Origin: Dyella telluris
Lineage (GTDB): Bacteria > Pseudomonadota > Gammaproteobacteria > Xanthomonadales > Rhodanobacteraceae
Length of the DNA: 64,000 bases
Assembly (NCBI RefSeq): GCF_014297575.1
Contig: NZ_CP060412.1
Span: 2,418,001-2,482,000 of the forward strand
Reading direction: 5' to 3'
Shown: positions 1 to 64,000 of the stretch, piece by piece
Numbering within the stretch: the first letter of the stretch is position 1
Layout: each line of letters starts with the position of its first letter
Translations under genes and position numbers: made by a program
The notes under the pieces: generated by a model
Database searches by the model: none
Told to the model about the DNA's origin: nothing
Seen by the model: only the letters and a program-made list of their open reading frames with translations

Positions 1-1790
1 CCGGGCCCGACCATCGGGTATACGCCGGCATCCGGGTCGATCATCACTTCCAGGAAGGCGGGGCCATCGAAGGCGAGGAAATCGGCAATGGTGTCCGCCA
101 GCTCTGCCTTGTCCTCGAGCCGCTTTGCCCACTCGAACCCGTCAGCCTGTGCGGCCTTGATGAAGTCTTTCTTGTGCAGGCTCTTGTCCGACGAGGCAAA
201 GCGGCCGCGGAAGAACAGCTTCTGCCACTGGCGCACCATGCCGTCGCCGATGTTGTTGAGCACCACCACCTTCACCGGCAGGCCGTAGGTGGTGACGGTT
301 TCCAGCTCGCCCAGGTTCATGCGGATGCTGGCGTCACCGTCGATATCGATGACCACGGCGTCGCGCCGCGCGAACTGCGCGCCGATGGCGGCAGGCAGGC
401 CAAAGCCCATCGTGCCCATCGAGCCAGAGGTGAGCCAGTGGCGCGGTTCGCGGAAATCGAAATACTGCGCGGACCACATCTGGTGCTGGCCCACGCCGGT
501 GCTGATGATGGCGCGACCCTGCGTATGCTGGTTGATCGCCTGAATCACCGCCTGCGGCTGGATCAGCGCGCTGTCGCGATCGTAGTTCAGCGCATGGATC
601 TGCTTGAGCTGGGCGATATGCGCGTGCCAGTTCGCGTAGCGACCTTCCGCGGCAAACTCCAGGCCATGGCGCACGCCATACTGGTGCAGGCGCGACAGCG
701 TGGCGTCGAGGTCGCCGTGGTGATGCCAGTCCACCGACTTCACCTTGCCGATTTCGGCTGGGTCGATGTCGATCTGCGCGATGTAGCGCGCATTGGGCGC
801 GAAGCGATCCGGCACGCTGGCCACGCGGTCGTCGAAGCGCGCACCCAGTGCCAGCAGGAAATCGCAGTCTTCCACGGCGTAGTTGGCATACGCCGTGCCG
901 TGCATGCCCAGCATGTGCAGCGCCAGCGGATCGGTGGTGTCCATCGCGCCGATGCCCATGAGCGTGGTGGTCACCGGCAGGCCGAACTGGCGGACAAAGG
1001 CACGCAGCGTGGCCGATGCCTCGCCGGCAATGATGCCGCCACCGGCGTAGATCAGCGGACGCTTCGCCTTGGCCAGCGCCGCGAAGAAGGCCTCGCATTG
1101 CGCGTCGTCCACGCGTGCATTCTGGATGGCGTGCTGGCGTGCGCGATAGCCGGGAATCGGCAGGGTACCTTCGCCGGCGAAAGTGAGCGGCGTGTTCTGC
1201 ACATCCTTGGGGATATCCACCACCACCGGGCCGGGACGGCCGCTGCGGGCGATCTCGAAGGCCGTGCGCAGCGTTTCCTCCAGCCGCGATGCATCGGTCA
1301 GCAGGAACACATGCTTGGCGCAGGGGCTCATGATGTTGCTGACCGGCGCTTCCTGGAAGGCATCGCTGCCCAGCGCGCCCGTGGGCACCTGGCCGCAGAT
1401 CACCACCATCGGCACCGAGTCGGACATCGCATCGCGCACCGGCGTCACCATGTTGGTGGCACCCGGGCCAGAGGTGACGATGGCCACGCCCACCTTGCCC
1501 GAGGCGCGCGCATAGCCGGCCGCCATGAAACCTGCGCCCTGTTCGTTCGCGGGCACGATCAGTGGCATGGGTTCGCCGCCCAGCGGCGAGAGGTGCGTGG
1601 CGTTGTATCGGAACACGGCGTCGTACACCGGCAGGATCGCGCCGCCCGAATAGCCGAACAGCACGTCCACGCCTTCATCGGCCAATACCTGTACCACCAC
1701 TTCCGCACCGCTCATGTTCTGGCCGGCAAGCGGATGGCTCGCCATCGGCGCGGATATCTCGTGCTCTGCGAAGGGGCGTTGCAGTGGCAT
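1..1790 (-). CDS. ilvG: Acetolactate synthase large subunit (partial, C-terminus beyond window)
   Basis: Condenses two pyruvates, or pyruvate plus 2-oxobutyrate, using thiamine diphosphate: the first common step of Ile/Val/Leu synthesis in the cytoplasm. About 596 codons are visible. Near the N-terminus lies the ThDP-binding glutamate motif (VPANEQGAGFMAAGYA), followed by GPGATN. Towards the C-terminus are the GDG...N metal/ThDP motif (IDGDASIRMN) and NIGDGMVRQWQ. The reading frame is open to the window edge after ...DAGVYPMVGPG, so only the last residues are missing. The ATG at 1790 is chosen because MPLQRPF leads into the conserved domain; no clear ribosome site precedes it. It follows ilvC on the same strand after a 276-bp gap holding two hairpin elements, so it may be read through from the operon or have its own promoter. 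The regulatory small subunit (ilvM/ilvN) is not in the window. ilvB is an equally fair name. Confidence 0.93.
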   Translation of the reverse strand, partial: MPLQRPFAEHEISAPMASHPLAGQNMSGAEVVVQVLADEGVDVLFGYSGGAILPVYDAVFRYNATHLSPLGGEPMPLIVPANEQGAGFMAAGYARASGKVGVAIVTSGPGATNMVTPVRDAMSDSVPMVVICGQVPTGALGSDAFQEAPVSNIMSPCAKHVFLLTDASRLEETLRTAFEIARSGRPGPVVVDIPKDVQNTPLTFAGEGTLPIPGYRARQHAIQNARVDDAQCEAFFAALAKAKRPLIYAGGGIIAGEASATLRAFVRQFGLPVTTTLMGIGAMDTTDPLALHMLGMHGTAYANYAVEDCDFLLALGARFDDRVASVPDRFAPNARYIAQIDIDPAEIGKVKSVDWHHHGDLDATLSRLHQYGVRHGLEFAAEGRYANWHAHIAQLKQIHALNYDRDSALIQPQAVIQAINQHTQGRAIISTGVGQHQMWSAQYFDFREPRHWLTSGSMGTMGFGLPAAIGAQFARRDAVVIDIDGDASIRMNLGELETVTTYGLPVKVVVLNNIGDGMVRQWQKLFFRGRFASSDKSLHKKDFIKAAQADGFEWAKRLEDKAELADTIADFLAFDGPAFLEVMIDPDAGVYPMVGP

Positions 1791-1854
1791 GTTCACGGTG
1801 GTCGGGGTTCCCAGCTCGCCGACGGGTCGGCGGTTCGAATTCGGTTGGAAAAAC

Positions 1855-1881
1855 TCCCTCCCCTGCATGTCAGGGGAGGGA
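1855..1881. repeat. Perfect hairpin between ilvC and ilvG
   Basis: TCCCTCCCCT (1855-1864) is perfectly complementary to AGGGGAGGGA (1872-1881) across a 7-base loop, 65 bases upstream of the ilvG start. No T-run follows on either strand, so it is not a typical intrinsic terminator. It could be an mRNA processing or stability element, or a dispersed repeat. Confidence 0.6.
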
Positions 1882-1963
1882 CAGGGAGGGGGAATGCGTG
1901 CGGGATAGGCACCCCTCATAAGTCGAACAAAAAGCATTTGGTATTGCGAAAATCTCTCCGTGT

Positions 1964-2052
1964 CGTCATCCCCGCGCAGGCGGGGATCCAGTGCCCTTGT
2001 GTTCTTGCATCAACCCATAAGTCACTGGATTCCCGCCTACGCGGGAATGACG
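1964..2052. repeat. Paired-hairpin REP-like element
   Basis: Two 30-bp near-inverted arms (1964-1993 and 2023-2052) begin CGTCATCCCCGC and end GCGGGAATGACG. Each arm is itself a hairpin: stem 1968-1975/1980-1987 with loop GCAG, and stem 2029-2036/2041-2048 with loop CTAC. A second member of the family is at 29069-29172. Elements of this shape are common dispersed intergenic repeats in Proteobacteria (established knowledge). This one occupies the ilvC-ilvG spacer. Confidence 0.8.
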
Positions 2053-2066
2053 AGCAAAAAGGCGAA

Positions 2067-3086
2067 TCAGCCCACCTTCTTGAGCGGCTCGGCCGCCGGC
2101 TTGGGCGCATTGGCCTGCAGCCACGGCATGCGCGCGCGCAACTGCGCACCGACCTTCTCGATCGGATGCTCAAGGTCAGCCTGCTTGAACTTCTGGTAGT
2201 TCGGCAGGCCAGCCTTGTGCTCGGCGATCCAGTTCTTGGCAAAAGTGCCGTCCTGGATATCCTTCAGCACGTCCTTCATGCGCGCCTTGGTGCCGGCGTC
2301 GATCACGCGCGGACCGCTGACGTAGTCGCCGTACTGCGCGGTTTCGGAGACGAACTCCAGCATGCGGCTGATGCCGCCTTCGTAGAACAGGTCCACGATC
2401 AGCTTCAGTTCGTGCAGCACTTCGTAATAGGCGATTTCCGGCTGGTAGCCGGCTTCCACCAGCGTCTCGAAACCGGCCTGCACCAGCGAGCTGGCGCCGC
2501 CGCACAGCACGGCCTGTTCGCCGAACAGATCCGTTTCGGTCTCTTCCTTGAAGTCGGTCTTGATCAGCAGGGCGCGACCGCCGCCAATGCCATCGGCATA
2601 GGCCTTGGCCTTGGCTTCGGCGTTGCCGCTGACGTCCTGGTGGATCGCCCAGATGCTGGGCACGCCACGGCCAATTTCGTACTCGCGACGCACCAGCGCG
2701 CCCGGACCCTTCGGGGCCACCAGGATCACGTCGATGTCCTTGCGCGGGTCGATCTGCTTGAAGTGCACGTTGAAGCCGTGCGCGAACAACAGCGCGGCAC
2801 CCGGCTTGATGTTCGGCTCGATGCTTTCCTTGTACAGCGCCGGCTGCACCATGTCCGGGGTCAGCACGGCGACCAGGTCGGCGTCTTTCACCGCGTCACC
2901 CGGCTCGGCCACGTTGAAGCCTTCGGCACGGGCCTTTTCCCACGAGGGTCCGTTCTTGCGCAGGCCGACCACGACGTCGAGACCGGAGTCGCGCAGGTTG
3001 AGGGCGTGGGCGCGGCCCTGGCTGCCGTAGCCGAGGACGGCGATGCGGGCCTTGGCCAGCGTGTCGTTGGTATTGCTGCTGCTCAT
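2067..3086 (-). CDS. ilvC: Ketol-acid reductoisomerase (class I)
   Basis: Converts 2-acetolactate or 2-aceto-2-hydroxybutyrate to the dihydroxy acid by Mg-dependent alkyl migration and NADPH reduction. The protein is 339 aa, the usual length of the short class I enzyme. An N-terminal Rossmann fold carries [17 protein letters not shown]. The C-terminal knotted domain carries the metal-binding residues in [16 protein letters not shown] and the later [14 protein letters not shown] helix. Its ATG overlaps the ilvD stop by 4 bases (ATGA), indicating translational coupling inside the leu-ilv operon. The tail, [12 protein letters not shown], looks like a short disordered extension. The product feeds IlvD, encoded immediately upstream. 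Confidence 0.97.
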
Positions 3087-4807
3087 GCGGTGACTCCTGC
3101 GGTCGTGTCTTCGTTGACGTGTGTGTTGGAAGCGGAAGAAGCGGATGGACTGCGTGCTGCAATGGGTTGCGTGGTGGCGCCATCGGAGGCGGAACCCACC
3201 AGCGAGACGTACTTGGCCAGCGCGCCGCGCGTGACCTTGGGTGCCGGCGGCTGCCAGCTGGCGCGACGCGAGGCGAGGTCGGCGGTGGTGCTGATCTCGC
3301 GCGTGTCGGCGTCGATGCGGATGCGGTCGCCTTCGCGCAGCAGCGCGATAGGGCCGCCACGCGCGGCTTCCGGTGCGATATGGCCCACCATGTAGCCGTG
3401 GGTGGCGCCGGAGAAACGGCCGTCGGTGATCAGGGCAACGTCGTCGCCCAGCCCGCGGCCGATCAGGGCGGCCGTCACGCCGAGCATTTCGCGCATGCCC
3501 GGGCCGCCGGCCGGACCTTCGTTACGGATGACGATGACGTCACCCTTCTCGATGGTGCCGCCCTGCACGGCGGCAAAGGCCTGCTCCTCGCTCTCGAAGA
3601 CGCGTGCGCGGCCTTCGAAGTGATTCGCGCCCTTGCCGGCGAGCTTGAGGATGCAGCCTTCCGGTGCGAGGTTGCCGTACAGGATGGAATAGCCTCCACG
3701 CGGCTTCAGCGGCTGGGTGACCGGATGCACCACGTCCTGCGTTTCGGCGTGCGGTGCGGCGGCGGCTTCCTCGAACAGGCTGCGGCCGGTAACGGTGGGT
3801 GCATCCACCAGCATGCCGGCGCCGATCAACTCCTGCGCCACGCGTGCGGCGCCGCCGGCGCCGAACATCTCCACGGCGGTGTAGCGGCCGCCCGGCAGCA
3901 GGTCGGCGATCACCGGCGTGTGCTTGGAGGCGGGTTCGAAGTCTTCCAGCGTCCAGCGCGTACCGGCTTCGCGAGCGATGGCCAGCAGGTGCAGCACGGC
4001 ATTGGTGGAACCGGCGGTGGCGGCGACCATGCGCGTGGCGTTGCGGAACGCGTCTTCGGTGAGGAATTCGCGCGGCGTGCGGTTCTCGCGCAGGCAATCC
4101 ATCACCAGCTCGCCGCAGCGACGCGCGGCGGCCGTCTTGGCCGGATGCGTGGCGGGAATGTCGTTGAAGCCCATCGGCGACAGGCCCAGCGTGGTCAGCA
4201 CCATCGCCATGGTGTTGGCGGTGAACTGGCCACCGCAGGCGCCGGCGCCCGGGCAGGCGTCACGCTCCACCGACGTCAGCTCGGCATCGTCGATCTTGCC
4301 CGCGCCATGCGCGCCGACCGCTTCGAACACCTGCTGGATGGTGATGGGGTGGTTATCGTGCGTGCCGTGGGCGATGGTGCCGCCGTACAGCGCAACGCTG
4401 GGGATGTTCAGGCGGGCCATCGCCATCGCCGCGGCAGGGATGGTCTTGTCGCAGCCGCACAGCACCACCATGGCATCCAGGCAATGGCCGTCGACGGCCA
4501 GCTCAATGGAGTCGGTGATCACCTCGCGGCTGATCAGCGAAGCGCGCATGCCGGGCGTACCCATGGCGATGCCGTCGGTCACCGCGATGGTGTTGAACTC
4601 GATGGGCGTGCCGCCGGCGGCACGGATGCCTTCGGCGACGTGCTCGGCCAGCTCACGCAGGTTGAGGTTGCACGGGCTCACGTTGGACCACGTGTGCACC
4701 ACCGCCACCAGCGGCTTGGCGATGGCGGCATCGTCCAGGCCGGTGGCGCGCAGCATGGCGCGCGCCGGGGCACGGTCGGGGCCGGTCTTGATCAGGTCAC
4801 TGCGCAT
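3083..4807 (-). CDS. ilvD: Dihydroxy-acid dehydratase
   Basis: Iron-sulfur enzyme that dehydrates 2,3-dihydroxy-isovalerate and -methylvalerate to the 2-oxo acids that are transaminated by IlvE or extended by LeuA. It has 574 aa, typical of the shorter IlvD form. Cluster cysteines are visible in [14 protein letters not shown] (about residue 125) and [19 protein letters not shown] (about residue 195). The metal/substrate region [15 protein letters not shown] lies near residue 480. The ATG at 4807 lies 30 bases after the leuB stop, and the stop overlaps ilvC. The C-terminal 30 residues (Ser/Ala-rich) are probably a flexible tail. Confidence 0.97.
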
Positions 4808-4837
4808 GCACGTTCCTCGGGAAAGTCGGAGAAGAGA

Positions 4838-5935
4838 TCAGCCGCATGCGCGCCCCCAGCGGAGGAAGGCCGCGGCATTGCATGCGTGTTCGTCGATGGC
4901 GGCCAGCACGGCTTCCAGCACGGCCTGCGTGCCGGCGCTGCCGCCGATGTCGCGCGTGTGCGGGCCGTGCTCCAGCACGTCCGCCACGGCGGCTTCCACC
5001 GTGGCCGCTTCCTGCTCCAGGCCCAGCGAGTGACGCAGCAGCATCGCGGCGGAGAGGATGGCGCCCGTGGGGTTGGCCACGCCCTGGCCGGCGATGTCCG
5101 GTGCGGAACCGTGGATCGGCTCGTACAAGCCAGCCTTGGCCTCGCCCAGCGAGGCCGACGGCAGCAGGCCCAGCGAACCAGCCAGTGCGGCGGCTTCGTC
5201 GGTGAGGATGTCGCCGAACAGGTTCTCGGTAACCACCACGTCGTACTTGCCCGGCTGCGTCAGCAGCAGCATGGCCATGGAGTCGACCAGCTGGTGTTCC
5301 AGCTTCACGTCCGGGAATTCAGCGGCAACGCGCTGCACCGTGCTGCGCCACAGGCGGGAGGTTTCCAGCACGTTGGCCTTGTCCACCGAGGTGACGTGCT
5401 TGCGGCGCTCGCGGGCCAGCTGGAACGCACGTCGCGTCACGCGTTCCACTTCAGCGACGGTGTACTTGCATTCGTCGGTGGCGGTGTCGATGGTGCGCGT
5501 CTTGGCGCCGAAGTAGGCGCCGCCGGTCAGTTCGCGCACGAACAGCACGTCAACGTTGTGCAGCTTCTCGTTCTTCAGCGGTGACAACGCGGCCAGTGCC
5601 GGGTGCACCTGCAGCGGGCGCAGGTTGGCGTAGACGCCCAGGGCCGCACGCAGCGCAAGCAGGCCTTGCTCCGGACGCACCGGTGCACTCGGGTCGGACC
5701 ACTTCGGGCCACCCACCGCGCCCAGCAGCACGGCATCGGCCGCCTTGCACGCGTCCAGCGAGGCGGCCGGCAACGGTTCGCCCGTGGCATCGATGGCGCA
5801 GCCGCCGATCAGGTGCTCTTCGAAATGGAAGTGATGGTCGTAGTGCGCGGCGACTGCGTCGAGCACGGCCACGGCCGCTGCAGTGACTTCAGGACCGACG
5901 CCGTCGCCGGGCAAAGTGACGATGTTCGCTCTCAT
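4838..5935 (-). CDS. leuB: 3-isopropylmalate dehydrogenase
   Basis: Catalyses NAD-dependent oxidation and decarboxylation of 3-isopropylmalate in leucine synthesis. It has 365 aa, the standard length. Seen are the N-terminal [10 protein letters not shown] motif, the substrate arginines in [14 protein letters not shown], the active-site tyrosine stretch [12 protein letters not shown], and the metal aspartates in the [15 protein letters not shown] region followed by [12 protein letters not shown] and the NAD loop [12 protein letters not shown]. The ATG overlaps the leuD stop (ATGA). The last dozen residues ([14 protein letters not shown]) are not a conserved part of the family. Confidence 0.97.
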
Positions 5936-6516
5936 GCAGCTTTCTCCACGCGTTGTTCGTAGGCGGTGATGGCGTCGGCGTGCTGCTGGAGATAGCCCAG
6001 CTGGTCCACGCCGTTGAGCAGGCAGTGACGTGCAAACGGTTCGAGCTGGAAGCGGATGTGGCCGCCGTCCGGCAGGGCGATGACCTGTTCCTTCACGTCA
6101 ATGGTCAGTTCGATGCCGGGGTTGGCGAGCAACCAGCGGTGCTCGGCTTCGTCCAGCACGATGGCGAGCAGGCCGTTCTTCAGCGCGTTGTTGCGGAAGA
6201 TGTCGGCGATCTCGCTGCACAGCACGGCATGGATGCCGTAATCCAGCAGGGCCCACGGCGCGTGTTCGCGCGAGGAGCCGCAACCGAAGTTGCGACCGGC
6301 GACCAGGATGGAGCAGCCCCTGGCCTTCGGCTGGTTCAGCGGGAACGCCGGGTTGTCGCTGCCGTCGGCCTGGTAGCGCCAGTCGTTGAAGCACAGCTTG
6401 CCCAGGCCCGCGCGCTCGGTGGTCGTCAGGAAGCGCGCGGGGATGATGCGGTCGGTGTCGATGTTCTCGTCCGGCAGCACGGCCGTGCGGGAGTGGAGGC
6501 GGGTGATCGGCTTCAT
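5932..6516 (-). CDS. leuD: 3-isopropylmalate dehydratase small subunit
   Basis: Small (swivel-domain) subunit of isopropylmalate isomerase, partner of LeuC, which interconverts 2- and 3-isopropylmalate. It has 194 aa, close to the bacterial norm. Family motifs: the N-terminal [18 protein letters not shown] and the substrate-recognition loop [19 protein letters not shown]. The ATG at 6516 overlaps the leuC stop by 4 bases and the stop overlaps leuB, so leuC-leuD-leuB look translationally coupled. Confidence 0.97.
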
Positions 6517-7922
6517 GCGGCAGCCTCCGTCATGTATTCGCGTGGATCGGCGATGCGGCCAGCCACCGCAGAAGCGGCGGCGGTGGCGGGGCTCGCCAGC
6601 ACGGTGCGCGCACCCTTGCCCTGGCGACCTTCGAAGTTGCGGTTGGAGGTGCTCACCACCAGCTGTCCCGGCTGTGCGAAGTCACCGTTCATGGCGATGC
6701 ACATGGAACAGCCCGGCTCTCGCCACTCGGCGCCGGCCGCGGTGAACACGTGATGCAGGCCTTCGCTTTCGGCATCGCGGCGGACGGCTTCGGAGCCCGG
6801 CACCACCAGCATGCGCACGCCGTCGGCAACATGGCGGCCGCGCAGCACGTGGGCGGCCTCGCGCAGGTCTGACAGGCGCGAGTTGGTACAGCTGCCCACG
6901 AACACCACGTCCACCGGCGTGCCCTGCATCGGCTTGCCAGCTTCGGCCTGCATGTAGTCGAGGGCGCGCTTTTCTTGCGGATTGCGTGCGGCAGGCACCG
7001 GCTTGTCCATGGCGATCGCCATGCCCGGGTGCGTGCCGTAGGTAACGGTGGGGCGGATCTTCGCCGCATCGATGCGCACTTCGCGGTCGTACTGGGCACC
7101 ATCGTCGGTACGCAGCGCCTTCCAGCGCGACACGGCGGCATCCCACGCAGCGCCCTGCGGTGCGCGCGGACGACCCTTCAGCCAGGCGAAGGTGGTGTCA
7201 TCCGGCGCGATCAGGCCGGCGCGTGCGCCCGCTTCGATCGACATGTTGCACACCGTCATGCGCTCTTCCATCGACAGCTTCTCGATGGCCTTGCCGCGGT
7301 ATTCGATGACGTAGCCGGTGCCGCCGTCCACGCCGATCTCGCCGATGATGTGCAGGATCAGATCCTTCGCGCCTACGCCGGCCGGCAGGTCGCCGTCGAC
7401 GTGAATCGCCAGCGTCTTGGCCTTGCGCTGCAGCAGGCACTGCGTGGCCATCACATGGCCCACTTCGGTGGTGCCGATGCCGAACGCCAGTGCACCGAAC
7501 GCACCGTGCGTGGAGGTGTGGCTGTCGCCACATACGATGGTCATGCCCGGCTGCGTTGCGCCCAGCTCAGGGCCGAACACGTGGACGATGCCACGGTCGT
7601 TGCTGTCCCAGCCGTGCAGTTCCACGCCGAACTCGCGGCAGTTCTTTTCCAGCTGCGACACCTGCGCCTTGGCTTCGGCATTCGCGTACGGACGCTCGCC
7701 ATCCGCGCCAGCGGGCAGGGTGGGCGTGGAGTGATCCAGCGTGGCCAGCATGCGATCGGGACGACGCAGCTTCAGGCCGCGCTCGCGCAGTTCGCTGAAG
7801 GCCTGCGGCGAGGTGACTTCGTGCACCAGGTGCAGGTCGATGTAGAGGATGGCCGGCGTGTCATTGCTTTCAGCAGCAACGACGTGGGCGTCCCAAACCT
7901 TTTCGAACAGGGTCTTTGCCAT
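6513..7922 (-). CDS. leuC: 3-isopropylmalate dehydratase large subunit
   Basis: Aconitase-family [4Fe-4S] subunit of isopropylmalate isomerase; works with LeuD. Cluster-ligand cysteines are visible in VGSCTNSR and in [11 protein letters not shown]. Other family blocks are [30 protein letters not shown] and [10 protein letters not shown]. The start is taken at ATG 7922 ([15 protein letters not shown]), which overlaps the ilvE TAA as TAATG. An open frame extends 17 codons further upstream, but that stretch lies inside ilvE and resembles no LeuC N-terminus. This gives 469 aa. Confidence 0.97.
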
Positions 7923-8860
7923 TACGCAGCCTCCTGCGCGGCTTCGACCTGCACGGGGGTCAACCATCCCCACTTGTCTTCGGTGGTGCCGTCAAACAGG
8001 CCGAAGAACGCCTTCTGCAGCGCGCGCGTGATGTCGCCGGGACGGCCCGCGCCGACCTGCTTGCGATCCACCGACCGCACCGGGGTGATTTCGGCGGCGG
8101 TGCCGGTCATGAAGATCTCGTCGGCGGTGTACAGCGCTTCGCGTGGCAGGTCGCGTTCTTCCACGGCAATGCCCAGCTCGCCGGCCAGGGTCATCACCGA
8201 CTCGCGCGTGATGCCGGCCAGGATGCCCGCGCTGGTCGGCGGGGTGAGCAGCTTGCCGTTCTTCACCAGGAACAGGTTCTCGCCCGCGCCTTCGCTCAGC
8301 AGGCCGTTGTGGCCCAGCGCGATGCCTTCGGCGTAGCCGCCGCGACGCGCTTCCAGCGCGATCAGCTGGCTGCTCAGGTAATTGCCGCCGGCCTTGGCCC
8401 AGCTCGGGAAGGTGTTGGGCGCCGGGCGGTTCCACGAAGAGACGCACACATCCGCACCGTGCTCGATGGCGTCGCCCAGGTAGGCGCCCCATTCCAGCGC
8501 CATGATGGCCACGTCCACCGGCGAATCCGCCTTGGGCAGCACGCCCAGGCCACCTGCACCGCGGAACACGATGGGGCGCACATAGGCCGACTTCATGTGG
8601 TTCGCGCGGATCACTTCGTGACAGGCCGCGTTGATCTCTTCTTCGCTGTAGCCGATCTCGATCTCGTACACCTTGGCCGACTCGAACAGGCGGCGGGTGT
8701 GGTCGGCCAGGCGGAAATAGGCAGGGCCCTGGGGCGTGGCGTAGACGCGTTCGCCTTCGAATACCGAGGAACCGTAGTGCAGGGCGTGGGTGCTGACGTG
8801 GACCGTCGCCTCGGTCCAGGGTTTGATCTGGCCGTTGTGCCAGAGAAAGGGCGTTGTCAT
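7922..8860 (-). CDS. ilvE: Branched-chain amino-acid aminotransferase
   Basis: PLP-dependent class IV aminotransferase that makes Leu, Ile and Val from the 2-oxo acids using glutamate. It has 312 aa. Seen are the start of the fold ([15 protein letters not shown]), FEGERVY near residue 35, the PLP lysine in [16 protein letters not shown] (about residue 160), [13 protein letters not shown], and [14 protein letters not shown] near the C-terminus. It lies 17 bases after leuA and its stop overlaps leuC. Its place between leuA and leuC integrates the shared last transamination step with the leucine branch. Confidence 0.96.
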
Positions 8861-8877
8861 CTCGGGACTCCTCGGTA

Positions 8878-10470
<1,593 letters not shown>

Positions 10471-10501
10471 CTGGCTCCGCTGGTACGTGCCGTTGGGCAA
10501 C

Positions 10502-10536
10502 AAAAAACCCCGCATCCGTTACCGGGTGCGGGGTTT
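10502..10536 (-). terminator. Attenuator terminator of the leu-ilv operon
   Basis: On the minus strand a 10-bp perfect stem (10527-10536 with 10505-10514) is prolonged by CCG/CGG pairs inside the 12-base interior and runs directly into six T residues (10507-10502). It lies 45 bases beyond the stop of the Leu/Val/Ile-rich leader peptide and 32 bases before the leuA start. This is the classical transcription-attenuation layout; the competing antiterminator pairing was not worked out. Confidence 0.9.
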
Positions 10537-10581
10537 GTTGGTGGTATCTAGGTCAGTTTTGCTTTACCTGGACACACGCCC

Positions 10582-10719
10582 TCAGCCCGCACCTCCGTTG
10601 GTAATAAGGAGTACGAGTACAAGGGCAAGAAGGAGGTTGTTGCGAAGGCGCAGCACGCCGTCGAAGGTCGGTGGACCAATCGGTTCGGCTATGCGTTCGT
10701 GGCTGTTGCGCTGCGACAT
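10582..10719 (-). CDS. Leu-ilv operon leader peptide (45 aa)
   Basis: Short frame beginning MSQRNSHERI and ending LLLALVLVLLITNGGAG. The stretch at residues 29-40 contains seven Leu, two Val and one Ile codon, with CTC, CTT and GTA, uncommon in this GC-rich DNA. The stop is followed by an intrinsic terminator in front of leuA, so ribosome stalling on charged-tRNA shortage of any of the three branched-chain amino acids should relieve termination. No Shine-Dalgarno precedes the ATG. The proposed -10 box ends only 7 bases upstream, so the mRNA may be almost leaderless. The peptide is a regulatory device and is not expected to have another function. Confidence 0.88.
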   Translation of the reverse strand: MSQRNSHERIAEPIGPPTFDGVLRLRNNLLLALVLVLLITNGGAG

Positions 10720-10726
10720 GCAACCG

Positions 10727-10756
10727 ACCCTAACGGCCGGTGCGAGGGGTTGTCAA
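10727..10756 (-). promoter_or_regulatory. Proposed promoter of the leu-ilv operon
   Basis: Reading the minus strand: TTGACA (10756-10751), 18-base spacer, TAGGGT (10732-10727), keeping the key T, A and final T of the -10 consensus. The predicted start of transcription is near 10720, one base before the leader-peptide ATG. The thr operon shows the same arrangement at 32954-32983. Confidence 0.6.
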
Positions 10757-10862
10757 CAGTTTCTTTTGAAAATTTCACATCCGCGTGTCGCGCCGCACAT
10801 TCGGACGTCCAGATGGCCGAACGACTCGCGCGTGCACGTCGCACGCGCGAGGAGCCGTGAAA

Positions 10863-11483
10863 TCAGCGGCGCGTGGCCAGCTCGCGCAGATACAGCGAAA
10901 GGGCTTGCTGCAGCTGGTTTTGCGCTGATTTCCGCAGGGCGATGGGTTGTTCGTTGTCGAGGGCCACGGCGGCCTTCATCAGCTGCTGCACCACCATGGC
11001 GGCGGGGCGAAGTTCGCCCGCGGGAATGCCGGGGGCATGGATCGCAAGGATCTGGCTGAGGTAATCGCGCATGCGCTGGCGAATGGTGCGAGCCAACATG
11101 GAGGGCAGGGTGCCGGCGACCTCCACCAACGCAACAAAGGCCGGATGTTGCTTGCGGTAATCGGCAAAGGCGCGCAGCAGGTGAGACGCAAGTTCTTCCG
11201 TGGTCCAGCCGGCGGTCTGGGCGACCAGCTGCTCCATGTGCGCGTTCAGACCGTTGGCGTGGGTGGTGATCAGGGCCTCGGCTACCGACTCCTTGGTAGG
11301 GAAGAACTGATACAGCGAACCGATGGAGGCACCGGCGCGGGCAGCGATCTCGGTCATCGTGGTGCCATCGAAACCTTTTTCGACGAAGCAGTCCGAGGCG
11401 GCCGAAAGCAGCGCGGCCACCCGTTCGTGGCCGCGGCGGCGGCTGGGCGCGCGCCCTCCCTGGCTTGTGTTTTGTGAGGACAT
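10863..11483 (-). CDS. TetR-family transcriptional regulator
   Basis: One-component repressor type. The N-terminal helix-turn-helix is clear: ASDCFVEKGFDGTTMTEIAARAGASIGSLYQFFPTKES around residues 25-70. The C-terminal ligand domain (about residues 80-205) resembles no family I can name. The start is ATG 11483 (MSSQNTSQ), with GGAG at 11493-11496; a TTG at 11498 and an ATG at 11489 are in frame but poorly spaced. It is divergent from the isochorismatase-fold gene, and two palindromes lie over its start and promoter, so it probably represses itself and that neighbour. The ligand is unknown. Confidence 0.9.
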   Translation of the reverse strand: MSSQNTSQGGRAPSRRRGHERVAALLSAASDCFVEKGFDGTTMTEIAARAGASIGSLYQFFPTKESVAEALITTHANGLNAHMEQLVAQTAGWTTEELASHLLRAFADYRKQHPAFVALVEVAGTLPSMLARTIRQRMRDYLSQILAIHAPGIPAGELRPAAMVVQQLMKAAVALDNEQPIALRKSAQNQLQQALSLYLRELATRR

Positions 11484-11516
11484 CCTCATAAACTCCAATG
11501 TGAGGCTACCCTCACA
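11473..11516. promoter_or_regulatory. Two TetR-type operator palindromes
   Basis: TGTGAGG-CTAC-CCTCACA (11499-11516) is a perfect 7-4-7 inverted repeat. TGTGAGG-ACAT-CCTCATA (11473-11490) is the same motif with one mismatch, 26 bases away centre to centre. The second overlaps the tetR start codon. Identical half-sites and spacing argue for a cognate operator of the adjacent TetR protein, controlling both divergent genes. Confidence 0.75.
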
Positions 11517-11611
11517 TATTAGTCTTCCCCGCAGACGCCGTGACGCTGCATGAACCGGGCCGATTCTACGCTGATGCCTGCCCGATCACGGCATATCCCC
11601 TGGAGTTACCG

Positions 11612-12181
11612 ATGGAAAAGCTTGATCCCCGTACCACCGCGCTGGTCCTGATCGACCTGCAGAAGGGCATTGCCGCGTTCGCCGGTGGCCCGCATACCAG
11701 TGCGGAAGTAAACGCCCGCGCCGGTCGCCTGGCGGCCCGTTTCCGTGAACTGGGCGCACCTGTGGTGCTGGTGCGCGTGGGCTGGTCCGCCGATGGCGGC
11801 GACATGCTGCGCCCGCTGACCGATGAGGCCCCGCGCCAAGTGACGCTGCCGGACAACTGGCTGGAATACGCCGACGAGCTCAACGTGGCCGATGGCGATA
11901 TCCACGTGCTCAAGCACCAGTGGGGCGCCTTCTACGGCACCCAGCTGGAACTGCAGCTGCGTCGCCGCGGTATCACGCAGATCGTGCTGGGCGGCGTGTC
12001 CACCAACATCGGCGTGGAATCCACCGCGCGCCAGGCGTTCGAACTCGGCTTCCATCAGGTGCTGGTCGAGGACGCCATGAGCTCCTCCAACGCTGACATG
12101 CATCAGTTCGCCGTGCAGAACATTTTCCCGCGCCTGGGCCGGGTGCGTTCCACCGAGCAGGTGCTCGCCGCGCTGGCCTGA
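11612..12181 (+). CDS. Isochorismatase-like hydrolase, cysteine replaced by glycine
   Basis: A 189-aa alpha/beta cysteine-hydrolase fold. The conserved Asp15 (ALVLIDLQKGI) and Lys101 (LKHQWGAF) are present. The position that holds the nucleophilic Cys in amidase-type members (TNxCV) is Gly134 in TNIGVESTARQAF. In EntB/PhzD-type isochorismatases this Cys is likewise absent, so a vinyl-ether-type hydrolysis is possible, but no isochorismate-related gene is nearby. The start is ATG 11612 with GGAG at 11602-11605; the frame open upstream to 11540 has no such site. Probably controlled by the divergent TetR. Substrate unknown. Confidence 0.85.
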   Translation: MEKLDPRTTALVLIDLQKGIAAFAGGPHTSAEVNARAGRLAARFRELGAPVVLVRVGWSADGGDMLRPLTDEAPRQVTLPDNWLEYADELNVADGDIHVLKHQWGAFYGTQLELQLRRRGITQIVLGGVSTNIGVESTARQAFELGFHQVLVEDAMSSSNADMHQFAVQNIFPRLGRVRSTEQVLAALA

Positions 12182-12237
12182 TTTGCCCGACCGTCTGTAC
12201 TCTCCCCCAGGCCTGAGCGTCAGGCGGGAGAGCAGAC

Positions 12238-13026
12238 ATGATGTTGAAACACGTGGGGTGGATGGCGGCGTTGTTGTTGGGCGTGGCGTGTTCGGCGCGT
12301 GCCGACGAAGCGCATTTCACCGCTAGCGAGGTGACGGTGAATGGCCATCGCCACGCCTACCAGGTGTTCGTGCCCCATGGCTGGTCCGCCGATCGCGCGT
12401 GGCCGGTGGTGCTGTTCCTGCACGGCAGCGGCGAGCGCGGCAGCGACAACGAGGCCCAGCTCAACGCGGGCCTGCCGCCGTGGCTGAAAGCGCACGGCGC
12501 CGATTTCCCCGCCGTGGTGGTCGTGCCCCAGGCACCCGACGACACCGTGTGGAGCGGCGAGGTGGAGCGCGCGGCCATGGCCGCGCTGGAACAGAGCATC
12601 AAGACCTGGCACGGCGACCGCTCGCGCCTTTACCTCACCGGCTTGTCGATGGGCGGTTATGGCGCCTGGCAGCTGGCGGTGGATCACCCGGGCATGTTTG
12701 CCGCCGCCGTGGTGATCTGTGGCGGCGTGCAGTCACTGGACGACATGCCGGAGCTGAAGGTTTACGGCGCGCCCGCCGGCGCTGGCGCGTTCGACTGGGT
12801 GGCGCAACGCGTGCAGCCCATGCCGGTGTGGATTTTCCACGGCGCCGCTGACGACCAGGTGCCCACCGAAGAGTCGCGCGCCATGGACAAGGCCCTGCTC
12901 AAGGTAGGCGATCCGGTGCGTTACACCGAATATCCCGGCGTGGGCCATGGCTCCTGGCTGCGCGCTTACGACGAGCCCGAACTGTGGCCGTGGATGTTCA
13001 GCCAGCGGGTGAATGTCTTGCGCTGA
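12238..13026 (+). CDS. Secreted alpha/beta hydrolase (carboxylesterase/feruloyl-esterase-like)
   Basis: 262 aa with an N-terminal signal peptide (hydrophobic stretch WMAALLLGVACSARA, cleavage near residue 22). The fold motifs are the oxyanion-side LFLHGSGERG, the nucleophile elbow GLSMGGYGAW (Ser about 140), the acid Asp in FHGAADDQVP, and the His in PGVGHGSW. This is the pattern of predicted esterases annotated as dienelactone hydrolase, phospholipase/carboxylesterase or PHB-depolymerase-like. GGGAG precedes ATG 12238 at suitable spacing. It lies just upstream of the glucan locus, so it might deacylate a glycan, but there is no direct evidence for this. Confidence 0.85.
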   Translation: MMLKHVGWMAALLLGVACSARADEAHFTASEVTVNGHRHAYQVFVPHGWSADRAWPVVLFLHGSGERGSDNEAQLNAGLPPWLKAHGADFPAVVVVPQAPDDTVWSGEVERAAMAALEQSIKTWHGDRSRLYLTGLSMGGYGAWQLAVDHPGMFAAAVVICGGVQSLDDMPELKVYGAPAGAGAFDWVAQRVQPMPVWIFHGAADDQVPTEESRAMDKALLKVGDPVRYTEYPGVGHGSWLRAYDEPELWPWMFSQRVNVLR

Positions 13027-13218
13027 CCCGGCCTGGGTTGCGCCGAAGGCCGCAAGGTCTTCCCGTCATGAGACGCGTCATGTTGCGGTGCGGTATTTAG
13101 TTGCAGCGCAATCGCATCGCGCCGCCAAGCCATTTGCGCCGAGTTGGCCGACATCTCCGGCTAAAAACCTTCCGCACTGCACAGAAATAACCTTCGCAAG
13201 CTCGCTTTACTTCATTTC

Positions 13219-13234
13219 GTGAAAACGTTTACGC
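13219..13234. promoter_or_regulatory. LacI-type operator in front of lacI-1
   Basis: GTGAAAACGTTTACGC carries the AAACGTTT core of LacI/CRE-like operators, 39 bases before the regulator's ATG. The core is the same as at 17668-17681, 14911-14924 and 18839-18850; 27617-27632 has the related core ATCGTT. Confidence 0.7.
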
Positions 13235-13273
13235 TCGTTTGAAATAAGAATTTTCTTACGGCGCGGTGAGGGA

Positions 13274-14275
13274 ATGAAGAAGGCGACCATCAAGGACGTG
13301 GCTCGGGTGGCGCAGGTGTCAGTCGCGTCGGTATCCCGTGCCCTCAACAGGCAAGGTGGCGTGACCGCTGAGACGGTCGAACGCATCCGCGCGGCCGCCC
13401 GCCAGCTGCGCTACATCCCCGACAACGCCGCCCGCAGCCTGATCACCCGCCGCACGCATACCGTCGGGGCCCTGCTGCCCGACCTGTATGGCGAATTCTT
13501 CTCCGAGCTGATCCGCGGCATCGATCTGGCGGCTCGCGCCCGTGGACTGCAGCTGCTGGTATCGAGCTCGCACGACGGCCTGGAAGATGCCTCCGCCGCC
13601 ATGCGCGCCATGCTCGGTCGCGTGGACGGCATGTTGATCCTCTCGCCCTGGGTCGACCAGGCGTTTCTCGAGGCCAACCTGCCCGGCGACCTGCCCACGG
13701 TGCTGATGAACAGCCCGGTCGAAGGCGGCGAGCACGACGTGATCAATATCGACAATCGCGGCGGCGCCCATGCCATGACGGAGCATCTGCTGCGCAAGGC
13801 CGGCCACCCGACCGTGACGTTCATTGCCGGTCCCGCCGGCAACTACGACTCCGTGCAGCGCGAACTGGGTTATCGCCAGGCCATGGCGGAGTTTGCGCCG
13901 AAGGCCGCGGTGGATGTGGTGGCCGGCAGCTTCACCGAGGAGTCGGGCTATCACGCCGGTCGCGAACTGCTGGCGCGCAAGCAACGTCCGCGCGCCGTGT
14001 TTGCCGCCAACGACATGATGGCGGTGGGTTGCCTTTACGCCTTCAAGGAAGCGGGCCTGCAAGTGCCCCAAGACATCGCACTTGCCGGCTTCGACGATAT
14101 CCCGATCGCGCGTTACCTGACGCCGTCGCTCAGCACGGTAAGCGTACACATTGCCGAACTGGGCCGTAACGCGCTCGAACGACTGGCCGTGCAACTGGAT
14201 GGGCACGAACGGTCGCACACCACGGACACGCTTGGTTGCGCGGTCGTGATCCGGCACACCTGCGGCGCCAGTTAA
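13274..14275 (+). CDS. LacI-family regulator 1 of the glucan locus
   Basis: 333 aa. The N-terminal LacI helix-turn-helix (TIKDVARVAQVSVASVSRALNRQGGVTAETVERI) is followed by the hinge (LRYIPDNAARSL) and a periplasmic-binding-protein-like sugar domain (about residues 60-330) with FAANDMMAVGCLYAFKEAGLQVPQDIALAGFDDIPIARY. Closely similar throughout to the regulator at 17734. It precedes a TonB receptor by 75 bases and is probably cotranscribed with it. An operator-like palindrome at 13219-13234 suggests autoregulation. The inducer is probably a gluco-oligosaccharide or glucose, from the neighbouring GH144 and GH1 genes (inference). Confidence 0.93.
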   Translation: MKKATIKDVARVAQVSVASVSRALNRQGGVTAETVERIRAAARQLRYIPDNAARSLITRRTHTVGALLPDLYGEFFSELIRGIDLAARARGLQLLVSSSHDGLEDASAAMRAMLGRVDGMLILSPWVDQAFLEANLPGDLPTVLMNSPVEGGEHDVINIDNRGGAHAMTEHLLRKAGHPTVTFIAGPAGNYDSVQRELGYRQAMAEFAPKAAVDVVAGSFTEESGYHAGRELLARKQRPRAVFAANDMMAVGCLYAFKEAGLQVPQDIALAGFDDIPIARYLTPSLSTVSVHIAELGRNALERLAVQLDGHERSHTTDTLGCAVVIRHTCGAS

Positions 14276-14350
14276 GAGCGTCGTCTAGACCAATAAACCA
14301 AACCAGGGCGCAAGCCCGTTCGATTTCAGATCGACTTTGGAGGGGAGTCA

Positions 14351-17300
14351 ATGAACCTGTTGCACATGAAGAAGAAGCTGCTGGCCAGCCTGATCACCGG
14401 CACGGTCATCGCCACCGCTGCCGTGCCCACCGTGGCATGGTCGCAGACGGCCAACGCCACGTTGCGCGGCAAGGCGCCGGCGAACGCGGAAGTCACCGCG
14501 AAAAACGTCGCCACCGGTGCGGTGCGCCGCTCCAACGCCGACGCCCAGGGCAGCTATGCGCTGGTGGGCCTGCCGCCGGGCACCTATCAGGTGGACGCAG
14601 GCGCGGGCACCGAACGCACCGTGACGCTCACGGTGGCATCCACCGCGTCGCTTGACCTCACCGCCGCTGCCCCCGAAGCGGCCGCCACTGCCAACGCCAA
14701 GAACCTCGGCGGTGTCTCCGTGTCGGCAACCACCCTGCAGGAAGTGAAGACGCCGGAGGTGGGCGCCACCATTTCGCTGCGCCAGATCGACACGATTCCC
14801 CAGGTTTCGCGCAACTTCCTCGAGTTCGCCGACACCGTCCCGGGCATGGTCTTCACGGTAGATCCGTCGGGCCACACGTCCTTGCGTGGCGGTGCTATGA
14901 ACGATAGTTCTGTAAACGTTTACATCGACGGCGTGGGCCAGAAGAGCTACGTGGTCGGCGGCGGCGTGGCCGGTCAGAACAACAGCCAGGGCAACCCGTT
15001 CCCGCAGCTCGCCATCGGCGAGTACAAGGTGATCACCTCCAACTACAAGGCGGAGTACGACCAGCTCTCCAGCGCGGCGGTGACGGCGCAGACCAAGTCG
15101 GGCACCAATGAATTCCACGGTGAGGCGTACTACCGCTACACCGACGATTCGTTCCGCGCGAAGACGCCGTCGGAAGACGCGCAGGGCACCAAGTCGTCGT
15201 CGGAAGAGAAGGAATACGGCTTTGCCGTGGGCGGTCCGATCATCCAGGACAAGATGCACTTCTTCATGGCGTACGAAGCCAAGCGCTTCGACACGCCGGT
15301 GACCGTGGCGCCGAGCGCCGATGGCGCACCGGGCGTGCCGTACCTGCCGACCAGCGTTTCCTCGCAGATGGGCCCGGCCAACCTGCCGTTCCAGGAGGAC
15401 CTGTACTTCGGCAAGATCGACTGGGAACCCACCGATCGCGACCGCTTCGAAGTGAGCGCGCAGATCCGCAATGAAACACAGCTCGATGGCATCGGCGCCG
15501 ACCAGCAGAACACCACCTCGGCCGCCTACAACATCAAGAACAACAGCGAGCGCTACGTGGCGCGCTGGCAGCACAGCGGCCAGGCGTACTTCAATGAGCT
15601 GATCGTCGGTTATGAAGACGCCAAGTACTCACCCACCGCAGTGAACATCGGCAACGGCTACGTGTACACGTGGGAGCGCCCGATCGACGACCCGACCATC
15701 ATCGCCACCGGCGCGGCCAGCCCGCAGTCCACGCAGAACAAGAGCCAGCGTGGTCCGTCCATCCAGGACGACTTCACCTTCAATGACCTGGAATGGCACG
15801 GCGACCACGTCGTGAAGATGGGCATGAAGCTGAAGCTGGTGACGCTGGAAGCGTCCGACGCGTCGGACATCAACCCGCAGTACTACTACAACGTCACCAC
15901 CGACGGCACCGCCGCCACGCCGTACAAGGCTTACTTCACCAAGCCGGTGAACGGCCTGGGCCTGACCCCGTCCGTGTCCACCAAGAGCCGCCAGTTCGGC
16001 ACCTATATCCAGGACGACTGGGCGGTGAACGACAAGCTCACGTTGAACCTGGGCCTGCGTTGGGACTACGAGCGCACGCCGTCGTACACCGACTTCGTGA
16101 CGCCGGCCAACGTGGTGGCCGCGCTTTACTCGCAGGACACCAACGCCGGCGCACCGGCAGGCCAGACCTATGCCGAAACGCTGGCCAAGGGCGGCATCAA
16201 CATCAACGACTACATCAGCACCGGCAGCAACCGCTCCGCCTACAAGGGTGAGTGGCAGCCGCGCCTGGGCTTCTCGTACGACTGGTTCGGCGACGAGCAG
16301 CACGTGATCCACGGTGGCGCCGGTCGCGCCTACGACCGCGACCTGTACGACTACCTGCAGCTGGAAACCACCAAGTCGGCGCTGCCGCAGTACACGATCT
16401 TCTTCCAGGATCCGGCCACCGGCACCTGCCATCGCGAAAGCACGCCTTGCTACCAGTGGGATCCGAACCTGCTCAGCGGTCTGCCGGCCCTGCAGGCACT
16501 GCTCGGTGCGAGCAGCAACGCGGGCACCGAGGTGGATCTACTCAACAACAAGCTGAAGGCGCCGTACTCCGATCAGTTCAGCCTGGGCATGTCCAACCAG
16601 ATCGGTGACTGGCAGACCGACGCCACCGTGGTGCGCGTGCTGAGCTATGACGGCTTTGCCTTCACGCTGGGCAACCGCTACCCCAACGGCGCGTTCTTCC
16701 AGCACTCCAACGACAACCAGCAGAACAGCCAGCCGTGGGGTAACGGCATCCCGGGCTTCGGCGCGCTGATCCTGGGTGACAACGGCATCTCCACGCGCAG
16801 CACGCAGGTGCTGCTGTCGGCCTCCAAGCCGTATGACAAGGCGTCGGGCTGGGGCGCGACGTTCGCGTACACGTTCACCCATGCCAAGCAGAACCGCGAC
16901 ATCAACGAGCACTACTCGTTCGACTACGGCACCATCCAGGAATACCCGTTCATCACCTCGAACTCGGCGGCCAAGCATCGCTTCGTGGCCACCGGCAACA
17001 TGGACGGCCCGTGGGGCACGGTGCTGTCGGCCAAGCTCACCCTGGCCACGCCGCTGCCGTACAACGGTGCGGCCTGCTACGCCGGCGTGACGCTGCCGGA
17101 CGGCTCCAGCTGCGTGCCGACCTCGGCCACGCCGGAAGGCTCGAAGTTCCTCGTGGGCGGCAAGATCTGGGGTTACCGCGACATCGACCTGCAGGCCACC
17201 AAGGACTTCGACATCGGGCATGGCATGACGCTGTACGGTCGCTTCGACGTGCTCAACGTCTTCAACTGGCACAACTACTCCGACTACGTCGCGACGTTCG

Positions 17301-17392
17301 TGCCGGGCAACACCATGGTGAGCTACAACCAGACCGGCAACATCACCTTCGTGCCGCGCACCATCAAGTTCGAGCTCGGCCTGAAGTTCTGA
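14351..17392 (+). CDS. TonB-dependent receptor, Oar type (1)
   Basis: 1013-aa outer-membrane active transporter. It has a signal peptide (to about residue 32), then a carboxypeptidase-regulatory-like beta-sandwich (about 33-100; YALVGLPPGTYQVDAG), the plug (about 110-250; VSVSATTLQEVK, FLEFADTVPGMVF, YIDGVGQ) and a 22-strand-type barrel ending FELGLKF with the expected C-terminal Phe. AGGGGAG lies just before ATG 14351. It is closely related to the receptor at 18817 and sits directly behind a LacI gene, a common pairing for carbohydrate uptake in xanthomonads. The substrate is inferred to be a beta-glucan from the downstream enzymes. A perfect 14-bp LacI-type palindrome lies inside codons 187-192. 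Confidence 0.92.
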   Translation: MNLLHMKKKLLASLITGTVIATAAVPTVAWSQTANATLRGKAPANAEVTAKNVATGAVRRSNADAQGSYALVGLPPGTYQVDAGAGTERTVTLTVASTASLDLTAAAPEAAATANAKNLGGVSVSATTLQEVKTPEVGATISLRQIDTIPQVSRNFLEFADTVPGMVFTVDPSGHTSLRGGAMNDSSVNVYIDGVGQKSYVVGGGVAGQNNSQGNPFPQLAIGEYKVITSNYKAEYDQLSSAAVTAQTKSGTNEFHGEAYYRYTDDSFRAKTPSEDAQGTKSSSEEKEYGFAVGGPIIQDKMHFFMAYEAKRFDTPVTVAPSADGAPGVPYLPTSVSSQMGPANLPFQEDLYFGKIDWEPTDRDRFEVSAQIRNETQLDGIGADQQNTTSAAYNIKNNSERYVARWQHSGQAYFNELIVGYEDAKYSPTAVNIGNGYVYTWERPIDDPTIIATGAASPQSTQNKSQRGPSIQDDFTFNDLEWHGDHVVKMGMKLKLVTLEASDASDINPQYYYNVTTDGTAATPYKAYFTKPVNGLGLTPSVSTKSRQFGTYIQDDWAVNDKLTLNLGLRWDYERTPSYTDFVTPANVVAALYSQDTNAGAPAGQTYAETLAKGGININDYISTGSNRSAYKGEWQPRLGFSYDWFGDEQHVIHGGAGRAYDRDLYDYLQLETTKSALPQYTIFFQDPATGTCHRESTPCYQWDPNLLSGLPALQALLGASSNAGTEVDLLNNKLKAPYSDQFSLGMSNQIGDWQTDATVVRVLSYDGFAFTLGNRYPNGAFFQHSNDNQQNSQPWGNGIPGFGALILGDNGISTRSTQVLLSASKPYDKASGWGATFAYTFTHAKQNRDINEHYSFDYGTIQEYPFITSNSAAKHRFVATGNMDGPWGTVLSAKLTLATPLPYNGAACYAGVTLPDGSSCVPTSATPEGSKFLVGGKIWGYRDIDLQATKDFDIGHGMTLYGRFDVLNVFNWHNYSDYVATFVPGNTMVSYNQTGNITFVPRTIKFELGLKF
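14911..14924. promoter_or_regulatory. Intragenic LacI-type palindrome in receptor 1
   Basis: TGTAAACGTTTACA is a perfect 14-bp palindrome matching the operators of this locus. It is encoded by TCT GTA AAC GTT TAC ATC (residues 187-192), using GTA and GTT where GC-rich alternatives are normal here. The paralogous receptor encodes the same peptide region without the palindrome. It may be an auxiliary operator, or chance. Confidence 0.5.
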
Positions 17393-17438
17393 GGTCAGTC
17401 CACCGGTTCTGTCCCTCCCCGGGGACCGGTGGTCTTTC

Positions 17439-17474
17439 GCGGCGGGCGCCCCCACAGCGCCCGCCGCCTTTCTC
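17439..17474 (+). terminator. Terminator after TonB receptor 1
   Basis: An 11-bp GC-only stem (17439-17449 with 17457-17467) and 7-base loop are followed by CTTTCTC. A second hairpin, CCACCGGT/ACCGGTGG at 17400-17407/17425-17432, precedes it. The T-tract is short, so efficiency is uncertain. Confidence 0.6.
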
Positions 17475-17667
17475 GGGGCCCGTGAACTGCGACGGTTCCT
17501 TCACTTGGCTATCGGGTTCCTTACTGGCTGATGTGATCGATGTTGCGCTGCCGTACCCCGGCATGGGCCTGCGGTGGGCCGGCACCAAGCCTTCTCGCAA
17601 GTTCTCCCGGCAGGGAGTTTTGCGTTGCAGCGAAAAAAGCAGTCAATTCTGCCTTTACAAGTTTTGA

Positions 17668-17681
17668 TGAAAACGTTTACG
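17668..17681. promoter_or_regulatory. LacI-type operator in front of lacI-2
   Basis: TGAAAACGTTTACG lies 52 bases before the GTG start of the second LacI gene and matches 14 of 14 bases of the site before lacI-1 (13220-13233). A direct repeat of an operator across paralogous regulators suggests overlapping or cross-regulation. Confidence 0.72.
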
Positions 17682-17733
17682 TTCCGCCGCAATGCGCGGA
17701 GGAACGCCTCTGTGCCGCGCCTTGGGAGACGAC

Positions 17734-18786
17734 GTGAGCACCAAGAAGGCCACCATCAAAGATGTGGCGCGCGAGGCGAAGGTCTCGATCGCGTCGGTCT
17801 CGCGTGTGCTCAACGGCCTGGGCGGTGTCACCGCGGAAACGCAGGACGCCGTGCGCAAGGCGGTGGCCCGCTTGCACTATGTACCCGACAGCGCCGCGCG
17901 CAGCCTGATCACCGGCCGCACCCACACCATCGGCGCGGTGCTGCCGGATCTCTACGGTGAGTTCTTCTCGGAGCTGATCCGCGGCATCGACCTGGCGGCG
18001 CGCGCGCGCGGCCTGCATCTGCTGGTTTCCAGCTCCCACGATGGCGTGGAAGACGCTGCCGCTGCGGTGCGCACCATGCGTGGCCGCGTGGACGGCATGA
18101 TCATCCTTTCGCAGTTCGTCGATGGCGACTTCCTCGAGCAGAACATGCCGGCCGACTTGCCGGCGGTGCTGCTGGACAGCCCGGTCGATGACCCGCGCTA
18201 TCCGTCGATCAACCTCGACAACGTGGCGGGCGCACAGGCGATGGTGAAGCACCTGCTGGACATCGGCCATGCATCGGTGGCGTTCATCAATGGCCCGGCC
18301 GGTAACTTCGACGCGCAGGAACGCGAAAAGGGTTACCGCGCCGCCATGCGCCAGTTCGCACCCAAGGTGCCGCTCAACATCGTGGCTGGCGAATTCACCG
18401 AAGAATCGGGCTATCGCGCCGGCCGCGAACTGCTTGCGCAGCCGGTGCGTCCGCGTGCCGTGTTCGCCGCCAACGACATGATGGCGGTGGGTTGCCTCTA
18501 CGCCTTCAAGGAAGCCGGCATCCGCGTGCCGGAAGACATCGCCCTGGCCGGCTTCGACGACATTCTCATCGCACGGTACGTCACGCCTTCGCTCAGTACC
18601 GTGAGCGTCAGCATCGCGGACCTGGGCAGGCGTGCTCTGCTCCTGCTCACCGAGCTCATGGAAGGCAAGGGCCCCATTGGCGGCCCGCATACCCGCACGC
18701 TCCCTTGCGACGTAGTCGCTCGCGAATCGTGTGGCGCCAAAGGCACCAACAACGTCGCATCAAAACATCCTCCGGCGCTCGTCTGA
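17734..18786 (+). CDS. LacI-family regulator 2 of the glucan locus
   Basis: 350 aa, starting at GTG 17734 (VSTKKATIKDVAREAKVS) with GGGAG 6 bases upstream; an in-frame ATG at 17692 has no ribosome site. The HTH, hinge and sugar-binding domain are as in regulator 1. Long identical blocks (GEFFSELIRGIDLAARARGL, FAANDMMAVGCLYAFKEAG) mark the two as paralogues from a tandem duplication of a lacI-receptor unit. It sits 30 bases before the second receptor. The effector pocket differs in places (MIILSQFVDGDFLEQNMP here against MLILSPWVDQAFLEANLP in regulator 1), so the two may sense different oligosaccharides (inference). Confidence 0.93.
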   Translation: MSTKKATIKDVAREAKVSIASVSRVLNGLGGVTAETQDAVRKAVARLHYVPDSAARSLITGRTHTIGAVLPDLYGEFFSELIRGIDLAARARGLHLLVSSSHDGVEDAAAAVRTMRGRVDGMIILSQFVDGDFLEQNMPADLPAVLLDSPVDDPRYPSINLDNVAGAQAMVKHLLDIGHASVAFINGPAGNFDAQEREKGYRAAMRQFAPKVPLNIVAGEFTEESGYRAGRELLAQPVRPRAVFAANDMMAVGCLYAFKEAGIRVPEDIALAGFDDILIARYVTPSLSTVSVSIADLGRRALLLLTELMEGKGPIGGPHTRTLPCDVVARESCGAKGTNNVASKHPPALV

Positions 18787-18816
18787 GCGGCGGCCTTTGT
18801 GGGAGGGGAGAACCCG

Positions 18817-21800
18817 ATGATCATTCAAACCCAGAAACGTAAACGTTTACTTGCTGCCGCCATCGGCTTTGCCATGGCCTCTGCCATGCCCGCCATCAGC
18901 CTGGCGCAGTCCTCCGACGCGACCATTCGCGGCCAGGGTCCGGTCGACACGGATGTGGTCGCCAAGAACGCGGCGACGGGCGCCACGCGGCGCACGCATA
19001 CCGACAAGGGCGGCAGCTACGCCCTGGTGGGCCTGCCGCCGGGCACCTACCAGGTGAGCGCCGGCCCGGGCACGGAGCGCACGGTCACCGTGACGGTGGC
19101 ATCGGTCTTCACGCTCAACCTGAGCGCGCAGCAGGCCGCCGCCGCGGCACCCGCCGCAGCAGCCAACGCAAAGGACCTCGGCCCGATTTCCGTATCGGCC
19201 ACCACCCTGCAGGAAGTGAAGACGTCCGAAGTGGGCACGCTGGTGTCGCTGCGCCAGATCGATACCACGCCCGCCGCATCGCGCAACTTCCTCGAGTTCG
19301 CCGACACCGTGCCGGGCATGGTGTTCACGCGTGACTCCAACGGCAACACCAGCCTGCGTTCCGGTGCCCAGGCAAGTTCGAACATCAACGTCTACATCGA
19401 CGGCGTGGGCCAGAAGAACTACGTGATGCCCGGCGGCGTCACCGGCCAGAACAACAGCCAGGGCAACCCGTTCCCGCAGCTCGCCATTGCCGAATACAAG
19501 GTCATCACGTCCAACTACAAGGCTGAGTACGACCAGTTGTCGAGCGCGGCGGTGACGGCAGAAACCAAGTCGGGCACCAACGATTTCCATGGTGATGTGT
19601 TCGGCAGCTACACGAACACCAGGATGCGTGCGAGGACGCCCGCAGAGGATGCGTCCGGCGAAAAGGCCCAGTCGCACGAAAAGGATTATGGCTTCGACTT
19701 CGGTGGCCCCATCCTCAAGGATCAGGCGCACTTCTACATCGCGTACGAAGGCAAGGAGTTCAACAGCCCGATCACCGTGACACCGCAGGGCAACTCGACC
19801 TTGTGGCCGGAGTTGCCGGCGAGCGCACAGAAAGAGCTCGGCCCGACCAACCTGCCGTTCAAGGAGAACAACTGGTTCGGCAAGGTGGACTGGGAGCCGA
19901 CCGACCGTGACCGTATCGAGGTCAGTGGCAAGTATCGCGACGAAAACGCGATCAGTGGTGTCGGAAGCAACAGCACAGAGAACGCCGCGCTGAACACGCG
20001 CAACACCGAAAAGCGTTTCGATATCCGTTGGGATCACAGTACCGACAGCTGGTTCAACCGCCTGCAGGCCACTTATGAGGATGCGGTCTATAACCCCAGC
20101 CCCATCGTGCTGGGCTACGGCGCGTCCTATACCGACTACAAGAACCAGAACTCCACGCTGCTGGTGGACGGCGCTTCGCCGTTGTCATTCCAGAACAAGG
20201 GCCAGAAGGGCCCGGCGATCTCCGACGACTTCACCTTGAATGACGTTCAGTGGCACGGCGACCACGTGATCAAGATGGGCGTGAAGTTCAAGTCCGTGAA
20301 GCTGACCGCGCAGGATGCCGGCGACACCAACGCGCTGTACACCTATGCGGTGGGTCCGGACGGCACCGAGTCGATTCCGTACAAGGTGCAGTTTGGTAAT
20401 CCGATTCCGGGGCAGAACCCGGTCGCGACCAGTCGCGACAAGCAGTTCGGTACCTACATCCAGGATGACTGGCAGGTGGACGACCACTGGACCTTCAACC
20501 TCGGCGTGCGCTGGGACTACGAAGAAACGCCCTCGTACCTCAACTACGTGACGCCAGCCGGCGTGGTCGCCGCGATCAATTCGCAGGACCCGAATGCGCC
20601 CGCAGGGCAGACCTATGCGCAGACGCTGGCCAAGGGCGGCGTGAATATCAACGACTACATCAGCACAGGCAACAATCGCCACGCACAGAAGAACGAGATC
20701 CAGCCGCGCATCGGTTTCTCCAACGATCTGTTCGGTGACGAAGCGCATGTGATCTTCGGCGGCTGGGGTCGTTCGTACGACCGCAACCTGTATGAGTCGC
20801 TGCAGGTCGAGCAGACCAAGTCGGTGCTGTCGCAGCCCACGCTACTGTTCAACACCCCGCTGTCGCCGTGTGTGCCCAGCGCCACCTGCCTCACCTGGAA
20901 CCCGGCTTATCTGGGCATTCCTGCCCTGCAGGCGCTGGTTGCCAACAGCACGGCGGGCAAGGAGGTGGACCTGATTAACAACAACCTGAAGTCGCCGTAT
21001 TCAGATCAGCTAAGCATTGGCATGCGCAACCAGGTCGGCGAATGGAACACGAGCGTCGCCTTCGTGAACATCAAGAGCTTCAACGGCATCGTGTACACCC
21101 TGGGCAACCGCTATCCGAACGGTGCCTTCTGGCAGGGCGGCAGCCAGCCATGGAGCTACGGCATACCGGGCTACGGCAGCCTGATCATCGGCAACAACGG
21201 CCTGAAGACCAAGACCAACCAATTCCTGATTTCTGCCGAGAAGCCTTACACGGCCGACTCGCACTGGAGTGCATCGTTCGCGTACACCTACACGAATGCC
21301 GTGCAGAACAACGACAACCAGGATCCGACCGACCAGTACGCGTTCGACTTCTCGACCATTCACGCGTACCCGTTCACCGGTGCGGCCGTCGCCAAACATC
21401 GACTGGTATCCACCGGCTCGCTCGATGGCCCGTGGGGCTTTGTATTCGGCGCCAAGCTGACGCTCGCCACGCCGATTCCGGATCTTGGACTCGCCTGTTA
21501 TCAGACGCCGACCAACCAGGAAGTGGGCAGCATGAACGGCGGCGGTTGCCAGTCGGTATCGATTCATCCGCCCGGCACCGGCAAGTTCCTTGTTGGCGGC
21601 AAGGTGTTCGGTTACCGCGACTTCGACATGCAGGCCACCAAGAACTTCAAGGTCTGGGGCAATCTCAACGGTTACGTGCGTATCGACCTTCTCAACGCAT
21701 TCAACTGGAACAATTACAAGGAATATGTCGAAAACTGGAACGCGCTCAGTACTGGCCAGCGCGCCGTGATCTACAACTCGGTGGGTGACATCACCGGTTA

Positions 21801-21840
21801 CCCCCGCACTCTCAAGGTCACCGCAGGCATCAACTTCTAA
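18817..21840 (+). CDS. TonB-dependent receptor, Oar type (2)
   Basis: 1007-aa paralogue of the receptor at 14351, with the same order: signal peptide (MIIQTQKRKRLLAAAIGFAM...), regulatory-like beta-sandwich (YALVGLPPGTYQVSAG), plug with VSVSATTLQEVK and FLEFADTVPGMVF, and barrel ending TAGINF. ATG 18817 has GGGAGGGGAG at 18801-18810; an in-frame ATG at 18799 overlaps that site. Blocks such as GQNNSQGNPFPQLAI and AEYDQLSSAAVTAETKSGTN are shared, while the barrel loops diverge, which fits two receptors for related ligands. An operator-like palindrome overlaps codons 8-12. Confidence 0.92.
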   Translation: MIIQTQKRKRLLAAAIGFAMASAMPAISLAQSSDATIRGQGPVDTDVVAKNAATGATRRTHTDKGGSYALVGLPPGTYQVSAGPGTERTVTVTVASVFTLNLSAQQAAAAAPAAAANAKDLGPISVSATTLQEVKTSEVGTLVSLRQIDTTPAASRNFLEFADTVPGMVFTRDSNGNTSLRSGAQASSNINVYIDGVGQKNYVMPGGVTGQNNSQGNPFPQLAIAEYKVITSNYKAEYDQLSSAAVTAETKSGTNDFHGDVFGSYTNTRMRARTPAEDASGEKAQSHEKDYGFDFGGPILKDQAHFYIAYEGKEFNSPITVTPQGNSTLWPELPASAQKELGPTNLPFKENNWFGKVDWEPTDRDRIEVSGKYRDENAISGVGSNSTENAALNTRNTEKRFDIRWDHSTDSWFNRLQATYEDAVYNPSPIVLGYGASYTDYKNQNSTLLVDGASPLSFQNKGQKGPAISDDFTLNDVQWHGDHVIKMGVKFKSVKLTAQDAGDTNALYTYAVGPDGTESIPYKVQFGNPIPGQNPVATSRDKQFGTYIQDDWQVDDHWTFNLGVRWDYEETPSYLNYVTPAGVVAAINSQDPNAPAGQTYAQTLAKGGVNINDYISTGNNRHAQKNEIQPRIGFSNDLFGDEAHVIFGGWGRSYDRNLYESLQVEQTKSVLSQPTLLFNTPLSPCVPSATCLTWNPAYLGIPALQALVANSTAGKEVDLINNNLKSPYSDQLSIGMRNQVGEWNTSVAFVNIKSFNGIVYTLGNRYPNGAFWQGGSQPWSYGIPGYGSLIIGNNGLKTKTNQFLISAEKPYTADSHWSASFAYTYTNAVQNNDNQDPTDQYAFDFSTIHAYPFTGAAVAKHRLVSTGSLDGPWGFVFGAKLTLATPIPDLGLACYQTPTNQEVGSMNGGGCQSVSIHPPGTGKFLVGGKVFGYRDFDMQATKNFKVWGNLNGYVRIDLLNAFNWNNYKEYVENWNALSTGQRAVIYNSVGDITGYPRTLKVTAGINF
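18839..18850. promoter_or_regulatory. LacI-type palindrome at the start of receptor 2
   Basis: GTAAACGTTTAC, a perfect 12-bp palindrome, spans codons 8-12 (CGT AAA CGT TTA CTT) of the receptor, 22 bases after the ATG. TTA is a rare leucine codon in DNA of this composition, which suggests that the DNA sequence rather than the protein is conserved. A roadblock or repression site just inside the gene is plausible. Confidence 0.6.
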
Positions 21841-21874
21841 GTACACCCCGGCCATCTGGACGATGGCTTTTCAC

Positions 21875-21902
21875 GAGGCCCGCGTGTTGCGGGCCTCATC
21901 TT
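21875..21902 (+). terminator. Hairpin after TonB receptor 2
   Basis: GAGGCCCGC/GCGGGCCTC (21875-21883/21889-21897), 9 bp with a 5-base loop, followed by ATCTT. It may be a weak terminator or an mRNA 3' end attenuating expression of the downstream GH144-ABC genes. Confidence 0.5.
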
Positions 21903-21960
21903 TGAGAGCACGATCCGGCGCTGCGTGGCAGCACGGGTCAGGCCCTGAGGAAACCGTGAC

Positions 21961-23421
21961 ATGAGCAAGCGAACCATCCGTGCCGCACTGGTCGGCGCAC
22001 TGACCCTCGCGGTGGGCATGGCAACGGCGGCACCGGCCGCCTCAGCCGGCGACACGGCGACCCTGAAGTACAACGCCTTGCCGGCCGGGCAGCGCGCCGC
22101 CATCGACGAGCTGGAGCAGCGCACGTTCCAGTGGTTCTGGGACAGCGCCGACCCGAAGACGGGGCTGGTGCCCGATCACTGGCCGGCGGAATCGTTCGCC
22201 AGCATCGCCTCGGTAGGCTTCGCGCTGACCGCCTATGGCGTGGGCGTGGAGCGCGGCTACGTGACGCGCGATCAGGCGGTGGAACGCACCCTGGCTACGT
22301 TGAAGTTCTTCAACGAGGCCACGCAGAACGACAGCGAAGACGACGCCACCGGCAATCACGGTTTCTTCTACCACTTCCTCGACATGAAGACCGGCAAGCG
22401 CTACTCGCGCTGGGTGGAACTGTCGAGCGTGGATACCACGCTGCTGCTGGGTGGCGTGCTGTTCTCGCAGACCTATTACGACGGCCACAACGCGAAGGAA
22501 AAGCAGATCCGCGAGCTGGCCGATGCCATCTATCGCCGCGTCGACTGGACCTGGATGCAGCCCAAGGCGCCCCTGATCAGCATGGGCTGGACGCCGGGCG
22601 GCAAATTCATCCCCGCCAACTGGAAGGGCTACGACGAAGGCATGCTGGTCTACGTGCTGGCGATGGGCTCGCCCACGCACCCGGTGAGCGACGATGCGTG
22701 GCAGGCCTGGGCCAGCACCTATCCCAAGCAATGGGGTGAATTCCAGGGGCGAACCTTCCTCAACTTCGCGCCGCTGTTCGGCCACCAGTACAGCCAGACC
22801 TGGGTTGATTTCCGCGGCATCCGCGATGCCTGGAGCCGTGATCACAACACCGACTACTTCCAGAACAGCCGCGAAGCCACCTATGCGCAGCGCGCCTATG
22901 CCATCGCCAATCCCAACCACTGGGAGGGCTATGGCGAGAACATCTGGGGCCTGACCGCGTGCAATGGCCCCGGCGATGCGGTGGTGAAGCGCGACGATGG
23001 CAGCACGCGCGCCTTCTATGGCTACACCGCGCGTGGTGCCGGTCTGGACTACATCTCCGATGACGGTACCATCGCTCCTACGGCGGCAGGTGGCTCCATT
23101 GCCTTTGCACCGGAGATCGCGGTGCCTGCGCTGCTGGAAATGAAGAACAAGTATGGTGACGCCATCTATGGCAAATACGGCTTCGTGGATGCCTTCAATC
23201 CGAGCTACGGCACCGGCATGGCACCCAAGGAAGGACGCATCGTGCCGGGCATGGGCTGGGCCGACGACAAGCAGATCGGTATCGATCAGGGGCCTATCGT
23301 CTTGATGATCGAGAACTGGCGCAGCGGCTTTGTCTGGAACGTGATGCGCAGGAATCCGTATATCCGCAAGGGCCTGGAACGCGCCGGCTTTACCGGCGGC
23401 TGGCTGGAGCACACGAAGTAA
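21961..23421 (+). CDS. GH144-type glycoside hydrolase (Glycoamylase domain; endo-beta-1,2-glucanase family)
   Basis: 486 aa with a signal peptide (hydrophobic stretch LVGALTLAVGMATAAPAASA, cleavage near residue 28), so it acts outside the cytoplasm. The rest is one (alpha/alpha)-barrel-type domain beginning DELEQRTFQWFWDSADPKTGLVPDHW, with IASVGFALTAYGVGVERGYV, ELSSVDTTLLLGGVLFSQTYY, and the C-terminal PGMGWADDKQIGIDQGPIVLMIENWRSGF. This pattern is that of Pfam Glycoamylase proteins, which include the characterised GH144 endo-beta-1,2-glucanases. It is the first gene of a tight run with the ABC importer (3-base gap). Specificity for beta-1,2-glucan is inferred from the family and not proven here. 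Confidence 0.85.
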   Translation: MSKRTIRAALVGALTLAVGMATAAPAASAGDTATLKYNALPAGQRAAIDELEQRTFQWFWDSADPKTGLVPDHWPAESFASIASVGFALTAYGVGVERGYVTRDQAVERTLATLKFFNEATQNDSEDDATGNHGFFYHFLDMKTGKRYSRWVELSSVDTTLLLGGVLFSQTYYDGHNAKEKQIRELADAIYRRVDWTWMQPKAPLISMGWTPGGKFIPANWKGYDEGMLVYVLAMGSPTHPVSDDAWQAWASTYPKQWGEFQGRTFLNFAPLFGHQYSQTWVDFRGIRDAWSRDHNTDYFQNSREATYAQRAYAIANPNHWEGYGENIWGLTACNGPGDAVVKRDDGSTRAFYGYTARGAGLDYISDDGTIAPTAAGGSIAFAPEIAVPALLEMKNKYGDAIYGKYGFVDAFNPSYGTGMAPKEGRIVPGMGWADDKQIGIDQGPIVLMIENWRSGFVWNVMRRNPYIRKGLERAGFTGGWLEHTK

Positions 23422-23424
23422 CCC

Positions 23425-24723
23425 ATGCGCTGGCTGATACGCCCACCCGTTGCAACGGCATGCCGCCTGCTGGCGGCTGCCGCGCTGTTGCTGGCGGGTT
23501 GTTCCTCGTCGCAGGACCCGCAGACGCTCACTTTCTGGACCTTCGGCCGCGAAGGCGAAGCCGTGGTGAAACTGCTGCCGGCGTTCGAGCGCGAACATCC
23601 CGGCATTCACGTGAACGTGCAGCAGCTACCGCTGTCCGCGGCACACCAGAAGCTGCTCACCGCGTTCGCCGGCAACTCCACGCCGGACCTGTGCCAGCTG
23701 GGCAACACCTGGTTGCCCGAGTTCGTGGCGATCAAGGCGCTGGAGCCGCTGCAGCAGCGCGTGGCGGCATCCACGGCGGTGCAGCCGGATGACTACTTCG
23801 CGCACATCTGGTCCACCAACCTGATCGACGGCACGCTGTATGGCGTGCCCTGGTACGTGGATACGCGCCTGCTTTTCTACCGGCGCGATCTGCTCAAGGC
23901 AGCAGGTTTCGACGCCCCGCCGCGTGACTGGGCAGAGTGGCGCCGGATGCTGGCCGCGCTCAGCCATCCCGATCGCGGTACCTACGGCATCCTGCTGCCC
24001 ACCAACGAGTACGAGCAGCTGATGTCGCTGGCGCTGCAGCAATCTGAGCCGATGCTGCGCGATGGCGGGCGCTATGGCAATTTCCGCAGCCCCGGCTTCA
24101 AGCGCGCGCTCAGCTTCTATGTCGATACCTTCCGCCTGCGCCAGGCGCCGGCGATCACCGCCGTGGAAGCGGGTAATCCGTGGGAAGAGTTTGGCCGCGG
24201 CGTGTATGCCTTCTATTTCTCCGGTCCGTGGAACATCGGCGAGTTTCGCCAGCGCCTGCCGGCCAACCGCGAGAACGAATGGGCCACGGCACCGCTGCCC
24301 GGTCCTGACGGCGGCGTGGCCGGTGCGGCGGGTGGCGCGAGCCTGGTGGTGTTCCGTCGCTCCACGCACAAGGACCAGGCCTGGGCGCTGATCGAATACC
24401 TGTCCCGTCCCGACGTGCAGCAGCGTTTCTACGACCTGCTCGGCGACATGCCCGCACGACGCAGTGCATGGGATGGCGGCAGCCTGCGCACCGATCCGAA
24501 GGTGCAGGCGTTCCGCCAGCAACTGGAAAACGTCAAGGCGACGCCGCCCGTGCCGGAGTGGGAACAGATCGCCAACGAGATGCAGCTGGTGGCCGCGCAG
24601 GCGGTGGCCGGCGAACTGAGTGTGGATGAGGCCGCAGCGGAGATGGATCGCCGCGCGGACCGCATTCTGGAGAAGCGTCGCTGGGTGCTCGATCACTCGC
24701 GCGCCACGGAGGCAGCACCATGA
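23425..24723 (+). CDS. ABC sugar importer, substrate-binding lipoprotein
   Basis: 432 aa. The signal peptide ends in the lipobox LLAGC (Cys at about residue 26), so the protein is anchored in the periplasm. The mature part is a family 1 (MalE/UgpB-like) solute-binding protein: LTFWTFGREGEAVVKLLPAFEREHPGI at the start, then GTLYGVPWYVDTRLLFYRRDLLKAAGF, and WALIEYLSRPDVQQRFYDLLGDMPARRSAW near the end. It starts 3 bases after GH144 and its stop overlaps the first permease. The ligand is presumably the oligosaccharide released by the GH144 enzyme. Confidence 0.93.
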   Translation: MRWLIRPPVATACRLLAAAALLLAGCSSSQDPQTLTFWTFGREGEAVVKLLPAFEREHPGIHVNVQQLPLSAAHQKLLTAFAGNSTPDLCQLGNTWLPEFVAIKALEPLQQRVAASTAVQPDDYFAHIWSTNLIDGTLYGVPWYVDTRLLFYRRDLLKAAGFDAPPRDWAEWRRMLAALSHPDRGTYGILLPTNEYEQLMSLALQQSEPMLRDGGRYGNFRSPGFKRALSFYVDTFRLRQAPAITAVEAGNPWEEFGRGVYAFYFSGPWNIGEFRQRLPANRENEWATAPLPGPDGGVAGAAGGASLVVFRRSTHKDQAWALIEYLSRPDVQQRFYDLLGDMPARRSAWDGGSLRTDPKVQAFRQQLENVKATPPVPEWEQIANEMQLVAAQAVAGELSVDEAAAEMDRRADRILEKRRWVLDHSRATEAAP

Positions 24724-25598
24724 AGCGACCATCCGCCGCGTGGTGGTTCCTCGCACCCGCCATGCTCGTGCTCGGCGTGTTTTTCCTCTTGCCGGTGGTG
24801 GCGGCGCTGGCGCTCAGCCTCACCGACTATGACCTCTACGCGCTGGCCGATATCCGCCACCTGCGCTTCGTCGCGCTGCACAACTACTGGGACCTGCTGC
24901 ACCAGCCGGCATTCTGGTCGGCACTCGGGCATACGCTGACCTTCGTGGTGGTGGGCGTGCCGTTGTCCATCATGGTGTCGCTGGGCATGGCGCTGCTGCT
25001 CAACTCGCCGCTGGTGCGCTGCAAGAGCTTCTTCCGCACCGCACTGTTCGCGCCGGTGGTGACCACCGTGGTGGCCGTGGCGGTGGTGTGGCGCTACATC
25101 CTCAACACCAAGTACGGCTGGCTCAATTACGTGCTGGGCCTGGTAGGCATCCATCCGGTGGACTGGCTGGGCGATCCGCACTGGGCGATGCCATCGATCA
25201 TCCTGTTCGCCGTGTGGAAGAACTTCGGCTACAACATGATCATCCTGCTGGCGGGCCTGCAGGCCATTCCGGCCGATCTCTACGAGGCGGCACGCATCGA
25301 TGGCGCCTCGGCGCCGCAGCAGTTCCGCCACATCACCCTGCCCATGCTGGGTCCCACCCTGCTGATGGTGGCCATCCTCACCGTATCGGGTTATTTCCAG
25401 CTGTTTGCCGAGCCCTATGTGATGACCGAAGGCGGCCCGCTGCAGAGCACCACCAGCGTGCTCTACCTGATGTACAACGAAGGCTTCAAATGGTGGAACT
25501 TCGGCATGGCTTCGGCCGTGGCGTTCCTGTTGTTCGTGATCATGTTCGCCGTCACTGCGCTCATGCTGCGGCTGGGCCGGCGCGGAGCCACGGCATGA
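24720..25598 (+). CDS. ABC sugar importer permease, MalF/UgpA type
   Basis: 292-aa inner-membrane protein with six predicted transmembrane segments; the first is WWFLAPAMLVLGVFFLLPVVAAL. It has the EAA loop that contacts the ATPase: LYEAARIDGASAPQQFRHITLPML. The ATG overlaps the stop of the binding-protein gene and its own stop overlaps the next permease, so the three are translationally coupled. Confidence 0.95.
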   Translation: MKRPSAAWWFLAPAMLVLGVFFLLPVVAALALSLTDYDLYALADIRHLRFVALHNYWDLLHQPAFWSALGHTLTFVVVGVPLSIMVSLGMALLLNSPLVRCKSFFRTALFAPVVTTVVAVAVVWRYILNTKYGWLNYVLGLVGIHPVDWLGDPHWAMPSIILFAVWKNFGYNMIILLAGLQAIPADLYEAARIDGASAPQQFRHITLPMLGPTLLMVAILTVSGYFQLFAEPYVMTEGGPLQSTTSVLYLMYNEGFKWWNFGMASAVAFLLFVIMFAVTALMLRLGRRGATA

Positions 25599-26416
25599 GC
25601 CCCCGCATTGCCAAGGCGCTCGTTCACGGCCTGCTGATCGGTGCCGTGCTGGTGGCCGTGTTTCCGCTGCTGTGGATGCTGTCGGTGTCTTTCATGCACC
25701 CCGGCGAAGCCGGCAGCCTGCCGCCGCCGCTGCTGCCGTCGCATCCCACGTGGAACAACTACCAGGCGTTGTTCGTGCGCGCGGGCGTGGGTCGCTACCT
25801 GTTCAACAGCCTGGCGATTTCCACCGCCATCACCGTGCTGTCGCTGGCCTTCAACCTGATGGCGGGCTATGCCTTCGCCAAGCTGCGCTTCGCCGGCCGC
25901 GAGCGCCTGTTCCGCGGGCTGCTCGGCATGCTGGTGATCCCCGCACAGGTGGCCATGCTGCCGCTGTTCCTCACGCTCAAGTACATGGGCCTGGTGAACA
26001 GCTATGCCGCCGTGGTGCTGCCGGCAGCGGCCACGGCGTTCGGCATCTTCCTGGTGCGCCAGTACGCGCGCGGCATTCCCGATGAACTGCTGGAAGCGGC
26101 GCGCATCGATGGCGCCAGCGAGTGGCGCATCTTCGGCCAGATCGTTTTGCCGCTGCTCAAGCCCATCATGGTGACGCTCGCCATCTTCACCTTCCTCACC
26201 GCATGGAACGACTTCATGTGGCCACTGATCGCACTGACCGGCCAGGAGCATTACACGCTGCCGCTCGGCCTGGCTTCGCTCGCACGCGAGCACGCGCAAG
26301 ACAGCGAGCTGATGATGGCCGGCTCGGTGGTGACGGTGATTCCCGTGCTGGCGCTGTTTCTCGCCATGCAGCGCTACTACATCGAGGGGTTGTTGCTGGG
26401 TAGCGTGAAGGGTTGA
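25595..26416 (+). CDS. ABC sugar importer permease, MalG/UgpE type
   Basis: 273-aa second permease of the importer, starting at ATG 25595 inside the previous stop (ATGA). It has six predicted transmembrane helices, and the EAA motif is LLEAARIDGASEWRIFGQIVLPLLKP. The frame stays open far upstream, but that part is antiframe to malF and not coding. It converges with the ATPase gene, leaving 8 bases between stops. Confidence 0.95.
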   Translation: MSPRIAKALVHGLLIGAVLVAVFPLLWMLSVSFMHPGEAGSLPPPLLPSHPTWNNYQALFVRAGVGRYLFNSLAISTAITVLSLAFNLMAGYAFAKLRFAGRERLFRGLLGMLVIPAQVAMLPLFLTLKYMGLVNSYAAVVLPAAATAFGIFLVRQYARGIPDELLEAARIDGASEWRIFGQIVLPLLKPIMVTLAIFTFLTAWNDFMWPLIALTGQEHYTLPLGLASLAREHAQDSELMMAGSVVTVIPVLALFLAMQRYYIEGLLLGSVKG

Positions 26417-26424
26417 TGACCTGT

Positions 26425-27516
26425 TCAGGCCAGTCGCGTACCGGTAGCGGGATCGAACATATGCAGACGATCAAGCGCGAGCTCGAAATGCATGAGCTCG
26501 CCTGCCTTCGGTAGCGAACGTGGCGGCACCCGAGACACCAGCGTCTGCTCACCGTGTCGCAGGTTTAGAAAGATTTCGTTGCCCACGGGTTCGGTCACTT
26601 CGAGCGTGGCGTTGAGTGTCGCGTTCGCTTCGCCGGTGGGGCGCAGGTCTTCGGGGCGCACACCGAGCACGATCTCGCGGTCGATCCAGGGCAACAGTTC
26701 AGGTGACTGGCTTTCCAGCGCGCCAAGTCGCACGTCACCTTGCGCCGTCTCCAGGTACCAGCCATCGCCATGGCGCAGCGGGCCACGCAGCAGGTTCATG
26801 CCCGGCGAGCCGAGGAAGCCTGCCACGAACAGGTTGGCCGGCTTTTCGTACAGCGCCATCGGCGTGTCGATCTGCTGGATCTGTCCGCCGTTGAGCACCA
26901 CGATGCGCTGGCCCAGCGTCATGGCTTCGACCTGGTCGTGGGTCACGTAGATCATGGTGGCGCCGAGCTGGCGGTGCAGTCGTGCGATCTCCACGCGCAT
27001 CGACAGGCGCAGCTTGGCGTCAAGGTTGGAGAGGGGTTCGTCGAGCAGGAACACCTTGGGTTCGCGCACCAGGGCCCGGCCCAGGGCGACGCGCTGGCGC
27101 TGGCCGCCGGAGAGGGCGGCGGGCAGGGAATCCAGGCGATGCTCCAGCTCCAGCTGCTTTGCCGCTTCGGCAATGCGCTGGTCGATCTCGGCCTTCGACT
27201 TGCCGCGCAGGCGTAGCCCGAAGGCGAGGTTTTCCGCCACGGTCATGTGCGGGTAGAGCGCGTAGTTCTGGAACACCATGGCGATGTCGCGATCTTTCGG
27301 CGACACCTCGTTCACCACGCGGTCGCCGATGCTCAGCGTGCCGGAGGAGATGGTTTCCAGGCCGGCGATCATGCGCAGCAGGGTGGTCTTGCCGCAGCCG
27401 GACGGGCCGACCAGTACCAGCAGTTCGCCATCGGCGATCTCAAACGTGGCCTCCGCCACGCCGACGTGCCCGTTGGGATAGACCTTGCTGACGCGATCCA
27501 GACTTACCCTTGCCAT
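26425..27516 (-). CDS. ABC sugar importer ATPase, MalK/UgpC/MsmX type
   Basis: 363 aa. Walker A GPSGCGKTT (about residues 38-46), Q-loop VFQNYALYPHMTVAEN, signature LSGGQRQRVALGRAL, Walker B VFLLDEPLSNLD and switch His (YVTHDQ) are all intact. A C-terminal MalK-type OB regulatory domain follows (about 240-363; VLGVRPEDLRP). The start is ATG 27516 with GAGAGG upstream; an in-frame ATG at 27588 lies in the promoter region. It is on the strand opposite its permeases and divergent from the GH1 gene, sharing a 146-bp spacer with a LacI-type operator. Such ATPases often serve several importers. Confidence 0.94.
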   Translation of the reverse strand: MARVSLDRVSKVYPNGHVGVAEATFEIADGELLVLVGPSGCGKTTLLRMIAGLETISSGTLSIGDRVVNEVSPKDRDIAMVFQNYALYPHMTVAENLAFGLRLRGKSKAEIDQRIAEAAKQLELEHRLDSLPAALSGGQRQRVALGRALVREPKVFLLDEPLSNLDAKLRLSMRVEIARLHRQLGATMIYVTHDQVEAMTLGQRIVVLNGGQIQQIDTPMALYEKPANLFVAGFLGSPGMNLLRGPLRHGDGWYLETAQGDVRLGALESQSPELLPWIDREIVLGVRPEDLRPTGEANATLNATLEVTEPVGNEIFLNLRHGEQTLVSRVPPRSLPKAGELMHFELALDRLHMFDPATGTRLA

Positions 27517-27616
27517 CAACGCCTCTCGCTGTGTTGCGCCGATGGCTGACCGGGCCACCGTAACGGAATGTGGACGCCCCCGCTGCACATCCGGGTCGCG
27601 CTACGCTATTCTCAGC

Positions 27617-27632
27617 ATGTAATCGTTTACAT
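27617..27632. promoter_or_regulatory. LacI-type operator between ATPase and GH1 genes
   Basis: ATGTAATCGTTTACAT has 6-bp arms (ATGTAA/TTACAT) round TCGT. It resembles the TGTAAACGTTTACA palindromes at the LacI genes, 31 bases upstream of the GH1 ATG and about 100 bases from the divergent ATPase start. It links these genes to the same regulators. Confidence 0.7.
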
Positions 27633-27662
27633 CAAGCTGCGTCAAGCCATAGGGACCCCGTA

Positions 27663-29015
27663 ATGACCCAGAGCCTTCGCTTTCCCCCGGACTTTCACTG
27701 GGGCGCCGCGACCTCGGCCTACCAGATCGAAGGGTCTCCCCTGGCCGATGGCGCGGGCCCCAGCATCTGGGAGCGCTTTGCCCATACGCCGGGCATGATG
27801 GCCAACAACGACAACGGCGACATTGCCTGCGATCACTACCGTCGCTACAAGGACGATGTGCAGCTCATGCGCGCGCTCGGCCTGCAGGGCTATCGCTTCA
27901 GCATTGCCTGGTCGCGCGTGTTGCCCGAAGGCACCGGCCGCATCAACCAGAAGGGCGTGGATTTCTATTCGCGCCTGGTCGACGAGTTGCTGGAGAACGG
28001 CATCGCGCCGAACGCCACGCTGTTCCACTGGGATCTTCCGGCCGCGCTGGACGATCGCGGCGGCTGGCTCAACCGCGACAGTGCGCACTGGTTCGCCGAA
28101 TACGCCGGTGTGATGTTCAAGGCGCTGGATGACCGCGTGAAGCTGTGGTCCACGCTCAACGAGCCGTGGGTGGTCACCGATGGCGGTTACCTGCATGGCA
28201 CGCTCGCGCCGGGCCATCGCAGCAAGTACGAAGCGCCCATTGCCACCCACAACCTGATGCGCGCCAGCGGCGCCGGCATCCAGGCCTATCGCGCGCTGGG
28301 CAAGCACCAGATCGGCGTGGTGTTCAACATCGAGCCGAAGTACCCGGCGAGCAACAGCCCGGAAGACATCGCCGCGACCAAGCGCGCGCATGCCTACATG
28401 AACGAGCAGTTCGCCGATGCGGCGCTGCTGGGCAGCTATCCGCCGGAGCTGAAGGAAATCTTCGGACCGGCGTGGCCGGATTTTCCGGAAGACGATTTCA
28501 AGCTGACCAAGCAGCCGGTGGATTTCGTCGGCCTCAATTACTACACGCGCGCTGTGGTGAAGAACAATCCGGACGCCTATCCGCTGAAGGCCTCGCCGGT
28601 GCGCCAGCCCAACGTCACCCACACGGAGACGGGCTGGGAAGTGTTCGAGCAGGCCTTTACCGACATGCTCACCTGGTTCAAGGGGCGCTACGGCGACATC
28701 CCGCTCTATGTCACCGAGAACGGTTCGGCGTTCTATGACCCGCCGGTGGCCGAGGGCGACGTGGTGGAAGATCCGCTGCGCACCAGCTATCTGCGCAAGC
28801 ACCTCAAGGCCATGCACCATGCCATCGAGCTGGGCGTGAACCTCAAGGGTTATTACGCCTGGTCGCTGCTGGACAACCTGGAATGGTCGCTGGGCTTCGC
28901 CAAGCGCTTTGGCCTGTATCACGTGGATTTCGCTACGCAGAAGCGCACGCCCAAGGCGACGGCGAAGCTGTACGCGCAGGTGATCGAGAGCAACGGCGCG
29001 GTGCTGGACGATTGA
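27663..29015 (+). CDS. GH1 beta-glucosidase
   Basis: 450 aa, the normal length of a bacterial GH1 enzyme, with no signal peptide, hence cytoplasmic. N-terminal family signature FHWGAATSAYQIEGS; catalytic acid/base Glu in STLNEPWV (about 165); nucleophile Glu in LYVTENGSAF (about 355); sugar-site residues in WSLLDNLEWSLGFAKRFGLYHV. The start is ATG 27663 with AGGGA upstream; the longer open frame begins inside the ATPase promoter region. It would hydrolyse imported beta-gluco-oligosaccharides to glucose, completing the pathway started by the exported GH144 enzyme. Confidence 0.95.
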   Translation: MTQSLRFPPDFHWGAATSAYQIEGSPLADGAGPSIWERFAHTPGMMANNDNGDIACDHYRRYKDDVQLMRALGLQGYRFSIAWSRVLPEGTGRINQKGVDFYSRLVDELLENGIAPNATLFHWDLPAALDDRGGWLNRDSAHWFAEYAGVMFKALDDRVKLWSTLNEPWVVTDGGYLHGTLAPGHRSKYEAPIATHNLMRASGAGIQAYRALGKHQIGVVFNIEPKYPASNSPEDIAATKRAHAYMNEQFADAALLGSYPPELKEIFGPAWPDFPEDDFKLTKQPVDFVGLNYYTRAVVKNNPDAYPLKASPVRQPNVTHTETGWEVFEQAFTDMLTWFKGRYGDIPLYVTENGSAFYDPPVAEGDVVEDPLRTSYLRKHLKAMHHAIELGVNLKGYYAWSLLDNLEWSLGFAKRFGLYHVDFATQKRTPKATAKLYAQVIESNGAVLDD

Positions 29016-29068
29016 TTGAGGGCGGTGGAGGTTTGCGTGCTCTAAACGCACCCTCAACGTACCCGTCC

Positions 29069-29172
29069 CCTCACCGTCATCCCGGCGAAGGCCGGGATCC
29101 AGCGACTTTGCTCTGGACCTCGGAAAAAACGAAAGTCACTGGATCCCGGCCTTCGCCGGGATGACGGTGAGG
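29069..29172. repeat. Paired-hairpin REP-like element (perfect 34-bp arms)
   Basis: CCTCACCGTCATCCCGGCG... at 29069-29102 is the exact reverse complement of 29139-29172, and each arm folds on its own (ATCCCGGC-GAAG-GCCGGGAT). Same family as 1964-2052. It fills the gap between the GH1 and thrC stop codons and may act as a bidirectional transcript end. Confidence 0.85.
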
Positions 29173-29244
29173 GTTGGTTGACGGTGAGGGTTGAACGACC
29201 GCGACGAGAGCGTCCTAGCTGAAGCCTTGGTCGGCGATTCGCCG

Positions 29245-30579
29245 TTATTCGGCAGCCACCGTACTCGTCACTTTCATCCGTTCACCCAGCCAATTCTTGA
29301 GATCTGCTTCGCGGGCTGCCATCGGCTCCGCATGCGCCGGACGCTGCAGCATGGCCGCCAGCGCCGGTGGCACCGCCAGATGCTCGCCGATCAACGGCTC
29401 GACCACGCTGTCGAACTTCGCGGGATGCGCCGTGGCCACCACCGCCCAGGGCAGGCCGGTTACGCCCATCTGGTCGAGCAGATGCACTGCCGTTGCGGTG
29501 TGCGGGCAGAACACCTCGCCATGGTCGCGGGCGTGGCGCACGATGGTCTCGCAGATGGTTTCGTCATCGACGCTATGGGCGTGCAGTTGCAGGCGCAGCT
29601 CGTGGTCGTGCGGGAAGGTCCAGCGCAGCCGCTCGAAGTTGCTCGGTGCACCCACGTCCATGGCGTTGGCCAGCGTGGCGATGGCCGGGCGCGGCGAGTA
29701 GGGCGAGCCATCGAAGTAATCGCTCAGCGTGGCGTTGGCGTTGCAGGCCAAGTGGATCTCGCCCACCGGCAGGCCCATTTCGCGCACCCATACACACGCC
29801 AGCGCATTGCCCAGGTTGCCGGTCGGCACGATGAAGTTGAGCGGTGAGCGCTGCTCGCGCCACCATGCCAGCGAAGCATGGGCGTAGTAGCTCATCTGCG
29901 GCAGCAAGCGGCCGAGGCTGATGCTGTTGGCGGACGAGAGCGGCACGCGCCGCTGCAGTTCGGCATCGTTCAACGCCGCCTTCACCATGCGCTGGCAGTC
30001 GTCGAAGCTGCCGTCTACGCGAAGCGCCTGCACGTTGTCGCCAAAGCAGCCGAGCTGATGCGCCTGGCGCGGCGACACGCGGCCATCCGGATAGAGAATC
30101 ACCACGCGCACGCCGGGCTGCCGGTGGAACGCGGCGGCGACTGCTGCGCCGGTATCGCCCGAGGTGGCCACCAGAATGGTCAGCGGCACGTCGCTGTCAC
30201 GGCGCAGGCGTCGGAAACAGGCCGCGAGAAAGCGCGCGCCGACATCCTTGAATGCCGCGCTGGGCCCATGGAACAGCTCCAGCACCGACGCGTCGTCGCG
30301 ATACGACAAGGGGCGCAGCGGCACGTCGAAATCCAGCGCTTCGCGGCAGATGGCAGGGAGCTCGCCCGCCAGCGACGAGCTGCGGAAGAACGGTTCGAGC
30401 AGGGTCGTGGCGGTATCGGCCAGCGAGCCATTCGGGTCGAAGTCGGCGGCGTCCCGCTGCGGCAGCGCTTCGGGCACGTACAGGCCACCATCGGGCGCCA
30501 GGCCCGCGGCGATCACTTCCTCGATATGGGCCGCATGCTTCGCGCCTCGCGTACTACGGTAGTGCAACGGCTCGCTCAT
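29245..30579 (-). CDS. thrC: Threonine synthase
   Basis: PLP enzyme converting O-phosphohomoserine to threonine and phosphate. It has 444 aa, like the E. coli-type enzyme. Seen are the N-terminal [31 protein letters not shown], the PLP-lysine motif [12 protein letters not shown] (about residue 110), [15 protein letters not shown], and the phosphate-cradle region [16 protein letters not shown]. The ATG overlaps the thrB stop by 4 bases. Last gene of the hom-thrB-thrC operon. Confidence 0.97.
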
Positions 30580-31553
30580 GCCGCTTCTTCCTCGTCGACC
30601 AGCGCCGCGGCGGGTCCGTTGATGGGTGACACCAGTACATCGCTGGCGAGGCCTTCTTCCGCGAATGCCGCGGCCATCGCTACCGCCGCGCGTTGCGCGT
30701 CCTCGCGTCGTTCGTACCAGCCGAACACACTGGGGCCGGCGCCGGAAATACTTGCGCCGAGCGCAGCGTGATCCAGCGCGGCCTGCTTCACGCGCGCAAA
30801 GGCTGGGACCAGCGGCGCGCGCCTTGGTTCCACCAGCACGTCCTTCAGGCCTTCGCGCACCAGTTCGGCGTCACCGCGCTGGCAGCCGGTCAGGAACAGC
30901 GCGAGGTTGGCGTGTTGTGCCACCACGTCGTGAAGATCGAAACCCTTGGACAGCACCGCACGCGCCTGACGCGTCTCCAGTACCACATGCGGATGCACCA
31001 GCGCGCAATGCCAGCTTTCCGGCACGGCAAGGCGAATCAAGCGATCCCGCGTGGACAGCACCAGGCCGCCCAGCAGCATCGGCCCCAGGTTGTCGCCATG
31101 GCGGCTGCCGCTGGCCACGGCCTCGCCGTCCAGCGCAAAACCGTAGAGCGCTTCGCGTGGCAGCGGGCGTTCCAGCAATGCATTGGCAGCCACCAGAGCG
31201 GCCACGCACGAGGCGGCAGAACCGCCCATGCCGGAACCCAGGGCGATGCCCTTGTGCAGTTCCACTTCAAAACCGTGGCGCAGGCCCAGTGCGCGGCGCA
31301 GCGACATCAGCGCCGCGCCCGCGGTGTTGCTGGCCGCATCCAGCGGCAGGTCGGTGACCACGCCGTGGATGGCGGCGATGCGCACCACCGGTTCATCGAT
31401 ACGCCGCACCACGGCGCGATCGCCGGCGCCGGCCACGCTGTGGCCAAGGATGTCGAAGCCCACGGCGACATTGCCGACGCTGGCATACGCCATGGCTTGC
31501 GCGCTCAGGGCGCGTTGGGGGGACACAACAGGATCCATCAGTCGGGCATTCAT
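30576..31553 (-). CDS. thrB: Homoserine kinase
   Basis: GHMP-superfamily kinase phosphorylating L-homoserine. It has 325 aa. The GHMP nucleotide loop is [23 protein letters not shown] (about residues 105-127), and the C-terminal motif is [17 protein letters not shown]. The ATG shares one base with the hom stop (TGATG) and the stop overlaps thrC, so the three genes are coupled. Confidence 0.96.
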
Positions 31554-32701
31554 CAGCGCACCTCCAGCGATTCGGCGATGCGCAACAAGTCGGTGAACAC
31601 GCCCGCCGCCGTCACTTCCGGACCGGCGCCGGGACCTTGCACCAGCATGGGGTTCTCGCGGTAACGGTGCGTGGTGAACTGTACGATGTTGTCGGTGAGA
31701 CGTGTGTGCGCGAACGGGTGCGACACCGGCAACACGGCCAGCCGCACGCTGGCGTGGCCTTTCGCGTCGAGGCTGGCCACATGACGCAACACGCAGCCCT
31801 GCGTCTGTGCCTGCGCGACGTGGCGCGCCATCGAAGCATCGAGCAGGTGCAGGTGTTCCATCACCTCATCGGCGGGCAGCGCGGCCAGTTCGGGTGGCAC
31901 CAGGCTCTGCACCTCGACATCGTCCAGCGACAGCGACCAGCCCGCTTCGCGCGCCAGGATCACCAGCTTGCGCGCCACGTCCAGGCCGGAAAGATCGTCG
32001 CGCGGATCGGGCTCGGTGTAGCCCAGTGCATGCGCCTCGCGCACCAGCGCGGAGAACGGGCGGTTGCCGTCGTGGCGATTGCACAGCCACGCCAGCGTGC
32101 CGGAGAACATGCCTTCCACCGCGAGCAGTTCATCGCCGGTGTCGAGCAGGTCGCGCAGTGTCTGCACCACGGGCAGGCCAGCGCATACCGTGGCTTCGTA
32201 GCGGAAGCGCGCGCCATGGCCACAGGCGGCCTGGATGGCCTGCAGCCGATCCAGCGGGCCGCTGCTGGCGAGCTTGTTGGGCGTCACCACGTGGATGCCG
32301 CTGGCCAGCCATTGGGCATAACGCGATGCCACGGCATCGCTGGCACTGCAGTCGATCAGCAGGGCGTGGCGGCCATCGTCGCCACGCAGGTGGGCGGTGA
32401 AATCATCGAGGTTGCTCGGACGCCAGGTCTGCGCGCTGTCGTGGCGACCATTGAGCTCGGGATCGTCGATATCCAGCCACATGCGCCGACTGGCCGCCAC
32501 GCCGCACAGGCGCAGGTCCAGACCCGCCCGCGCCAGTCGCGGCTGCGCGGCGCGCAACTGGTCCAGCAAGGCGCTGCCGACACGGCCGGGGCCGACCAGG
32601 CCCACGGCGAGGGCGCGCTGGCGCGCGGTAGTCGTCGGCAGCGCCATGGCATGTGGCGGTAGCGACGGTTGTTCGAGCGAGGGCGATGCGACAGCGTTCA
32701 C
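31553..32701 (-). CDS. hom: Homoserine dehydrogenase (monofunctional)
   Basis: NAD(P)H-dependent reduction of aspartate semialdehyde to homoserine. Rossmann motif [17 protein letters not shown] near residue 35; catalytic-domain signatures include [31 protein letters not shown] and [13 protein letters not shown]. The order resembles the dehydrogenase half of ThrA/MetL, but no aspartokinase domain precedes it and there is no C-terminal ACT domain, so the protein is only 382 aa. The start is GTG 32701 with GGAGG 5 bases upstream; a TTG at 32713 is in frame but overlaps that site. First structural gene of the thr operon, 95 bases after the leader-peptide stop. Confidence 0.93.
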
Positions 32702-32755
32702 GGTGGCCTCCAAAGTGGTGGCCCGTGCTCGTCGAGGGGGAGTCGGTGTGTACGC

Positions 32756-32782
32756 CGGCCCGCCTCATCGAGGGCGGGGCCG
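32756..32782 (-). terminator. GC-rich hairpin between thr leader and hom (attenuator candidate)
   Basis: CGGCCCGCC (32756-32764) pairs with GGCGGGGCCG (32773-32782) with one bulged base. It lies where an attenuator should be, but no U-tract follows on the minus strand, so it is not a standard intrinsic terminator. It may need another factor, or act on translation. Confidence 0.45.
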
Positions 32783-32796
32783 TTTGCGTCAGGAAC

Positions 32797-32946
32797 TTAT
32801 TCGCGCACGGAGACCCACCCCGACCCGGTGGTAATAGTGGTCGTAGTGGTGGTCATGGTGGCGATGGACGTGGCGCCGGACAGCAGCACGCACCCGGTGG
32901 AAACCGGGTTCAGGAACAGGCGTGCGGGTGCGATGAGCGGCGACAT
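32797..32946 (-). CDS. thrL: Threonine-operon leader peptide (49 aa)
   Basis: A frame beginning MSPLIAPARL and containing the run MTTTTTTITTGSGW (eight Thr and one Ile codon at residues 32-39 and nearby), then a stop 95 bases before hom. A shorter form could start at the internal ATG 32856 (19 aa). Thr/Ile-rich leaders are the known sensors of thr-operon attenuation. The ATG at 32946 is preceded by a putative -10 box ending 7 bases upstream, so a nearly leaderless message is predicted, as for the leu-ilv leader. Confidence 0.85.
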   Translation of the reverse strand: MSPLIAPARLFLNPVSTGCVLLSGATSIATMTTTTTTITTGSGWVSVRE

Positions 32947-32953
32947 GAGCCCG

Positions 32954-32983
32954 ACCTTAGGTCGATTGCTGCACTGCAGTCAA
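32954..32983 (-). promoter_or_regulatory. Proposed promoter of the thr operon
   Basis: On the minus strand TTGACT (32983-32978), an 18-base spacer and TAAGGT (32959-32954). The predicted transcription start is about one base before the leader ATG. Spacing and distance to the ATG are identical to those at 10727-10756. Confidence 0.58.
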
Positions 32984-33054
32984 CAGGTACGTTTGAAACT
33001 TTTGGACGTCCAGGCGGGCCGTTCTCCGCCCCAAAGAGTGAATCTGTGGGAGCG

Positions 33055-33106
33055 CACCCTGTGCGCGACGGCGGAAACGGAGCGCCATGCCGTCGCGCAC
33101 AGGGTG
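33055..33106. repeat. GGAGCGCACC-type hairpin repeat
   Basis: Perfect 18-bp inverted repeat (33055-33072 with 33089-33106), starting CACCCTGTGCGCGA, 16-base loop, just beyond the cpdB stop. Related arms occur at 37098-37177 and 37209-37281. A dispersed palindromic repeat that may also protect mRNA 3' ends. Confidence 0.78.
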
Positions 33107-33157
33107 TGGTCTCACCGAGTGGGGGACGCGCGCCGGGCGCGACCTCCACCTATGCCT

Positions 33158-35149
33158 TCAATGCGACAGGTCGATGGCGTAAACCGCCGTGCCGTCGCCG
33201 TTGTCCTTCACCTGGCGGATGTTCTTCAACTCCGCTTCGCGCGCCACGTCCTGCTTGCCGGTGGCGGCCTTGAACACCACCTCGCCGCGGGTCTTCACCG
33301 GAGCGAAATGCCAGGAGGTGGCGGGCAGGTCGTTCGCCGTCAGGGTCTGCTTCTTCTGCAGCCATTTGGCCAGGATCTCGCGGGCGCCATCGGGTGCGGC
33401 CAGCACCACGTTGCTGCCGTCCAGGCCGGGGAAGCTGCCGCCGCCGCTGGCGCGGTAGTTGTTGGTGGCCACCACGAACACCTGATCCGGCTTCACCGGC
33501 TTGCCTTTGTAGGTGAGCTTGCCGATGCGTTGGCTGACGGGCTTGGTCACGTTGATCTGGTAGCTCAGGTCGCCCTGGATCTGGTCGAAGTTGTAGCCGG
33601 GCAGGCGGTCGCCAATCAGCGGCTGCTCGCCTTCCTTGGCCGGATCGATCTGGTTGAAGCGTTCGGCGGATTTCTCCAGCCATGCCTTGAGGCCGGCGCC
33701 GTCCACTTTCACCGCGGCGAGCGTGTTCGGGTAGAAGTAAAGGTCGGCGGCACTGCGCAGGGTGAGCGGGCCAGCGGCAACGTCGGTGTAGTCGTCCGGG
33801 CCGCCGAAGCCGGTACGGAATGCCGCGGCTGCCGACAGTACCGGCACCTTGGCCAGTTCCGGATGCGTCTTGGGCAGTTCGTTCTGCACGTAGTCGCGCA
33901 TGGCCGCGTTGATCGGCGCCAGCGCGGTCATGTTGCCTTCGTCGGCGAAGTAGCTGCTCAGGTGCACGCGCGTTTGGCCGATGGGCGTGTTCACGTAGGC
34001 CACGGCGGCTTCATGCGCCTGCTGCACCAGCGGGGCGATGGCCGGGTCGGCGGGGACACAGTCGTTCTTCTTCGGACAGATGGGGCGCACTTCGCTGTGC
34101 GTCTGGCTGTCATCGATCACCCAGCGGCCGTCCTTGCGCTGCAGGGCCAGGTCGATCACGCCCAGGTCCTTGCCGAAGAATCCGCCCATGACCGCGGGCT
34201 TGCCACGCACGAAGCCGCGCTCGGCGTCCACGTCCTTCATGCCCTTGTAGTGCGGGCCGGGGAATTCGGTGTGCGAGTGGCCGAGCAGCAGCACGTCGAT
34301 GCCCGGAATGCCGGCCAGATACCAGCCGCCGTTTTCCATGTCAGGCGTGTACGGCGCGGTGTTGAGGCCGCCGTGCAGCACGGCCACAACCACATCCGGG
34401 TGCTGTGCTTCAAGCTCCGGCAGGTACTTCTGTGCGGCTTCGACCACGCCGGTCACGGTGACCTTGCCGGCCAGGTTTTGCTTGTCCCAGTCCAGGATCG
34501 GCGGCGGCGTGAAGCCGATGATGCCCACCTTGAGCGGCAGCTTGCGGGTGCTGCCGTCCGGCGCGGTAACGGTGATGTCCTTCTGCACCACCGTCCACGG
34601 CTTGAAGATCGGCGCGCCGTCGCGGGTGCTGAACACGTTGGAGAGCACCAGCGGGAAGTGCGGGCCGGCACAGCGGTCGGCATGGCCGCCTTCCACGTTC
34701 ATCGGCGTGCCGGTGACCTGGGAAAGAAAGCCCAGGCCGTAGTTGAACTCGTGGTTGCCGGCGGTGCCGCCGTCGTAGCCCATGGCGTCCATGGCCTGGT
34801 AGATGCCCAGCTCCTCGCCGCAGCCCACCGGCTTCACCAGCGACTGGTAATCGGCCAGCACGCTGCCCTGGATGGTGTCGCCGCTGTCGAACAGGAAGCT
34901 GTTCGGGTACTGGGCGCGGGCGCGGCGGATCAGGGTGGCGACCCGCTCGTAGCCCACCGAATCGTCCTCGCGCTGCTTGTAATAGTCGTAGCTGAGCACG
35001 TTGGAGTGGACGTCCGTGGTCTCCAGGATGGCCACCTGGGCGCGGCTGCCATCGGGCAGGGCGGTGGCGGAGTGGCTGGTCGACTGGCTGGCGCAGCCCG
35101 CCAGGACGGCGGCGGCCAGGGCGGCAAGGGGGAGCAAACGAGGGGTCAT
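33158..35149 (-). CDS. cpdB: 2',3'-cyclic-nucleotide 2'-phosphodiesterase/3'-nucleotidase lipoprotein
   Basis: 663-aa 5'-nucleotidase-family metallophosphoesterase that salvages nucleosides and phosphate from extracytoplasmic nucleotides. The signal peptide ends in a lipobox (AAAVLAGC, Cys near residue 18). Metallophosphatase motifs: ETTDVHSNVL, FDSGDTIQG, TAGNHEFNYG, GHSHTEF. The C-terminal 5'-nucleotidase substrate domain covers about 400-620 (ADLYFYPNTLAAVKVDGAGLKAWLEKSAERFNQ, FVVATNNYRASGGGSFPG). ATG 35149 is chosen because it begins the signal peptide; an in-frame TTG at 35179 is less likely. It is divergent from the phosphoglycerol-transferase-like gene. Substrate preference among cyclic, 3'- and 5'-nucleotides is not decidable from sequence alone. 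Confidence 0.9.
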   Translation of the reverse strand: MTPRLLPLAALAAAVLAGCASQSTSHSATALPDGSRAQVAILETTDVHSNVLSYDYYKQREDDSVGYERVATLIRRARAQYPNSFLFDSGDTIQGSVLADYQSLVKPVGCGEELGIYQAMDAMGYDGGTAGNHEFNYGLGFLSQVTGTPMNVEGGHADRCAGPHFPLVLSNVFSTRDGAPIFKPWTVVQKDITVTAPDGSTRKLPLKVGIIGFTPPPILDWDKQNLAGKVTVTGVVEAAQKYLPELEAQHPDVVVAVLHGGLNTAPYTPDMENGGWYLAGIPGIDVLLLGHSHTEFPGPHYKGMKDVDAERGFVRGKPAVMGGFFGKDLGVIDLALQRKDGRWVIDDSQTHSEVRPICPKKNDCVPADPAIAPLVQQAHEAAVAYVNTPIGQTRVHLSSYFADEGNMTALAPINAAMRDYVQNELPKTHPELAKVPVLSAAAAFRTGFGGPDDYTDVAAGPLTLRSAADLYFYPNTLAAVKVDGAGLKAWLEKSAERFNQIDPAKEGEQPLIGDRLPGYNFDQIQGDLSYQINVTKPVSQRIGKLTYKGKPVKPDQVFVVATNNYRASGGGSFPGLDGSNVVLAAPDGAREILAKWLQKKQTLTANDLPATSWHFAPVKTRGEVVFKAATGKQDVAREAELKNIRQVKDNGDGTAVYAIDLSH

Positions 35150-35346
35150 GGGCCGGTCCGTGGGGACAAAGGGAGGCAAAGGGGGCGCAAAGCTAGCAGA
35201 TCGGCGTGACGATCCGCCCGCTCAACGGCTGCTGAACCGCATGGTGGCGCCGTTTGGCCGTTGCCGTCCATTGTGCATGTGACGGCGGCAAGACCGTAGA
35301 ATTGCACCCAGATGACACCGGGCCAAATCAGGGGGCCTTGCCTTAC

Positions 35347-37071
35347 ATGCCGCAACAACCGCTTCGCTTCCTGCGAAAAAGTGGGCCTTGGCTGATCGCC
35401 GCAGCCTTCTTCTTGTTTTGCATCAACATGACCGCGCTGCGCGAGCCCGCCTTGCTGCAGCAGGGTTTTGTGATCGCGCTGATGGTGTGCGCGTTCGGCA
35501 TGCTGCTGTCCGCGTTTGCCCGTCCGGCCACGGCACTGGTGGTGAGCGGCGGCCTGTTCCTCGGGCTGAACTTCCTGTCCGTGATGAAGCTGCGTTACCT
35601 CGATTCGCCGCTGATGCCGGCGGACTTCATCTATTACGCGCGCAGCAGCCTGCTCGAAACCCTGCGCCATTACCCGCACCTGTGGCTGCTCACGCTGGGC
35701 GTGTGCGTGGTGACACCGCTGGCGTTGTGGGCGGTATGGCGTTTCGATCGTCGCCTGCTGGCGCAGCAAAGCCCGCGTCGCGCGTGGACGATGCGCCTGG
35801 GTGGCGTGGCGGTGTGGGCGTTCGCATTCTGGATCTGCCTGCTGCCCAACGGCCCGTTCGCCGAGGTGCATGCGAAAAACGTGTGGGAGAAACTTTCCGA
35901 CGACGCGCAGATCACCAACTTCTTCGTCAACTTCAGCGACTCGGACATCCGCCTGCCGGCACTGGGTGACGACGCGCAGGCCGAGCAGGACTGGGGCAGC
36001 ACCGCTTCGGGCGAACCGGCCGCCGAGCCGCGCTCGCCGGAGTCGTACCCGGACATCGTGCAGGTGCTGGAAGAAAGCACCTTCAACCCGTCCAACTTCA
36101 CCCAGTGCAACATCCCCGAATGCCGCGTGGCGATGTTCAAGCCTGACGTGCGCACGCGTGCCACCGGCCCGATGCGCGTGCATACCTTCGGCGGCGGTAC
36201 CTGGGTGAGCGAGTTCGCCACGCTCACCGGCATGCCGCAGGACATCTTCGGCCCGGGCGGCATGTATGCGCCTTACGTGCTGGCGCCCCACGTGCAGGAC
36301 AGCCTGCCGCGCCAGCTGCAGCGCCTGGGTTACCTCACCGTGGCGATCTATCCGACCAACGGTTCGTTCCTCAATGGTCGCAACGCCTATAAGGCGTATG
36401 GCTTCGACCAGTTCTACGACGCCGGCCAGCTGGGCCTGGAAGAGTGGGAGGAGACCGACAAGCAGATGTTCGACGCCGCCAAGCGCGTCTACGACAAGGT
36501 GAAGAAGCCCGGCCAGCCGGTGTTCGTGATGATCCTGACGCTGGCGCAGCACGGCCCGCACGATACCGATCCGTTGTCCGCGCTGCCGCCGCCGTTCAAC
36601 AAGGGCGTGCTCAAGGGCCTGCCGACGCGCGAGTCGATCAACTTCAACACCTACCTGTCGAACCTGCACAACTCCGACGCGGCCATGCACGGGCTGGAGC
36701 ACGACTTCCTCGACCGCCCGCAGCCCACGGTGCTGGTGCACTTCGGCGACCACCAGCCGTCGTTCAGTGGCCTGATCAAGGACATGCCGCGCACGTGGCC
36801 GGAGGGGCTGTCCTCGTATAAGGACTACCTCACCTATTACATGATCAAGAGCAACTTCCAGGGTGCCGCGCTGCCGAAGTACCCGATGCTCGACATCGCA
36901 CTGCTGCCGAGCATGGTGCTGCAGGCCGCGGACTTGCCGACCGACCCGTACTTCTCCGCCGCCATCTCACTGCGCACGCGCTGCAACGGCCTCTACACCG
37001 ATTGCGCGCAGCCCGGCCTGGTGAAGTCGTATCACGCCTGGATCTTCAACCGGCTGCACGTGTACGAGTAA
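35347..37071 (+). CDS. LTA-synthase/OpgB-like membrane phosphoglycerol transferase
   Basis: 574 aa. The N-terminal 190 residues hold four to five hydrophobic helices (WLIAAAFFLFCINM, GFVIALMVCAFGMLLSAFA, LWLLTLGVCVVTPLALWAVW, VWAFAFWICLLP), followed by an extracytoplasmic sulfatase-fold domain. Catalytic-site elements of the LtaS/OpgB family are recognisable: metal Glu in VLEESTF, probable nucleophile Thr in GGGTWVSEFATLTG, and the DH pair in VHFGDHQPSF. Known members transfer phosphoglycerol from phosphatidylglycerol to teichoic acids or to osmoregulated periplasmic glucans; in a Gram-negative the latter, or phosphoethanolamine transfer, is more likely. The start is ATG 35347 (MPQQPLRFL), with AGGGGG upstream. 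Confidence 0.85.
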   Translation: MPQQPLRFLRKSGPWLIAAAFFLFCINMTALREPALLQQGFVIALMVCAFGMLLSAFARPATALVVSGGLFLGLNFLSVMKLRYLDSPLMPADFIYYARSSLLETLRHYPHLWLLTLGVCVVTPLALWAVWRFDRRLLAQQSPRRAWTMRLGGVAVWAFAFWICLLPNGPFAEVHAKNVWEKLSDDAQITNFFVNFSDSDIRLPALGDDAQAEQDWGSTASGEPAAEPRSPESYPDIVQVLEESTFNPSNFTQCNIPECRVAMFKPDVRTRATGPMRVHTFGGGTWVSEFATLTGMPQDIFGPGGMYAPYVLAPHVQDSLPRQLQRLGYLTVAIYPTNGSFLNGRNAYKAYGFDQFYDAGQLGLEEWEETDKQMFDAAKRVYDKVKKPGQPVFVMILTLAQHGPHDTDPLSALPPPFNKGVLKGLPTRESINFNTYLSNLHNSDAAMHGLEHDFLDRPQPTVLVHFGDHQPSFSGLIKDMPRTWPEGLSSYKDYLTYYMIKSNFQGAALPKYPMLDIALLPSMVLQAADLPTDPYFSAAISLRTRCNGLYTDCAQPGLVKSYHAWIFNRLHVYE

Positions 37072-37097
37072 GTGCAGCGTTGCCGTCACTGCGTCTC

Positions 37098-37281
37098 GGG
37101 GAGCGCACCTTGTGCGCAACGCCCTGATAGGGCGGTGAGATGGGAGCGCTGCGATCGCGCAAAGGGTGCGTTCCCACCATGGATACGCCGCGCTTCGGTT
37201 CTTTTGTTGGAGCGCACTTGTGCGCGACCGCGGTGTAACGGGCTCACCGCTCCGTCCGGTTGTCGCGCACAAGTGCGCTCC
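37098..37281. repeat. Two GGAGCGCAC hairpin repeats
   Basis: Between the membrane transferase and nagA, which converge here. The second copy is a perfect 19-bp inverted repeat (37209-37227 with 37263-37281, starting GGAGCGCACTTGTGC); the first (37098-37177) is imperfect. Same arm sequence as 33055-33106. There are no genes in 37072-37313. Confidence 0.8.
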
Positions 37282-37313
37282 TACAAAGAAGGCCAGAACA
37301 TCCGGGGCGTGGC

Positions 37314-38468
37314 TCAGGCGTCGTAACGCACGCCCGAGATCCAGGTTTCCTTCACCACCAGACCATCGTCCAGCACGGCGAAGTCCGCGCGCTGTCCGGC
37401 CACGAGGCGGCCGTGCGTGCGATCAAGCCCCAGCCACGCCGCGGGATAGGCACTGGCCATGCGCGATGCCTCGGCCAGCGGCAGGCCGACCATGTCCACC
37501 AGGTTGCGCACGCCGGTGGCCATGTCCAGCGCCGAGCCGGCAAGCACGCCCGCGTCGCTCTGGCAGATACCGTCGCGCGCGATGATGGTCTGGCCGTTGA
37601 GCACGTACTCCGGGCTGTCCGAGCCCACCGGCGGCATCGCGTCGGTGACCAGCACGCTCTTGCCCTTGGCCTTGGCCGCAATGGCCACGCGCAGCGCGAC
37701 CGGGTGCACATGGTGGCCATCCACGATCAGGCCACACCAGCTGTGCGGATCGTCCAGCGCCGCGCCAACCACGCCGGGCTCGCGGCTGCCGAGCGGCGTC
37801 ATGGCGTTGTACAGATGGGTGAAGCCGCACACGCCGGCATCCAGCGCAGCGCGCGTGCCGGCGTAGGTGGCAGCGGTGTGGCCGGCCACCACCAGCACGC
37901 CGGCTTCGCTGAGCTGGCGAATGGTGTCCAGCGGCACTTCTTCCACGGCCAGCGTGAGCATCACCACGCCACGGCGATTGCGCGTGATGGCGGCGAGGTC
38001 CTCGGCGCTGGGCAGGCGGAACAGGCTGGCGTCGTGGATGCCCTTGCGCGCGGTGGCGAGGAATGGGCCTTCCAAATGGATGCCGAGCACGCCCGGCACG
38101 CCTTGCTCGATGGCCGCGTCCACGGCGTCGAGCGCCTTGCGCATCACGTCGGACGTGTCGGTGATCAGCGTGGGCAGGAAGCCGGTGGTGCCGTACTTGC
38201 GGTGCGCCGCGCCGATGGTGGCCAGCGCTTCCACGGTGGGTTCGGCATTGAACAGCACGCCGCCGCCGCCGTTGACCTGCACGTCGATGAAGCCCGGCAG
38301 CAGCAGGCGACCCTTGAGGTCGTGCTGCTGTGCGCCGGTCACGCGCGGATCGTCGCTGTGCACGATGGCTTCGATGCGCTCGCCGCGCACCAGCACCACC
38401 AGCCCGTCGCGCGGGCCGTGGTCAGTGAGCACGCGACCGTTGACGAGTGCGGTGATGGGGGTGGTCAT
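37314..38468 (-). CDS. nagA: N-acetylglucosamine-6-phosphate deacetylase
   Basis: Cytoplasmic amidohydrolase making GlcN-6-P and acetate from GlcNAc-6-P. It has 384 aa. Metal and active-site residues are visible in HLEGPFLATARKGIH (Glu), VVAGHTAATY (His), THLYNAMTPLG (His), GLIVDGHHVHP and the catalytic Asp in VLVTDAMPPVG. The ATG overlaps the stop of the deaminase gene upstream by one base. Last gene of the nagP - regulator - nagB-II - nagA run. Confidence 0.96.
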   Translation of the reverse strand: MTTPITALVNGRVLTDHGPRDGLVVLVRGERIEAIVHSDDPRVTGAQQHDLKGRLLLPGFIDVQVNGGGGVLFNAEPTVEALATIGAAHRKYGTTGFLPTLITDTSDVMRKALDAVDAAIEQGVPGVLGIHLEGPFLATARKGIHDASLFRLPSAEDLAAITRNRRGVVMLTLAVEEVPLDTIRQLSEAGVLVVAGHTAATYAGTRAALDAGVCGFTHLYNAMTPLGSREPGVVGAALDDPHSWCGLIVDGHHVHPVALRVAIAAKAKGKSVLVTDAMPPVGSDSPEYVLNGQTIIARDGICQSDAGVLAGSALDMATGVRNLVDMVGLPLAEASRMASAYPAAWLGLDRTHGRLVAGQRADFAVLDDGLVVKETWISGVRYDA

Positions 38469-39502
38469 TACATCGTCTCCGTGACCTTGCGCAGGTGCGG
38501 CGGTACGTCCGGGTCAAAGCCGCGCGCCAACGACAACTCGCTGGCGGCGCGATAGAAGCTCTGCACGGCCAGCAGCGGCGTCACCATCGGCGATACGCCA
38601 TCGGGGAGCGGCAGCTTGTCCGGATCGTGGTTGCCCGGCGCGGCGATGAACACGCGTGCACCGCGTGCGCGGAATTCGTTGGCGACGGCAATGGTGTTGT
38701 CCTGCGTGCCATCACCCTGCGCGAAGAACAGCACCGGAAAACCTTCGCCCACGATGGCCATGGGGCCATGCTTCACTTCGGCGGCGCTGAAGGCTTCCGC
38801 GTGCAGGCCGCAGGTTTCCTTGAGCTTGAGCGCCGCTTCCAGCGCGGCGCCGAAACCGTAGCCGCGGCCCACCACGAACAGGCTGCTCGCCTTGGTGAGG
38901 CCTTCGACCATCGGGCTCCAGTCGCAGTCCCAGCCGCGGCGCAGATCGTCCGGCAGGCGTTCGGCGATGCCGTGCAGTTCGGCGTCGTTGCCCCAGTGCG
39001 CGGTCAGCTGCAGCACGGCGGCGAGCGTGGCGAGGTAGCTCTTGGTGGCGGCCACGCTCAGCTCCGGGCCGGCGCGCAGCGGCACGAAGGTGTCGGCCAT
39101 CTGCGCCAGGGGGGAGTCTTCCACGTTCACCAGCGCCACCACGTGGGCACCGGCGTCCTTGGCGGCCTGCGCGCTGCGCAGCAGGTCAGGGCTCTTGCCC
39201 GACTGCGAGATGGCGATGAACAGCGCGCCGTCCAGGTGCAGGTCGGCATCGTAGATGGAGGAAATCGACGGCGAGGCCGAGGCCGTGATCAGGCCCAGGC
39301 GGGTCTCGAACACATACTTGGCGTAGGCGGCAGCATGGTCGGAGCTGCCGCGTGCACAGGTGACGATGAAGCGAGGCGGCTTGGCCCGCAGCTGTTCGCC
39401 GAGCTTCGCAAGGATCGGCGCGTTCTCACGCAGCTGGCGCTCGACCACGGCGGCCGCTTCATGGGCCTCGCGGTACATCAGGGTGGAGCTGGCTTGCTTC
39501 AT
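38468..39502 (-). CDS. nagB-II: SIS-domain glucosamine-6-phosphate deaminase (NagB-II, GlmS-like)
   Basis: 344 aa with two SIS phosphosugar-binding domains: VTCARGSSDHAAAYAKYVFE and FIAISQSGKSPDLLRSAQAAKDAG in the first, VVGRGYGFGAALEAALKLKETCGLHAEAFSAAEVKHGP in the second, and a C-terminal DPDVPPHLRKVTETM like GlmS. The glutaminase domain of GlmS is absent, which in this nag context marks the non-orthologous deaminase NagB-II that converts GlcN-6-P to fructose-6-P and ammonia (known from Shewanella and Xanthomonas). Coupled to nagA; 53 bases after the LacI gene. Confidence 0.92.
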   Translation of the reverse strand: MKQASSTLMYREAHEAAAVVERQLRENAPILAKLGEQLRAKPPRFIVTCARGSSDHAAAYAKYVFETRLGLITASASPSISSIYDADLHLDGALFIAISQSGKSPDLLRSAQAAKDAGAHVVALVNVEDSPLAQMADTFVPLRAGPELSVAATKSYLATLAAVLQLTAHWGNDAELHGIAERLPDDLRRGWDCDWSPMVEGLTKASSLFVVGRGYGFGAALEAALKLKETCGLHAEAFSAAEVKHGPMAIVGEGFPVLFFAQGDGTQDNTIAVANEFRARGARVFIAAPGNHDPDKLPLPDGVSPMVTPLLAVQSFYRAASELSLARGFDPDVPPHLRKVTETM

Positions 39503-39555
39503 CGTCTATCTCTTGGCATGCGTGTGGGCGCACACCGCACGACTGAGGTGCGTCC

Positions 39556-40608
39556 TCAGCCCTTGCGTGGCGTTGGGGTTTGCGGCGGCGCGGTAGAGCC
39601 GCGCACGACCAGTTCGGGTACGAAACATTCGCTGTGCGGCAATTCCACCGCCGCACCGGACTTGCGTTGCAGTTCGGCCATCAGTTGCAGCGCCGCGTGG
39701 CGGCCGATGTCGCTGGTGGACTGGCGCGCGGTGGTCAGCGCCGGCCATGCCTGCTTGGAGAACGGGCTGTCCTCGAAACCGGCAATGGAAAGATTCCACG
39801 GCACGTCCATGCCGCTGGAGCGGGCAGCGGCGAGCACGCCGGCGGCGATTTCATCGTTGCTGCCGAAGATGGCGGTCGGCGGATCCTTCAGCGCGAGCAG
39901 CTTGCGTGCGCCGCGGAAACCGTCGTCGAACGCGTAGCGGCCGGGCAGCACCAGCTTCTTGTCCATCGGCAGGCCATAGTCGCGCAGCGCGTCGGCATAC
40001 CCCTGGTAGCGCTCCGGGCTGGAACGGTGGTGCGGTTCGCCCCACAGGAATCCGATGCGCTTGTGGCCCATCTGGATCAGGTGTTCGGTGATCGCATAGG
40101 CCGCACTGCGGTCGTCGATGTAGACGCACGGCGCGCCATCATGGGGATCTTCGCGCGAGGAAATGATGCGCACGAAGCTGATGTCGTTTTCGGTGAGCGT
40201 GTTGATCAGCTCGGCCTGTTCGGACATCGGCGGCGCCAGCACCAGGCCGGCCAGGCGATTGCGCTCCACCAGCGAGCACAATTCCTGCGCGAGGTCCGGC
40301 GAGGTGGAATCGCAGGGATGGATGAGCAGGCCGAAACCGCGTTCGCGGCAGGCGGACAGCACGCCGTCCTGCATGCTGATCACGTAGTGCGCGTTCGGAT
40401 TGTCATACACCAGACCGATGGCGTAAGCATGCGTACTGCGCAGGCCGCGTGCGGACGGGTTGGGCTGGTAACCCAGCGCCTCGATCGCACGCTCGACCTT
40501 CTCGCGCGTGTCGGCCCGCACCGAAGCCTCGCGGTTGATCACGCGCGAGACGGTCTTGAGCGAAACGCCCGAACGTTTGGCGACGTCCTTGATGGTGGGG
40601 TTGCGCAA
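39556..40608 (-). CDS. nagQ: LacI-family regulator of N-acetylglucosamine utilisation (NagQ/NagR-like)
   Basis: 350 aa with LacI HTH (TIKDVAKRSGVSLKTVSRVINREASVRADTREKVERAI), hinge and sugar-binding domain (GHKRIGFLWGEPHHRSSPERYQGY, IFGSNDEIAAGVLAAARSSGM). The start codon appears to be TTG 40608, with GGAG 8 bases before; MRNPTIKDV is the natural N-terminus. It lies inside the nag run, and palindromes TGACAACGTTGTCA or part of it precede nagP and both nagK genes. LacI-type repressors of this name and site type are known in xanthomonad and Shewanella nag regulons; orthology to NagQ is inferred from context. Confidence 0.85.
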   Translation of the reverse strand: MRNPTIKDVAKRSGVSLKTVSRVINREASVRADTREKVERAIEALGYQPNPSARGLRSTHAYAIGLVYDNPNAHYVISMQDGVLSACRERGFGLLIHPCDSTSPDLAQELCSLVERNRLAGLVLAPPMSEQAELINTLTENDISFVRIISSREDPHDGAPCVYIDDRSAAYAITEHLIQMGHKRIGFLWGEPHHRSSPERYQGYADALRDYGLPMDKKLVLPGRYAFDDGFRGARKLLALKDPPTAIFGSNDEIAAGVLAAARSSGMDVPWNLSIAGFEDSPFSKQAWPALTTARQSTSDIGRHAALQLMAELQRKSGAAVELPHSECFVPELVVRGSTAPPQTPTPRKG

Positions 40609-40695
40609 CGTGAAAACTCCGGCAATACAGAAAGTGGTGGCATCGTAGCCCAGCAGGCCTGGCCTGCGGATGGCGCGCCGTGCGCGCCACCGGGC

Positions 40696-41982
40696 TCAGT
40701 GCGTCTGCTGACCGACGCGGTGCCCCCTCAGGCCGTAGTACAGGATGTACAGGTAGCAGGGCACCATCAGTGCCATGAATACCAGCTGGAAGTTGAAGTG
40801 CTGTTTCAGGTGCACGAACAACTGCGGCACCAGCGCGCCACCCACGATCGCCATGATCAGCATGGCCGAACCGCGCTCGGTGAGGCGGCCCAGGCCGTGG
40901 ATGGCCAGCGGGAAGATCGCCGGCCACATCATGGCGTTGGCAAAGCCCAGCGCGGCCACGAAGCCCACCGACGTGTGGCCCGTGGTGAAGTACGCGCCCA
41001 GCGTGAACAGCACGCCCAGTACGGCCGACACCGCCAGGTAGCTCTGCTGCGAAATGAAGCGCGGAATCAGCACCAGGCCGGCGAGATAACCACCGAGCAT
41101 GGCAATCAGCGTGTACGAGGTGAAGTGCTTGGTTTCATCCAGCGGCAGGCCGAAACCCTGGCCGTAGGTGCCGATGGCGTCGCCCGCCATCACTTCCACG
41201 CCCACGTAGAGGAACAGGCACAGCACGCCCAGCCACAGGTGCGGGAAGCTGAAGATGCCGCCCTTGGCATGGCCGATGTCCGATTCGGCATTGGCGCCGG
41301 ATGCCTTGATCTCCGGCAGCGGCGAGCGGATCACCCAGATCGCCAGCAGCACCAGCAGGCCGGCCATGATCATGTAAGGCATGTGGATCTTGGCGGCGAA
41401 GGCGTTGAGCAGGGCTTCCTTCGCTTCCGGCGTCGGTGCGGCTTTTACCTGCGTATCGAAGGTGTCGATACCGCTCAGTACCAGCGCGCCGAACACCGCC
41501 GGCGCCAGCGCACCCGCCACCTTGTTGCAGATGCCCATGAAGGCGATGCGCTGCGCGGCGCTGTCGATCGGGCCCAGGATGCTGATGTACGGATTGGACG
41601 CAGTCTGCAGCAGCGCAAGACCCGCGCCGATCACGAACAGGCCGCCCAGGGCGGGGTAGAAGATGCGCATGCTGACGAACTGGCCGAAGATCACGGCGCC
41701 AATAGCCATTACGAACAGGCCCAGGCCCATGCCCTTCTTCATGCCGGTGCGGCGAAGCACGCTGGAGGAAGGAATGGCCAGGAAGAAATACGAGAAATAG
41801 AACACCAGCGGCACGAAGAACGCGGACACGTCATCGACGTTGAAAGCGAGCTTCACGAAGGTGATCAGCGGCCCGTTGAGCCAGGTGACGAAACCGAAGA
41901 TAAAGAACAGCACGCCGATGATGAGCATCGGCACCACGCTGGATGAGCGTGACTCGCCGGCGGCAAGCGTAGTGGCAGACAT
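40696..41982 (-). CDS. nagP: N-acetylglucosamine MFS transporter
   Basis: 428-aa inner-membrane protein of the FucP/NagP major-facilitator family, about 12 predicted membrane helices. The first, VVPMLIIGVLFFIFGFVTWLNGPLITFVKLAF, has the FGFVTWLNGPL signature typical of sugar:H+ symporters of this group. Further markers are QTASNPYISILGPIDSAAQRIAFMGICNKVAG and GFANAMMWPAIFPLAIHGLGRLTERGSAML. It is divergent from nagK-1. An operator-like half palindrome overlaps its predicted -35 box. Confidence 0.92.
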   Translation of the reverse strand: MSATTLAAGESRSSSVVPMLIIGVLFFIFGFVTWLNGPLITFVKLAFNVDDVSAFFVPLVFYFSYFFLAIPSSSVLRRTGMKKGMGLGLFVMAIGAVIFGQFVSMRIFYPALGGLFVIGAGLALLQTASNPYISILGPIDSAAQRIAFMGICNKVAGALAPAVFGALVLSGIDTFDTQVKAAPTPEAKEALLNAFAAKIHMPYMIMAGLLVLLAIWVIRSPLPEIKASGANAESDIGHAKGGIFSFPHLWLGVLCLFLYVGVEVMAGDAIGTYGQGFGLPLDETKHFTSYTLIAMLGGYLAGLVLIPRFISQQSYLAVSAVLGVLFTLGAYFTTGHTSVGFVAALGFANAMMWPAIFPLAIHGLGRLTERGSAMLIMAIVGGALVPQLFVHLKQHFNFQLVFMALMVPCYLYILYYGLRGHRVGQQTH

Positions 41983-42055
41983 GGATCGACTTTACTCCCC
42001 GCGGATTGCCGCTGAACGACGGACCTGGAGCGGTCCGTACTCCCCCGAAAGACCT

Positions 42056-42084
42056 TTTATCGACGCTATGCGTAACGTTGTCAA
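42056..42084 (-). promoter_or_regulatory. nagP promoter with overlapping nag operator
   Basis: Minus strand: TTGACA (42084-42079), 17-base spacer, GATAAA (42061-42056). The -35 box lies inside TGACAACGTTACGC (42083-42070), which matches ten of the fourteen bases of the perfect TGACAACGTTGTCA palindrome at 42325. Repressor binding would cover the promoter. Confidence 0.68.
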
Positions 42085-42323
42085 ATTTTGACACGACCGA
42101 GCCAAGGAATGGCCCGCGCAAGCTTGGCCGCAATGACCCCCTTTTCTGCGCGCTCTGCTGCGCCGCCGCAGGCGTGGATTGTCAGCAGTGCATTGCTTTC
42201 GGATGGACAAAATATTCTTTTTTAACAACATGTTGCGTAGCAGCATGTTCTTGCGGGAAGGGCGTCATTTGCTGCGATTGCTGGCCTGCGCCAAATCGTT
42301 GTTTCGCATGATAAAACGTTCTG

Positions 42324-42353
42324 TTGACAACGTTGTCATTACGGGACGAGACT
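42324..42353 (+). promoter_or_regulatory. nagK-1 promoter with perfect nag palindrome
   Basis: TGACAACGTTGTCA (42325-42338), a perfect 14-bp palindrome, overlaps a TTGACA -35 box (42324-42329). A weak -10 candidate GAGACT is at 42348-42353 (18-base spacer), 57 bases before the GTG start. The same arrangement recurs before nagK-2. The rest of 41983-42410 shows no gene. Confidence 0.7.
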
Positions 42354-42410
42354 CGGGCCAAACCGGGCCTTCAGGGGGCTGTGCGGTACCGGCGTGACGA
42401 GGGGATGGCT

Positions 42411-43490
42411 GTGTCGCAAAGCGGCAACCACAACCTGGGCGCGCGTCCCTTGCCTCTGCTGCGGCGAGCCTTCCTTGCTGCGGACGTCGGGGGCACGCAT
42501 GCACGCATCGGACTGGTCAGTCGCGAGCCGGACGGCACGCGCCCGGTGACGGTGCTGCAGTACCACCGCTACGCGTGCGCGGACTGGCCGAGCCTGACGG
42601 CGGTGCTGCAGGACTTCGTGGGCCAGCTGGATCGCTCGGTGCACGTGGATCGCTGCGCCGTGGCCAGCGCCGGCTATGTGCTGGGCGATGCCATCGTCAA
42701 CGACAACCTGCCCTGGCCCGTGTCCATCCGCGACATCCGCGACAGCCTTGGCATCGAACAGCTGGCCGTGGTCAACGACTTCGAAGCGGTGGCCTACGCC
42801 ACCCAGTTCCTCAGCAACGCCGACACCACCGCAGTGATTGAAAGCGAAGCGCCGCCCGTCGCCGGTCCGGTGCTGGTGATGGGCCCGGGCACCGGCCTGG
42901 GTTCGGCCGTGCTGCTGCCCGGCCAGCCGCACGCCACCGTGCTGGCCACCGAGGCCGGCCAGATCGCCCTGGCACCGGGCAACGAACGCGAAATCGAGAT
43001 CCTGCGCTACCTGGCACGCGACCGTGCCTACGTATCCTTCGAACACGCCCTCTCGGGCCCGGGCCTGCTCAACCTTTACCGCGCCCTGCGCGCGCTGCGC
43101 CACCAGCCGCCGGTCTTCACGCAACCGGCCCAGGTGACGCAGGCAGCGCTGGAGCGCAGCGACGACGCGGCGGTGGAAGCGCTGGATGTTTTCTGCGGCC
43201 TGCTGGGCAGCTTCGTCGGCGACCTGTGCCTGCTGTACGGCGCACGCGGGGGCGTGTTCCTGGCGGGCGGCATTCTTCCGCAGATCCGCGACGTGCTGCT
43301 GACCAGCAGTTTCCGCCAGCGTTTCTTCAACAAAGGCGTGATGCGCGCCTTTCTGCAGCAGGTTCACGTACGACTGATGGAGCACGGCCAGCACGGCGTC
43401 ATCGGCGCCGCCGGGCTATTTCTCGAACAGCAAGACCGAGAGGGTGATCCACGAAACCCTCGCGCCGGGGAGAACGGAAAACCGAGGTAG
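42411..43490 (+). CDS. nagK: Glk-type N-acetylglucosamine kinase, copy 1
   Basis: 359 aa, hexokinase-like fold of the bacterial Glk family. The phosphate-binding loop FLAADVGGTHARIGLV, catalytic Asp in VVNDFEAVAYATQF and ATP-site GPGTGLGSAVLLPG are present. In the nag context it should phosphorylate imported GlcNAc (inference; glucokinase activity cannot be excluded). The GTG start at 42411 is preferred because copy 2 has the same GACGAGGGGAT ribosome site and a GTG at the same distance; an ATG at 42405 lies too close to that site. After ...AAGL the C-terminus runs on for 23 residues (FLEQQDREGDPRN...) where copy 2 stops after six. Confidence 0.88.
   Translation: MSQSGNHNLGARPLPLLRRAFLAADVGGTHARIGLVSREPDGTRPVTVLQYHRYACADWPSLTAVLQDFVGQLDRSVHVDRCAVASAGYVLGDAIVNDNLPWPVSIRDIRDSLGIEQLAVVNDFEAVAYATQFLSNADTTAVIESEAPPVAGPVLVMGPGTGLGSAVLLPGQPHATVLATEAGQIALAPGNEREIEILRYLARDRAYVSFEHALSGPGLLNLYRALRALRHQPPVFTQPAQVTQAALERSDDAAVEALDVFCGLLGSFVGDLCLLYGARGGVFLAGGILPQIRDVLLTSSFRQRFFNKGVMRAFLQQVHVRLMEHGQHGVIGAAGLFLEQQDREGDPRNPRAGENGKPR
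42477..43405 (+). repeat. Long direct repeat, nagK copy 1 (partner 51899-52827)
   Basis: By eye about 98% identical to 51899-52827 at a constant offset of 9,422 bases. Only two amino-acid changes occur over this stretch (N/H and R/C). Differences cluster around 42945-43000. Confidence 0.9.
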
Positions 43491-43581
43491 TTCCCAACCA
43501 ACCGGGCCCATGCCCGACCGACACGCTGCAGACCATGTCCCACGGCGTCGCCTGCAGTAAAGCCTTCGAGGGGAGGACGTC

Positions 43582-46353
43582 ATGTCACACAGAAAGACTC
43601 TGCTAGCCGCAAGCATCGTTGCCGGACTGTGTATCTCCATGTCGCTCCAGGCACAGGATGCACCGCAGACCGGCACCACCACGCCGCCAGCGACTCCGGG
43701 TTCCACCACGCAGCAGACCCCGGACCAGTCGCAGGCCAAGCAGCTGGAAACGGTGACGGTAACCGGCATCCGCGCCAGCCTGCAGCAATCGCTGGACACC
43801 AAGCGCAACGCCGATGCCATCGTCGATGCCATCACGGCCGAGGATATCGGCAAGTTCCCGGCCACCAATGTGGCCGAAGCACTGGCGCAGATTCCGGGCG
43901 TCACGCTGGATCGGGCCTTTGGCGCCACCCAGCGCGTGAGCATCGATGGCATCGATCCCAGCCTGAACCTGGCGTTCCTCGATGGCCATCCGGTGTCGCA
44001 GGCCATGTGGCTGTATGGCGACAGCCCCAATCGCGGTTTCAACTATTCGCTGTTGCCGCCGGAAATCCTGGGCTCGCTGGAAGTGTTCAAGAGCCCGGAG
44101 GCACGCCTGCCTGAAGGCAGCCTGGGCGGTACGGTGATCATGCACACCATCCAGCCGCTGGACGTACCGGCGAACACGCTCAGTGGCTCGTTTGGCGTGA
44201 ACTACAACGACATGGTCGACCAGAGCCGGCCGAATGCGTCGCTGTTCTACAGCTGGCATAACGCCGACAAGACCTTTGGCGCGGATGTGTCCATCCAGCA
44301 CTACGAGCAGAAGACCGATCGCCAGGGCCAGGAGATCTTCAGCTATACACCGGTGTACCAGATTGCCGAGAAGAACGCGGGGATTGCCGGGCAGGTGGCC
44401 GCTGGCCAGCTTCAGCCCACCGATCTGATGCCCACCGAGCTCAACTCGGCCAACTTCCAGCAGACCGAAAAGCGCAGCAGCGTGCTGGTGAACCTGCAGT
44501 ACAAGCCGAACGATCACTTCGACAGCACGCTCAGCCTGCTGTACATGACCGATCGCCTCGACAACCTCAATGTGTCGATGTACCCCATCGCCGGCTTCAA
44601 CTTCGCCGGCATCTCGCACCTCAGCTCGGGCAACAACGGCATCGTCACGTCCGGCACGCAGGTGGGTACGCCCTGTTACAACACCACCTCGTGCACCAGC
44701 ACGGCGGAAACCTTCATGGATAACGACGCACGCAAGTCGTTCATCCGCACCAAGGGCGTCGACTGGCGTGGTACCTACAAGGGCGACGGCTGGCGGCTGT
44801 CCGGGCAGCTCGGCATGAGCTCGTCCAACAACGACATCAGCCAGGCCTTCAAGGAGCTGTTCTACGGCGGCGGCTTCAACTGGGACATCAACAAGGGCTT
44901 CAACTTCACCGACCTGGCATCGGCGAACAATCCGCAGTACTGGGCGGACAACGACTTCGGCGGCAACATCGGCTACAAGCCGTACAAGGCACGCGATGAA
45001 TACGCGCAGGTCGACTTCGCCTATGACCTCAATGGGTTCCTCAACAACATCGCGGCAGGCGTTCGTTGGGCCGAGCACTGGGAAAGCCAGTCGTTGCTGA
45101 TCTACAACGAAGGCGTGCCGAACATGACGCTCAACCAGATCGGCTACGGCGGCCTGACCAACCTGCAGGGTGCGTCCAGCATCGGCCTGTCAGGCAGCTC
45201 GGTGCGTCATGTGCAGACGCTGGGCTTCCAGTCCGTCTACAACGCCGTGGTGGATGGCAACACGCTGATCGCCAACGACCCGGTGGACTACTGGGACAAC
45301 ACCTTCAATGTGAACCAGCAGAACACTGCGGCCTATGCACAGTTGAACTACGGCAACGACACCGTGCACGGCAACCTCGGCGTGCGCTGGGTGCAGACCA
45401 AGATCAACTCGTGGGGCTACAACGTGCCCAGCACCTGCAGCACCTGGGATTGCGTGTTCCCGCCGGGCTTCGGCTACGTGGGCTCCAGCAGCACGAACAA
45501 CGAGTGGCTGCCTGCGTTCAACATCGCCTGGAACGTCACCCCGGACGTGATCATACGCGGCGCAGCGTCGGAAACCGAAGCCTACGCGCCGTACAACCAG
45601 TACGCGCCGTACTTCGAAGCCAATGACACCGTGCTCACCGCCACGGCCGGCAACCCGGACCTGAAGCCGTATCGTTCGGTGAACATCGACCTGTCCGGCG
45701 AGTGGTACTTCAACAACGAGTCCATCGTCGCGCTGTCGGGCTTCTACAAGAACGTGCTGAACTATGTGGTGAACGCGGCGACCACGCAGGGCCGGCAGAA
45801 CGGTTCGTGGGCCCAGCTGATCCAGGGTTCCACCGGGCAGATGCTGGTGGCCAACGGCCTCTGCACGGAGGCGGGCTACTGCCAGTACAGCGTATCGGCG
45901 CCCATCAACGGCGGACGGGCCAAGGTGAAGGGCGCGGCCATCAGCTACCAGCAGGCCTTTGGTGAAAGCGGCTTTGGCCTGCGCGCCAACTATACCTACT
46001 CCGATTCGCACACCGCCTCCGGCGGTCCGTTGCCGTACAACTCCAAGAACTCGTACACCCTTGCCCCCTACTTCGAGAAGGGGCCGTACAGCGCGAGCAT
46101 CTCGTACAACTACCGCAGCAAGTACCTCGCCGGCGGTTACGTGGCCGGTGCGCCCGATTCCTACACCGACAGCTTCAAGGAGCTGGATGCCTCGCTGGGT
46201 TACAAATTCAACCAGAACTTCTCGCTCACCTTCGACGCGCTCAACCTGCTCGATTCGACTTACAAGCAGTACTACGGCTCACAGATGATCGAGCTGGCCA
46301 ACGAATACAGCAGCGGTCGCGAGTACATTCTCGAAGCCCATTTCAAGCTTTGA
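43582..46353 (+). CDS. TonB-dependent receptor of the nag regulon (1)
   Basis: 923 aa. Signal peptide MSHRKTLLAASIVAGLC..., TonB-box-like ETVTVTG (about residue 55), plug with AITAEDIGKFPATNVAEALAQIPGV and VEVFKSPEA-type motifs, then a barrel ending YILEAHFKL. No signalling or Oar-type N-terminal domain. It follows nagK by 91 bases. The leader and signal peptide are almost the same as for the receptor at 52994, but the mature proteins differ widely, so the two probably take up different amino-sugar oligosaccharides (chitin-derived, by context). GAGGGGAGGA precedes the ATG. Confidence 0.92.
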   Translation: MSHRKTLLAASIVAGLCISMSLQAQDAPQTGTTTPPATPGSTTQQTPDQSQAKQLETVTVTGIRASLQQSLDTKRNADAIVDAITAEDIGKFPATNVAEALAQIPGVTLDRAFGATQRVSIDGIDPSLNLAFLDGHPVSQAMWLYGDSPNRGFNYSLLPPEILGSLEVFKSPEARLPEGSLGGTVIMHTIQPLDVPANTLSGSFGVNYNDMVDQSRPNASLFYSWHNADKTFGADVSIQHYEQKTDRQGQEIFSYTPVYQIAEKNAGIAGQVAAGQLQPTDLMPTELNSANFQQTEKRSSVLVNLQYKPNDHFDSTLSLLYMTDRLDNLNVSMYPIAGFNFAGISHLSSGNNGIVTSGTQVGTPCYNTTSCTSTAETFMDNDARKSFIRTKGVDWRGTYKGDGWRLSGQLGMSSSNNDISQAFKELFYGGGFNWDINKGFNFTDLASANNPQYWADNDFGGNIGYKPYKARDEYAQVDFAYDLNGFLNNIAAGVRWAEHWESQSLLIYNEGVPNMTLNQIGYGGLTNLQGASSIGLSGSSVRHVQTLGFQSVYNAVVDGNTLIANDPVDYWDNTFNVNQQNTAAYAQLNYGNDTVHGNLGVRWVQTKINSWGYNVPSTCSTWDCVFPPGFGYVGSSSTNNEWLPAFNIAWNVTPDVIIRGAASETEAYAPYNQYAPYFEANDTVLTATAGNPDLKPYRSVNIDLSGEWYFNNESIVALSGFYKNVLNYVVNAATTQGRQNGSWAQLIQGSTGQMLVANGLCTEAGYCQYSVSAPINGGRAKVKGAAISYQQAFGESGFGLRANYTYSDSHTASGGPLPYNSKNSYTLAPYFEKGPYSASISYNYRSKYLAGGYVAGAPDSYTDSFKELDASLGYKFNQNFSLTFDALNLLDSTYKQYYGSQMIELANEYSSGREYILEAHFKL

Positions 46354-46374
46354 TTTGTTGCAACTCCCCGAACA

Positions 46375-46406
46375 GGGCCTGGCGTTTTGCCAGGCCCCTT
46401 TTTTTT
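46375..46406. terminator. Intrinsic terminator after receptor (convergent with pcp)
   Basis: GGGCCTGGC/GCCAGGCCC (46375-46383/46389-46397) with loop GTTTT, followed by eight T residues on the plus strand. A strong rho-independent terminator of the nagK-receptor transcript; the pcp operon ends at 46410 from the other side. Confidence 0.9.
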
Positions 46407-46409
46407 CTG

Positions 46410-47063
46410 TCAGTCCAGCGTGCCTGCACCGAGGCGTTCGTCCTCGTGCCGGATGGCCGCCACCTCGAGCGCCAGGGTGAGTCCGCGCACCACATCCGCG
46501 CCGCTCATGCTGGGTGCCTGTGGAAAGCGTGCCGCCTGCGACGGCAGGTAGGGAATGTGCATGAATCCCGCGCGCATGCCGCGATGGCCGGCGGCCAGAT
46601 GCAGCATCACGTAGGCCACGTGGTTGCACACGAACGTGCCGGCCGTGTTGGACACTTCAGCCGGTAGGCCTTCCGCCAGCAGCGCCTTGAGCATGGCCTT
46701 GATGGGCAAGTTGCTGAAGTAGGCGGCGGGACCACCCGCGACTATCGCCTCGTCAACCGGCTGCGCGCCCGCGTTGTCCGCGATGCGCGCGTCCTGCACG
46801 TTGATCGCCACGCGTTCGATCGACAGTCGGCTGCGTCCGCCGGCCTGGCCTACGCCAAGCAGGATCGCCGGCTGCACCTCATCCACCGCCAGGGCCAGTT
46901 CGCGCTGCGAGTCGGCGAATACCGTGGGAAGCAGGCGGGACACCACGCGGTGGCCGCCGATGGTCTTGCCGTCCAGCTGGCGCACGGCTTCCCACGAGGG
47001 ATTGATGTCTTCGTTGCCGAACGGCGTGAAGCCGGTCAGCAGGATGCGCGGATGCTTGCTCAT
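46410..47063 (-). CDS. pcp: Pyroglutamyl-peptidase I
   Basis: 217-aa cysteine peptidase (family C15) releasing N-terminal 5-oxoproline from peptides. The triad is visible: Glu in GVGQAGGRSRLSIERVA, Cys in NTAGTFVCNHVAY and His in AGFMHIPYLPSQ. N-terminal LLTGFTPFGNEDINPSWEAV is typical. It lies 28 bases after the DUF979 gene and is the last member of an operon with 5-oxoprolinase, so it probably supplies pyroglutamate to PxpABC. Confidence 0.95.
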   Translation of the reverse strand: MSKHPRILLTGFTPFGNEDINPSWEAVRQLDGKTIGGHRVVSRLLPTVFADSQRELALAVDEVQPAILLGVGQAGGRSRLSIERVAINVQDARIADNAGAQPVDEAIVAGGPAAYFSNLPIKAMLKALLAEGLPAEVSNTAGTFVCNHVAYVMLHLAAGHRGMRAGFMHIPYLPSQAARFPQAPSMSGADVVRGLTLALEVAAIRHEDERLGAGTLD

Positions 47064-47091
47064 GCGTCATGCCTCGTAGCCATGCCCGTGT

Positions 47092-48066
47092 TCAGCGGAA
47101 CACCAGCAGCCACATGAAGAGGAAGGTGGCGACAAAAATGCCGAAGGCGCTCCATGCCTGCGCACGGATCACGCCATAGGGGTTGCGAAGCTCCAATAGC
47201 GCGGCAGGCACCAGGTTGTAGTCGGCGGCCATCGGCGTAAGCAACGTGCCGCAATAGCCGCACAGCATGCCCATCGAACCGAGGATGGCAGGGTTGGCGC
47301 CGTAGCGATGCACCAGCAGGGGCAGGCCGATGCCCGCCATCATCACCGGGAAGGCCGCGAAGGCATTGCCCATGATCACCGTGAACAACACCATGCCCAG
47401 CGCGAACACCAGCAGGCACAAGAAGGCGTTGCCCTCGGGGAGGATCATGCTGGCCAGCGCGGCGATGGCAGCCCCGACGCCGCTCTGCGTGAACACTTCG
47501 CCCAGCGCGGCCAGCAGCAGCGGCAGGAGCGCGGCCCAGCCAATGGCATCGAGCAGCCGGCGTCCTTCCGACAGCCCCTGCGGCAACGATGCCTGCGCCA
47601 CGCGGGAGGCGGCAAGCAAGGCCACCACGCAGGCAAGCGCCAGGCCGGTCAAGGTCATCTGCGGCTTGGCGAACAGCGCGATGCCGCCGACAGACAGGTG
47701 CTCGCCAAACAGCGCGACCAGCAGGGTCACCAGGGGAATCAGCAGGGCGGGCACGAACAGCGTGTGGCCCAGGCGGATGGCCGACGCCATGCGTGCCGAC
47801 GCGCTGGCCGTTTCCGGATGCGCGCGTCGGCGAAGCAGCGGCGCAAGCAGGGCCAGTGCGATCACGGCGACCCCGGCAAGCTGCGATGGCAGCGCGTTGC
47901 CTGCCTTCTGTGCGGCCAGCACCATGTCGCCACCGGCGAAGAGAAGGCCCAGCAGTGCCCAGAACGCCGCGCGATAACCCTGGCGCTCGCGGGCATTGCG
48001 CCATGCGGTGAACAACAGGAACGCCGCGATCAGCCAGTAGGCGTATTCAATGCGCAGCAGGCTCAC
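47092..48066 (-). CDS. DUF979 membrane protein (putative pyroglutamate transporter component)
   Basis: 324-aa, strongly hydrophobic protein with about nine or ten predicted membrane helices and conserved-looking loops (MGNAFAAFPVMMAGIGLP, GMLCGYCGTLLTPMAADYNLVPAALLEL). The start is GTG 48066 (VSLLRIEYAYWLIAAF), with GGAG 8 bases upstream, overlapping the DUF969 stop. DUF979 and DUF969 usually occur as a pair beside 5-oxoprolinase and pcp genes, which suggests a two-component transporter for pyroglutamate or a related compound. This function is inference from context. Confidence 0.88.
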   Translation of the reverse strand: MSLLRIEYAYWLIAAFLLFTAWRNARERQGYRAAFWALLGLLFAGGDMVLAAQKAGNALPSQLAGVAVIALALLAPLLRRRAHPETASASARMASAIRLGHTLFVPALLIPLVTLLVALFGEHLSVGGIALFAKPQMTLTGLALACVVALLAASRVAQASLPQGLSEGRRLLDAIGWAALLPLLLAALGEVFTQSGVGAAIAALASMILPEGNAFLCLLVFALGMVLFTVIMGNAFAAFPVMMAGIGLPLLVHRYGANPAILGSMGMLCGYCGTLLTPMAADYNLVPAALLELRNPYGVIRAQAWSAFGIFVATFLFMWLLVFR

Positions 48067-48749
48067 GCGTTGCGCTCCGCCTGCGCACGACGCTGGAGTC
48101 GTCGCTGGAACAGCCATATGCGCACCGATTGGATCACGAAGGCCGCGATGGCCGTGGGCAGGGCCCACAGCGCGATGGAAAGCGGCGTAAGCTCTATGCC
48201 GTGCTGTGCATAGAAACCCTGGATCAGCAGCACGGCACCGAGTGCAATGAACACGTCTTCGCCGAAGAAGCGCCCGATGTTGTCGGTGGCGGCAGCCACG
48301 GCGCGCACCTCGTCACGATCCGCGTCAGTCAGGCCGGGGTGGATCTTTTCGGCGGCCGCTTCGCCCATCGGCGCGAGCAGCGGACGCACCGTCTGTGGCG
48401 CGCCGGCCACGCCGGTCAAGCCCAGCATGGCGAGCAGTTCGCGCACCAGCAGGTAACCAATCAGCAGGCGCGCCAGCGTCATCCCGCGCAATCGTCCCAT
48501 CCATTGCTGCGCGTGCTCACGCAGGCCGGCGTGTTCGAGCAAGCCGATGGCGGGCAGGGTGAGCACGAACAGCAGCAGCATGCGCGCCGACACAAAACTC
48601 TTGCCCAGCAGCGCGAGCAGGTCGGGCACGTGCAGGCCTGCCAGCAGGCCGCTGGTCAGCGCGGCGCAGACCACCACGGGTACGGCGTTGAAGCGCAGTG
48701 CGAAACCGATGACGATGACCGCGACGCCCAGCAGCGGCCAGTAGTTCAT
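48063..48749 (-). CDS. DUF969 membrane protein (partner of DUF979)
   Basis: 228 aa with about six predicted membrane helices; starts MNYWPLLGVAVIVIGFALRF. Family features include LLIGYLLVRELLAMLGLTGVAGAPQTVRPLLAPMGEAAAE and ATDNIGRFFGEDVFIALGAVLLIQGFY. ATG 48749 overlaps the pxpA stop (ATGA) and the stop overlaps DUF979, so it is coupled on both sides. No function is established that I know of. Confidence 0.88.
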   Translation of the reverse strand: MNYWPLLGVAVIVIGFALRFNAVPVVVCAALTSGLLAGLHVPDLLALLGKSFVSARMLLLFVLTLPAIGLLEHAGLREHAQQWMGRLRGMTLARLLIGYLLVRELLAMLGLTGVAGAPQTVRPLLAPMGEAAAEKIHPGLTDADRDEVRAVAAATDNIGRFFGEDVFIALGAVLLIQGFYAQHGIELTPLSIALWALPTAIAAFVIQSVRIWLFQRRLQRRAQAERNA

Positions 48750-49537
48750 GCGTGCGTCTCCGTGGCGTGCGGTGCGGCAATGCCAATATCGGCGGCCTCC
48801 AGCGCGACGCGCAGCTGGCGCGCGAAGGCGACCGCATGCGCACCGTCGCCGTGCACGCACAAGGTATCGGCCCGCAGCGTGATCACGCTGCCATCCACGG
48901 CGCGCACCTGGCCCTCACGTGCCATGGCCATTGCCTGGGCGATGGCTTCGTCGCTTTCCTGGATCACTGCGTCGGGTTCGCGGCGCGGTTGCAGGGAACC
49001 GTCGGAGCGGTAGCGCCGATCGGCGAAAGCCTCGGCGGCCACCGGAATGCCGGCGGCCACGCCCGCATCGACCAAGGCCGAGTTGGCCAGTCCGAACAGG
49101 CGCAGGCTCGGGTCGAAATCGTGCACGGCCCGCGCAATGGCGGCAGCCAGTGCGGCGTCGCGCGCGGCCATGTTGTACAGCGCACCGTGCGGCTTCACGT
49201 GGCGCAGGCGCGTTCCCGCCGCTTGGACAAAGCCGTGCAGCGCGCCGATCTGGTAGAGCGTCAGCGCGTAGGCCTCGTTTGGCGTCACCGCCATTTCGCG
49301 ACGGCCGAAGCCCTGCAAGTCGGGTAACGAAACGTGGGCGCCGATGGCGACGTCGTGCTGTATGGCCATGGCCACGGTGCCGCGCATGATGTCCGGGTCG
49401 CCGCCGTGGAAGCCGCAGGCGATGTTGGCCGAGCTGACGATGGCGAGCAGCGCGGCATCGTCGCCCATGCGCCAGGCGCCGAACGATTCGCCCAGGTCGC
49501 TGTTGATGTCGATGGTCTTGGCGAAGGCGTTTTTCAT
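48746..49537 (-). CDS. pxpA: 5-oxoprolinase subunit A (LamB/YcsF family)
   Basis: 263 aa. Typical blocks: DINSDLGESFGAWRMGDDAALL, SSANIACGFHGGDPDIMRGTV, AIGAHVSLPDLQGFGRREM, VKPHGALYNMAA, EAFADRRYRSDGSL and CVHGDGAHAVAFARQL. Together with PxpB and PxpC it makes ATP-dependent 5-oxoprolinase, which opens pyroglutamate to glutamate. ATG 49537 overlaps the pxpC stop by 4 bases; an open frame of 35 further codons upstream lies inside pxpC. Confidence 0.95.
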   Translation of the reverse strand: MKNAFAKTIDINSDLGESFGAWRMGDDAALLAIVSSANIACGFHGGDPDIMRGTVAMAIQHDVAIGAHVSLPDLQGFGRREMAVTPNEAYALTLYQIGALHGFVQAAGTRLRHVKPHGALYNMAARDAALAAAIARAVHDFDPSLRLFGLANSALVDAGVAAGIPVAAEAFADRRYRSDGSLQPRREPDAVIQESDEAIAQAMAMAREGQVRAVDGSVITLRADTLCVHGDGAHAVAFARQLRVALEAADIGIAAPHATETHA

Positions 49538-50517
49538 GCGGGTTCCAGCCGTTGGGCGATGCGTTGAAGCAGGTGTCGCAGCGTGTCGTTGCGCGTGCGC
49601 AGACGTTGCAGTGCCTCGTCCATGGTGATCTCCCGGAAGCATACGGTATCGCCCGGCCGGCGCTGCGCGAGACGTGGCAGGTCCACCGTCGCGAGCTGGC
49701 CGATGCGCGGGTAGCCACCGGTTACCGGAGCTTCGGCCAGCAGCAGGATGGGCTGACCCGAGGGCGGCAGCTGCAGGGTGCCGGGCAGGGTGGCTTCGGA
49801 GACCAGTTCGAGCGGGCGGGCCAGCTGCAGGGCCTGGCCATCCATGCGGCTGCCGGTGCGGTTGCTGTCCTTGCTGACCGTGAAGCGTTGCACGAACAGG
49901 CTGCGCTGCGACGCCTCATCGAGAGCGTCGTAATGATGGCCGCGCAGCAGCCCGAACGGCGCGCCGGCGTAGTCGAGCCACGGTTGCGGATCCAGGCCCC
50001 AGCGCAGCGCCTGCACGCCGTGTCCGGCACGAAAACAATCGTCGGGTGCGCGCGTGCCCACGGCGATGGTGTCGCCGGCCTGCAGTGCACGGCCATCGAG
50101 CGGACCGACATGGGCATGCAGGTCGGTGCTGCGGCTGCCGAGCACGGGTTCGACATCGAAACCACCGCGCACGGCCAGATAACTGCGGCAACCATGCCGC
50201 ATGCCGCCGAGGCGGAGCTGTGTGCCGGCCGGCAGGAAGCAGCGGGTCCATGGCGGCAGCGTCTGGCCATTCGCGCGTGCTTCGATGATGCCGCCGGTGA
50301 GCGCGATCACGGCATCCCGGGTGAACTGCAGCGTTGGTCCGGCAAGGGTGATTTCCAGCGCGGCTTCGTCGGCATGGTTGCCGACCAGCGCATTGGCCAA
50401 GCGCCAGGCCGGCTCATCCATCACGCCGGCGCGCCCCAGCCCGAGGCTGGCGTAGCCACGGCGCCCGGCATCCTGCAGGCTGCTGAGCAGGCCGGGCTTG
50501 ATCACCTCGATACTCAT
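49534..50517 (-). CDS. pxpC: 5-oxoprolinase subunit C (biotin-dependent-carboxyltransferase-like, KipA family)
   Basis: 327 aa. Signatures: MSIEVIKPGLLSSLQDAGRRGYASLGLGRAGVMDEPAWRLAN, LALTGG-like IALTGGIIEARANG, YLAVRGGFDVEPVLGSRSTDLHA and LLLAEAPVTGGYPRIGQLATVDLPRLAQRRPGD. The ATG overlaps the pxpB stop. Second subunit of the PxpB/PxpC pair. Confidence 0.95.
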   Translation of the reverse strand: MSIEVIKPGLLSSLQDAGRRGYASLGLGRAGVMDEPAWRLANALVGNHADEAALEITLAGPTLQFTRDAVIALTGGIIEARANGQTLPPWTRCFLPAGTQLRLGGMRHGCRSYLAVRGGFDVEPVLGSRSTDLHAHVGPLDGRALQAGDTIAVGTRAPDDCFRAGHGVQALRWGLDPQPWLDYAGAPFGLLRGHHYDALDEASQRSLFVQRFTVSKDSNRTGSRMDGQALQLARPLELVSEATLPGTLQLPPSGQPILLLAEAPVTGGYPRIGQLATVDLPRLAQRRPGDTVCFREITMDEALQRLRTRNDTLRHLLQRIAQRLEPA

Positions 50518-51224
50518 GACGCCACGCCGTTGCCGCTGGCGAGGCGTTGATAGGCGCGCTCGTCGATAGCCTGGAAACGTACGTGATCGCCGGGTTGCAA
50601 CAGGGATGGCGAAGCGGCGGAGAGATCAAACAGGCGTGCCGGCGTGCGGCCGATCAGCTGCCATCCGCCGGGAAGCGCCTGCGGGTAGATGCCTGTCTGC
50701 AGGCCGCCGATGGCGACGCTGCCCGCAGGCACGCTCATGCGCGGCTGGCTGCGACGTGGCGTGGCCAGTGCGGCATCAAGGCCCAGCAGATAAGGAAAGC
50801 CCGGCGCGAATCCCAGCATGGCGACGCGGTAACTGGCGCCAGTGTGCCGGGCCACCACCTCGTCCGCGCTCAGGTGTGCAAGCGCGGCCACCTCGTGCAA
50901 ATCGGCGCCGTCGTAACACACCGGCAGGATCACTTCGCGAGGCATGATGGTGGAGGCCGGTGTGCTCTTCAGGGCGGCAGCGATGGCTTCGCGCAGGCGA
51001 TGGCCCGTGGTGGCGTCGTCGTCCAGCCATGCAGTGGGGTCAAAGCGCAGCAGCAGGCTCGCGTAGGCGGGCACGCATTCGACGTCGGGAAGCTGCGACC
51101 CGATCAGGGCCGCCGCGGCGTGCACCCGGGCGTTCACCGCCGTGTCGATGCTGTTACCGAAACGCAGCAGCCACGCGTCTTCGGCAAGTGGCTCAAGAAG
51201 CAGGTCCGTCGGCGTGCCAGTCAT
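50514..51224 (-). CDS. pxpB: 5-oxoprolinase subunit B (KipI family)
   Basis: 236 aa; motifs ASLLLRFDP, YDGADLHEVAALAHLSADEVVARHTGASYRVAMLGFAPGFPYLLGLD and SVAIGGLQTGIYPQALPGGWQLIGRTP are those of the allophanate-hydrolase-subunit-1/KipI fold. The start is ATG 51224 with GGGAG 6 bases upstream; the much longer open frame to 51566 has no family resemblance in its extra part. First gene of the six-gene pyroglutamate operon. Confidence 0.94.
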   Translation of the reverse strand: MTGTPTDLLLEPLAEDAWLLRFGNSIDTAVNARVHAAAALIGSQLPDVECVPAYASLLLRFDPTAWLDDDATTGHRLREAIAAALKSTPASTIMPREVILPVCYDGADLHEVAALAHLSADEVVARHTGASYRVAMLGFAPGFPYLLGLDAALATPRRSQPRMSVPAGSVAIGGLQTGIYPQALPGGWQLIGRTPARLFDLSAASPSLLQPGDHVRFQAIDERAYQRLASGNGVAS

Positions 51225-51750
51225 GCGGCGCTCCCGCGCGGGCGGGTGACGAGGGCGGGCGTCATGCGGCGCGCCAGCAGCTTCAGCGTGCGGGTGATTC
51301 GTGGGTTGCGATGGGTCACCCGGAAAGTGTTGCAGAACGGCCAGGCTTTGCCGATGCGCACTGCGGCACGCTTCCGTCCATCGTGGTAACTCGCGATGGC
51401 GAAAGGATTTCTTCACGGCACGGTGAGTGCAGGAAACGTGAACTTGCGACGCGCAGAGATGCGAGGTCTTGCGCGCTCGGCGCCGCCGGGACGATTGGAT
51501 GCCCGATGCACCAGGCGGCCAGGTGGCGGCCGAAATTCCCCCCGTGGAGACATGGAATGACCTCATAAGGTCAAGCGGGGACTTCGTTGTCGTGGCGCAA
51601 TGCGAAATGGCCGTCCAGAGCCTTATGTGCCCACGAATAGCTCCTTAAAACAAGGCATTGTAGAAATGTCTCGATGAGACTTTTCCGGGTGTGCCGATGC
51701 CTCTTGCTGCCCTGCCGCATAGGCCTTTTTCCTATGTGACTTCTGGATTG
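51225..51750. other. Intergenic stretch without recognised gene
   Basis: About 525 bases between pxpB (leftward) and the nagK-2 promoter (rightward). I see no conserved protein, RNA or strong hairpin. It must hold the pxp operon promoter, which I could not place. The segment from about 51590 onward is visibly richer in A and T than its surroundings. Confidence 0.5.
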
Positions 51751-51780
51751 TTGACAACGTTGTCAGGCTTTACCCAGACT
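51751..51780 (+). promoter_or_regulatory. nagK-2 promoter with perfect nag palindrome
   Basis: TGACAACGTTGTCA (51752-51765) overlaps TTGACA (51751-51756); -10 candidate CAGACT at 51775-51780 with an 18-base spacer. Palindrome, -35 and -10 positions match those before nagK-1. Confidence 0.7.
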
Positions 51781-51838
51781 CCGGCGACATCGGTTCGCGT
51801 TCACAGGAACGTGACATCAGCATGACGAGGGGATCGCA

Positions 51839-52861
51839 GTGGTCGAAGGGGTCAGCCACAGCGCACGCGAGTTCTTGGCGCAAGAAGCCATGTTTCTCGC
51901 TGCGGACGTCGGGGGCACGCATGCACGCATCGGACTGGTCAGTCGCGAGCCGGACGGCACGCGCCCGGTGACGGTGCTGCAGTACCACCGCTACGCGTGC
52001 GCGGACTGGCCGAGCCTGACGGCGGTGCTGCAGGACTTCGTGGGCCAGCTGGATCGTTCGGTGCACGTGGATCGCTGCGCCGTGGCCAGCGCCGGCTATG
52101 TGCTGGGCGATGCCATCGTCAACGACAACCTGCCCTGGCCCGTGTCCATCCGCGACATCCGCGACAGCCTTGGCATCGAACAGCTGGCCGTGGTCAACGA
52201 CTTCGAAGCGGTGGCCTACGCCACCCAGTTCCTCAGCCACGCCGACACCACCGCGGTGATTGAAAGCGAAGCGCCGCCGGTCGCCGGTCCGGTGCTGGTG
52301 ATGGGCCCGGGCACCGGCCTGGGTTCGGCCGTGCTGCTGCCCGGCCAGCCGCACGCCACCGTGCTGGCGACCGAAGCGGGCCAGATCGCACTGGCGCCGG
52401 GCAACGAACGCGAGATCGAGATCCTGCGTTACCTGGCACGCGACCGTGCCTACGTGTCCTTCGAACACGCCCTCTCGGGCCCGGGCCTGCTCAACCTTTA
52501 CCGCGCCCTGTGCGCGCTGCGCCACCAGCCGCCGGTCTTCACGCAACCGGCCCAGGTGACGCAGGCAGCACTGGAGCGCAGCGACGACGCGGCGGTGGAA
52601 GCGCTGGATGTTTTCTGCGGCCTGCTGGGCAGCTTCGTCGGCGACCTGTGCCTGCTGTACGGCGCACGCGGGGGCGTGTTCCTGGCGGGCGGCATTCTTC
52701 CGCAGATCCGCGACGTGCTGCTGACCAGCAGCTTCCGCCAGCGTTTCTTCAACAAAGGCGTGATGCGCGCCTTTCTGCAGCAGGTTCACGTACGACTGAT
52801 GGAGCACGGCCAGCACGGTGTGATCGGTGCAGCCGGCCTGTACCTGGACGGGCGCACGTAA
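51839..52861 (+). CDS. nagK: Glk-type N-acetylglucosamine kinase, copy 2
   Basis: 340 aa, nearly identical to copy 1 from residue 20 onward (FLAADVGGTHARIGLV, VVNDFEAVAYATQF, GPGTGLGSAVLLPG all intact). The start is GTG 51839 behind GAGGGG; the first 20 residues differ from copy 1 (MVEGVSHSAREFLAQEAM). The C-terminus, AAGLYLDGRT, looks like the native family end. It lies 132 bases before the second nag receptor. The retained promoter and operator suggest both copies are expressed together. Confidence 0.9.
   Translation: MVEGVSHSAREFLAQEAMFLAADVGGTHARIGLVSREPDGTRPVTVLQYHRYACADWPSLTAVLQDFVGQLDRSVHVDRCAVASAGYVLGDAIVNDNLPWPVSIRDIRDSLGIEQLAVVNDFEAVAYATQFLSHADTTAVIESEAPPVAGPVLVMGPGTGLGSAVLLPGQPHATVLATEAGQIALAPGNEREIEILRYLARDRAYVSFEHALSGPGLLNLYRALCALRHQPPVFTQPAQVTQAALERSDDAAVEALDVFCGLLGSFVGDLCLLYGARGGVFLAGGILPQIRDVLLTSSFRQRFFNKGVMRAFLQQVHVRLMEHGQHGVIGAAGLYLDGRT
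51899..52827 (+). repeat. Long direct repeat, nagK copy 2 (partner 42477-43405)
   Basis: Second arm of the roughly 930-bp, about 98% identical direct repeat. The intervening 9.4 kb carries a receptor gene and the whole pyroglutamate operon, which recombination between the arms could excise. Confidence 0.9.
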
Positions 52862-52993
52862 GACCCAGGGGAGAACGCAGTACCGAGTTTGCACCACACC
52901 GTTGCAATGAACCGGGCGCGAGCCCAGACACCACGCAAGCAGTCGGACGACCCACAACTTCCGCTGCCGTAATGCCTTCGAGGGGAGGAAACC

Positions 52994-55948
52994 ATGTCAC
53001 ACCGCAAGACTCTGCTAGCAGCAAGCATCATCGCGGGCTTGTGTCTGTCCGGCGCCGTGTTCGCCGCAGACAACGCCCAGGCCCCCCAGGTGGGCTCGGC
53101 CTCCAGCGACCAGGACAGCACCCAGGCCAAGACGGCCGCCGACAAGTCCAAGGTGAAGGACCTGAGCACCGTCACGGTGACCGGTATCCGCAACAGCCAG
53201 CAGCTGTCGCTGGACACCAAGCAGGCCGCCGAATCGCACGTTGAAGTGATCTCCGCCGAAGACATCGGCAAGCTGCCGGCCAAGAACGTGGCCGACACCA
53301 TCGCGCAGATCCCGGGCGTGAACATCTCCGACGCCGCCGGCGCCGAAGGTGGCTTCGACGAAGCCGACCGTGCCGCCCTGCGTGGCGCTGCTCCTTCGCT
53401 CACCCTGACCACCGTCAACGGTCATTCGATTGCCTCGGGCGACTGGTTCATCACCGGTGGTGGTGGTTCGCGCAGCGTCAGCTACGCCATGCTGCCGGCC
53501 GAAGTGGTCAGCCAGGTGGTGGTGCGCAAGTCTTCCGAAGCCAACCAGCTCGAAGGCGGTGCCGCTGGCTCCATCGACATCCTCACCCGCAAGCCGCTCG
53601 AGTTCGCCAAGCCGTTCACCGCGGAAGGCCAGGTGGGTGGCGTGTACTCCGACCTGCCGGGCAGCACCAAGCCGCAGTTCAGTGGCCTGGTGAACTGGAA
53701 GAACAACGACAACACCTTCGGCGTGATGGCCCAGGCCTTCTACGAAGAGCGCGAACTGCAGCGCAACGGCCAGGAAATGCTCGGCTATTCGTACATTCCC
53801 TCCGGTTCGGCCGCTGCCACGCAGCTGGGCCTGACCGACAAGGGCAATGGCAGCACGGGCGTGTTCTATCCGAACCTGCCGGGCGCCGCCCTGTTCACCC
53901 AGACGCGCAAGCGCAAGGGTGGCCTGGTCGACGTGGAGTGGAAGCCGCTCGACAACCTGTCGCTGAACTTCAACGGCTTCTATTCGCACATGGATGCCAG
54001 CGACTACAACCGCAACTACATGCTGCGCCTGCGTGACCGCCTGCCGGGTTCGACGCTGTCCAACACGTCGATCAATGACAACGTCATGACCTCGGCCGTC
54101 CTCGCACCGCAGGCCGGTGTGTCGCAGGGCATCTACGACATGATTTCCCGTCCGGGCGAGAGCGAATCCAGCCAGTACTACACGCTGGACGCCGACTGGA
54201 AGGCCACCGACCACCTGAACTTCAAGTTCCAGGTCGGCTGGACCAAGGGCACCGGCAACACCCCGACCCAGGACATCATGGAGATGGACACGGGGTACGG
54301 CCAGGGCTCCTTCTACAAGATGAACGGCCTGGGCACGCCCGCGAACTGGGGCATGACCGGCGTCAACAACGCCTATAACCCGGCCACGGTCGGCCTCGAC
54401 TGGATCTTCGGCGACCAGGGCATCCACGTGGTCGACAAGGAGCGCTGGTTCCAGGCCGACGGCGAATACGATTTCGACGACGCCGCACCGCTGTCCAGCC
54501 TGCAGTTCGGTGCACGCTACGCACGCCACAACCACGACAGCCCGTTTGCGGTCGGTCAGGGTCCGAACTGGGCGTCGGCGGTGGACTTCGGCACCAACTC
54601 CCCGCTGTGGCCTGCCTCGACCGGCAACTACCCGAGCAGCTTCGGCAGCGACCTTGGCGTGGGCCAGATGCCCAGCGGCATCTGGTACTGGTCGCCGAGC
54701 CAGCTCAAGGAACTCAACGCGTTGTACGCGAACCGTGCCAGCAGTGGCCCGAACTCGCGCTTCTATCCGAATGACATCTATTCGATGAAGGAAGACAACA
54801 GCGCGTATTACTTCCAGGCCAACTTCAACGGTGACCGCTGGAGCGGCAACGCCGGCCTGCGCTACGTCGCCACCAACGAAGACATCGGTTACACCGCGGG
54901 CTCCATCCAGGAAACCACCCACGGCGGCCAGATGTGTAATTCGCCGTGGTACCCGTGCGGCACCGACGGTTCGGGCGGCTGGTACTGGAACTACTACCAG
55001 CACCACTACGGCAAGCTGCTGCCGAGCTTCAACCTGAAGTACAACCTCACCGAAGACGGCAACCTGCTGGCCCGCTTCGCCGCCTCGCAGACCATGACCC
55101 GTCAGGACTACGGCCAGCTGGCTGGCTTCCTGTCGCTGAGCGATCCGCAGAAGGAAGGCGAACTGGGTGGCGGCCTGGGTCCGAACCCGTACCTGAAGCC
55201 GATGGTGTCCACCAACTTTGATGCAGCGCTGGAGTGGTACTTCGCTCCGCGTGGCCTGCTGTCGGCCAGCATCTACATGATGGACCTCAACAACTATTAC
55301 GACTACGGCACGGTCACCCAGACCTACCTCAACAACTACCTGACCTACGGCGTCAACAACCCGTCGCACACGCCGGTGTACAGCCAGTACCTGATCAGCC
55401 AGCCGGTGAACGTCAACGGCTCGCTGAAGGGTGTTGAACTGAACTACGTGCAGCCGATCGGCGACCACTTCGGCACGCAGCTCAGCTACACGTACGCCAA
55501 CGGCCACACCTCGGGCGGCACGTACCTGTACAACGGTGACGGCACCTACGGCAACAACGTGGCTGCCGGTACCCGTCCGCTGTACGGCACCTCGAAGAAC
55601 ACGGTCAATGCATCGGCCTACTTCGAGAATGACCACTGGAACGCCCGCCTCAACTACACGTACCGCTCGTCGTTCTACGACGGCATGATGCCGGTCACCG
55701 CAGGCACGCTCGGCAACACCATGCCGCTGCTGCCGTACTACCAGGCGGGCACGGGCTACCTGTCGGCATCCATCGGCTACACCCTCAACGAGCACATCAG
55801 CTTCTCGTTCGATGCGATGAACCTCAACAACCCGACGCTGCGTTACTACGTGTATGGCCACCAGGCCGGCCTGAACTTCGGCAAGGTGCCGGAAGCGTTC
55901 TACACGAACGGTCGCCAGTACTACCTGACGGCGAACTTCAAGTTCTAA
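52994..55948 (+). CDS. TonB-dependent receptor of the nag regulon (2)
   Basis: 984 aa. Signal peptide MSHRKTLLAASIIAGLCLSGAVFA, TonB-box-like LSTVTVTGIRNSQQLSL, plug with VISAEDIGKLPAKNVADTIAQIPGV and SEANQLEGGAAGSIDILTRKPLEF, barrel ending YYLTANFKF. Its closest neighbours in layout are the nag receptors of xanthomonads. It differs widely from the receptor at 43582 after the signal peptide. Glycine- and tyrosine-rich loops are long. GAGGGGAGGA precedes ATG 52994. It is followed by a strong terminator. Confidence 0.92.
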   Translation: MSHRKTLLAASIIAGLCLSGAVFAADNAQAPQVGSASSDQDSTQAKTAADKSKVKDLSTVTVTGIRNSQQLSLDTKQAAESHVEVISAEDIGKLPAKNVADTIAQIPGVNISDAAGAEGGFDEADRAALRGAAPSLTLTTVNGHSIASGDWFITGGGGSRSVSYAMLPAEVVSQVVVRKSSEANQLEGGAAGSIDILTRKPLEFAKPFTAEGQVGGVYSDLPGSTKPQFSGLVNWKNNDNTFGVMAQAFYEERELQRNGQEMLGYSYIPSGSAAATQLGLTDKGNGSTGVFYPNLPGAALFTQTRKRKGGLVDVEWKPLDNLSLNFNGFYSHMDASDYNRNYMLRLRDRLPGSTLSNTSINDNVMTSAVLAPQAGVSQGIYDMISRPGESESSQYYTLDADWKATDHLNFKFQVGWTKGTGNTPTQDIMEMDTGYGQGSFYKMNGLGTPANWGMTGVNNAYNPATVGLDWIFGDQGIHVVDKERWFQADGEYDFDDAAPLSSLQFGARYARHNHDSPFAVGQGPNWASAVDFGTNSPLWPASTGNYPSSFGSDLGVGQMPSGIWYWSPSQLKELNALYANRASSGPNSRFYPNDIYSMKEDNSAYYFQANFNGDRWSGNAGLRYVATNEDIGYTAGSIQETTHGGQMCNSPWYPCGTDGSGGWYWNYYQHHYGKLLPSFNLKYNLTEDGNLLARFAASQTMTRQDYGQLAGFLSLSDPQKEGELGGGLGPNPYLKPMVSTNFDAALEWYFAPRGLLSASIYMMDLNNYYDYGTVTQTYLNNYLTYGVNNPSHTPVYSQYLISQPVNVNGSLKGVELNYVQPIGDHFGTQLSYTYANGHTSGGTYLYNGDGTYGNNVAAGTRPLYGTSKNTVNASAYFENDHWNARLNYTYRSSFYDGMMPVTAGTLGNTMPLLPYYQAGTGYLSASIGYTLNEHISFSFDAMNLNNPTLRYYVYGHQAGLNFGKVPEAFYTNGRQYYLTANFKF

Positions 55949-55963
55949 AGCTTCTTCCCGCCA

Positions 55964-55995
55964 GGGACCTGGCACGATTGCCAGGTCCCTTTTTT
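55964..55995 (+). terminator. Intrinsic terminator after receptor (2)
   Basis: GGGACCTGGC/GCCAGGTCCC (55964-55973/55980-55989), loop ACGATT, followed by six T residues. A perfect 10-bp stem 15 bases after the stop codon. Confidence 0.92.
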
Positions 55996-56150
55996 CCCAG
56001 GCAGTTCGATGGGAACGAATGGCAGGTAACGGCTGAGATGTCATCCACTGCGATGTCGGGTCACCGGCATCGCAGTTTTTGTATCACTTGCCGCCTTTTG
56101 TGCGATGGCGTTGCTATGGTGCATGGACCATGCATCGCGGAGGACGGGTC

Positions 56151-57185
56151 ATGAGCGAACATGCCGAAGACGTACCGGCACCCCAGCCCATCGAGGAATA
56201 CCAGGCCGTACCCGGCCAGCCATTGCGCCTTGAAGACCTCATGGGTCGCCATCGCCCGCTGGTCATCCGCGGCCTGGTGCGTGACTGGCCCGTGGTGAAG
56301 TGGGCGAAAGAGTCCGACACCGCCTTTGCGCAAGGCATGGCCCAGTGGGACAACGGCACCGACGTCAGCACGCTGATGGTGGCGCCCGAGGCCGAGGGCA
56401 TCATCGGCTACACGCCGGACATGAACGGTTTCAGTTACCAGCACTTCAAGGTGCCGGTCACCCTGGGCCTGCAGCGCCTGGCGAAGTACAGCAGGCGACC
56501 GGACGCGCCGGGTCTGGTGATCCAGAGCGCCGTGATCCGTGACTGCATTCCCGGGTTCCTGGCGGAACATGCGTTGCCGCTGCTGGCGCCCGGTGTGGAG
56601 CCGCGCCTGTGGATGGGCAACAAGGTCACTACGCCTACGCATTTCGATTCGCAGCACAACATTGCTTGCGTGGTCTGCGGCGTGCGGCGTTTCACGCTGT
56701 TCCCGCCGGAGCAGCTGCCCAATCTCTACATCGGCCCGCTGGACTACGCGCCCACGGGCGCGGCGATCAGCCTCGCGCGCCTGGACCGGCCGGACGACCC
56801 GCGTTTCCCCCGCCTGAAGACCGCGCTGGCGGCGGCGCAGGTGGCCGAGCTGCATCCCGGTGACGCGATCTACATGCCGCCGCTGTGGTGGCACAACGTC
56901 GAGTCACTGGAGCAGCTCAATGCGCTGGTGAACTACTGGTGGCCGACGCTCGACGTGGAAGGATCCAATCCCGGTCACGCAAGAGCTGCGCTGTACCACT
57001 GCCTGATGGCCTTCCGCAGCTTGCCGGCCGCGGAGCGCGTGAACTGGCAGAACCTGATCAACCATTATGTCTTCGGTGACGAGGACGCCGTGGCGCATAT
57101 TCCCGAGCATCGTCGCGGCGTACTGGGTCCGCTTACCGCCGAGACGATGGAACTTCTCAAGCAGGGAGCGCGCGCGCACCTGTGA
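56151..57185 (+). CDS. Cupin-8/JmjC-domain Fe(II)/2-oxoglutarate oxygenase-like protein
   Basis: 344 aa, cytoplasmic. Iron ligands fit the JmjC pattern: HxD in TPTHFDSQHNIACVVCGVRRFTLFPPEQ (about residues 165-190) and the distal His in GDAIYMPPLWWHNVESL (about 250). The N-terminal RHRPLVIRGLVRDWPVVKWA-like stretch is typical of cupin-like proteins that sit beside TonB receptors in xanthomonads and caulobacters. The start is ATG 56151 with GGAGG upstream. It leads a run with GH9 and GH20. Substrate unknown; a protein or small-molecule hydroxylase is the family expectation. Confidence 0.87.
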   Translation: MSEHAEDVPAPQPIEEYQAVPGQPLRLEDLMGRHRPLVIRGLVRDWPVVKWAKESDTAFAQGMAQWDNGTDVSTLMVAPEAEGIIGYTPDMNGFSYQHFKVPVTLGLQRLAKYSRRPDAPGLVIQSAVIRDCIPGFLAEHALPLLAPGVEPRLWMGNKVTTPTHFDSQHNIACVVCGVRRFTLFPPEQLPNLYIGPLDYAPTGAAISLARLDRPDDPRFPRLKTALAAAQVAELHPGDAIYMPPLWWHNVESLEQLNALVNYWWPTLDVEGSNPGHARAALYHCLMAFRSLPAAERVNWQNLINHYVFGDEDAVAHIPEHRRGVLGPLTAETMELLKQGARAHL

Positions 57186-57272
57186 GGTAACCCGTTTCGC
57201 TTTGCGCACCGTCGCGCAGTGATGAAGGATTCGTCAGTTGGCTGGCACCCGCAGCAACAAGGATTCGAACTC

Positions 57273-59156
57273 GTGAAAGCCAGGCTCCTCATTCCGTTCC
57301 AGGCATCGGCCAGCGCCACGGGCACGACAAGGTGCCGCCGTCTCGCCATCGCATTGCCGTTGCTCTTCGCGCAGGCGACGCTGGCCTCCGAAGCCAAGGT
57401 GCTGGTCGATCAGGTCGGTTACGACACCGGCGCGGTCAAGCAGGCGATCGTGACGGGTGATGCGACCTCGCCGTCGCGCGCCTTTCGTGTAGTGAATGCC
57501 GACACCGGCAAGGTGGCCATGCAGGGCATGCTGTCCGGCACCGGCAAGGTGGCGCACTGGGATGGCGAATACGCCGTCGCGGATTTCAGCAGCGTGCGCA
57601 CGCCCGGGCGCTATGTCGTCGAGCTGCCGATGGACGGCCATGACGTGCGCTCCTGGACGTTCGAGGTGCAGGACAACGTGCTCGAACGGCACACGCTGTC
57701 CAACGTCATCTATTACTTCAAGGGCCAGCGTTCCAGCGGCCTGATGGACAAGGCCGACACGCACCTGGCGCATCCGGATGGCACGCCGGGTACGCTCGAT
57801 ATCCATGGTGGCTGGTATGACGCCACCGGCGACTACGGCATCCACCTGTCGCACCAGAATCTCACCAGTTACTTCAACCCCCAACAGGTGCCGTTGGCCG
57901 CGTGGAGCCTGCTGAGCACCTGGCGACAGCTGGAAGCGCGCAACGACAAGAACTTCCGCGAGTACAACCGTCGCCTGCTCGACGAAGGCCTGTTCGGTGC
58001 GGATTTCCTCGTGCGCGACAAACGACCGGACGGGTCCTTCTACCAGTCCATCGACGCGCCCGGTCCCGGCAAGCTGCCGCAGGATCGCCGTATCGGCGAC
58101 CCGAACTGGCGCACACAGATCAAGCTGAAGCCGGGCGATCACACCGAGAAGGTCGACCAGCCCGCGCGTGGTCCGCATGCCTACGAAGCCAGCTTCCGCG
58201 GTGGTGGCGGCATGGCCATCGCTGCGCTGGCGCTGGCTGCCAGCACGGGTGTGGAAGGTGACTTCGGCACGAAGGATTACCTCAGGGCAGCCGAAGAGGC
58301 GTACCGTTTTCTGGACGCGCACAACCGCGAGCTGATCAACGACAGCAAGGAAAACATCGTCGACGACTACTGTGCGTTGCTGGCTGCGGTGGAGCTGTAC
58401 CGCGCCACGCACGACGATGCCTGGCGCAAGGCCGCCGATGCGCGCGCCCGTCGCCTGATGGGGCGCCTGGTCAGCCATGGCGGCCATCGCGACTACTGGC
58501 GTGCCGACGACGGCACTCGTCCATTCTTCCATCCGGCGGACGCCGGCCTGCCGGTGGTGGCGCTGGCGGAATACGCCAGCATCGCCGACGCCACCCAGCA
58601 GGCCAGGGTGCGCGAAACCGTGAAGCGCTCGTTGCAGGCCGAGCTGGCGGTAACCGCCGAGGTCAACAATCCGTTTGGCTATGCGCGCCAGCTGGTGCGT
58701 GGCGGCGATGGCCGCGTGCGCACGGCATTCTTCTTCCCGCACGATACGGAAGCCGCACCCTGGTGGCAGGGCGAGAATGCGCGTCTTGCCTCGCTGGCGG
58801 CGGCTGCGCGACTGGCTGCGCCGCTCTACAACGGCGACACCGCCTTCCAGCAGCAGCTGCAGGTCTACGCATGGAACCAACTGCACTGGATACTGGGCCG
58901 CAACCCCTACGACAGCAGCATGCTGATGGGCAGCGGCCATCACAACGCGCCGTACATGTTCTTCGACTCCTACGCGTACACCAATGCGCCGGGAGCGATC
59001 ATCAACGGCATCACGTCCGGCCTGGACGATGACGAAGGCATCGCCTTTGATCTGGGCTATGCCCAGACAGGCAAGGACGACGATTGGCGCTGGACCGAAC
59101 AATGGTTGCCGCATGATGCGTGGTACCTGTTCGCCATCAGCCTTCCCCACGACTGA
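57273..59156 (+). CDS. GH9 glycoside hydrolase (probable exo-acting chitooligosaccharide/glucosaminide enzyme)
   Basis: About 627 aa. An export signal (RRLAIALPLLFAQATLAS) precedes an Ig-like CelD_N domain (about 40-125; KVLVDQVGYDTGAVKQAIV, PGRYVVELP) and a GH9 (alpha/alpha)6 barrel. The catalytic Asp pair is in GGWYDATGDYG. The C-terminal block HWILGRNPYDSSMLMGSGHHNAPYMFFDSYAYTNAPGAIINGI has the NP/HH pattern of the family, and the general acid may be the Glu in RWTEQWLPHDAW. GTG 57273 with AAGGA upstream is preferred; ATG 57222 has no ribosome site. GH9 contains cellulases and exo-glucosaminidases; the neighbouring GH20 and nag genes favour the latter. Confidence 0.85.
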   Translation: MKARLLIPFQASASATGTTRCRRLAIALPLLFAQATLASEAKVLVDQVGYDTGAVKQAIVTGDATSPSRAFRVVNADTGKVAMQGMLSGTGKVAHWDGEYAVADFSSVRTPGRYVVELPMDGHDVRSWTFEVQDNVLERHTLSNVIYYFKGQRSSGLMDKADTHLAHPDGTPGTLDIHGGWYDATGDYGIHLSHQNLTSYFNPQQVPLAAWSLLSTWRQLEARNDKNFREYNRRLLDEGLFGADFLVRDKRPDGSFYQSIDAPGPGKLPQDRRIGDPNWRTQIKLKPGDHTEKVDQPARGPHAYEASFRGGGGMAIAALALAASTGVEGDFGTKDYLRAAEEAYRFLDAHNRELINDSKENIVDDYCALLAAVELYRATHDDAWRKAADARARRLMGRLVSHGGHRDYWRADDGTRPFFHPADAGLPVVALAEYASIADATQQARVRETVKRSLQAELAVTAEVNNPFGYARQLVRGGDGRVRTAFFFPHDTEAAPWWQGENARLASLAAAARLAAPLYNGDTAFQQQLQVYAWNQLHWILGRNPYDSSMLMGSGHHNAPYMFFDSYAYTNAPGAIINGITSGLDDDEGIAFDLGYAQTGKDDDWRWTEQWLPHDAWYLFAISLPHD

Positions 59157-59177
59157 CGCTGCACTGTGAGAACCACG

Positions 59178-61475
59178 ATGAAGAAAACACGTTATGTGCT
59201 GGCCCTTGCCTTGTGCGGGCTCACCGCTGTCGCCCATGGCGCGACGCCCAGCCTGATTCCGATGCCGGCGCAGCTGAGCGAGTCCGGCGAAGGTTTCACG
59301 GTGACCGCGCAGACGCCCATCGTGGTCGATGGCGGCGATGCCGACGCACGCGGTGCCGCGGATTACCTCGCCTCGCTCGCCGCGCATACGCGACACCTCG
59401 CACTGCAGGTGCGCACCGGCGTGCCGGAGAGCGGCGCCATCGTGCTCAAGCGCGATCCGCAGGCGCCGGTGGCCAACGCGGAAGGCTATGTGCTGGACGT
59501 CACCCCGCAGGGCATCCGCGTGACCGCCCGTGATGGTGCAGGCCTGTTCTATGGCGCGATGACGGCGTGGCAGCTGCTGACGCCGGCACAGGGTTCCGGC
59601 GACGTGCGTGTTGAACCGGTGCATATCCGCGACGAACCGCGTTTCACCTGGCGCGGCCTGATGCTCGATTCGTGCCGGCACTTCTGGAGCACCGACGAAG
59701 TGCGCACCGTCATCGATCAGATGGCACAGCACAAGCTCAACGTGCTGCACTGGCATCTCACCGACGACCAGGGCTGGCGCATCGAGATCAAGCGCTACCC
59801 CGAGCTCACCCGCATCGGTGCATGGCGTACGCCGCCCACCGTGGGCAAGCAGGGCGAAGCCAAGCCTTACGGTGGCTTCTATACGCAGGACGACATCCGC
59901 GCCATCGTCGCCTATGCCGCCGCGCGCCACATCACCGTGGTGCCCGAGCTGGACATGCCGGGCCACGCGCAGGCGGCGGTGGCTTCGTATCCCGAGCTGG
60001 GCGTCACCGGCACGCGCCCGCCGGTATCGCCCGACTGGGGCGTGAATCCCTACCTGTACAACGTGGATGACCACACCATCGAGTTCCTGCACAACGTGCT
60101 GGACGAGGTGATGGCGCTGTTCCCGTCGACCTATATCCACGTGGGCGGCGACGAAGCGGTGAAGGATCAGTGGAAGGCTTCGCCCACGGTGCAGGCACGC
60201 ATGAAGGCGCTCGGCATCAAGAGCGAAGATGCCATGCAAAGCTGGTTCATCGAGCAGATGGGCAAATACCTGATGGCGCACGGTCGCCGGCTGGTCGGTT
60301 GGGACGAGATCCTCGAAGGCGGCGTGCCGCCCAGTGCCACGGTGATGTCGTGGCGCGGTACGCAGGGTGCCATCGATGCAGCGAAGCAGGGCCACGACGT
60401 GGTGCTTGCGCCTGCGCCGCAGCTGTACATGGATTCGATGCAGAGTGATCGCCCGGATGAAACCACCGGCCGGCTGCCGTCGATGTCGCTGGAGAGCTAC
60501 TACAGGTTCGAAGCAGTACCCAAGGAACTGAATGCCGCGCAGGCGAAGCACGTGCTGGGCCTGCAGGCGACTCTGTTCACCGAGCACATGCCCACCTTCC
60601 GCCACATCGAGCATGCGGCGTTCCCGCGCCTGGATGCCTTGTCCGAATCGGCGTGGACGCCGGTGAAGCAGCGCGACTGGCGCCAGTTCCTCGCGCGCAT
60701 GCCCTCGCAGCTCGCCCGCTATCGCACGCAGGACATCGCCTATGCCGACAGCGCGTTCGCGGTAAGCGTGGACGTGGACCGCAACGCCGCCATCACCAGC
60801 GGCCATGCCAGCGTGACACTGGCCAACCAGGCGAAGTTCGGCAACGTGCACTACACCACCGACGGCAGCGAGCCGGGTGCTTCGTCGCCGCTGTACGTGC
60901 GGCCGTTCGCGGTGAACTTGCCGACCACCATCAAGGCGGTAGCGCTGGCGGACGACGGCACGGCCCTGGCGGCCGCGCGCACGCGCGTGCTCGACCTGCC
61001 ATCGCTGCGCACGCGCAGCACCGGTGAGCTGGAGAACTGCCCGGGCAGCGACTTCCGCCTGCGCGTGCAGCCCACGCCCGATGCCACCAGCATGGCGCCG
61101 ACCTACCTGATCAACGTGTTCGACAACTGCCGCATGGTTCGCGCGGCCAGGCTGGACGGCATTGCCGGCATCCGCGTGGAGACCGCCACGCTGCCGCGCA
61201 ACTACGCGCTGGCGCACGATGCCAAGCTGGTGGTGGCCTACAAGTCGACGGCGCCGCAGGGCGAACTCGTCGTGCGGTTGGACAGCTGCAGGGGCAAGGA
61301 GATCGCCTCGATGCCGCTGCCCACCGATCAGCCGGCCACGTTCACCCTGCAGGGTGCGGTGGCCAAGCAGGCGGGCACGCACAACCTGTGCCTGGCGTTC
61401 ACTTCGCCGATCAGCGGGCCGATCTGGGGCGTGGGCGCAGTGACGTTGCTGCCGGCCGACCAGGCGTCGCCCTGA
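59178..61475 (+). CDS. GH20 beta-N-acetylhexosaminidase
   Basis: 765 aa, exported (signal LALALCGLTAVAHG). N-terminal GH20b domain (about 25-140), then the GH20 TIM barrel: FTWRGLMLDSCRHFWSTDEV, LNVLHWHLTDDQGWRIEIKRYPEL, PELDMPGHAQAAVASYPEL, and the catalytic Asp-Glu pair in HVGGDEAVKDQW (about residue 325). A chitobiase C-terminal-type domain follows (VHYTTDGSEPGASSPLYV), and the last 150 residues resemble a carbohydrate-binding or beta-sandwich module. ATG 59178 begins MKKTRYV; a GTG 12 bases earlier is possible. It releases GlcNAc from chitooligosaccharides for NagP and NagK. It lies 21 bases after the GH9 gene. Confidence 0.95.
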   Translation: MKKTRYVLALALCGLTAVAHGATPSLIPMPAQLSESGEGFTVTAQTPIVVDGGDADARGAADYLASLAAHTRHLALQVRTGVPESGAIVLKRDPQAPVANAEGYVLDVTPQGIRVTARDGAGLFYGAMTAWQLLTPAQGSGDVRVEPVHIRDEPRFTWRGLMLDSCRHFWSTDEVRTVIDQMAQHKLNVLHWHLTDDQGWRIEIKRYPELTRIGAWRTPPTVGKQGEAKPYGGFYTQDDIRAIVAYAAARHITVVPELDMPGHAQAAVASYPELGVTGTRPPVSPDWGVNPYLYNVDDHTIEFLHNVLDEVMALFPSTYIHVGGDEAVKDQWKASPTVQARMKALGIKSEDAMQSWFIEQMGKYLMAHGRRLVGWDEILEGGVPPSATVMSWRGTQGAIDAAKQGHDVVLAPAPQLYMDSMQSDRPDETTGRLPSMSLESYYRFEAVPKELNAAQAKHVLGLQATLFTEHMPTFRHIEHAAFPRLDALSESAWTPVKQRDWRQFLARMPSQLARYRTQDIAYADSAFAVSVDVDRNAAITSGHASVTLANQAKFGNVHYTTDGSEPGASSPLYVRPFAVNLPTTIKAVALADDGTALAAARTRVLDLPSLRTRSTGELENCPGSDFRLRVQPTPDATSMAPTYLINVFDNCRMVRAARLDGIAGIRVETATLPRNYALAHDAKLVVAYKSTAPQGELVVRLDSCRGKEIASMPLPTDQPATFTLQGAVAKQAGTHNLCLAFTSPISGPIWGVGAVTLLPADQASP

Positions 61476-61624
61476 GGTCATGCGCCGCGTCGACAGGGGA
61501 CTGTCGACGCGGCGAGGAATCGGGAATCCGTTCTCTGCTACTACGTACGGACAGTTGAGCGCCACGGTCTCCCGCTGGCATGCTCCGGCGGGTCGCCGGA
61601 GGGCGACCACATCAGGGGAATGTC

Positions 61625-63169
61625 ATGCAGCACGACGCCGCGGAAACGCAGGACGGGCAGATGATGCCCGGGATCGGTCCCGACGCGGTTGCGTCGGCGC
61701 GCCCGGCAAGCTTCGAGGTGACTTACGGCCAGAAGACGGGCATGACGACCGTACCTGCCGATTCATTCAAGTTCGCCGGCAAGGGGCGCATCAGCGTTGA
61801 CGGCCAACAGGTGGAGCTGACCGGTCGCCAGCGTGCCCTGCTCAGCAAGGAACAGACGCATACGCTGCCGCTGGCGGCCATCGTCAACGTGCAACGGGCC
61901 GGCAACGTCATCCGCTTTGACCTGCAGGAGCCGGGTGCCGGCAAGCGCTACGCCCGGTTTGCCGTATCCAGCGAAGCGCAGGCGCGCGCGCTGGAAGCCT
62001 TGCTTCCTTCGGTGAAGACCGAGGCCTTTGTCGCCAGCCAGGCGGAACTGGCCGATTTCCATCGACGACTGGATGCGTTGAGCCCGCATGCACCGGTGAC
62101 CCTGGTGATCGTGGCGATCAACATCATCGTGTTCGTCGCCATGTGCATCGGTGGTGCCGGCCTGTTCAATCCGGATGGCGACGTGGCCATCCGCTGGGGA
62201 TCGAACTACGGCCCGCTCACCATGGGCGGCCAGTGGTGGCGCCTGCTCACTGCCAACTACATCCACTTCGGCATCATCCATATCGCGCTCAACATGTGGG
62301 CGCTGTACCAAAGCGGTCGCATGGCCGAGCGCTTGTTCGGCAGCGCGCGCTACACGTTGCTCTACGTGTTTGCCGGCATCAGCGGCAGCATCGCCAGCCT
62401 GTTGTGGAACCCGGTGGTGAACGGCGCCGGTGCCTCGGGGGCGATCTTCGGCGTGTTCGGCGGGCTGCTGGCGTTCGTGATCAATGCGCGCAACCGCGTG
62501 CCCCAGGAAGTGATGGTGGAGCACCGCAACAGCACGATCGGCTTCATCGCCTACTCGTTGTTCTACGGCATGGCGCATGCGGGCATCGACAATGCGGCAC
62601 ACGTGGGCGGCCTGGTGGCGGGTTTTGGCATGGGCCTGCTGCTGGCGCGGCCGCTGACGGCAGAGGCGCGTGCGCGATCCGGCATCGGGCAGTGGGTCGT
62701 GGCCATGTTGGCGGCTGCGCTGGTGCTGGGCGTCTCGTCAAAGCCGCTGTGGCGTCCCTCGCCGGATGTGCTGGCGCGCCAGCAGTTCCAGCAGACCTTG
62801 CTTGGCTTCAGCCCGCAGGAGTCGGCCGCGGTGGCTGCTTCCAACGATCTGGTGGAAAAGGTCCGCGCCGGTCGGATCAGCGAAGCGGACTGGGTGCAGG
62901 CCGTGCGCACGGACGTCGTGCCGCGCTGGCAGCGACTCCACGACGAACTGGCGAACGAGCACCTGCCCGCCGATGACAAGCAGTTCGCCCTGCAGCAGGC
63001 CATGCTGGCGTACGTGGATGCGCGACTGAAGCAGAACACGCTGATCGCCGAGAGCGAGGCTGCCACCGTGGACCGGCTCGGCATGCCCGCGCGGGTGAAG
63101 GCGGCGCGCGAAGAGGGCGATGCGGCGCTGGCGCGCCTTAACGCCATCGTGTCAGCGAAAAAGCCCTAG
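61625..63169 (+). CDS. Rhomboid-family intramembrane serine protease with N- and C-terminal extensions
   Basis: 514 aa. The rhomboid domain (about residues 165-370) has six or more membrane helices, the ALNMWALYQSGRMAERLFG region, catalytic Ser in GAGASGAIFGVFGGLLAF and catalytic His in DNAAHVGGLVAGFGMG. Before it lies a soluble beta-rich segment of about 150 residues (KFAGKGRISVDGQQVELTGRQR) that recalls a PH-like fold; after it lies a Trp/Arg-containing tail of about 130 residues. The start is ATG 61625 with AGGGGA. Substrate unknown; unrelated to the upstream chitin genes as far as I can tell. Confidence 0.92.
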   Translation: MQHDAAETQDGQMMPGIGPDAVASARPASFEVTYGQKTGMTTVPADSFKFAGKGRISVDGQQVELTGRQRALLSKEQTHTLPLAAIVNVQRAGNVIRFDLQEPGAGKRYARFAVSSEAQARALEALLPSVKTEAFVASQAELADFHRRLDALSPHAPVTLVIVAINIIVFVAMCIGGAGLFNPDGDVAIRWGSNYGPLTMGGQWWRLLTANYIHFGIIHIALNMWALYQSGRMAERLFGSARYTLLYVFAGISGSIASLLWNPVVNGAGASGAIFGVFGGLLAFVINARNRVPQEVMVEHRNSTIGFIAYSLFYGMAHAGIDNAAHVGGLVAGFGMGLLLARPLTAEARARSGIGQWVVAMLAAALVLGVSSKPLWRPSPDVLARQQFQQTLLGFSPQESAAVAASNDLVEKVRAGRISEADWVQAVRTDVVPRWQRLHDELANEHLPADDKQFALQQAMLAYVDARLKQNTLIAESEAATVDRLGMPARVKAAREEGDAALARLNAIVSAKKP

Positions 63170-63170
63170 T

Positions 63171-64000
63171 TCAGCGCGAGCGGTCCAGATCCGTCCTGGG
63201 CGCGGGTAGTTCTACGCTTGCGCCGGCGATGCGCACACGGTTGCCGCCGCTGGCCTTCACGCAGTACATCGCGTCGTCCGCTGCCCGCATGAGTTCGCGC
63301 GACGAAAGTCCGTGCAATGGATACGTTGCCACGCCGATGCTGGCCGAGGTGTGCAGGCTGCGATCGGCGAGCTGGCAGGGCGCGTTGATGGCGGCGCGCA
63401 GCTTCTCCGCCACGCTGATGCTGTCGGCCATCGACTGCAGGCGGCACAACAGCACCACGAACTCATCGCCACCCATGCGTCCCACCACGTCGCCCTCGCG
63501 CAGATGGCCGCGGATGCGCTGGGCCACTTCGCACAACAGCAGATCGCCGGTGTGGTGGCCGAAGCGGTCATTCACCTGCTTGAATTTGTCCAGGTCGATG
63601 TAGAGCAGCGCAAGGTTGCCGCCGAAGTGCGTCACGTTCTCCAGTGCTGCCTCGAACTGCTGGTGGAACAGGTCGCGGTTGGCCAGGTCGGTGAGCGGAT
63701 CGTGTCGTGCAATGTGATGCAGGCGCGCTTCCGCCTGTTTGCGTTCGATGGCAGCGGCCACCTGGGTAGAGACGAACTGCAGCAGTTCCTTGTCGGCTTC
63801 CGTGTAACGCGTGGCGTCCGAATAACTCTGCACCACCAGTGCACCCACCGTGGTGCCCTGCGAACACAGCGGCACACCCAGCCAGTGCTGCGCATCCGTG
63901 CCGACGATGGGCAAGGCCGGATCGGAAGGTTTGGCCGGTGTCACCAGCAGGGCTTGTCCGGTGCGGATCACCTGACCCGTCAGCGTGCCGGCATCCAGGC
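63171..64000 (-). CDS. GAF-GGDEF diguanylate cyclase (partial, N-terminus beyond window)
   Basis: About 276 C-terminal residues. The end of a GAF sensor domain (HWLGVPLCSQGTTVGALVVQSYS ... LLQFVSTQVAAAIERKQAE) is joined by a short coiled linker to a GGDEF domain (HDPLTDLANRDLFHQQFEAAL, ALLYIDLDKFKQVNDRFGHHTGDLLL, intact catalytic GGDEF in GRMGGDEFVVLL, YRSADEAMYxAK-like RAADDAMYCVKASGGNRV). It should make cyclic di-GMP from GTP. No RxxD product-inhibition site is visible five residues before GGDEF. The frame is open to the window edge. Confidence 0.93.
   Translation of the reverse strand, partial: LDAGTLTGQVIRTGQALLVTPAKPSDPALPIVGTDAQHWLGVPLCSQGTTVGALVVQSYSDATRYTEADKELLQFVSTQVAAAIERKQAEARLHHIARHDPLTDLANRDLFHQQFEAALENVTHFGGNLALLYIDLDKFKQVNDRFGHHTGDLLLCEVAQRIRGHLREGDVVGRMGGDEFVVLLCRLQSMADSISVAEKLRAAINAPCQLADRSLHTSASIGVATYPLHGLSSRELMRAADDAMYCVKASGGNRVRIAGASVELPAPRTDLDRSR

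What the first reader, a model, noticed from the sequence alone, without database searches (positions are those of the whole stretch)
13219..29015. Candidate beta-1,2-glucan (sophoro-oligosaccharide) utilisation locus with two LacI/TonB receptor pairs
An exported GH144-type enzyme, a complete ABC sugar importer, a cytoplasmic GH1 beta-glucosidase, two Oar-type TonB receptors and two LacI regulators form one continuous locus linked by a shared palindrome. Family knowledge: GH144 founders cleave beta-1,2-glucan. Inference: outer-membrane import of a beta-1,2-glucan such as cyclic glucans or osmoregulated periplasmic glucans of other bacteria, periplasmic cleavage, ABC uptake, hydrolysis to glucose. 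I know of no described proteobacterial system with this exact set.
Basis: partly seen in the sequence, partly recalled or inferred. Interest (0 to 1): 0.78.

Follow-up and report, generated by a model that had tools for sequence, protein, structure and literature searches.

The report
Bacterial beta-1,2-glucan scavenging gene cluster
A bacterium of the genus Dyella carries a jointly controlled set of genes that most likely catches, cuts, imports and digests beta-1,2-glucan, a sugar polymer made by other bacteria; the same core set occurs in many related bacteria, where we found no published description of it.

The parts
13220..13233 (.). LacI-type operator O1 upstream of lacI1 (TGAAAACGTTTACG)
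   Evidence: conservation
13274..14275 (+). LacI-family regulator 1 (lineage 1)
   Evidence: PF00356/PF13377; tree
14351..17392 (+). Oar-type TonB-dependent receptor 1 (lineage 1; alternative start 14366)
   Evidence: PF25183 194 bits, PF13620 34.5 bits; tree
14911..14924 (.). perfect 14-bp palindrome TGTAAACGTTTACA inside TBDR1; also inside TBDR1 of L035, L114, L133, L134 (4 of 4 other lineage-1 Dyella loci)
17392..17440 (+). terminator-like hairpin after TBDR1
   Evidence: RNA fold -21.5 kcal/mol, no shuffle control
17668..17681 (.). LacI-type operator O2 upstream of lacI2, same 14-mer as O1
17734..18786 (+). LacI-family regulator 2 (lineage 2; ORF open from 17692)
   Evidence: tree
18817..21840 (+). 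Oar-type TonB-dependent receptor 2 (lineage 2; ORF open from 18799)
   Evidence: PF25183 163 bits; tree
18838..18851 (.). palindromic site at codons 8-12 of TBDR2; a like site in 9 of 9 other lineage-2 Dyella loci (not in L036, L040, L043)
21868..21912 (+). hairpin between TBDR2 and GH144 gene (attenuator/terminator-like)
   Evidence: RNA fold -21.3 kcal/mol, no shuffle control
21961..23421 (+). GH144 beta-1,2-glucanase homologue (XcSGL type) with Sec-like N-terminus (by eye); E226 general acid, F273, Y355, D158 kept
23425..24723 (+). solute-binding protein of sugar ABC importer (Xac-MalE/Lin1841 type), lipobox-like N-terminus (by eye)
24720..25598 (+). ABC permease MalF/UgpA type
25595..26416 (+). 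ABC permease MalG/UgpE type
26425..27516 (-). ABC ATPase UgpC/MalK type
27618..27631 (.). LacI-type operator O3 in malK/GH1 divergent intergenic region (TGTAATCGTTTACA)
   Evidence: conservation
27663..29015 (+). GH1 beta-glucosidase, no signal peptide by eye (NEP E167, ENG E353)

Best explanation
It is a LacI-controlled locus for scavenging beta-1,2-glucans made by other bacteria. Working model: Oar-type TonB-dependent receptors bring beta-1,2-glucan (linear, cyclic or osmoregulated-periplasmic type) through the outer membrane; the exported GH144 enzyme cuts it endolytically to sophoro-oligosaccharides; the lipoprotein binding protein and MalF/MalG/MalK-type ABC importer carry these into the cytoplasm; the GH1 enzyme trims them to glucose. 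Both LacI regulators repress the locus through a common palindrome at lacI1, lacI2 and the malK/GH1 divergent promoter until an oligosaccharide inducer arrives. Shown here: gene content, family, fold, catalytic residues, operator clustering and conservation, co-occurrence. Inferred: substrate in this organism, receptor ligands, GH1 linkage preference, repression and inducer, cell locations.
Against: No biochemical or expression data for this organism. 16 of 62 full-length named loci lack the full core: 13 (acetic-acid bacteria, a Beijerinckia, Spirosoma) have no homologue of these lacI, receptor, SBP and permease genes within the stretch held; L060, L077 and L091 lack lacI and/or the receptor match. 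One genome (G024) has the enzyme without the SBP. The GH1's best solved matches are 'beta-glucosidase 15' and another beta-glucosidase; the sophorose-specific GH1 structure 9U98 is not among the 60 matches shown, though I did not check that the PDB copy holds it. OpgG occurs in 7 of 61 relatives, so self-glucan turnover cannot be excluded there. 8 of 73 loci lack the operator at lacI and 4 of 31 at malK/GH1.
Confidence: 0.86

Rival explanations
1. The importer is a maltose/trehalose system, as its nearest solved relative (Xac-MalE, 3UOR) was named, and only sits beside a glucanase.
For: [quoted passage not shown] UgpC/MalK-type ATPase.
Against: The same paper lists 3UOR's specificity as 'Unknown'. 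The 3UOR sequence is 99.7% identical over 395 residues to the SBP encoded directly after the GH144 gene in locus L098, Xanthomonas cissicola; X. citri itself was not examined. The next solved relative is the sophoro-oligosaccharide binder Lin1841 (220 bits); matches named as maltose-type binders reach about 120 bits.
Confidence: 0.06
2. The locus recycles the cell's own osmoregulated periplasmic or cyclic glucan.
For: Xanthomonas campestris makes a cyclised beta-1,2-glucan (PMC11842490 passage), and relatives with OpgG exist (7 of 61).
Against: No PF04349 (OpgG/D), no PF17167 (GH94) and no second PF10091 gene in this genome; 1 of 20 genomes of the genus has PF04349. TonB receptors and LacI control point to an external food source (inference).
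Confidence: 0.05
3. The main substrate is another beta-glucoside (laminari- or cello-type, or plant sophorosides), with GH144 activity incidental.
For: Linkage preference of this GH1 is unknown; GH1 enzymes are often broad (recalled).
Against: XcSGL was active only on beta-1,2-glucan among polysaccharides tested; the SBP relative Lin1841 binds Sop3-5; no other polysaccharide-degrading family was found among the genes of the locus.
Confidence: 0.06

Closest known systems
XcSGL (XCC2207) of Xanthomonas campestris pv. campestris, GH144, PDB 8XUL
   Same: 57% identity, same fold and catalytic residues. Orthologues in other Xanthomonas (L104 97.9%, L108 96.3% identical to XcSGL) lie in a syntenic lacI-TBDR-GH144-SBP-malF-malG locus; the X. 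campestris pv. campestris genome itself was not examined.
   Different: Those loci show one LacI-receptor pair, an operator between receptor and enzyme gene and an extra ~1,050-aa protein after malG; no GH1 or malK match in the stretch held.
Ignavibacterium album GH144 cluster (PMC8861115, passages seen)
   Same: Proposed scheme: GH144 enzymes, TonB-dependent transporter, ABC transporter with Lin1841-like binding protein.
   Different: That cluster has GH94 and a GH35 transglycosylase; here GH1, LacI regulators and two Oar-type receptors; another phylum.
Streptomyces griseus SGR_2422-2427 cluster (PMC12369401; abstract, introduction, section 2.6 and discussion part 1 of 2 read)
   Same: Lin1841-like binding protein, permeases and a GH1 that acts on sophoro-oligosaccharides.
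   Different: Gram-positive, GH193 endo-enzyme, no outer-membrane receptor; whether the two GH1s share the linkage determinants was not tested.
Listeria innocua lin1839-1841 cluster (from PMC12369401 introduction)
   Same: Binding subunit for sophoro-oligosaccharides in an ABC transporter, with an enzyme that splits them.
   Different: GH94 phosphorylase and GH3 glucosidase instead of GH144 and GH1.

Membership tests
GH144 / SGL clan | Clan-defining Glu, Phe, Tyr (XcSGL E239, F286, Y367) | tested here: met
   E226, F273, Y355; invariant in 26 of 26 rows; definition from PMC12102758 section 3.1
GH144 / SGL clan | Acidic residue at candidate general base (CpSGL E142) | tested here: met
   D158; Asp in all 25 XcSGL-side rows, Glu in all 5 CpSGL-side rows
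GH144 / SGL clan | (alpha/alpha)6 barrel like GH144 structures | tested here: met
GH144 / SGL clan | Sequence grouping with a family member | tested here: met
   100/100 clade with XcSGL, which its authors call GH144; well apart from CpSGL (33% identity)
GH144 / SGL clan | Hydrolysis of beta-1,2-glucan | not testable with these tools
   needs assay
Sophoro-oligosaccharide-binding SBP (Lin1841 type) | Homology to Lin1841 | tested here: met
   220 bits, 34.6% identity over 353 residues
Sophoro-oligosaccharide-binding SBP (Lin1841 type) | Conserved ligand-contact residues | not tested
   paper with the residues not held
GH1 beta-glucosidase | GH1 profile and catalytic Glu pair | tested here: met
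   TIGR03356 573.8 bits, cut-off 478.5; NEP E167 and ENG E353 (motif roles recalled)
Beta-1,2-glucan-associated GH1 (SGR_2426 type) | Subsite +1 Trp291/Gln229 signature | not tested
   SGR_2426 sequence not obtained; 9U98 not among 60 shown matches
Oar-type TonB-dependent receptor | Carboxypeptidase-regulatory-like N-terminal domain plus large barrel (definition recalled) | tested here: met
   PF13620 34.5 and 32.8 bits (cut-off 32.3), PF25183 194 and 163 bits; TonB box not tested
LacI regulon | Central-CG palindrome upstream of regulated genes, conserved across relatives | tested here: met
   65 of 73 loci at lacI, 27 of 31 at malK/GH1; binding not tested
Ignavibacterium-type beta-1,2-glucan cluster | GH94 enzyme present | tested here: not met
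   PF17167 0 matches in the genome; 2 of 14 control genomes ring

The most novel reading that the evidence does not exclude
Lysobacterales share a previously undescribed LacI-controlled system for eating other bacteria's beta-1,2-glucans, in which the regulator + receptor cassette is exchanged as one unit so that glucan specificity can change while enzyme and importer stay; the window caught a cell carrying two cassette types side by side. In most of the other named loci the operon also encodes a new family of exported glycosidase with a GH94-like fold acting on the same glucan.
Probability: 0.3. Interest if true: 0.7.

Novelty: new variant of a known kind. Interest (0 to 1): 0.5.

Why it matters
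Beta-1,2-glucans matter in symbiosis, infection and osmotic balance, but who consumes them is little known. The locus gives a testable proteobacterial route with named genes, an operator for finding further regulon members, a likely ligand class for a structure deposited as a maltose-type binding protein, and a natural experiment in exchanging regulator-receptor cassettes.

Tried and rejected
I first believed (recall) that XCC2207 belongs to GH193; the paper assigns it to GH144, and GH193 is the SkSGL group, so that was dropped. A recent tandem duplication of the receptor pair was rejected by the trees. A match of the ~1,050-aa Xanthomonas protein to this genome lies over malG in another frame and was rejected, so no homologue was found here. 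The first operator count (59 of 65 and 25 of 29) held three contigs twice and was replaced by the de-duplicated count. The genome-wide operator-like site at 2288714 lies between two genes that look like glycosidase genes by eye; no family search was made, and the site at 2379924 was not looked at. Literature: 'glucanase' + 'sophorose' + 'Xanthomonas campestris' from 2023 gave 2 papers (one read in part, passages of the other); 'GH144' + 'TonB-dependent' gave 3, none on Lysobacterales by title (passages of one seen); 'sophorose' + 'LacI' + 'TonB' gave 0. These searches of open-licence PMC are the only basis for saying the locus is not in print; supplements could not be opened.

Full report
WHAT IS THERE. 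The window is 65.5% G+C and lies in a one-contig 4.99-Mb genome. From 13220 to 29015 the sequence encodes lacI1, an Oar-type TonB receptor, lacI2, a second Oar-type receptor, a PF10091 enzyme, an SBP, malF, malG, then malK on the other strand and, divergent from it, a GH1 beta-glucosidase. Threonine-synthase, GHMP-kinase and homoserine-dehydrogenase genes follow and look unrelated. Export of the enzyme and the SBP's lipobox were judged by eye.

THE IMPORTER. The SBP's best solved relative is 3UOR (X. citri 'Xac-MalE', 54.8% identity), the second Lin1841 of Listeria innocua (34.6%), reported as a binding subunit for Sop3-5 (PMC12369401). The 3UOR sequence is 99.7% identical to the SBP encoded just downstream of the GH144 gene in X. 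cissicola locus L098. A paper that lists 3UOR gives its specificity as unknown (PMC7676653 passages). Xac-MalE is therefore most likely a beta-1,2-gluco-oligosaccharide binder (inference); its structure paper was not held.

REGULATION. TGTAAACGTTTACA occurs (2 mismatches allowed) 7 times in the whole genome, 5 times in this locus, against 1 for the backwards control: before lacI1, before lacI2, in the malK/GH1 divergent region, and once inside each receptor gene. Of 98 unique loci with the GH144 gene at 50% identity or more, 24 had no lacI match and 1 too little upstream DNA; in 65 of the other 73 a site lies within 250 bp upstream of the lacI match, and in 27 of 31 divergent malK/GH1 intervals; 100 shuffled palindromes of the same composition gave means of 0.02 and 0. 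Misses at lacI: L038, L041, L059, L060, L063, L101, L116, L118; at malK/GH1: L036, L040, L043, L082. In several Xanthomonas and Stenotrophomonas loci a site also lies between receptor and GH144 gene, and in X. sacchari one precedes ugpC beside zwf-glk-pgl-edd. Repression and inducer are inferred.

CONSERVATION. Of these 80, 62 had at least 8 kb on both sides; 46 of the 62 carry lacI, receptor, SBP, malF and malG beside the GH144 gene. Of the 16 exceptions, 13 (acetic-acid bacteria, a Beijerinckia, Spirosoma) have none of these five as homologues of the window's genes within the stretch; L060, L077 and L091 miss lacI and/or the receptor. The SBP is found (E up to 1e-80) in 77 of 117 family genomes and agrees with the GH144 orthologue in 25 of 26 genomes shown in both; G024 has the enzyme alone.

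TWO CASSETTES. In the trees of LacI (27 rows) and receptor (30 rows; rows with stops or short rows were dropped) the two window pairs fall in separate supported clades, each with other Dyella. In 16 other Dyella loci exactly one pair is seen, with 1.9 to 8.9 kb upstream examined: best match lineage 1 in 4, lineage 2 in 12, of which L036, L040 and L043 form a further receptor branch in the tree. Against G019, the window has about 4.5 kb between aligned positions 12998 and 17535 where G019 has 73 bp. So a lineage-1 cassette appears inserted upstream of a resident lineage-2 locus; the direction is inferred. Which glucans the receptors prefer is unknown.

SELF OR FOREIGN GLUCAN. The genome has no PF04349 (OpgG/D) and no PF17167 (GH94) match and one PF10091 gene, so scavenging of foreign glucans is favoured. 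That cyclic-glucan synthases carry GH94- and PF10091-type domains is recalled.

WHAT IS KNOWN. Parallel clusters are described in Listeria, Streptomyces griseus (GH1 + GH193) and Ignavibacterium (GH144 + proposed TonB-dependent transporter + ABC) (PMC12369401, PMC8861115). The Lysobacterales locus itself did not turn up. I rate it a new variant of a known kind.

WEAK LINKS. GH1 linkage preference, receptor ligands, cell locations and regulation are not shown. A protein of about 1,050 aa is encoded in 42 of 59 named loci having GH144 and malG, in those I looked at directly after malG, in L105 upstream instead; none in the 6 Dyella loci among them that are long enough (L035 is cut). Its model (pLDDT 80) resembles GH94 phosphorylases and other sandwich + (alpha/alpha)6 enzymes only loosely (top match TM 0.41/0.52, rmsd 9 A, 12% identity).

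Noticed in passing
L104:14687-17851 (Xanthomonas nasturtii) and homologues: A ~1,050-aa protein with signal-like N-terminus (by eye) found in 42 of 59 named GH144+malG loci, usually right after malG: N-terminal beta-sandwich, CBM32-like F5/8C domain, GH94-like sandwich and (alpha/alpha)6 part (loose match). No Pfam or NCBIfam catalytic family reached its cut-off. Candidate new glycosidase family linked to beta-1,2-glucan use.
   Followed up: partly
L098:11513-12697: SBP 99.7% identical to the crystallised 'Xac-MalE' (3UOR) lies in a GH144 locus, so that protein's maltose/trehalose label is doubtful.
   Followed up: partly
L126:3502-13121 (another Dyella genome, G002): A second, 42%-identical PF10091 gene near genes for a GH94 supersandwich protein, phosphoglucomutase, transketolase and two dehydrogenase-type enzymes: possibly another beta-1,2-glucan locus.
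   Followed up: partly
L038:8277-9899 (Rhodanobacter): Tryptophan-halogenase-family gene (PF04820, 664 bits) between receptor and GH144 gene; role unknown.
   Followed up: no
14911-14924 and 18838-18851: Operator-like palindromes inside both receptor genes, kept in other Dyella of the same cassette type (4 of 4 and 9 of 9); possible intragenic operators.
   Followed up: partly
29050-29191: Long inverted repeat (60-nt arms, 87% complementary) after GH1; looks like a repetitive extragenic or terminator element (label recalled).
   Followed up: no
L128:23018-29296 (Xanthomonas sacchari): ugpC with an operator-like site upstream lies beside zwf-glk-pgl-edd, hinting that the regulon reaches glucose catabolism.
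   Followed up: no
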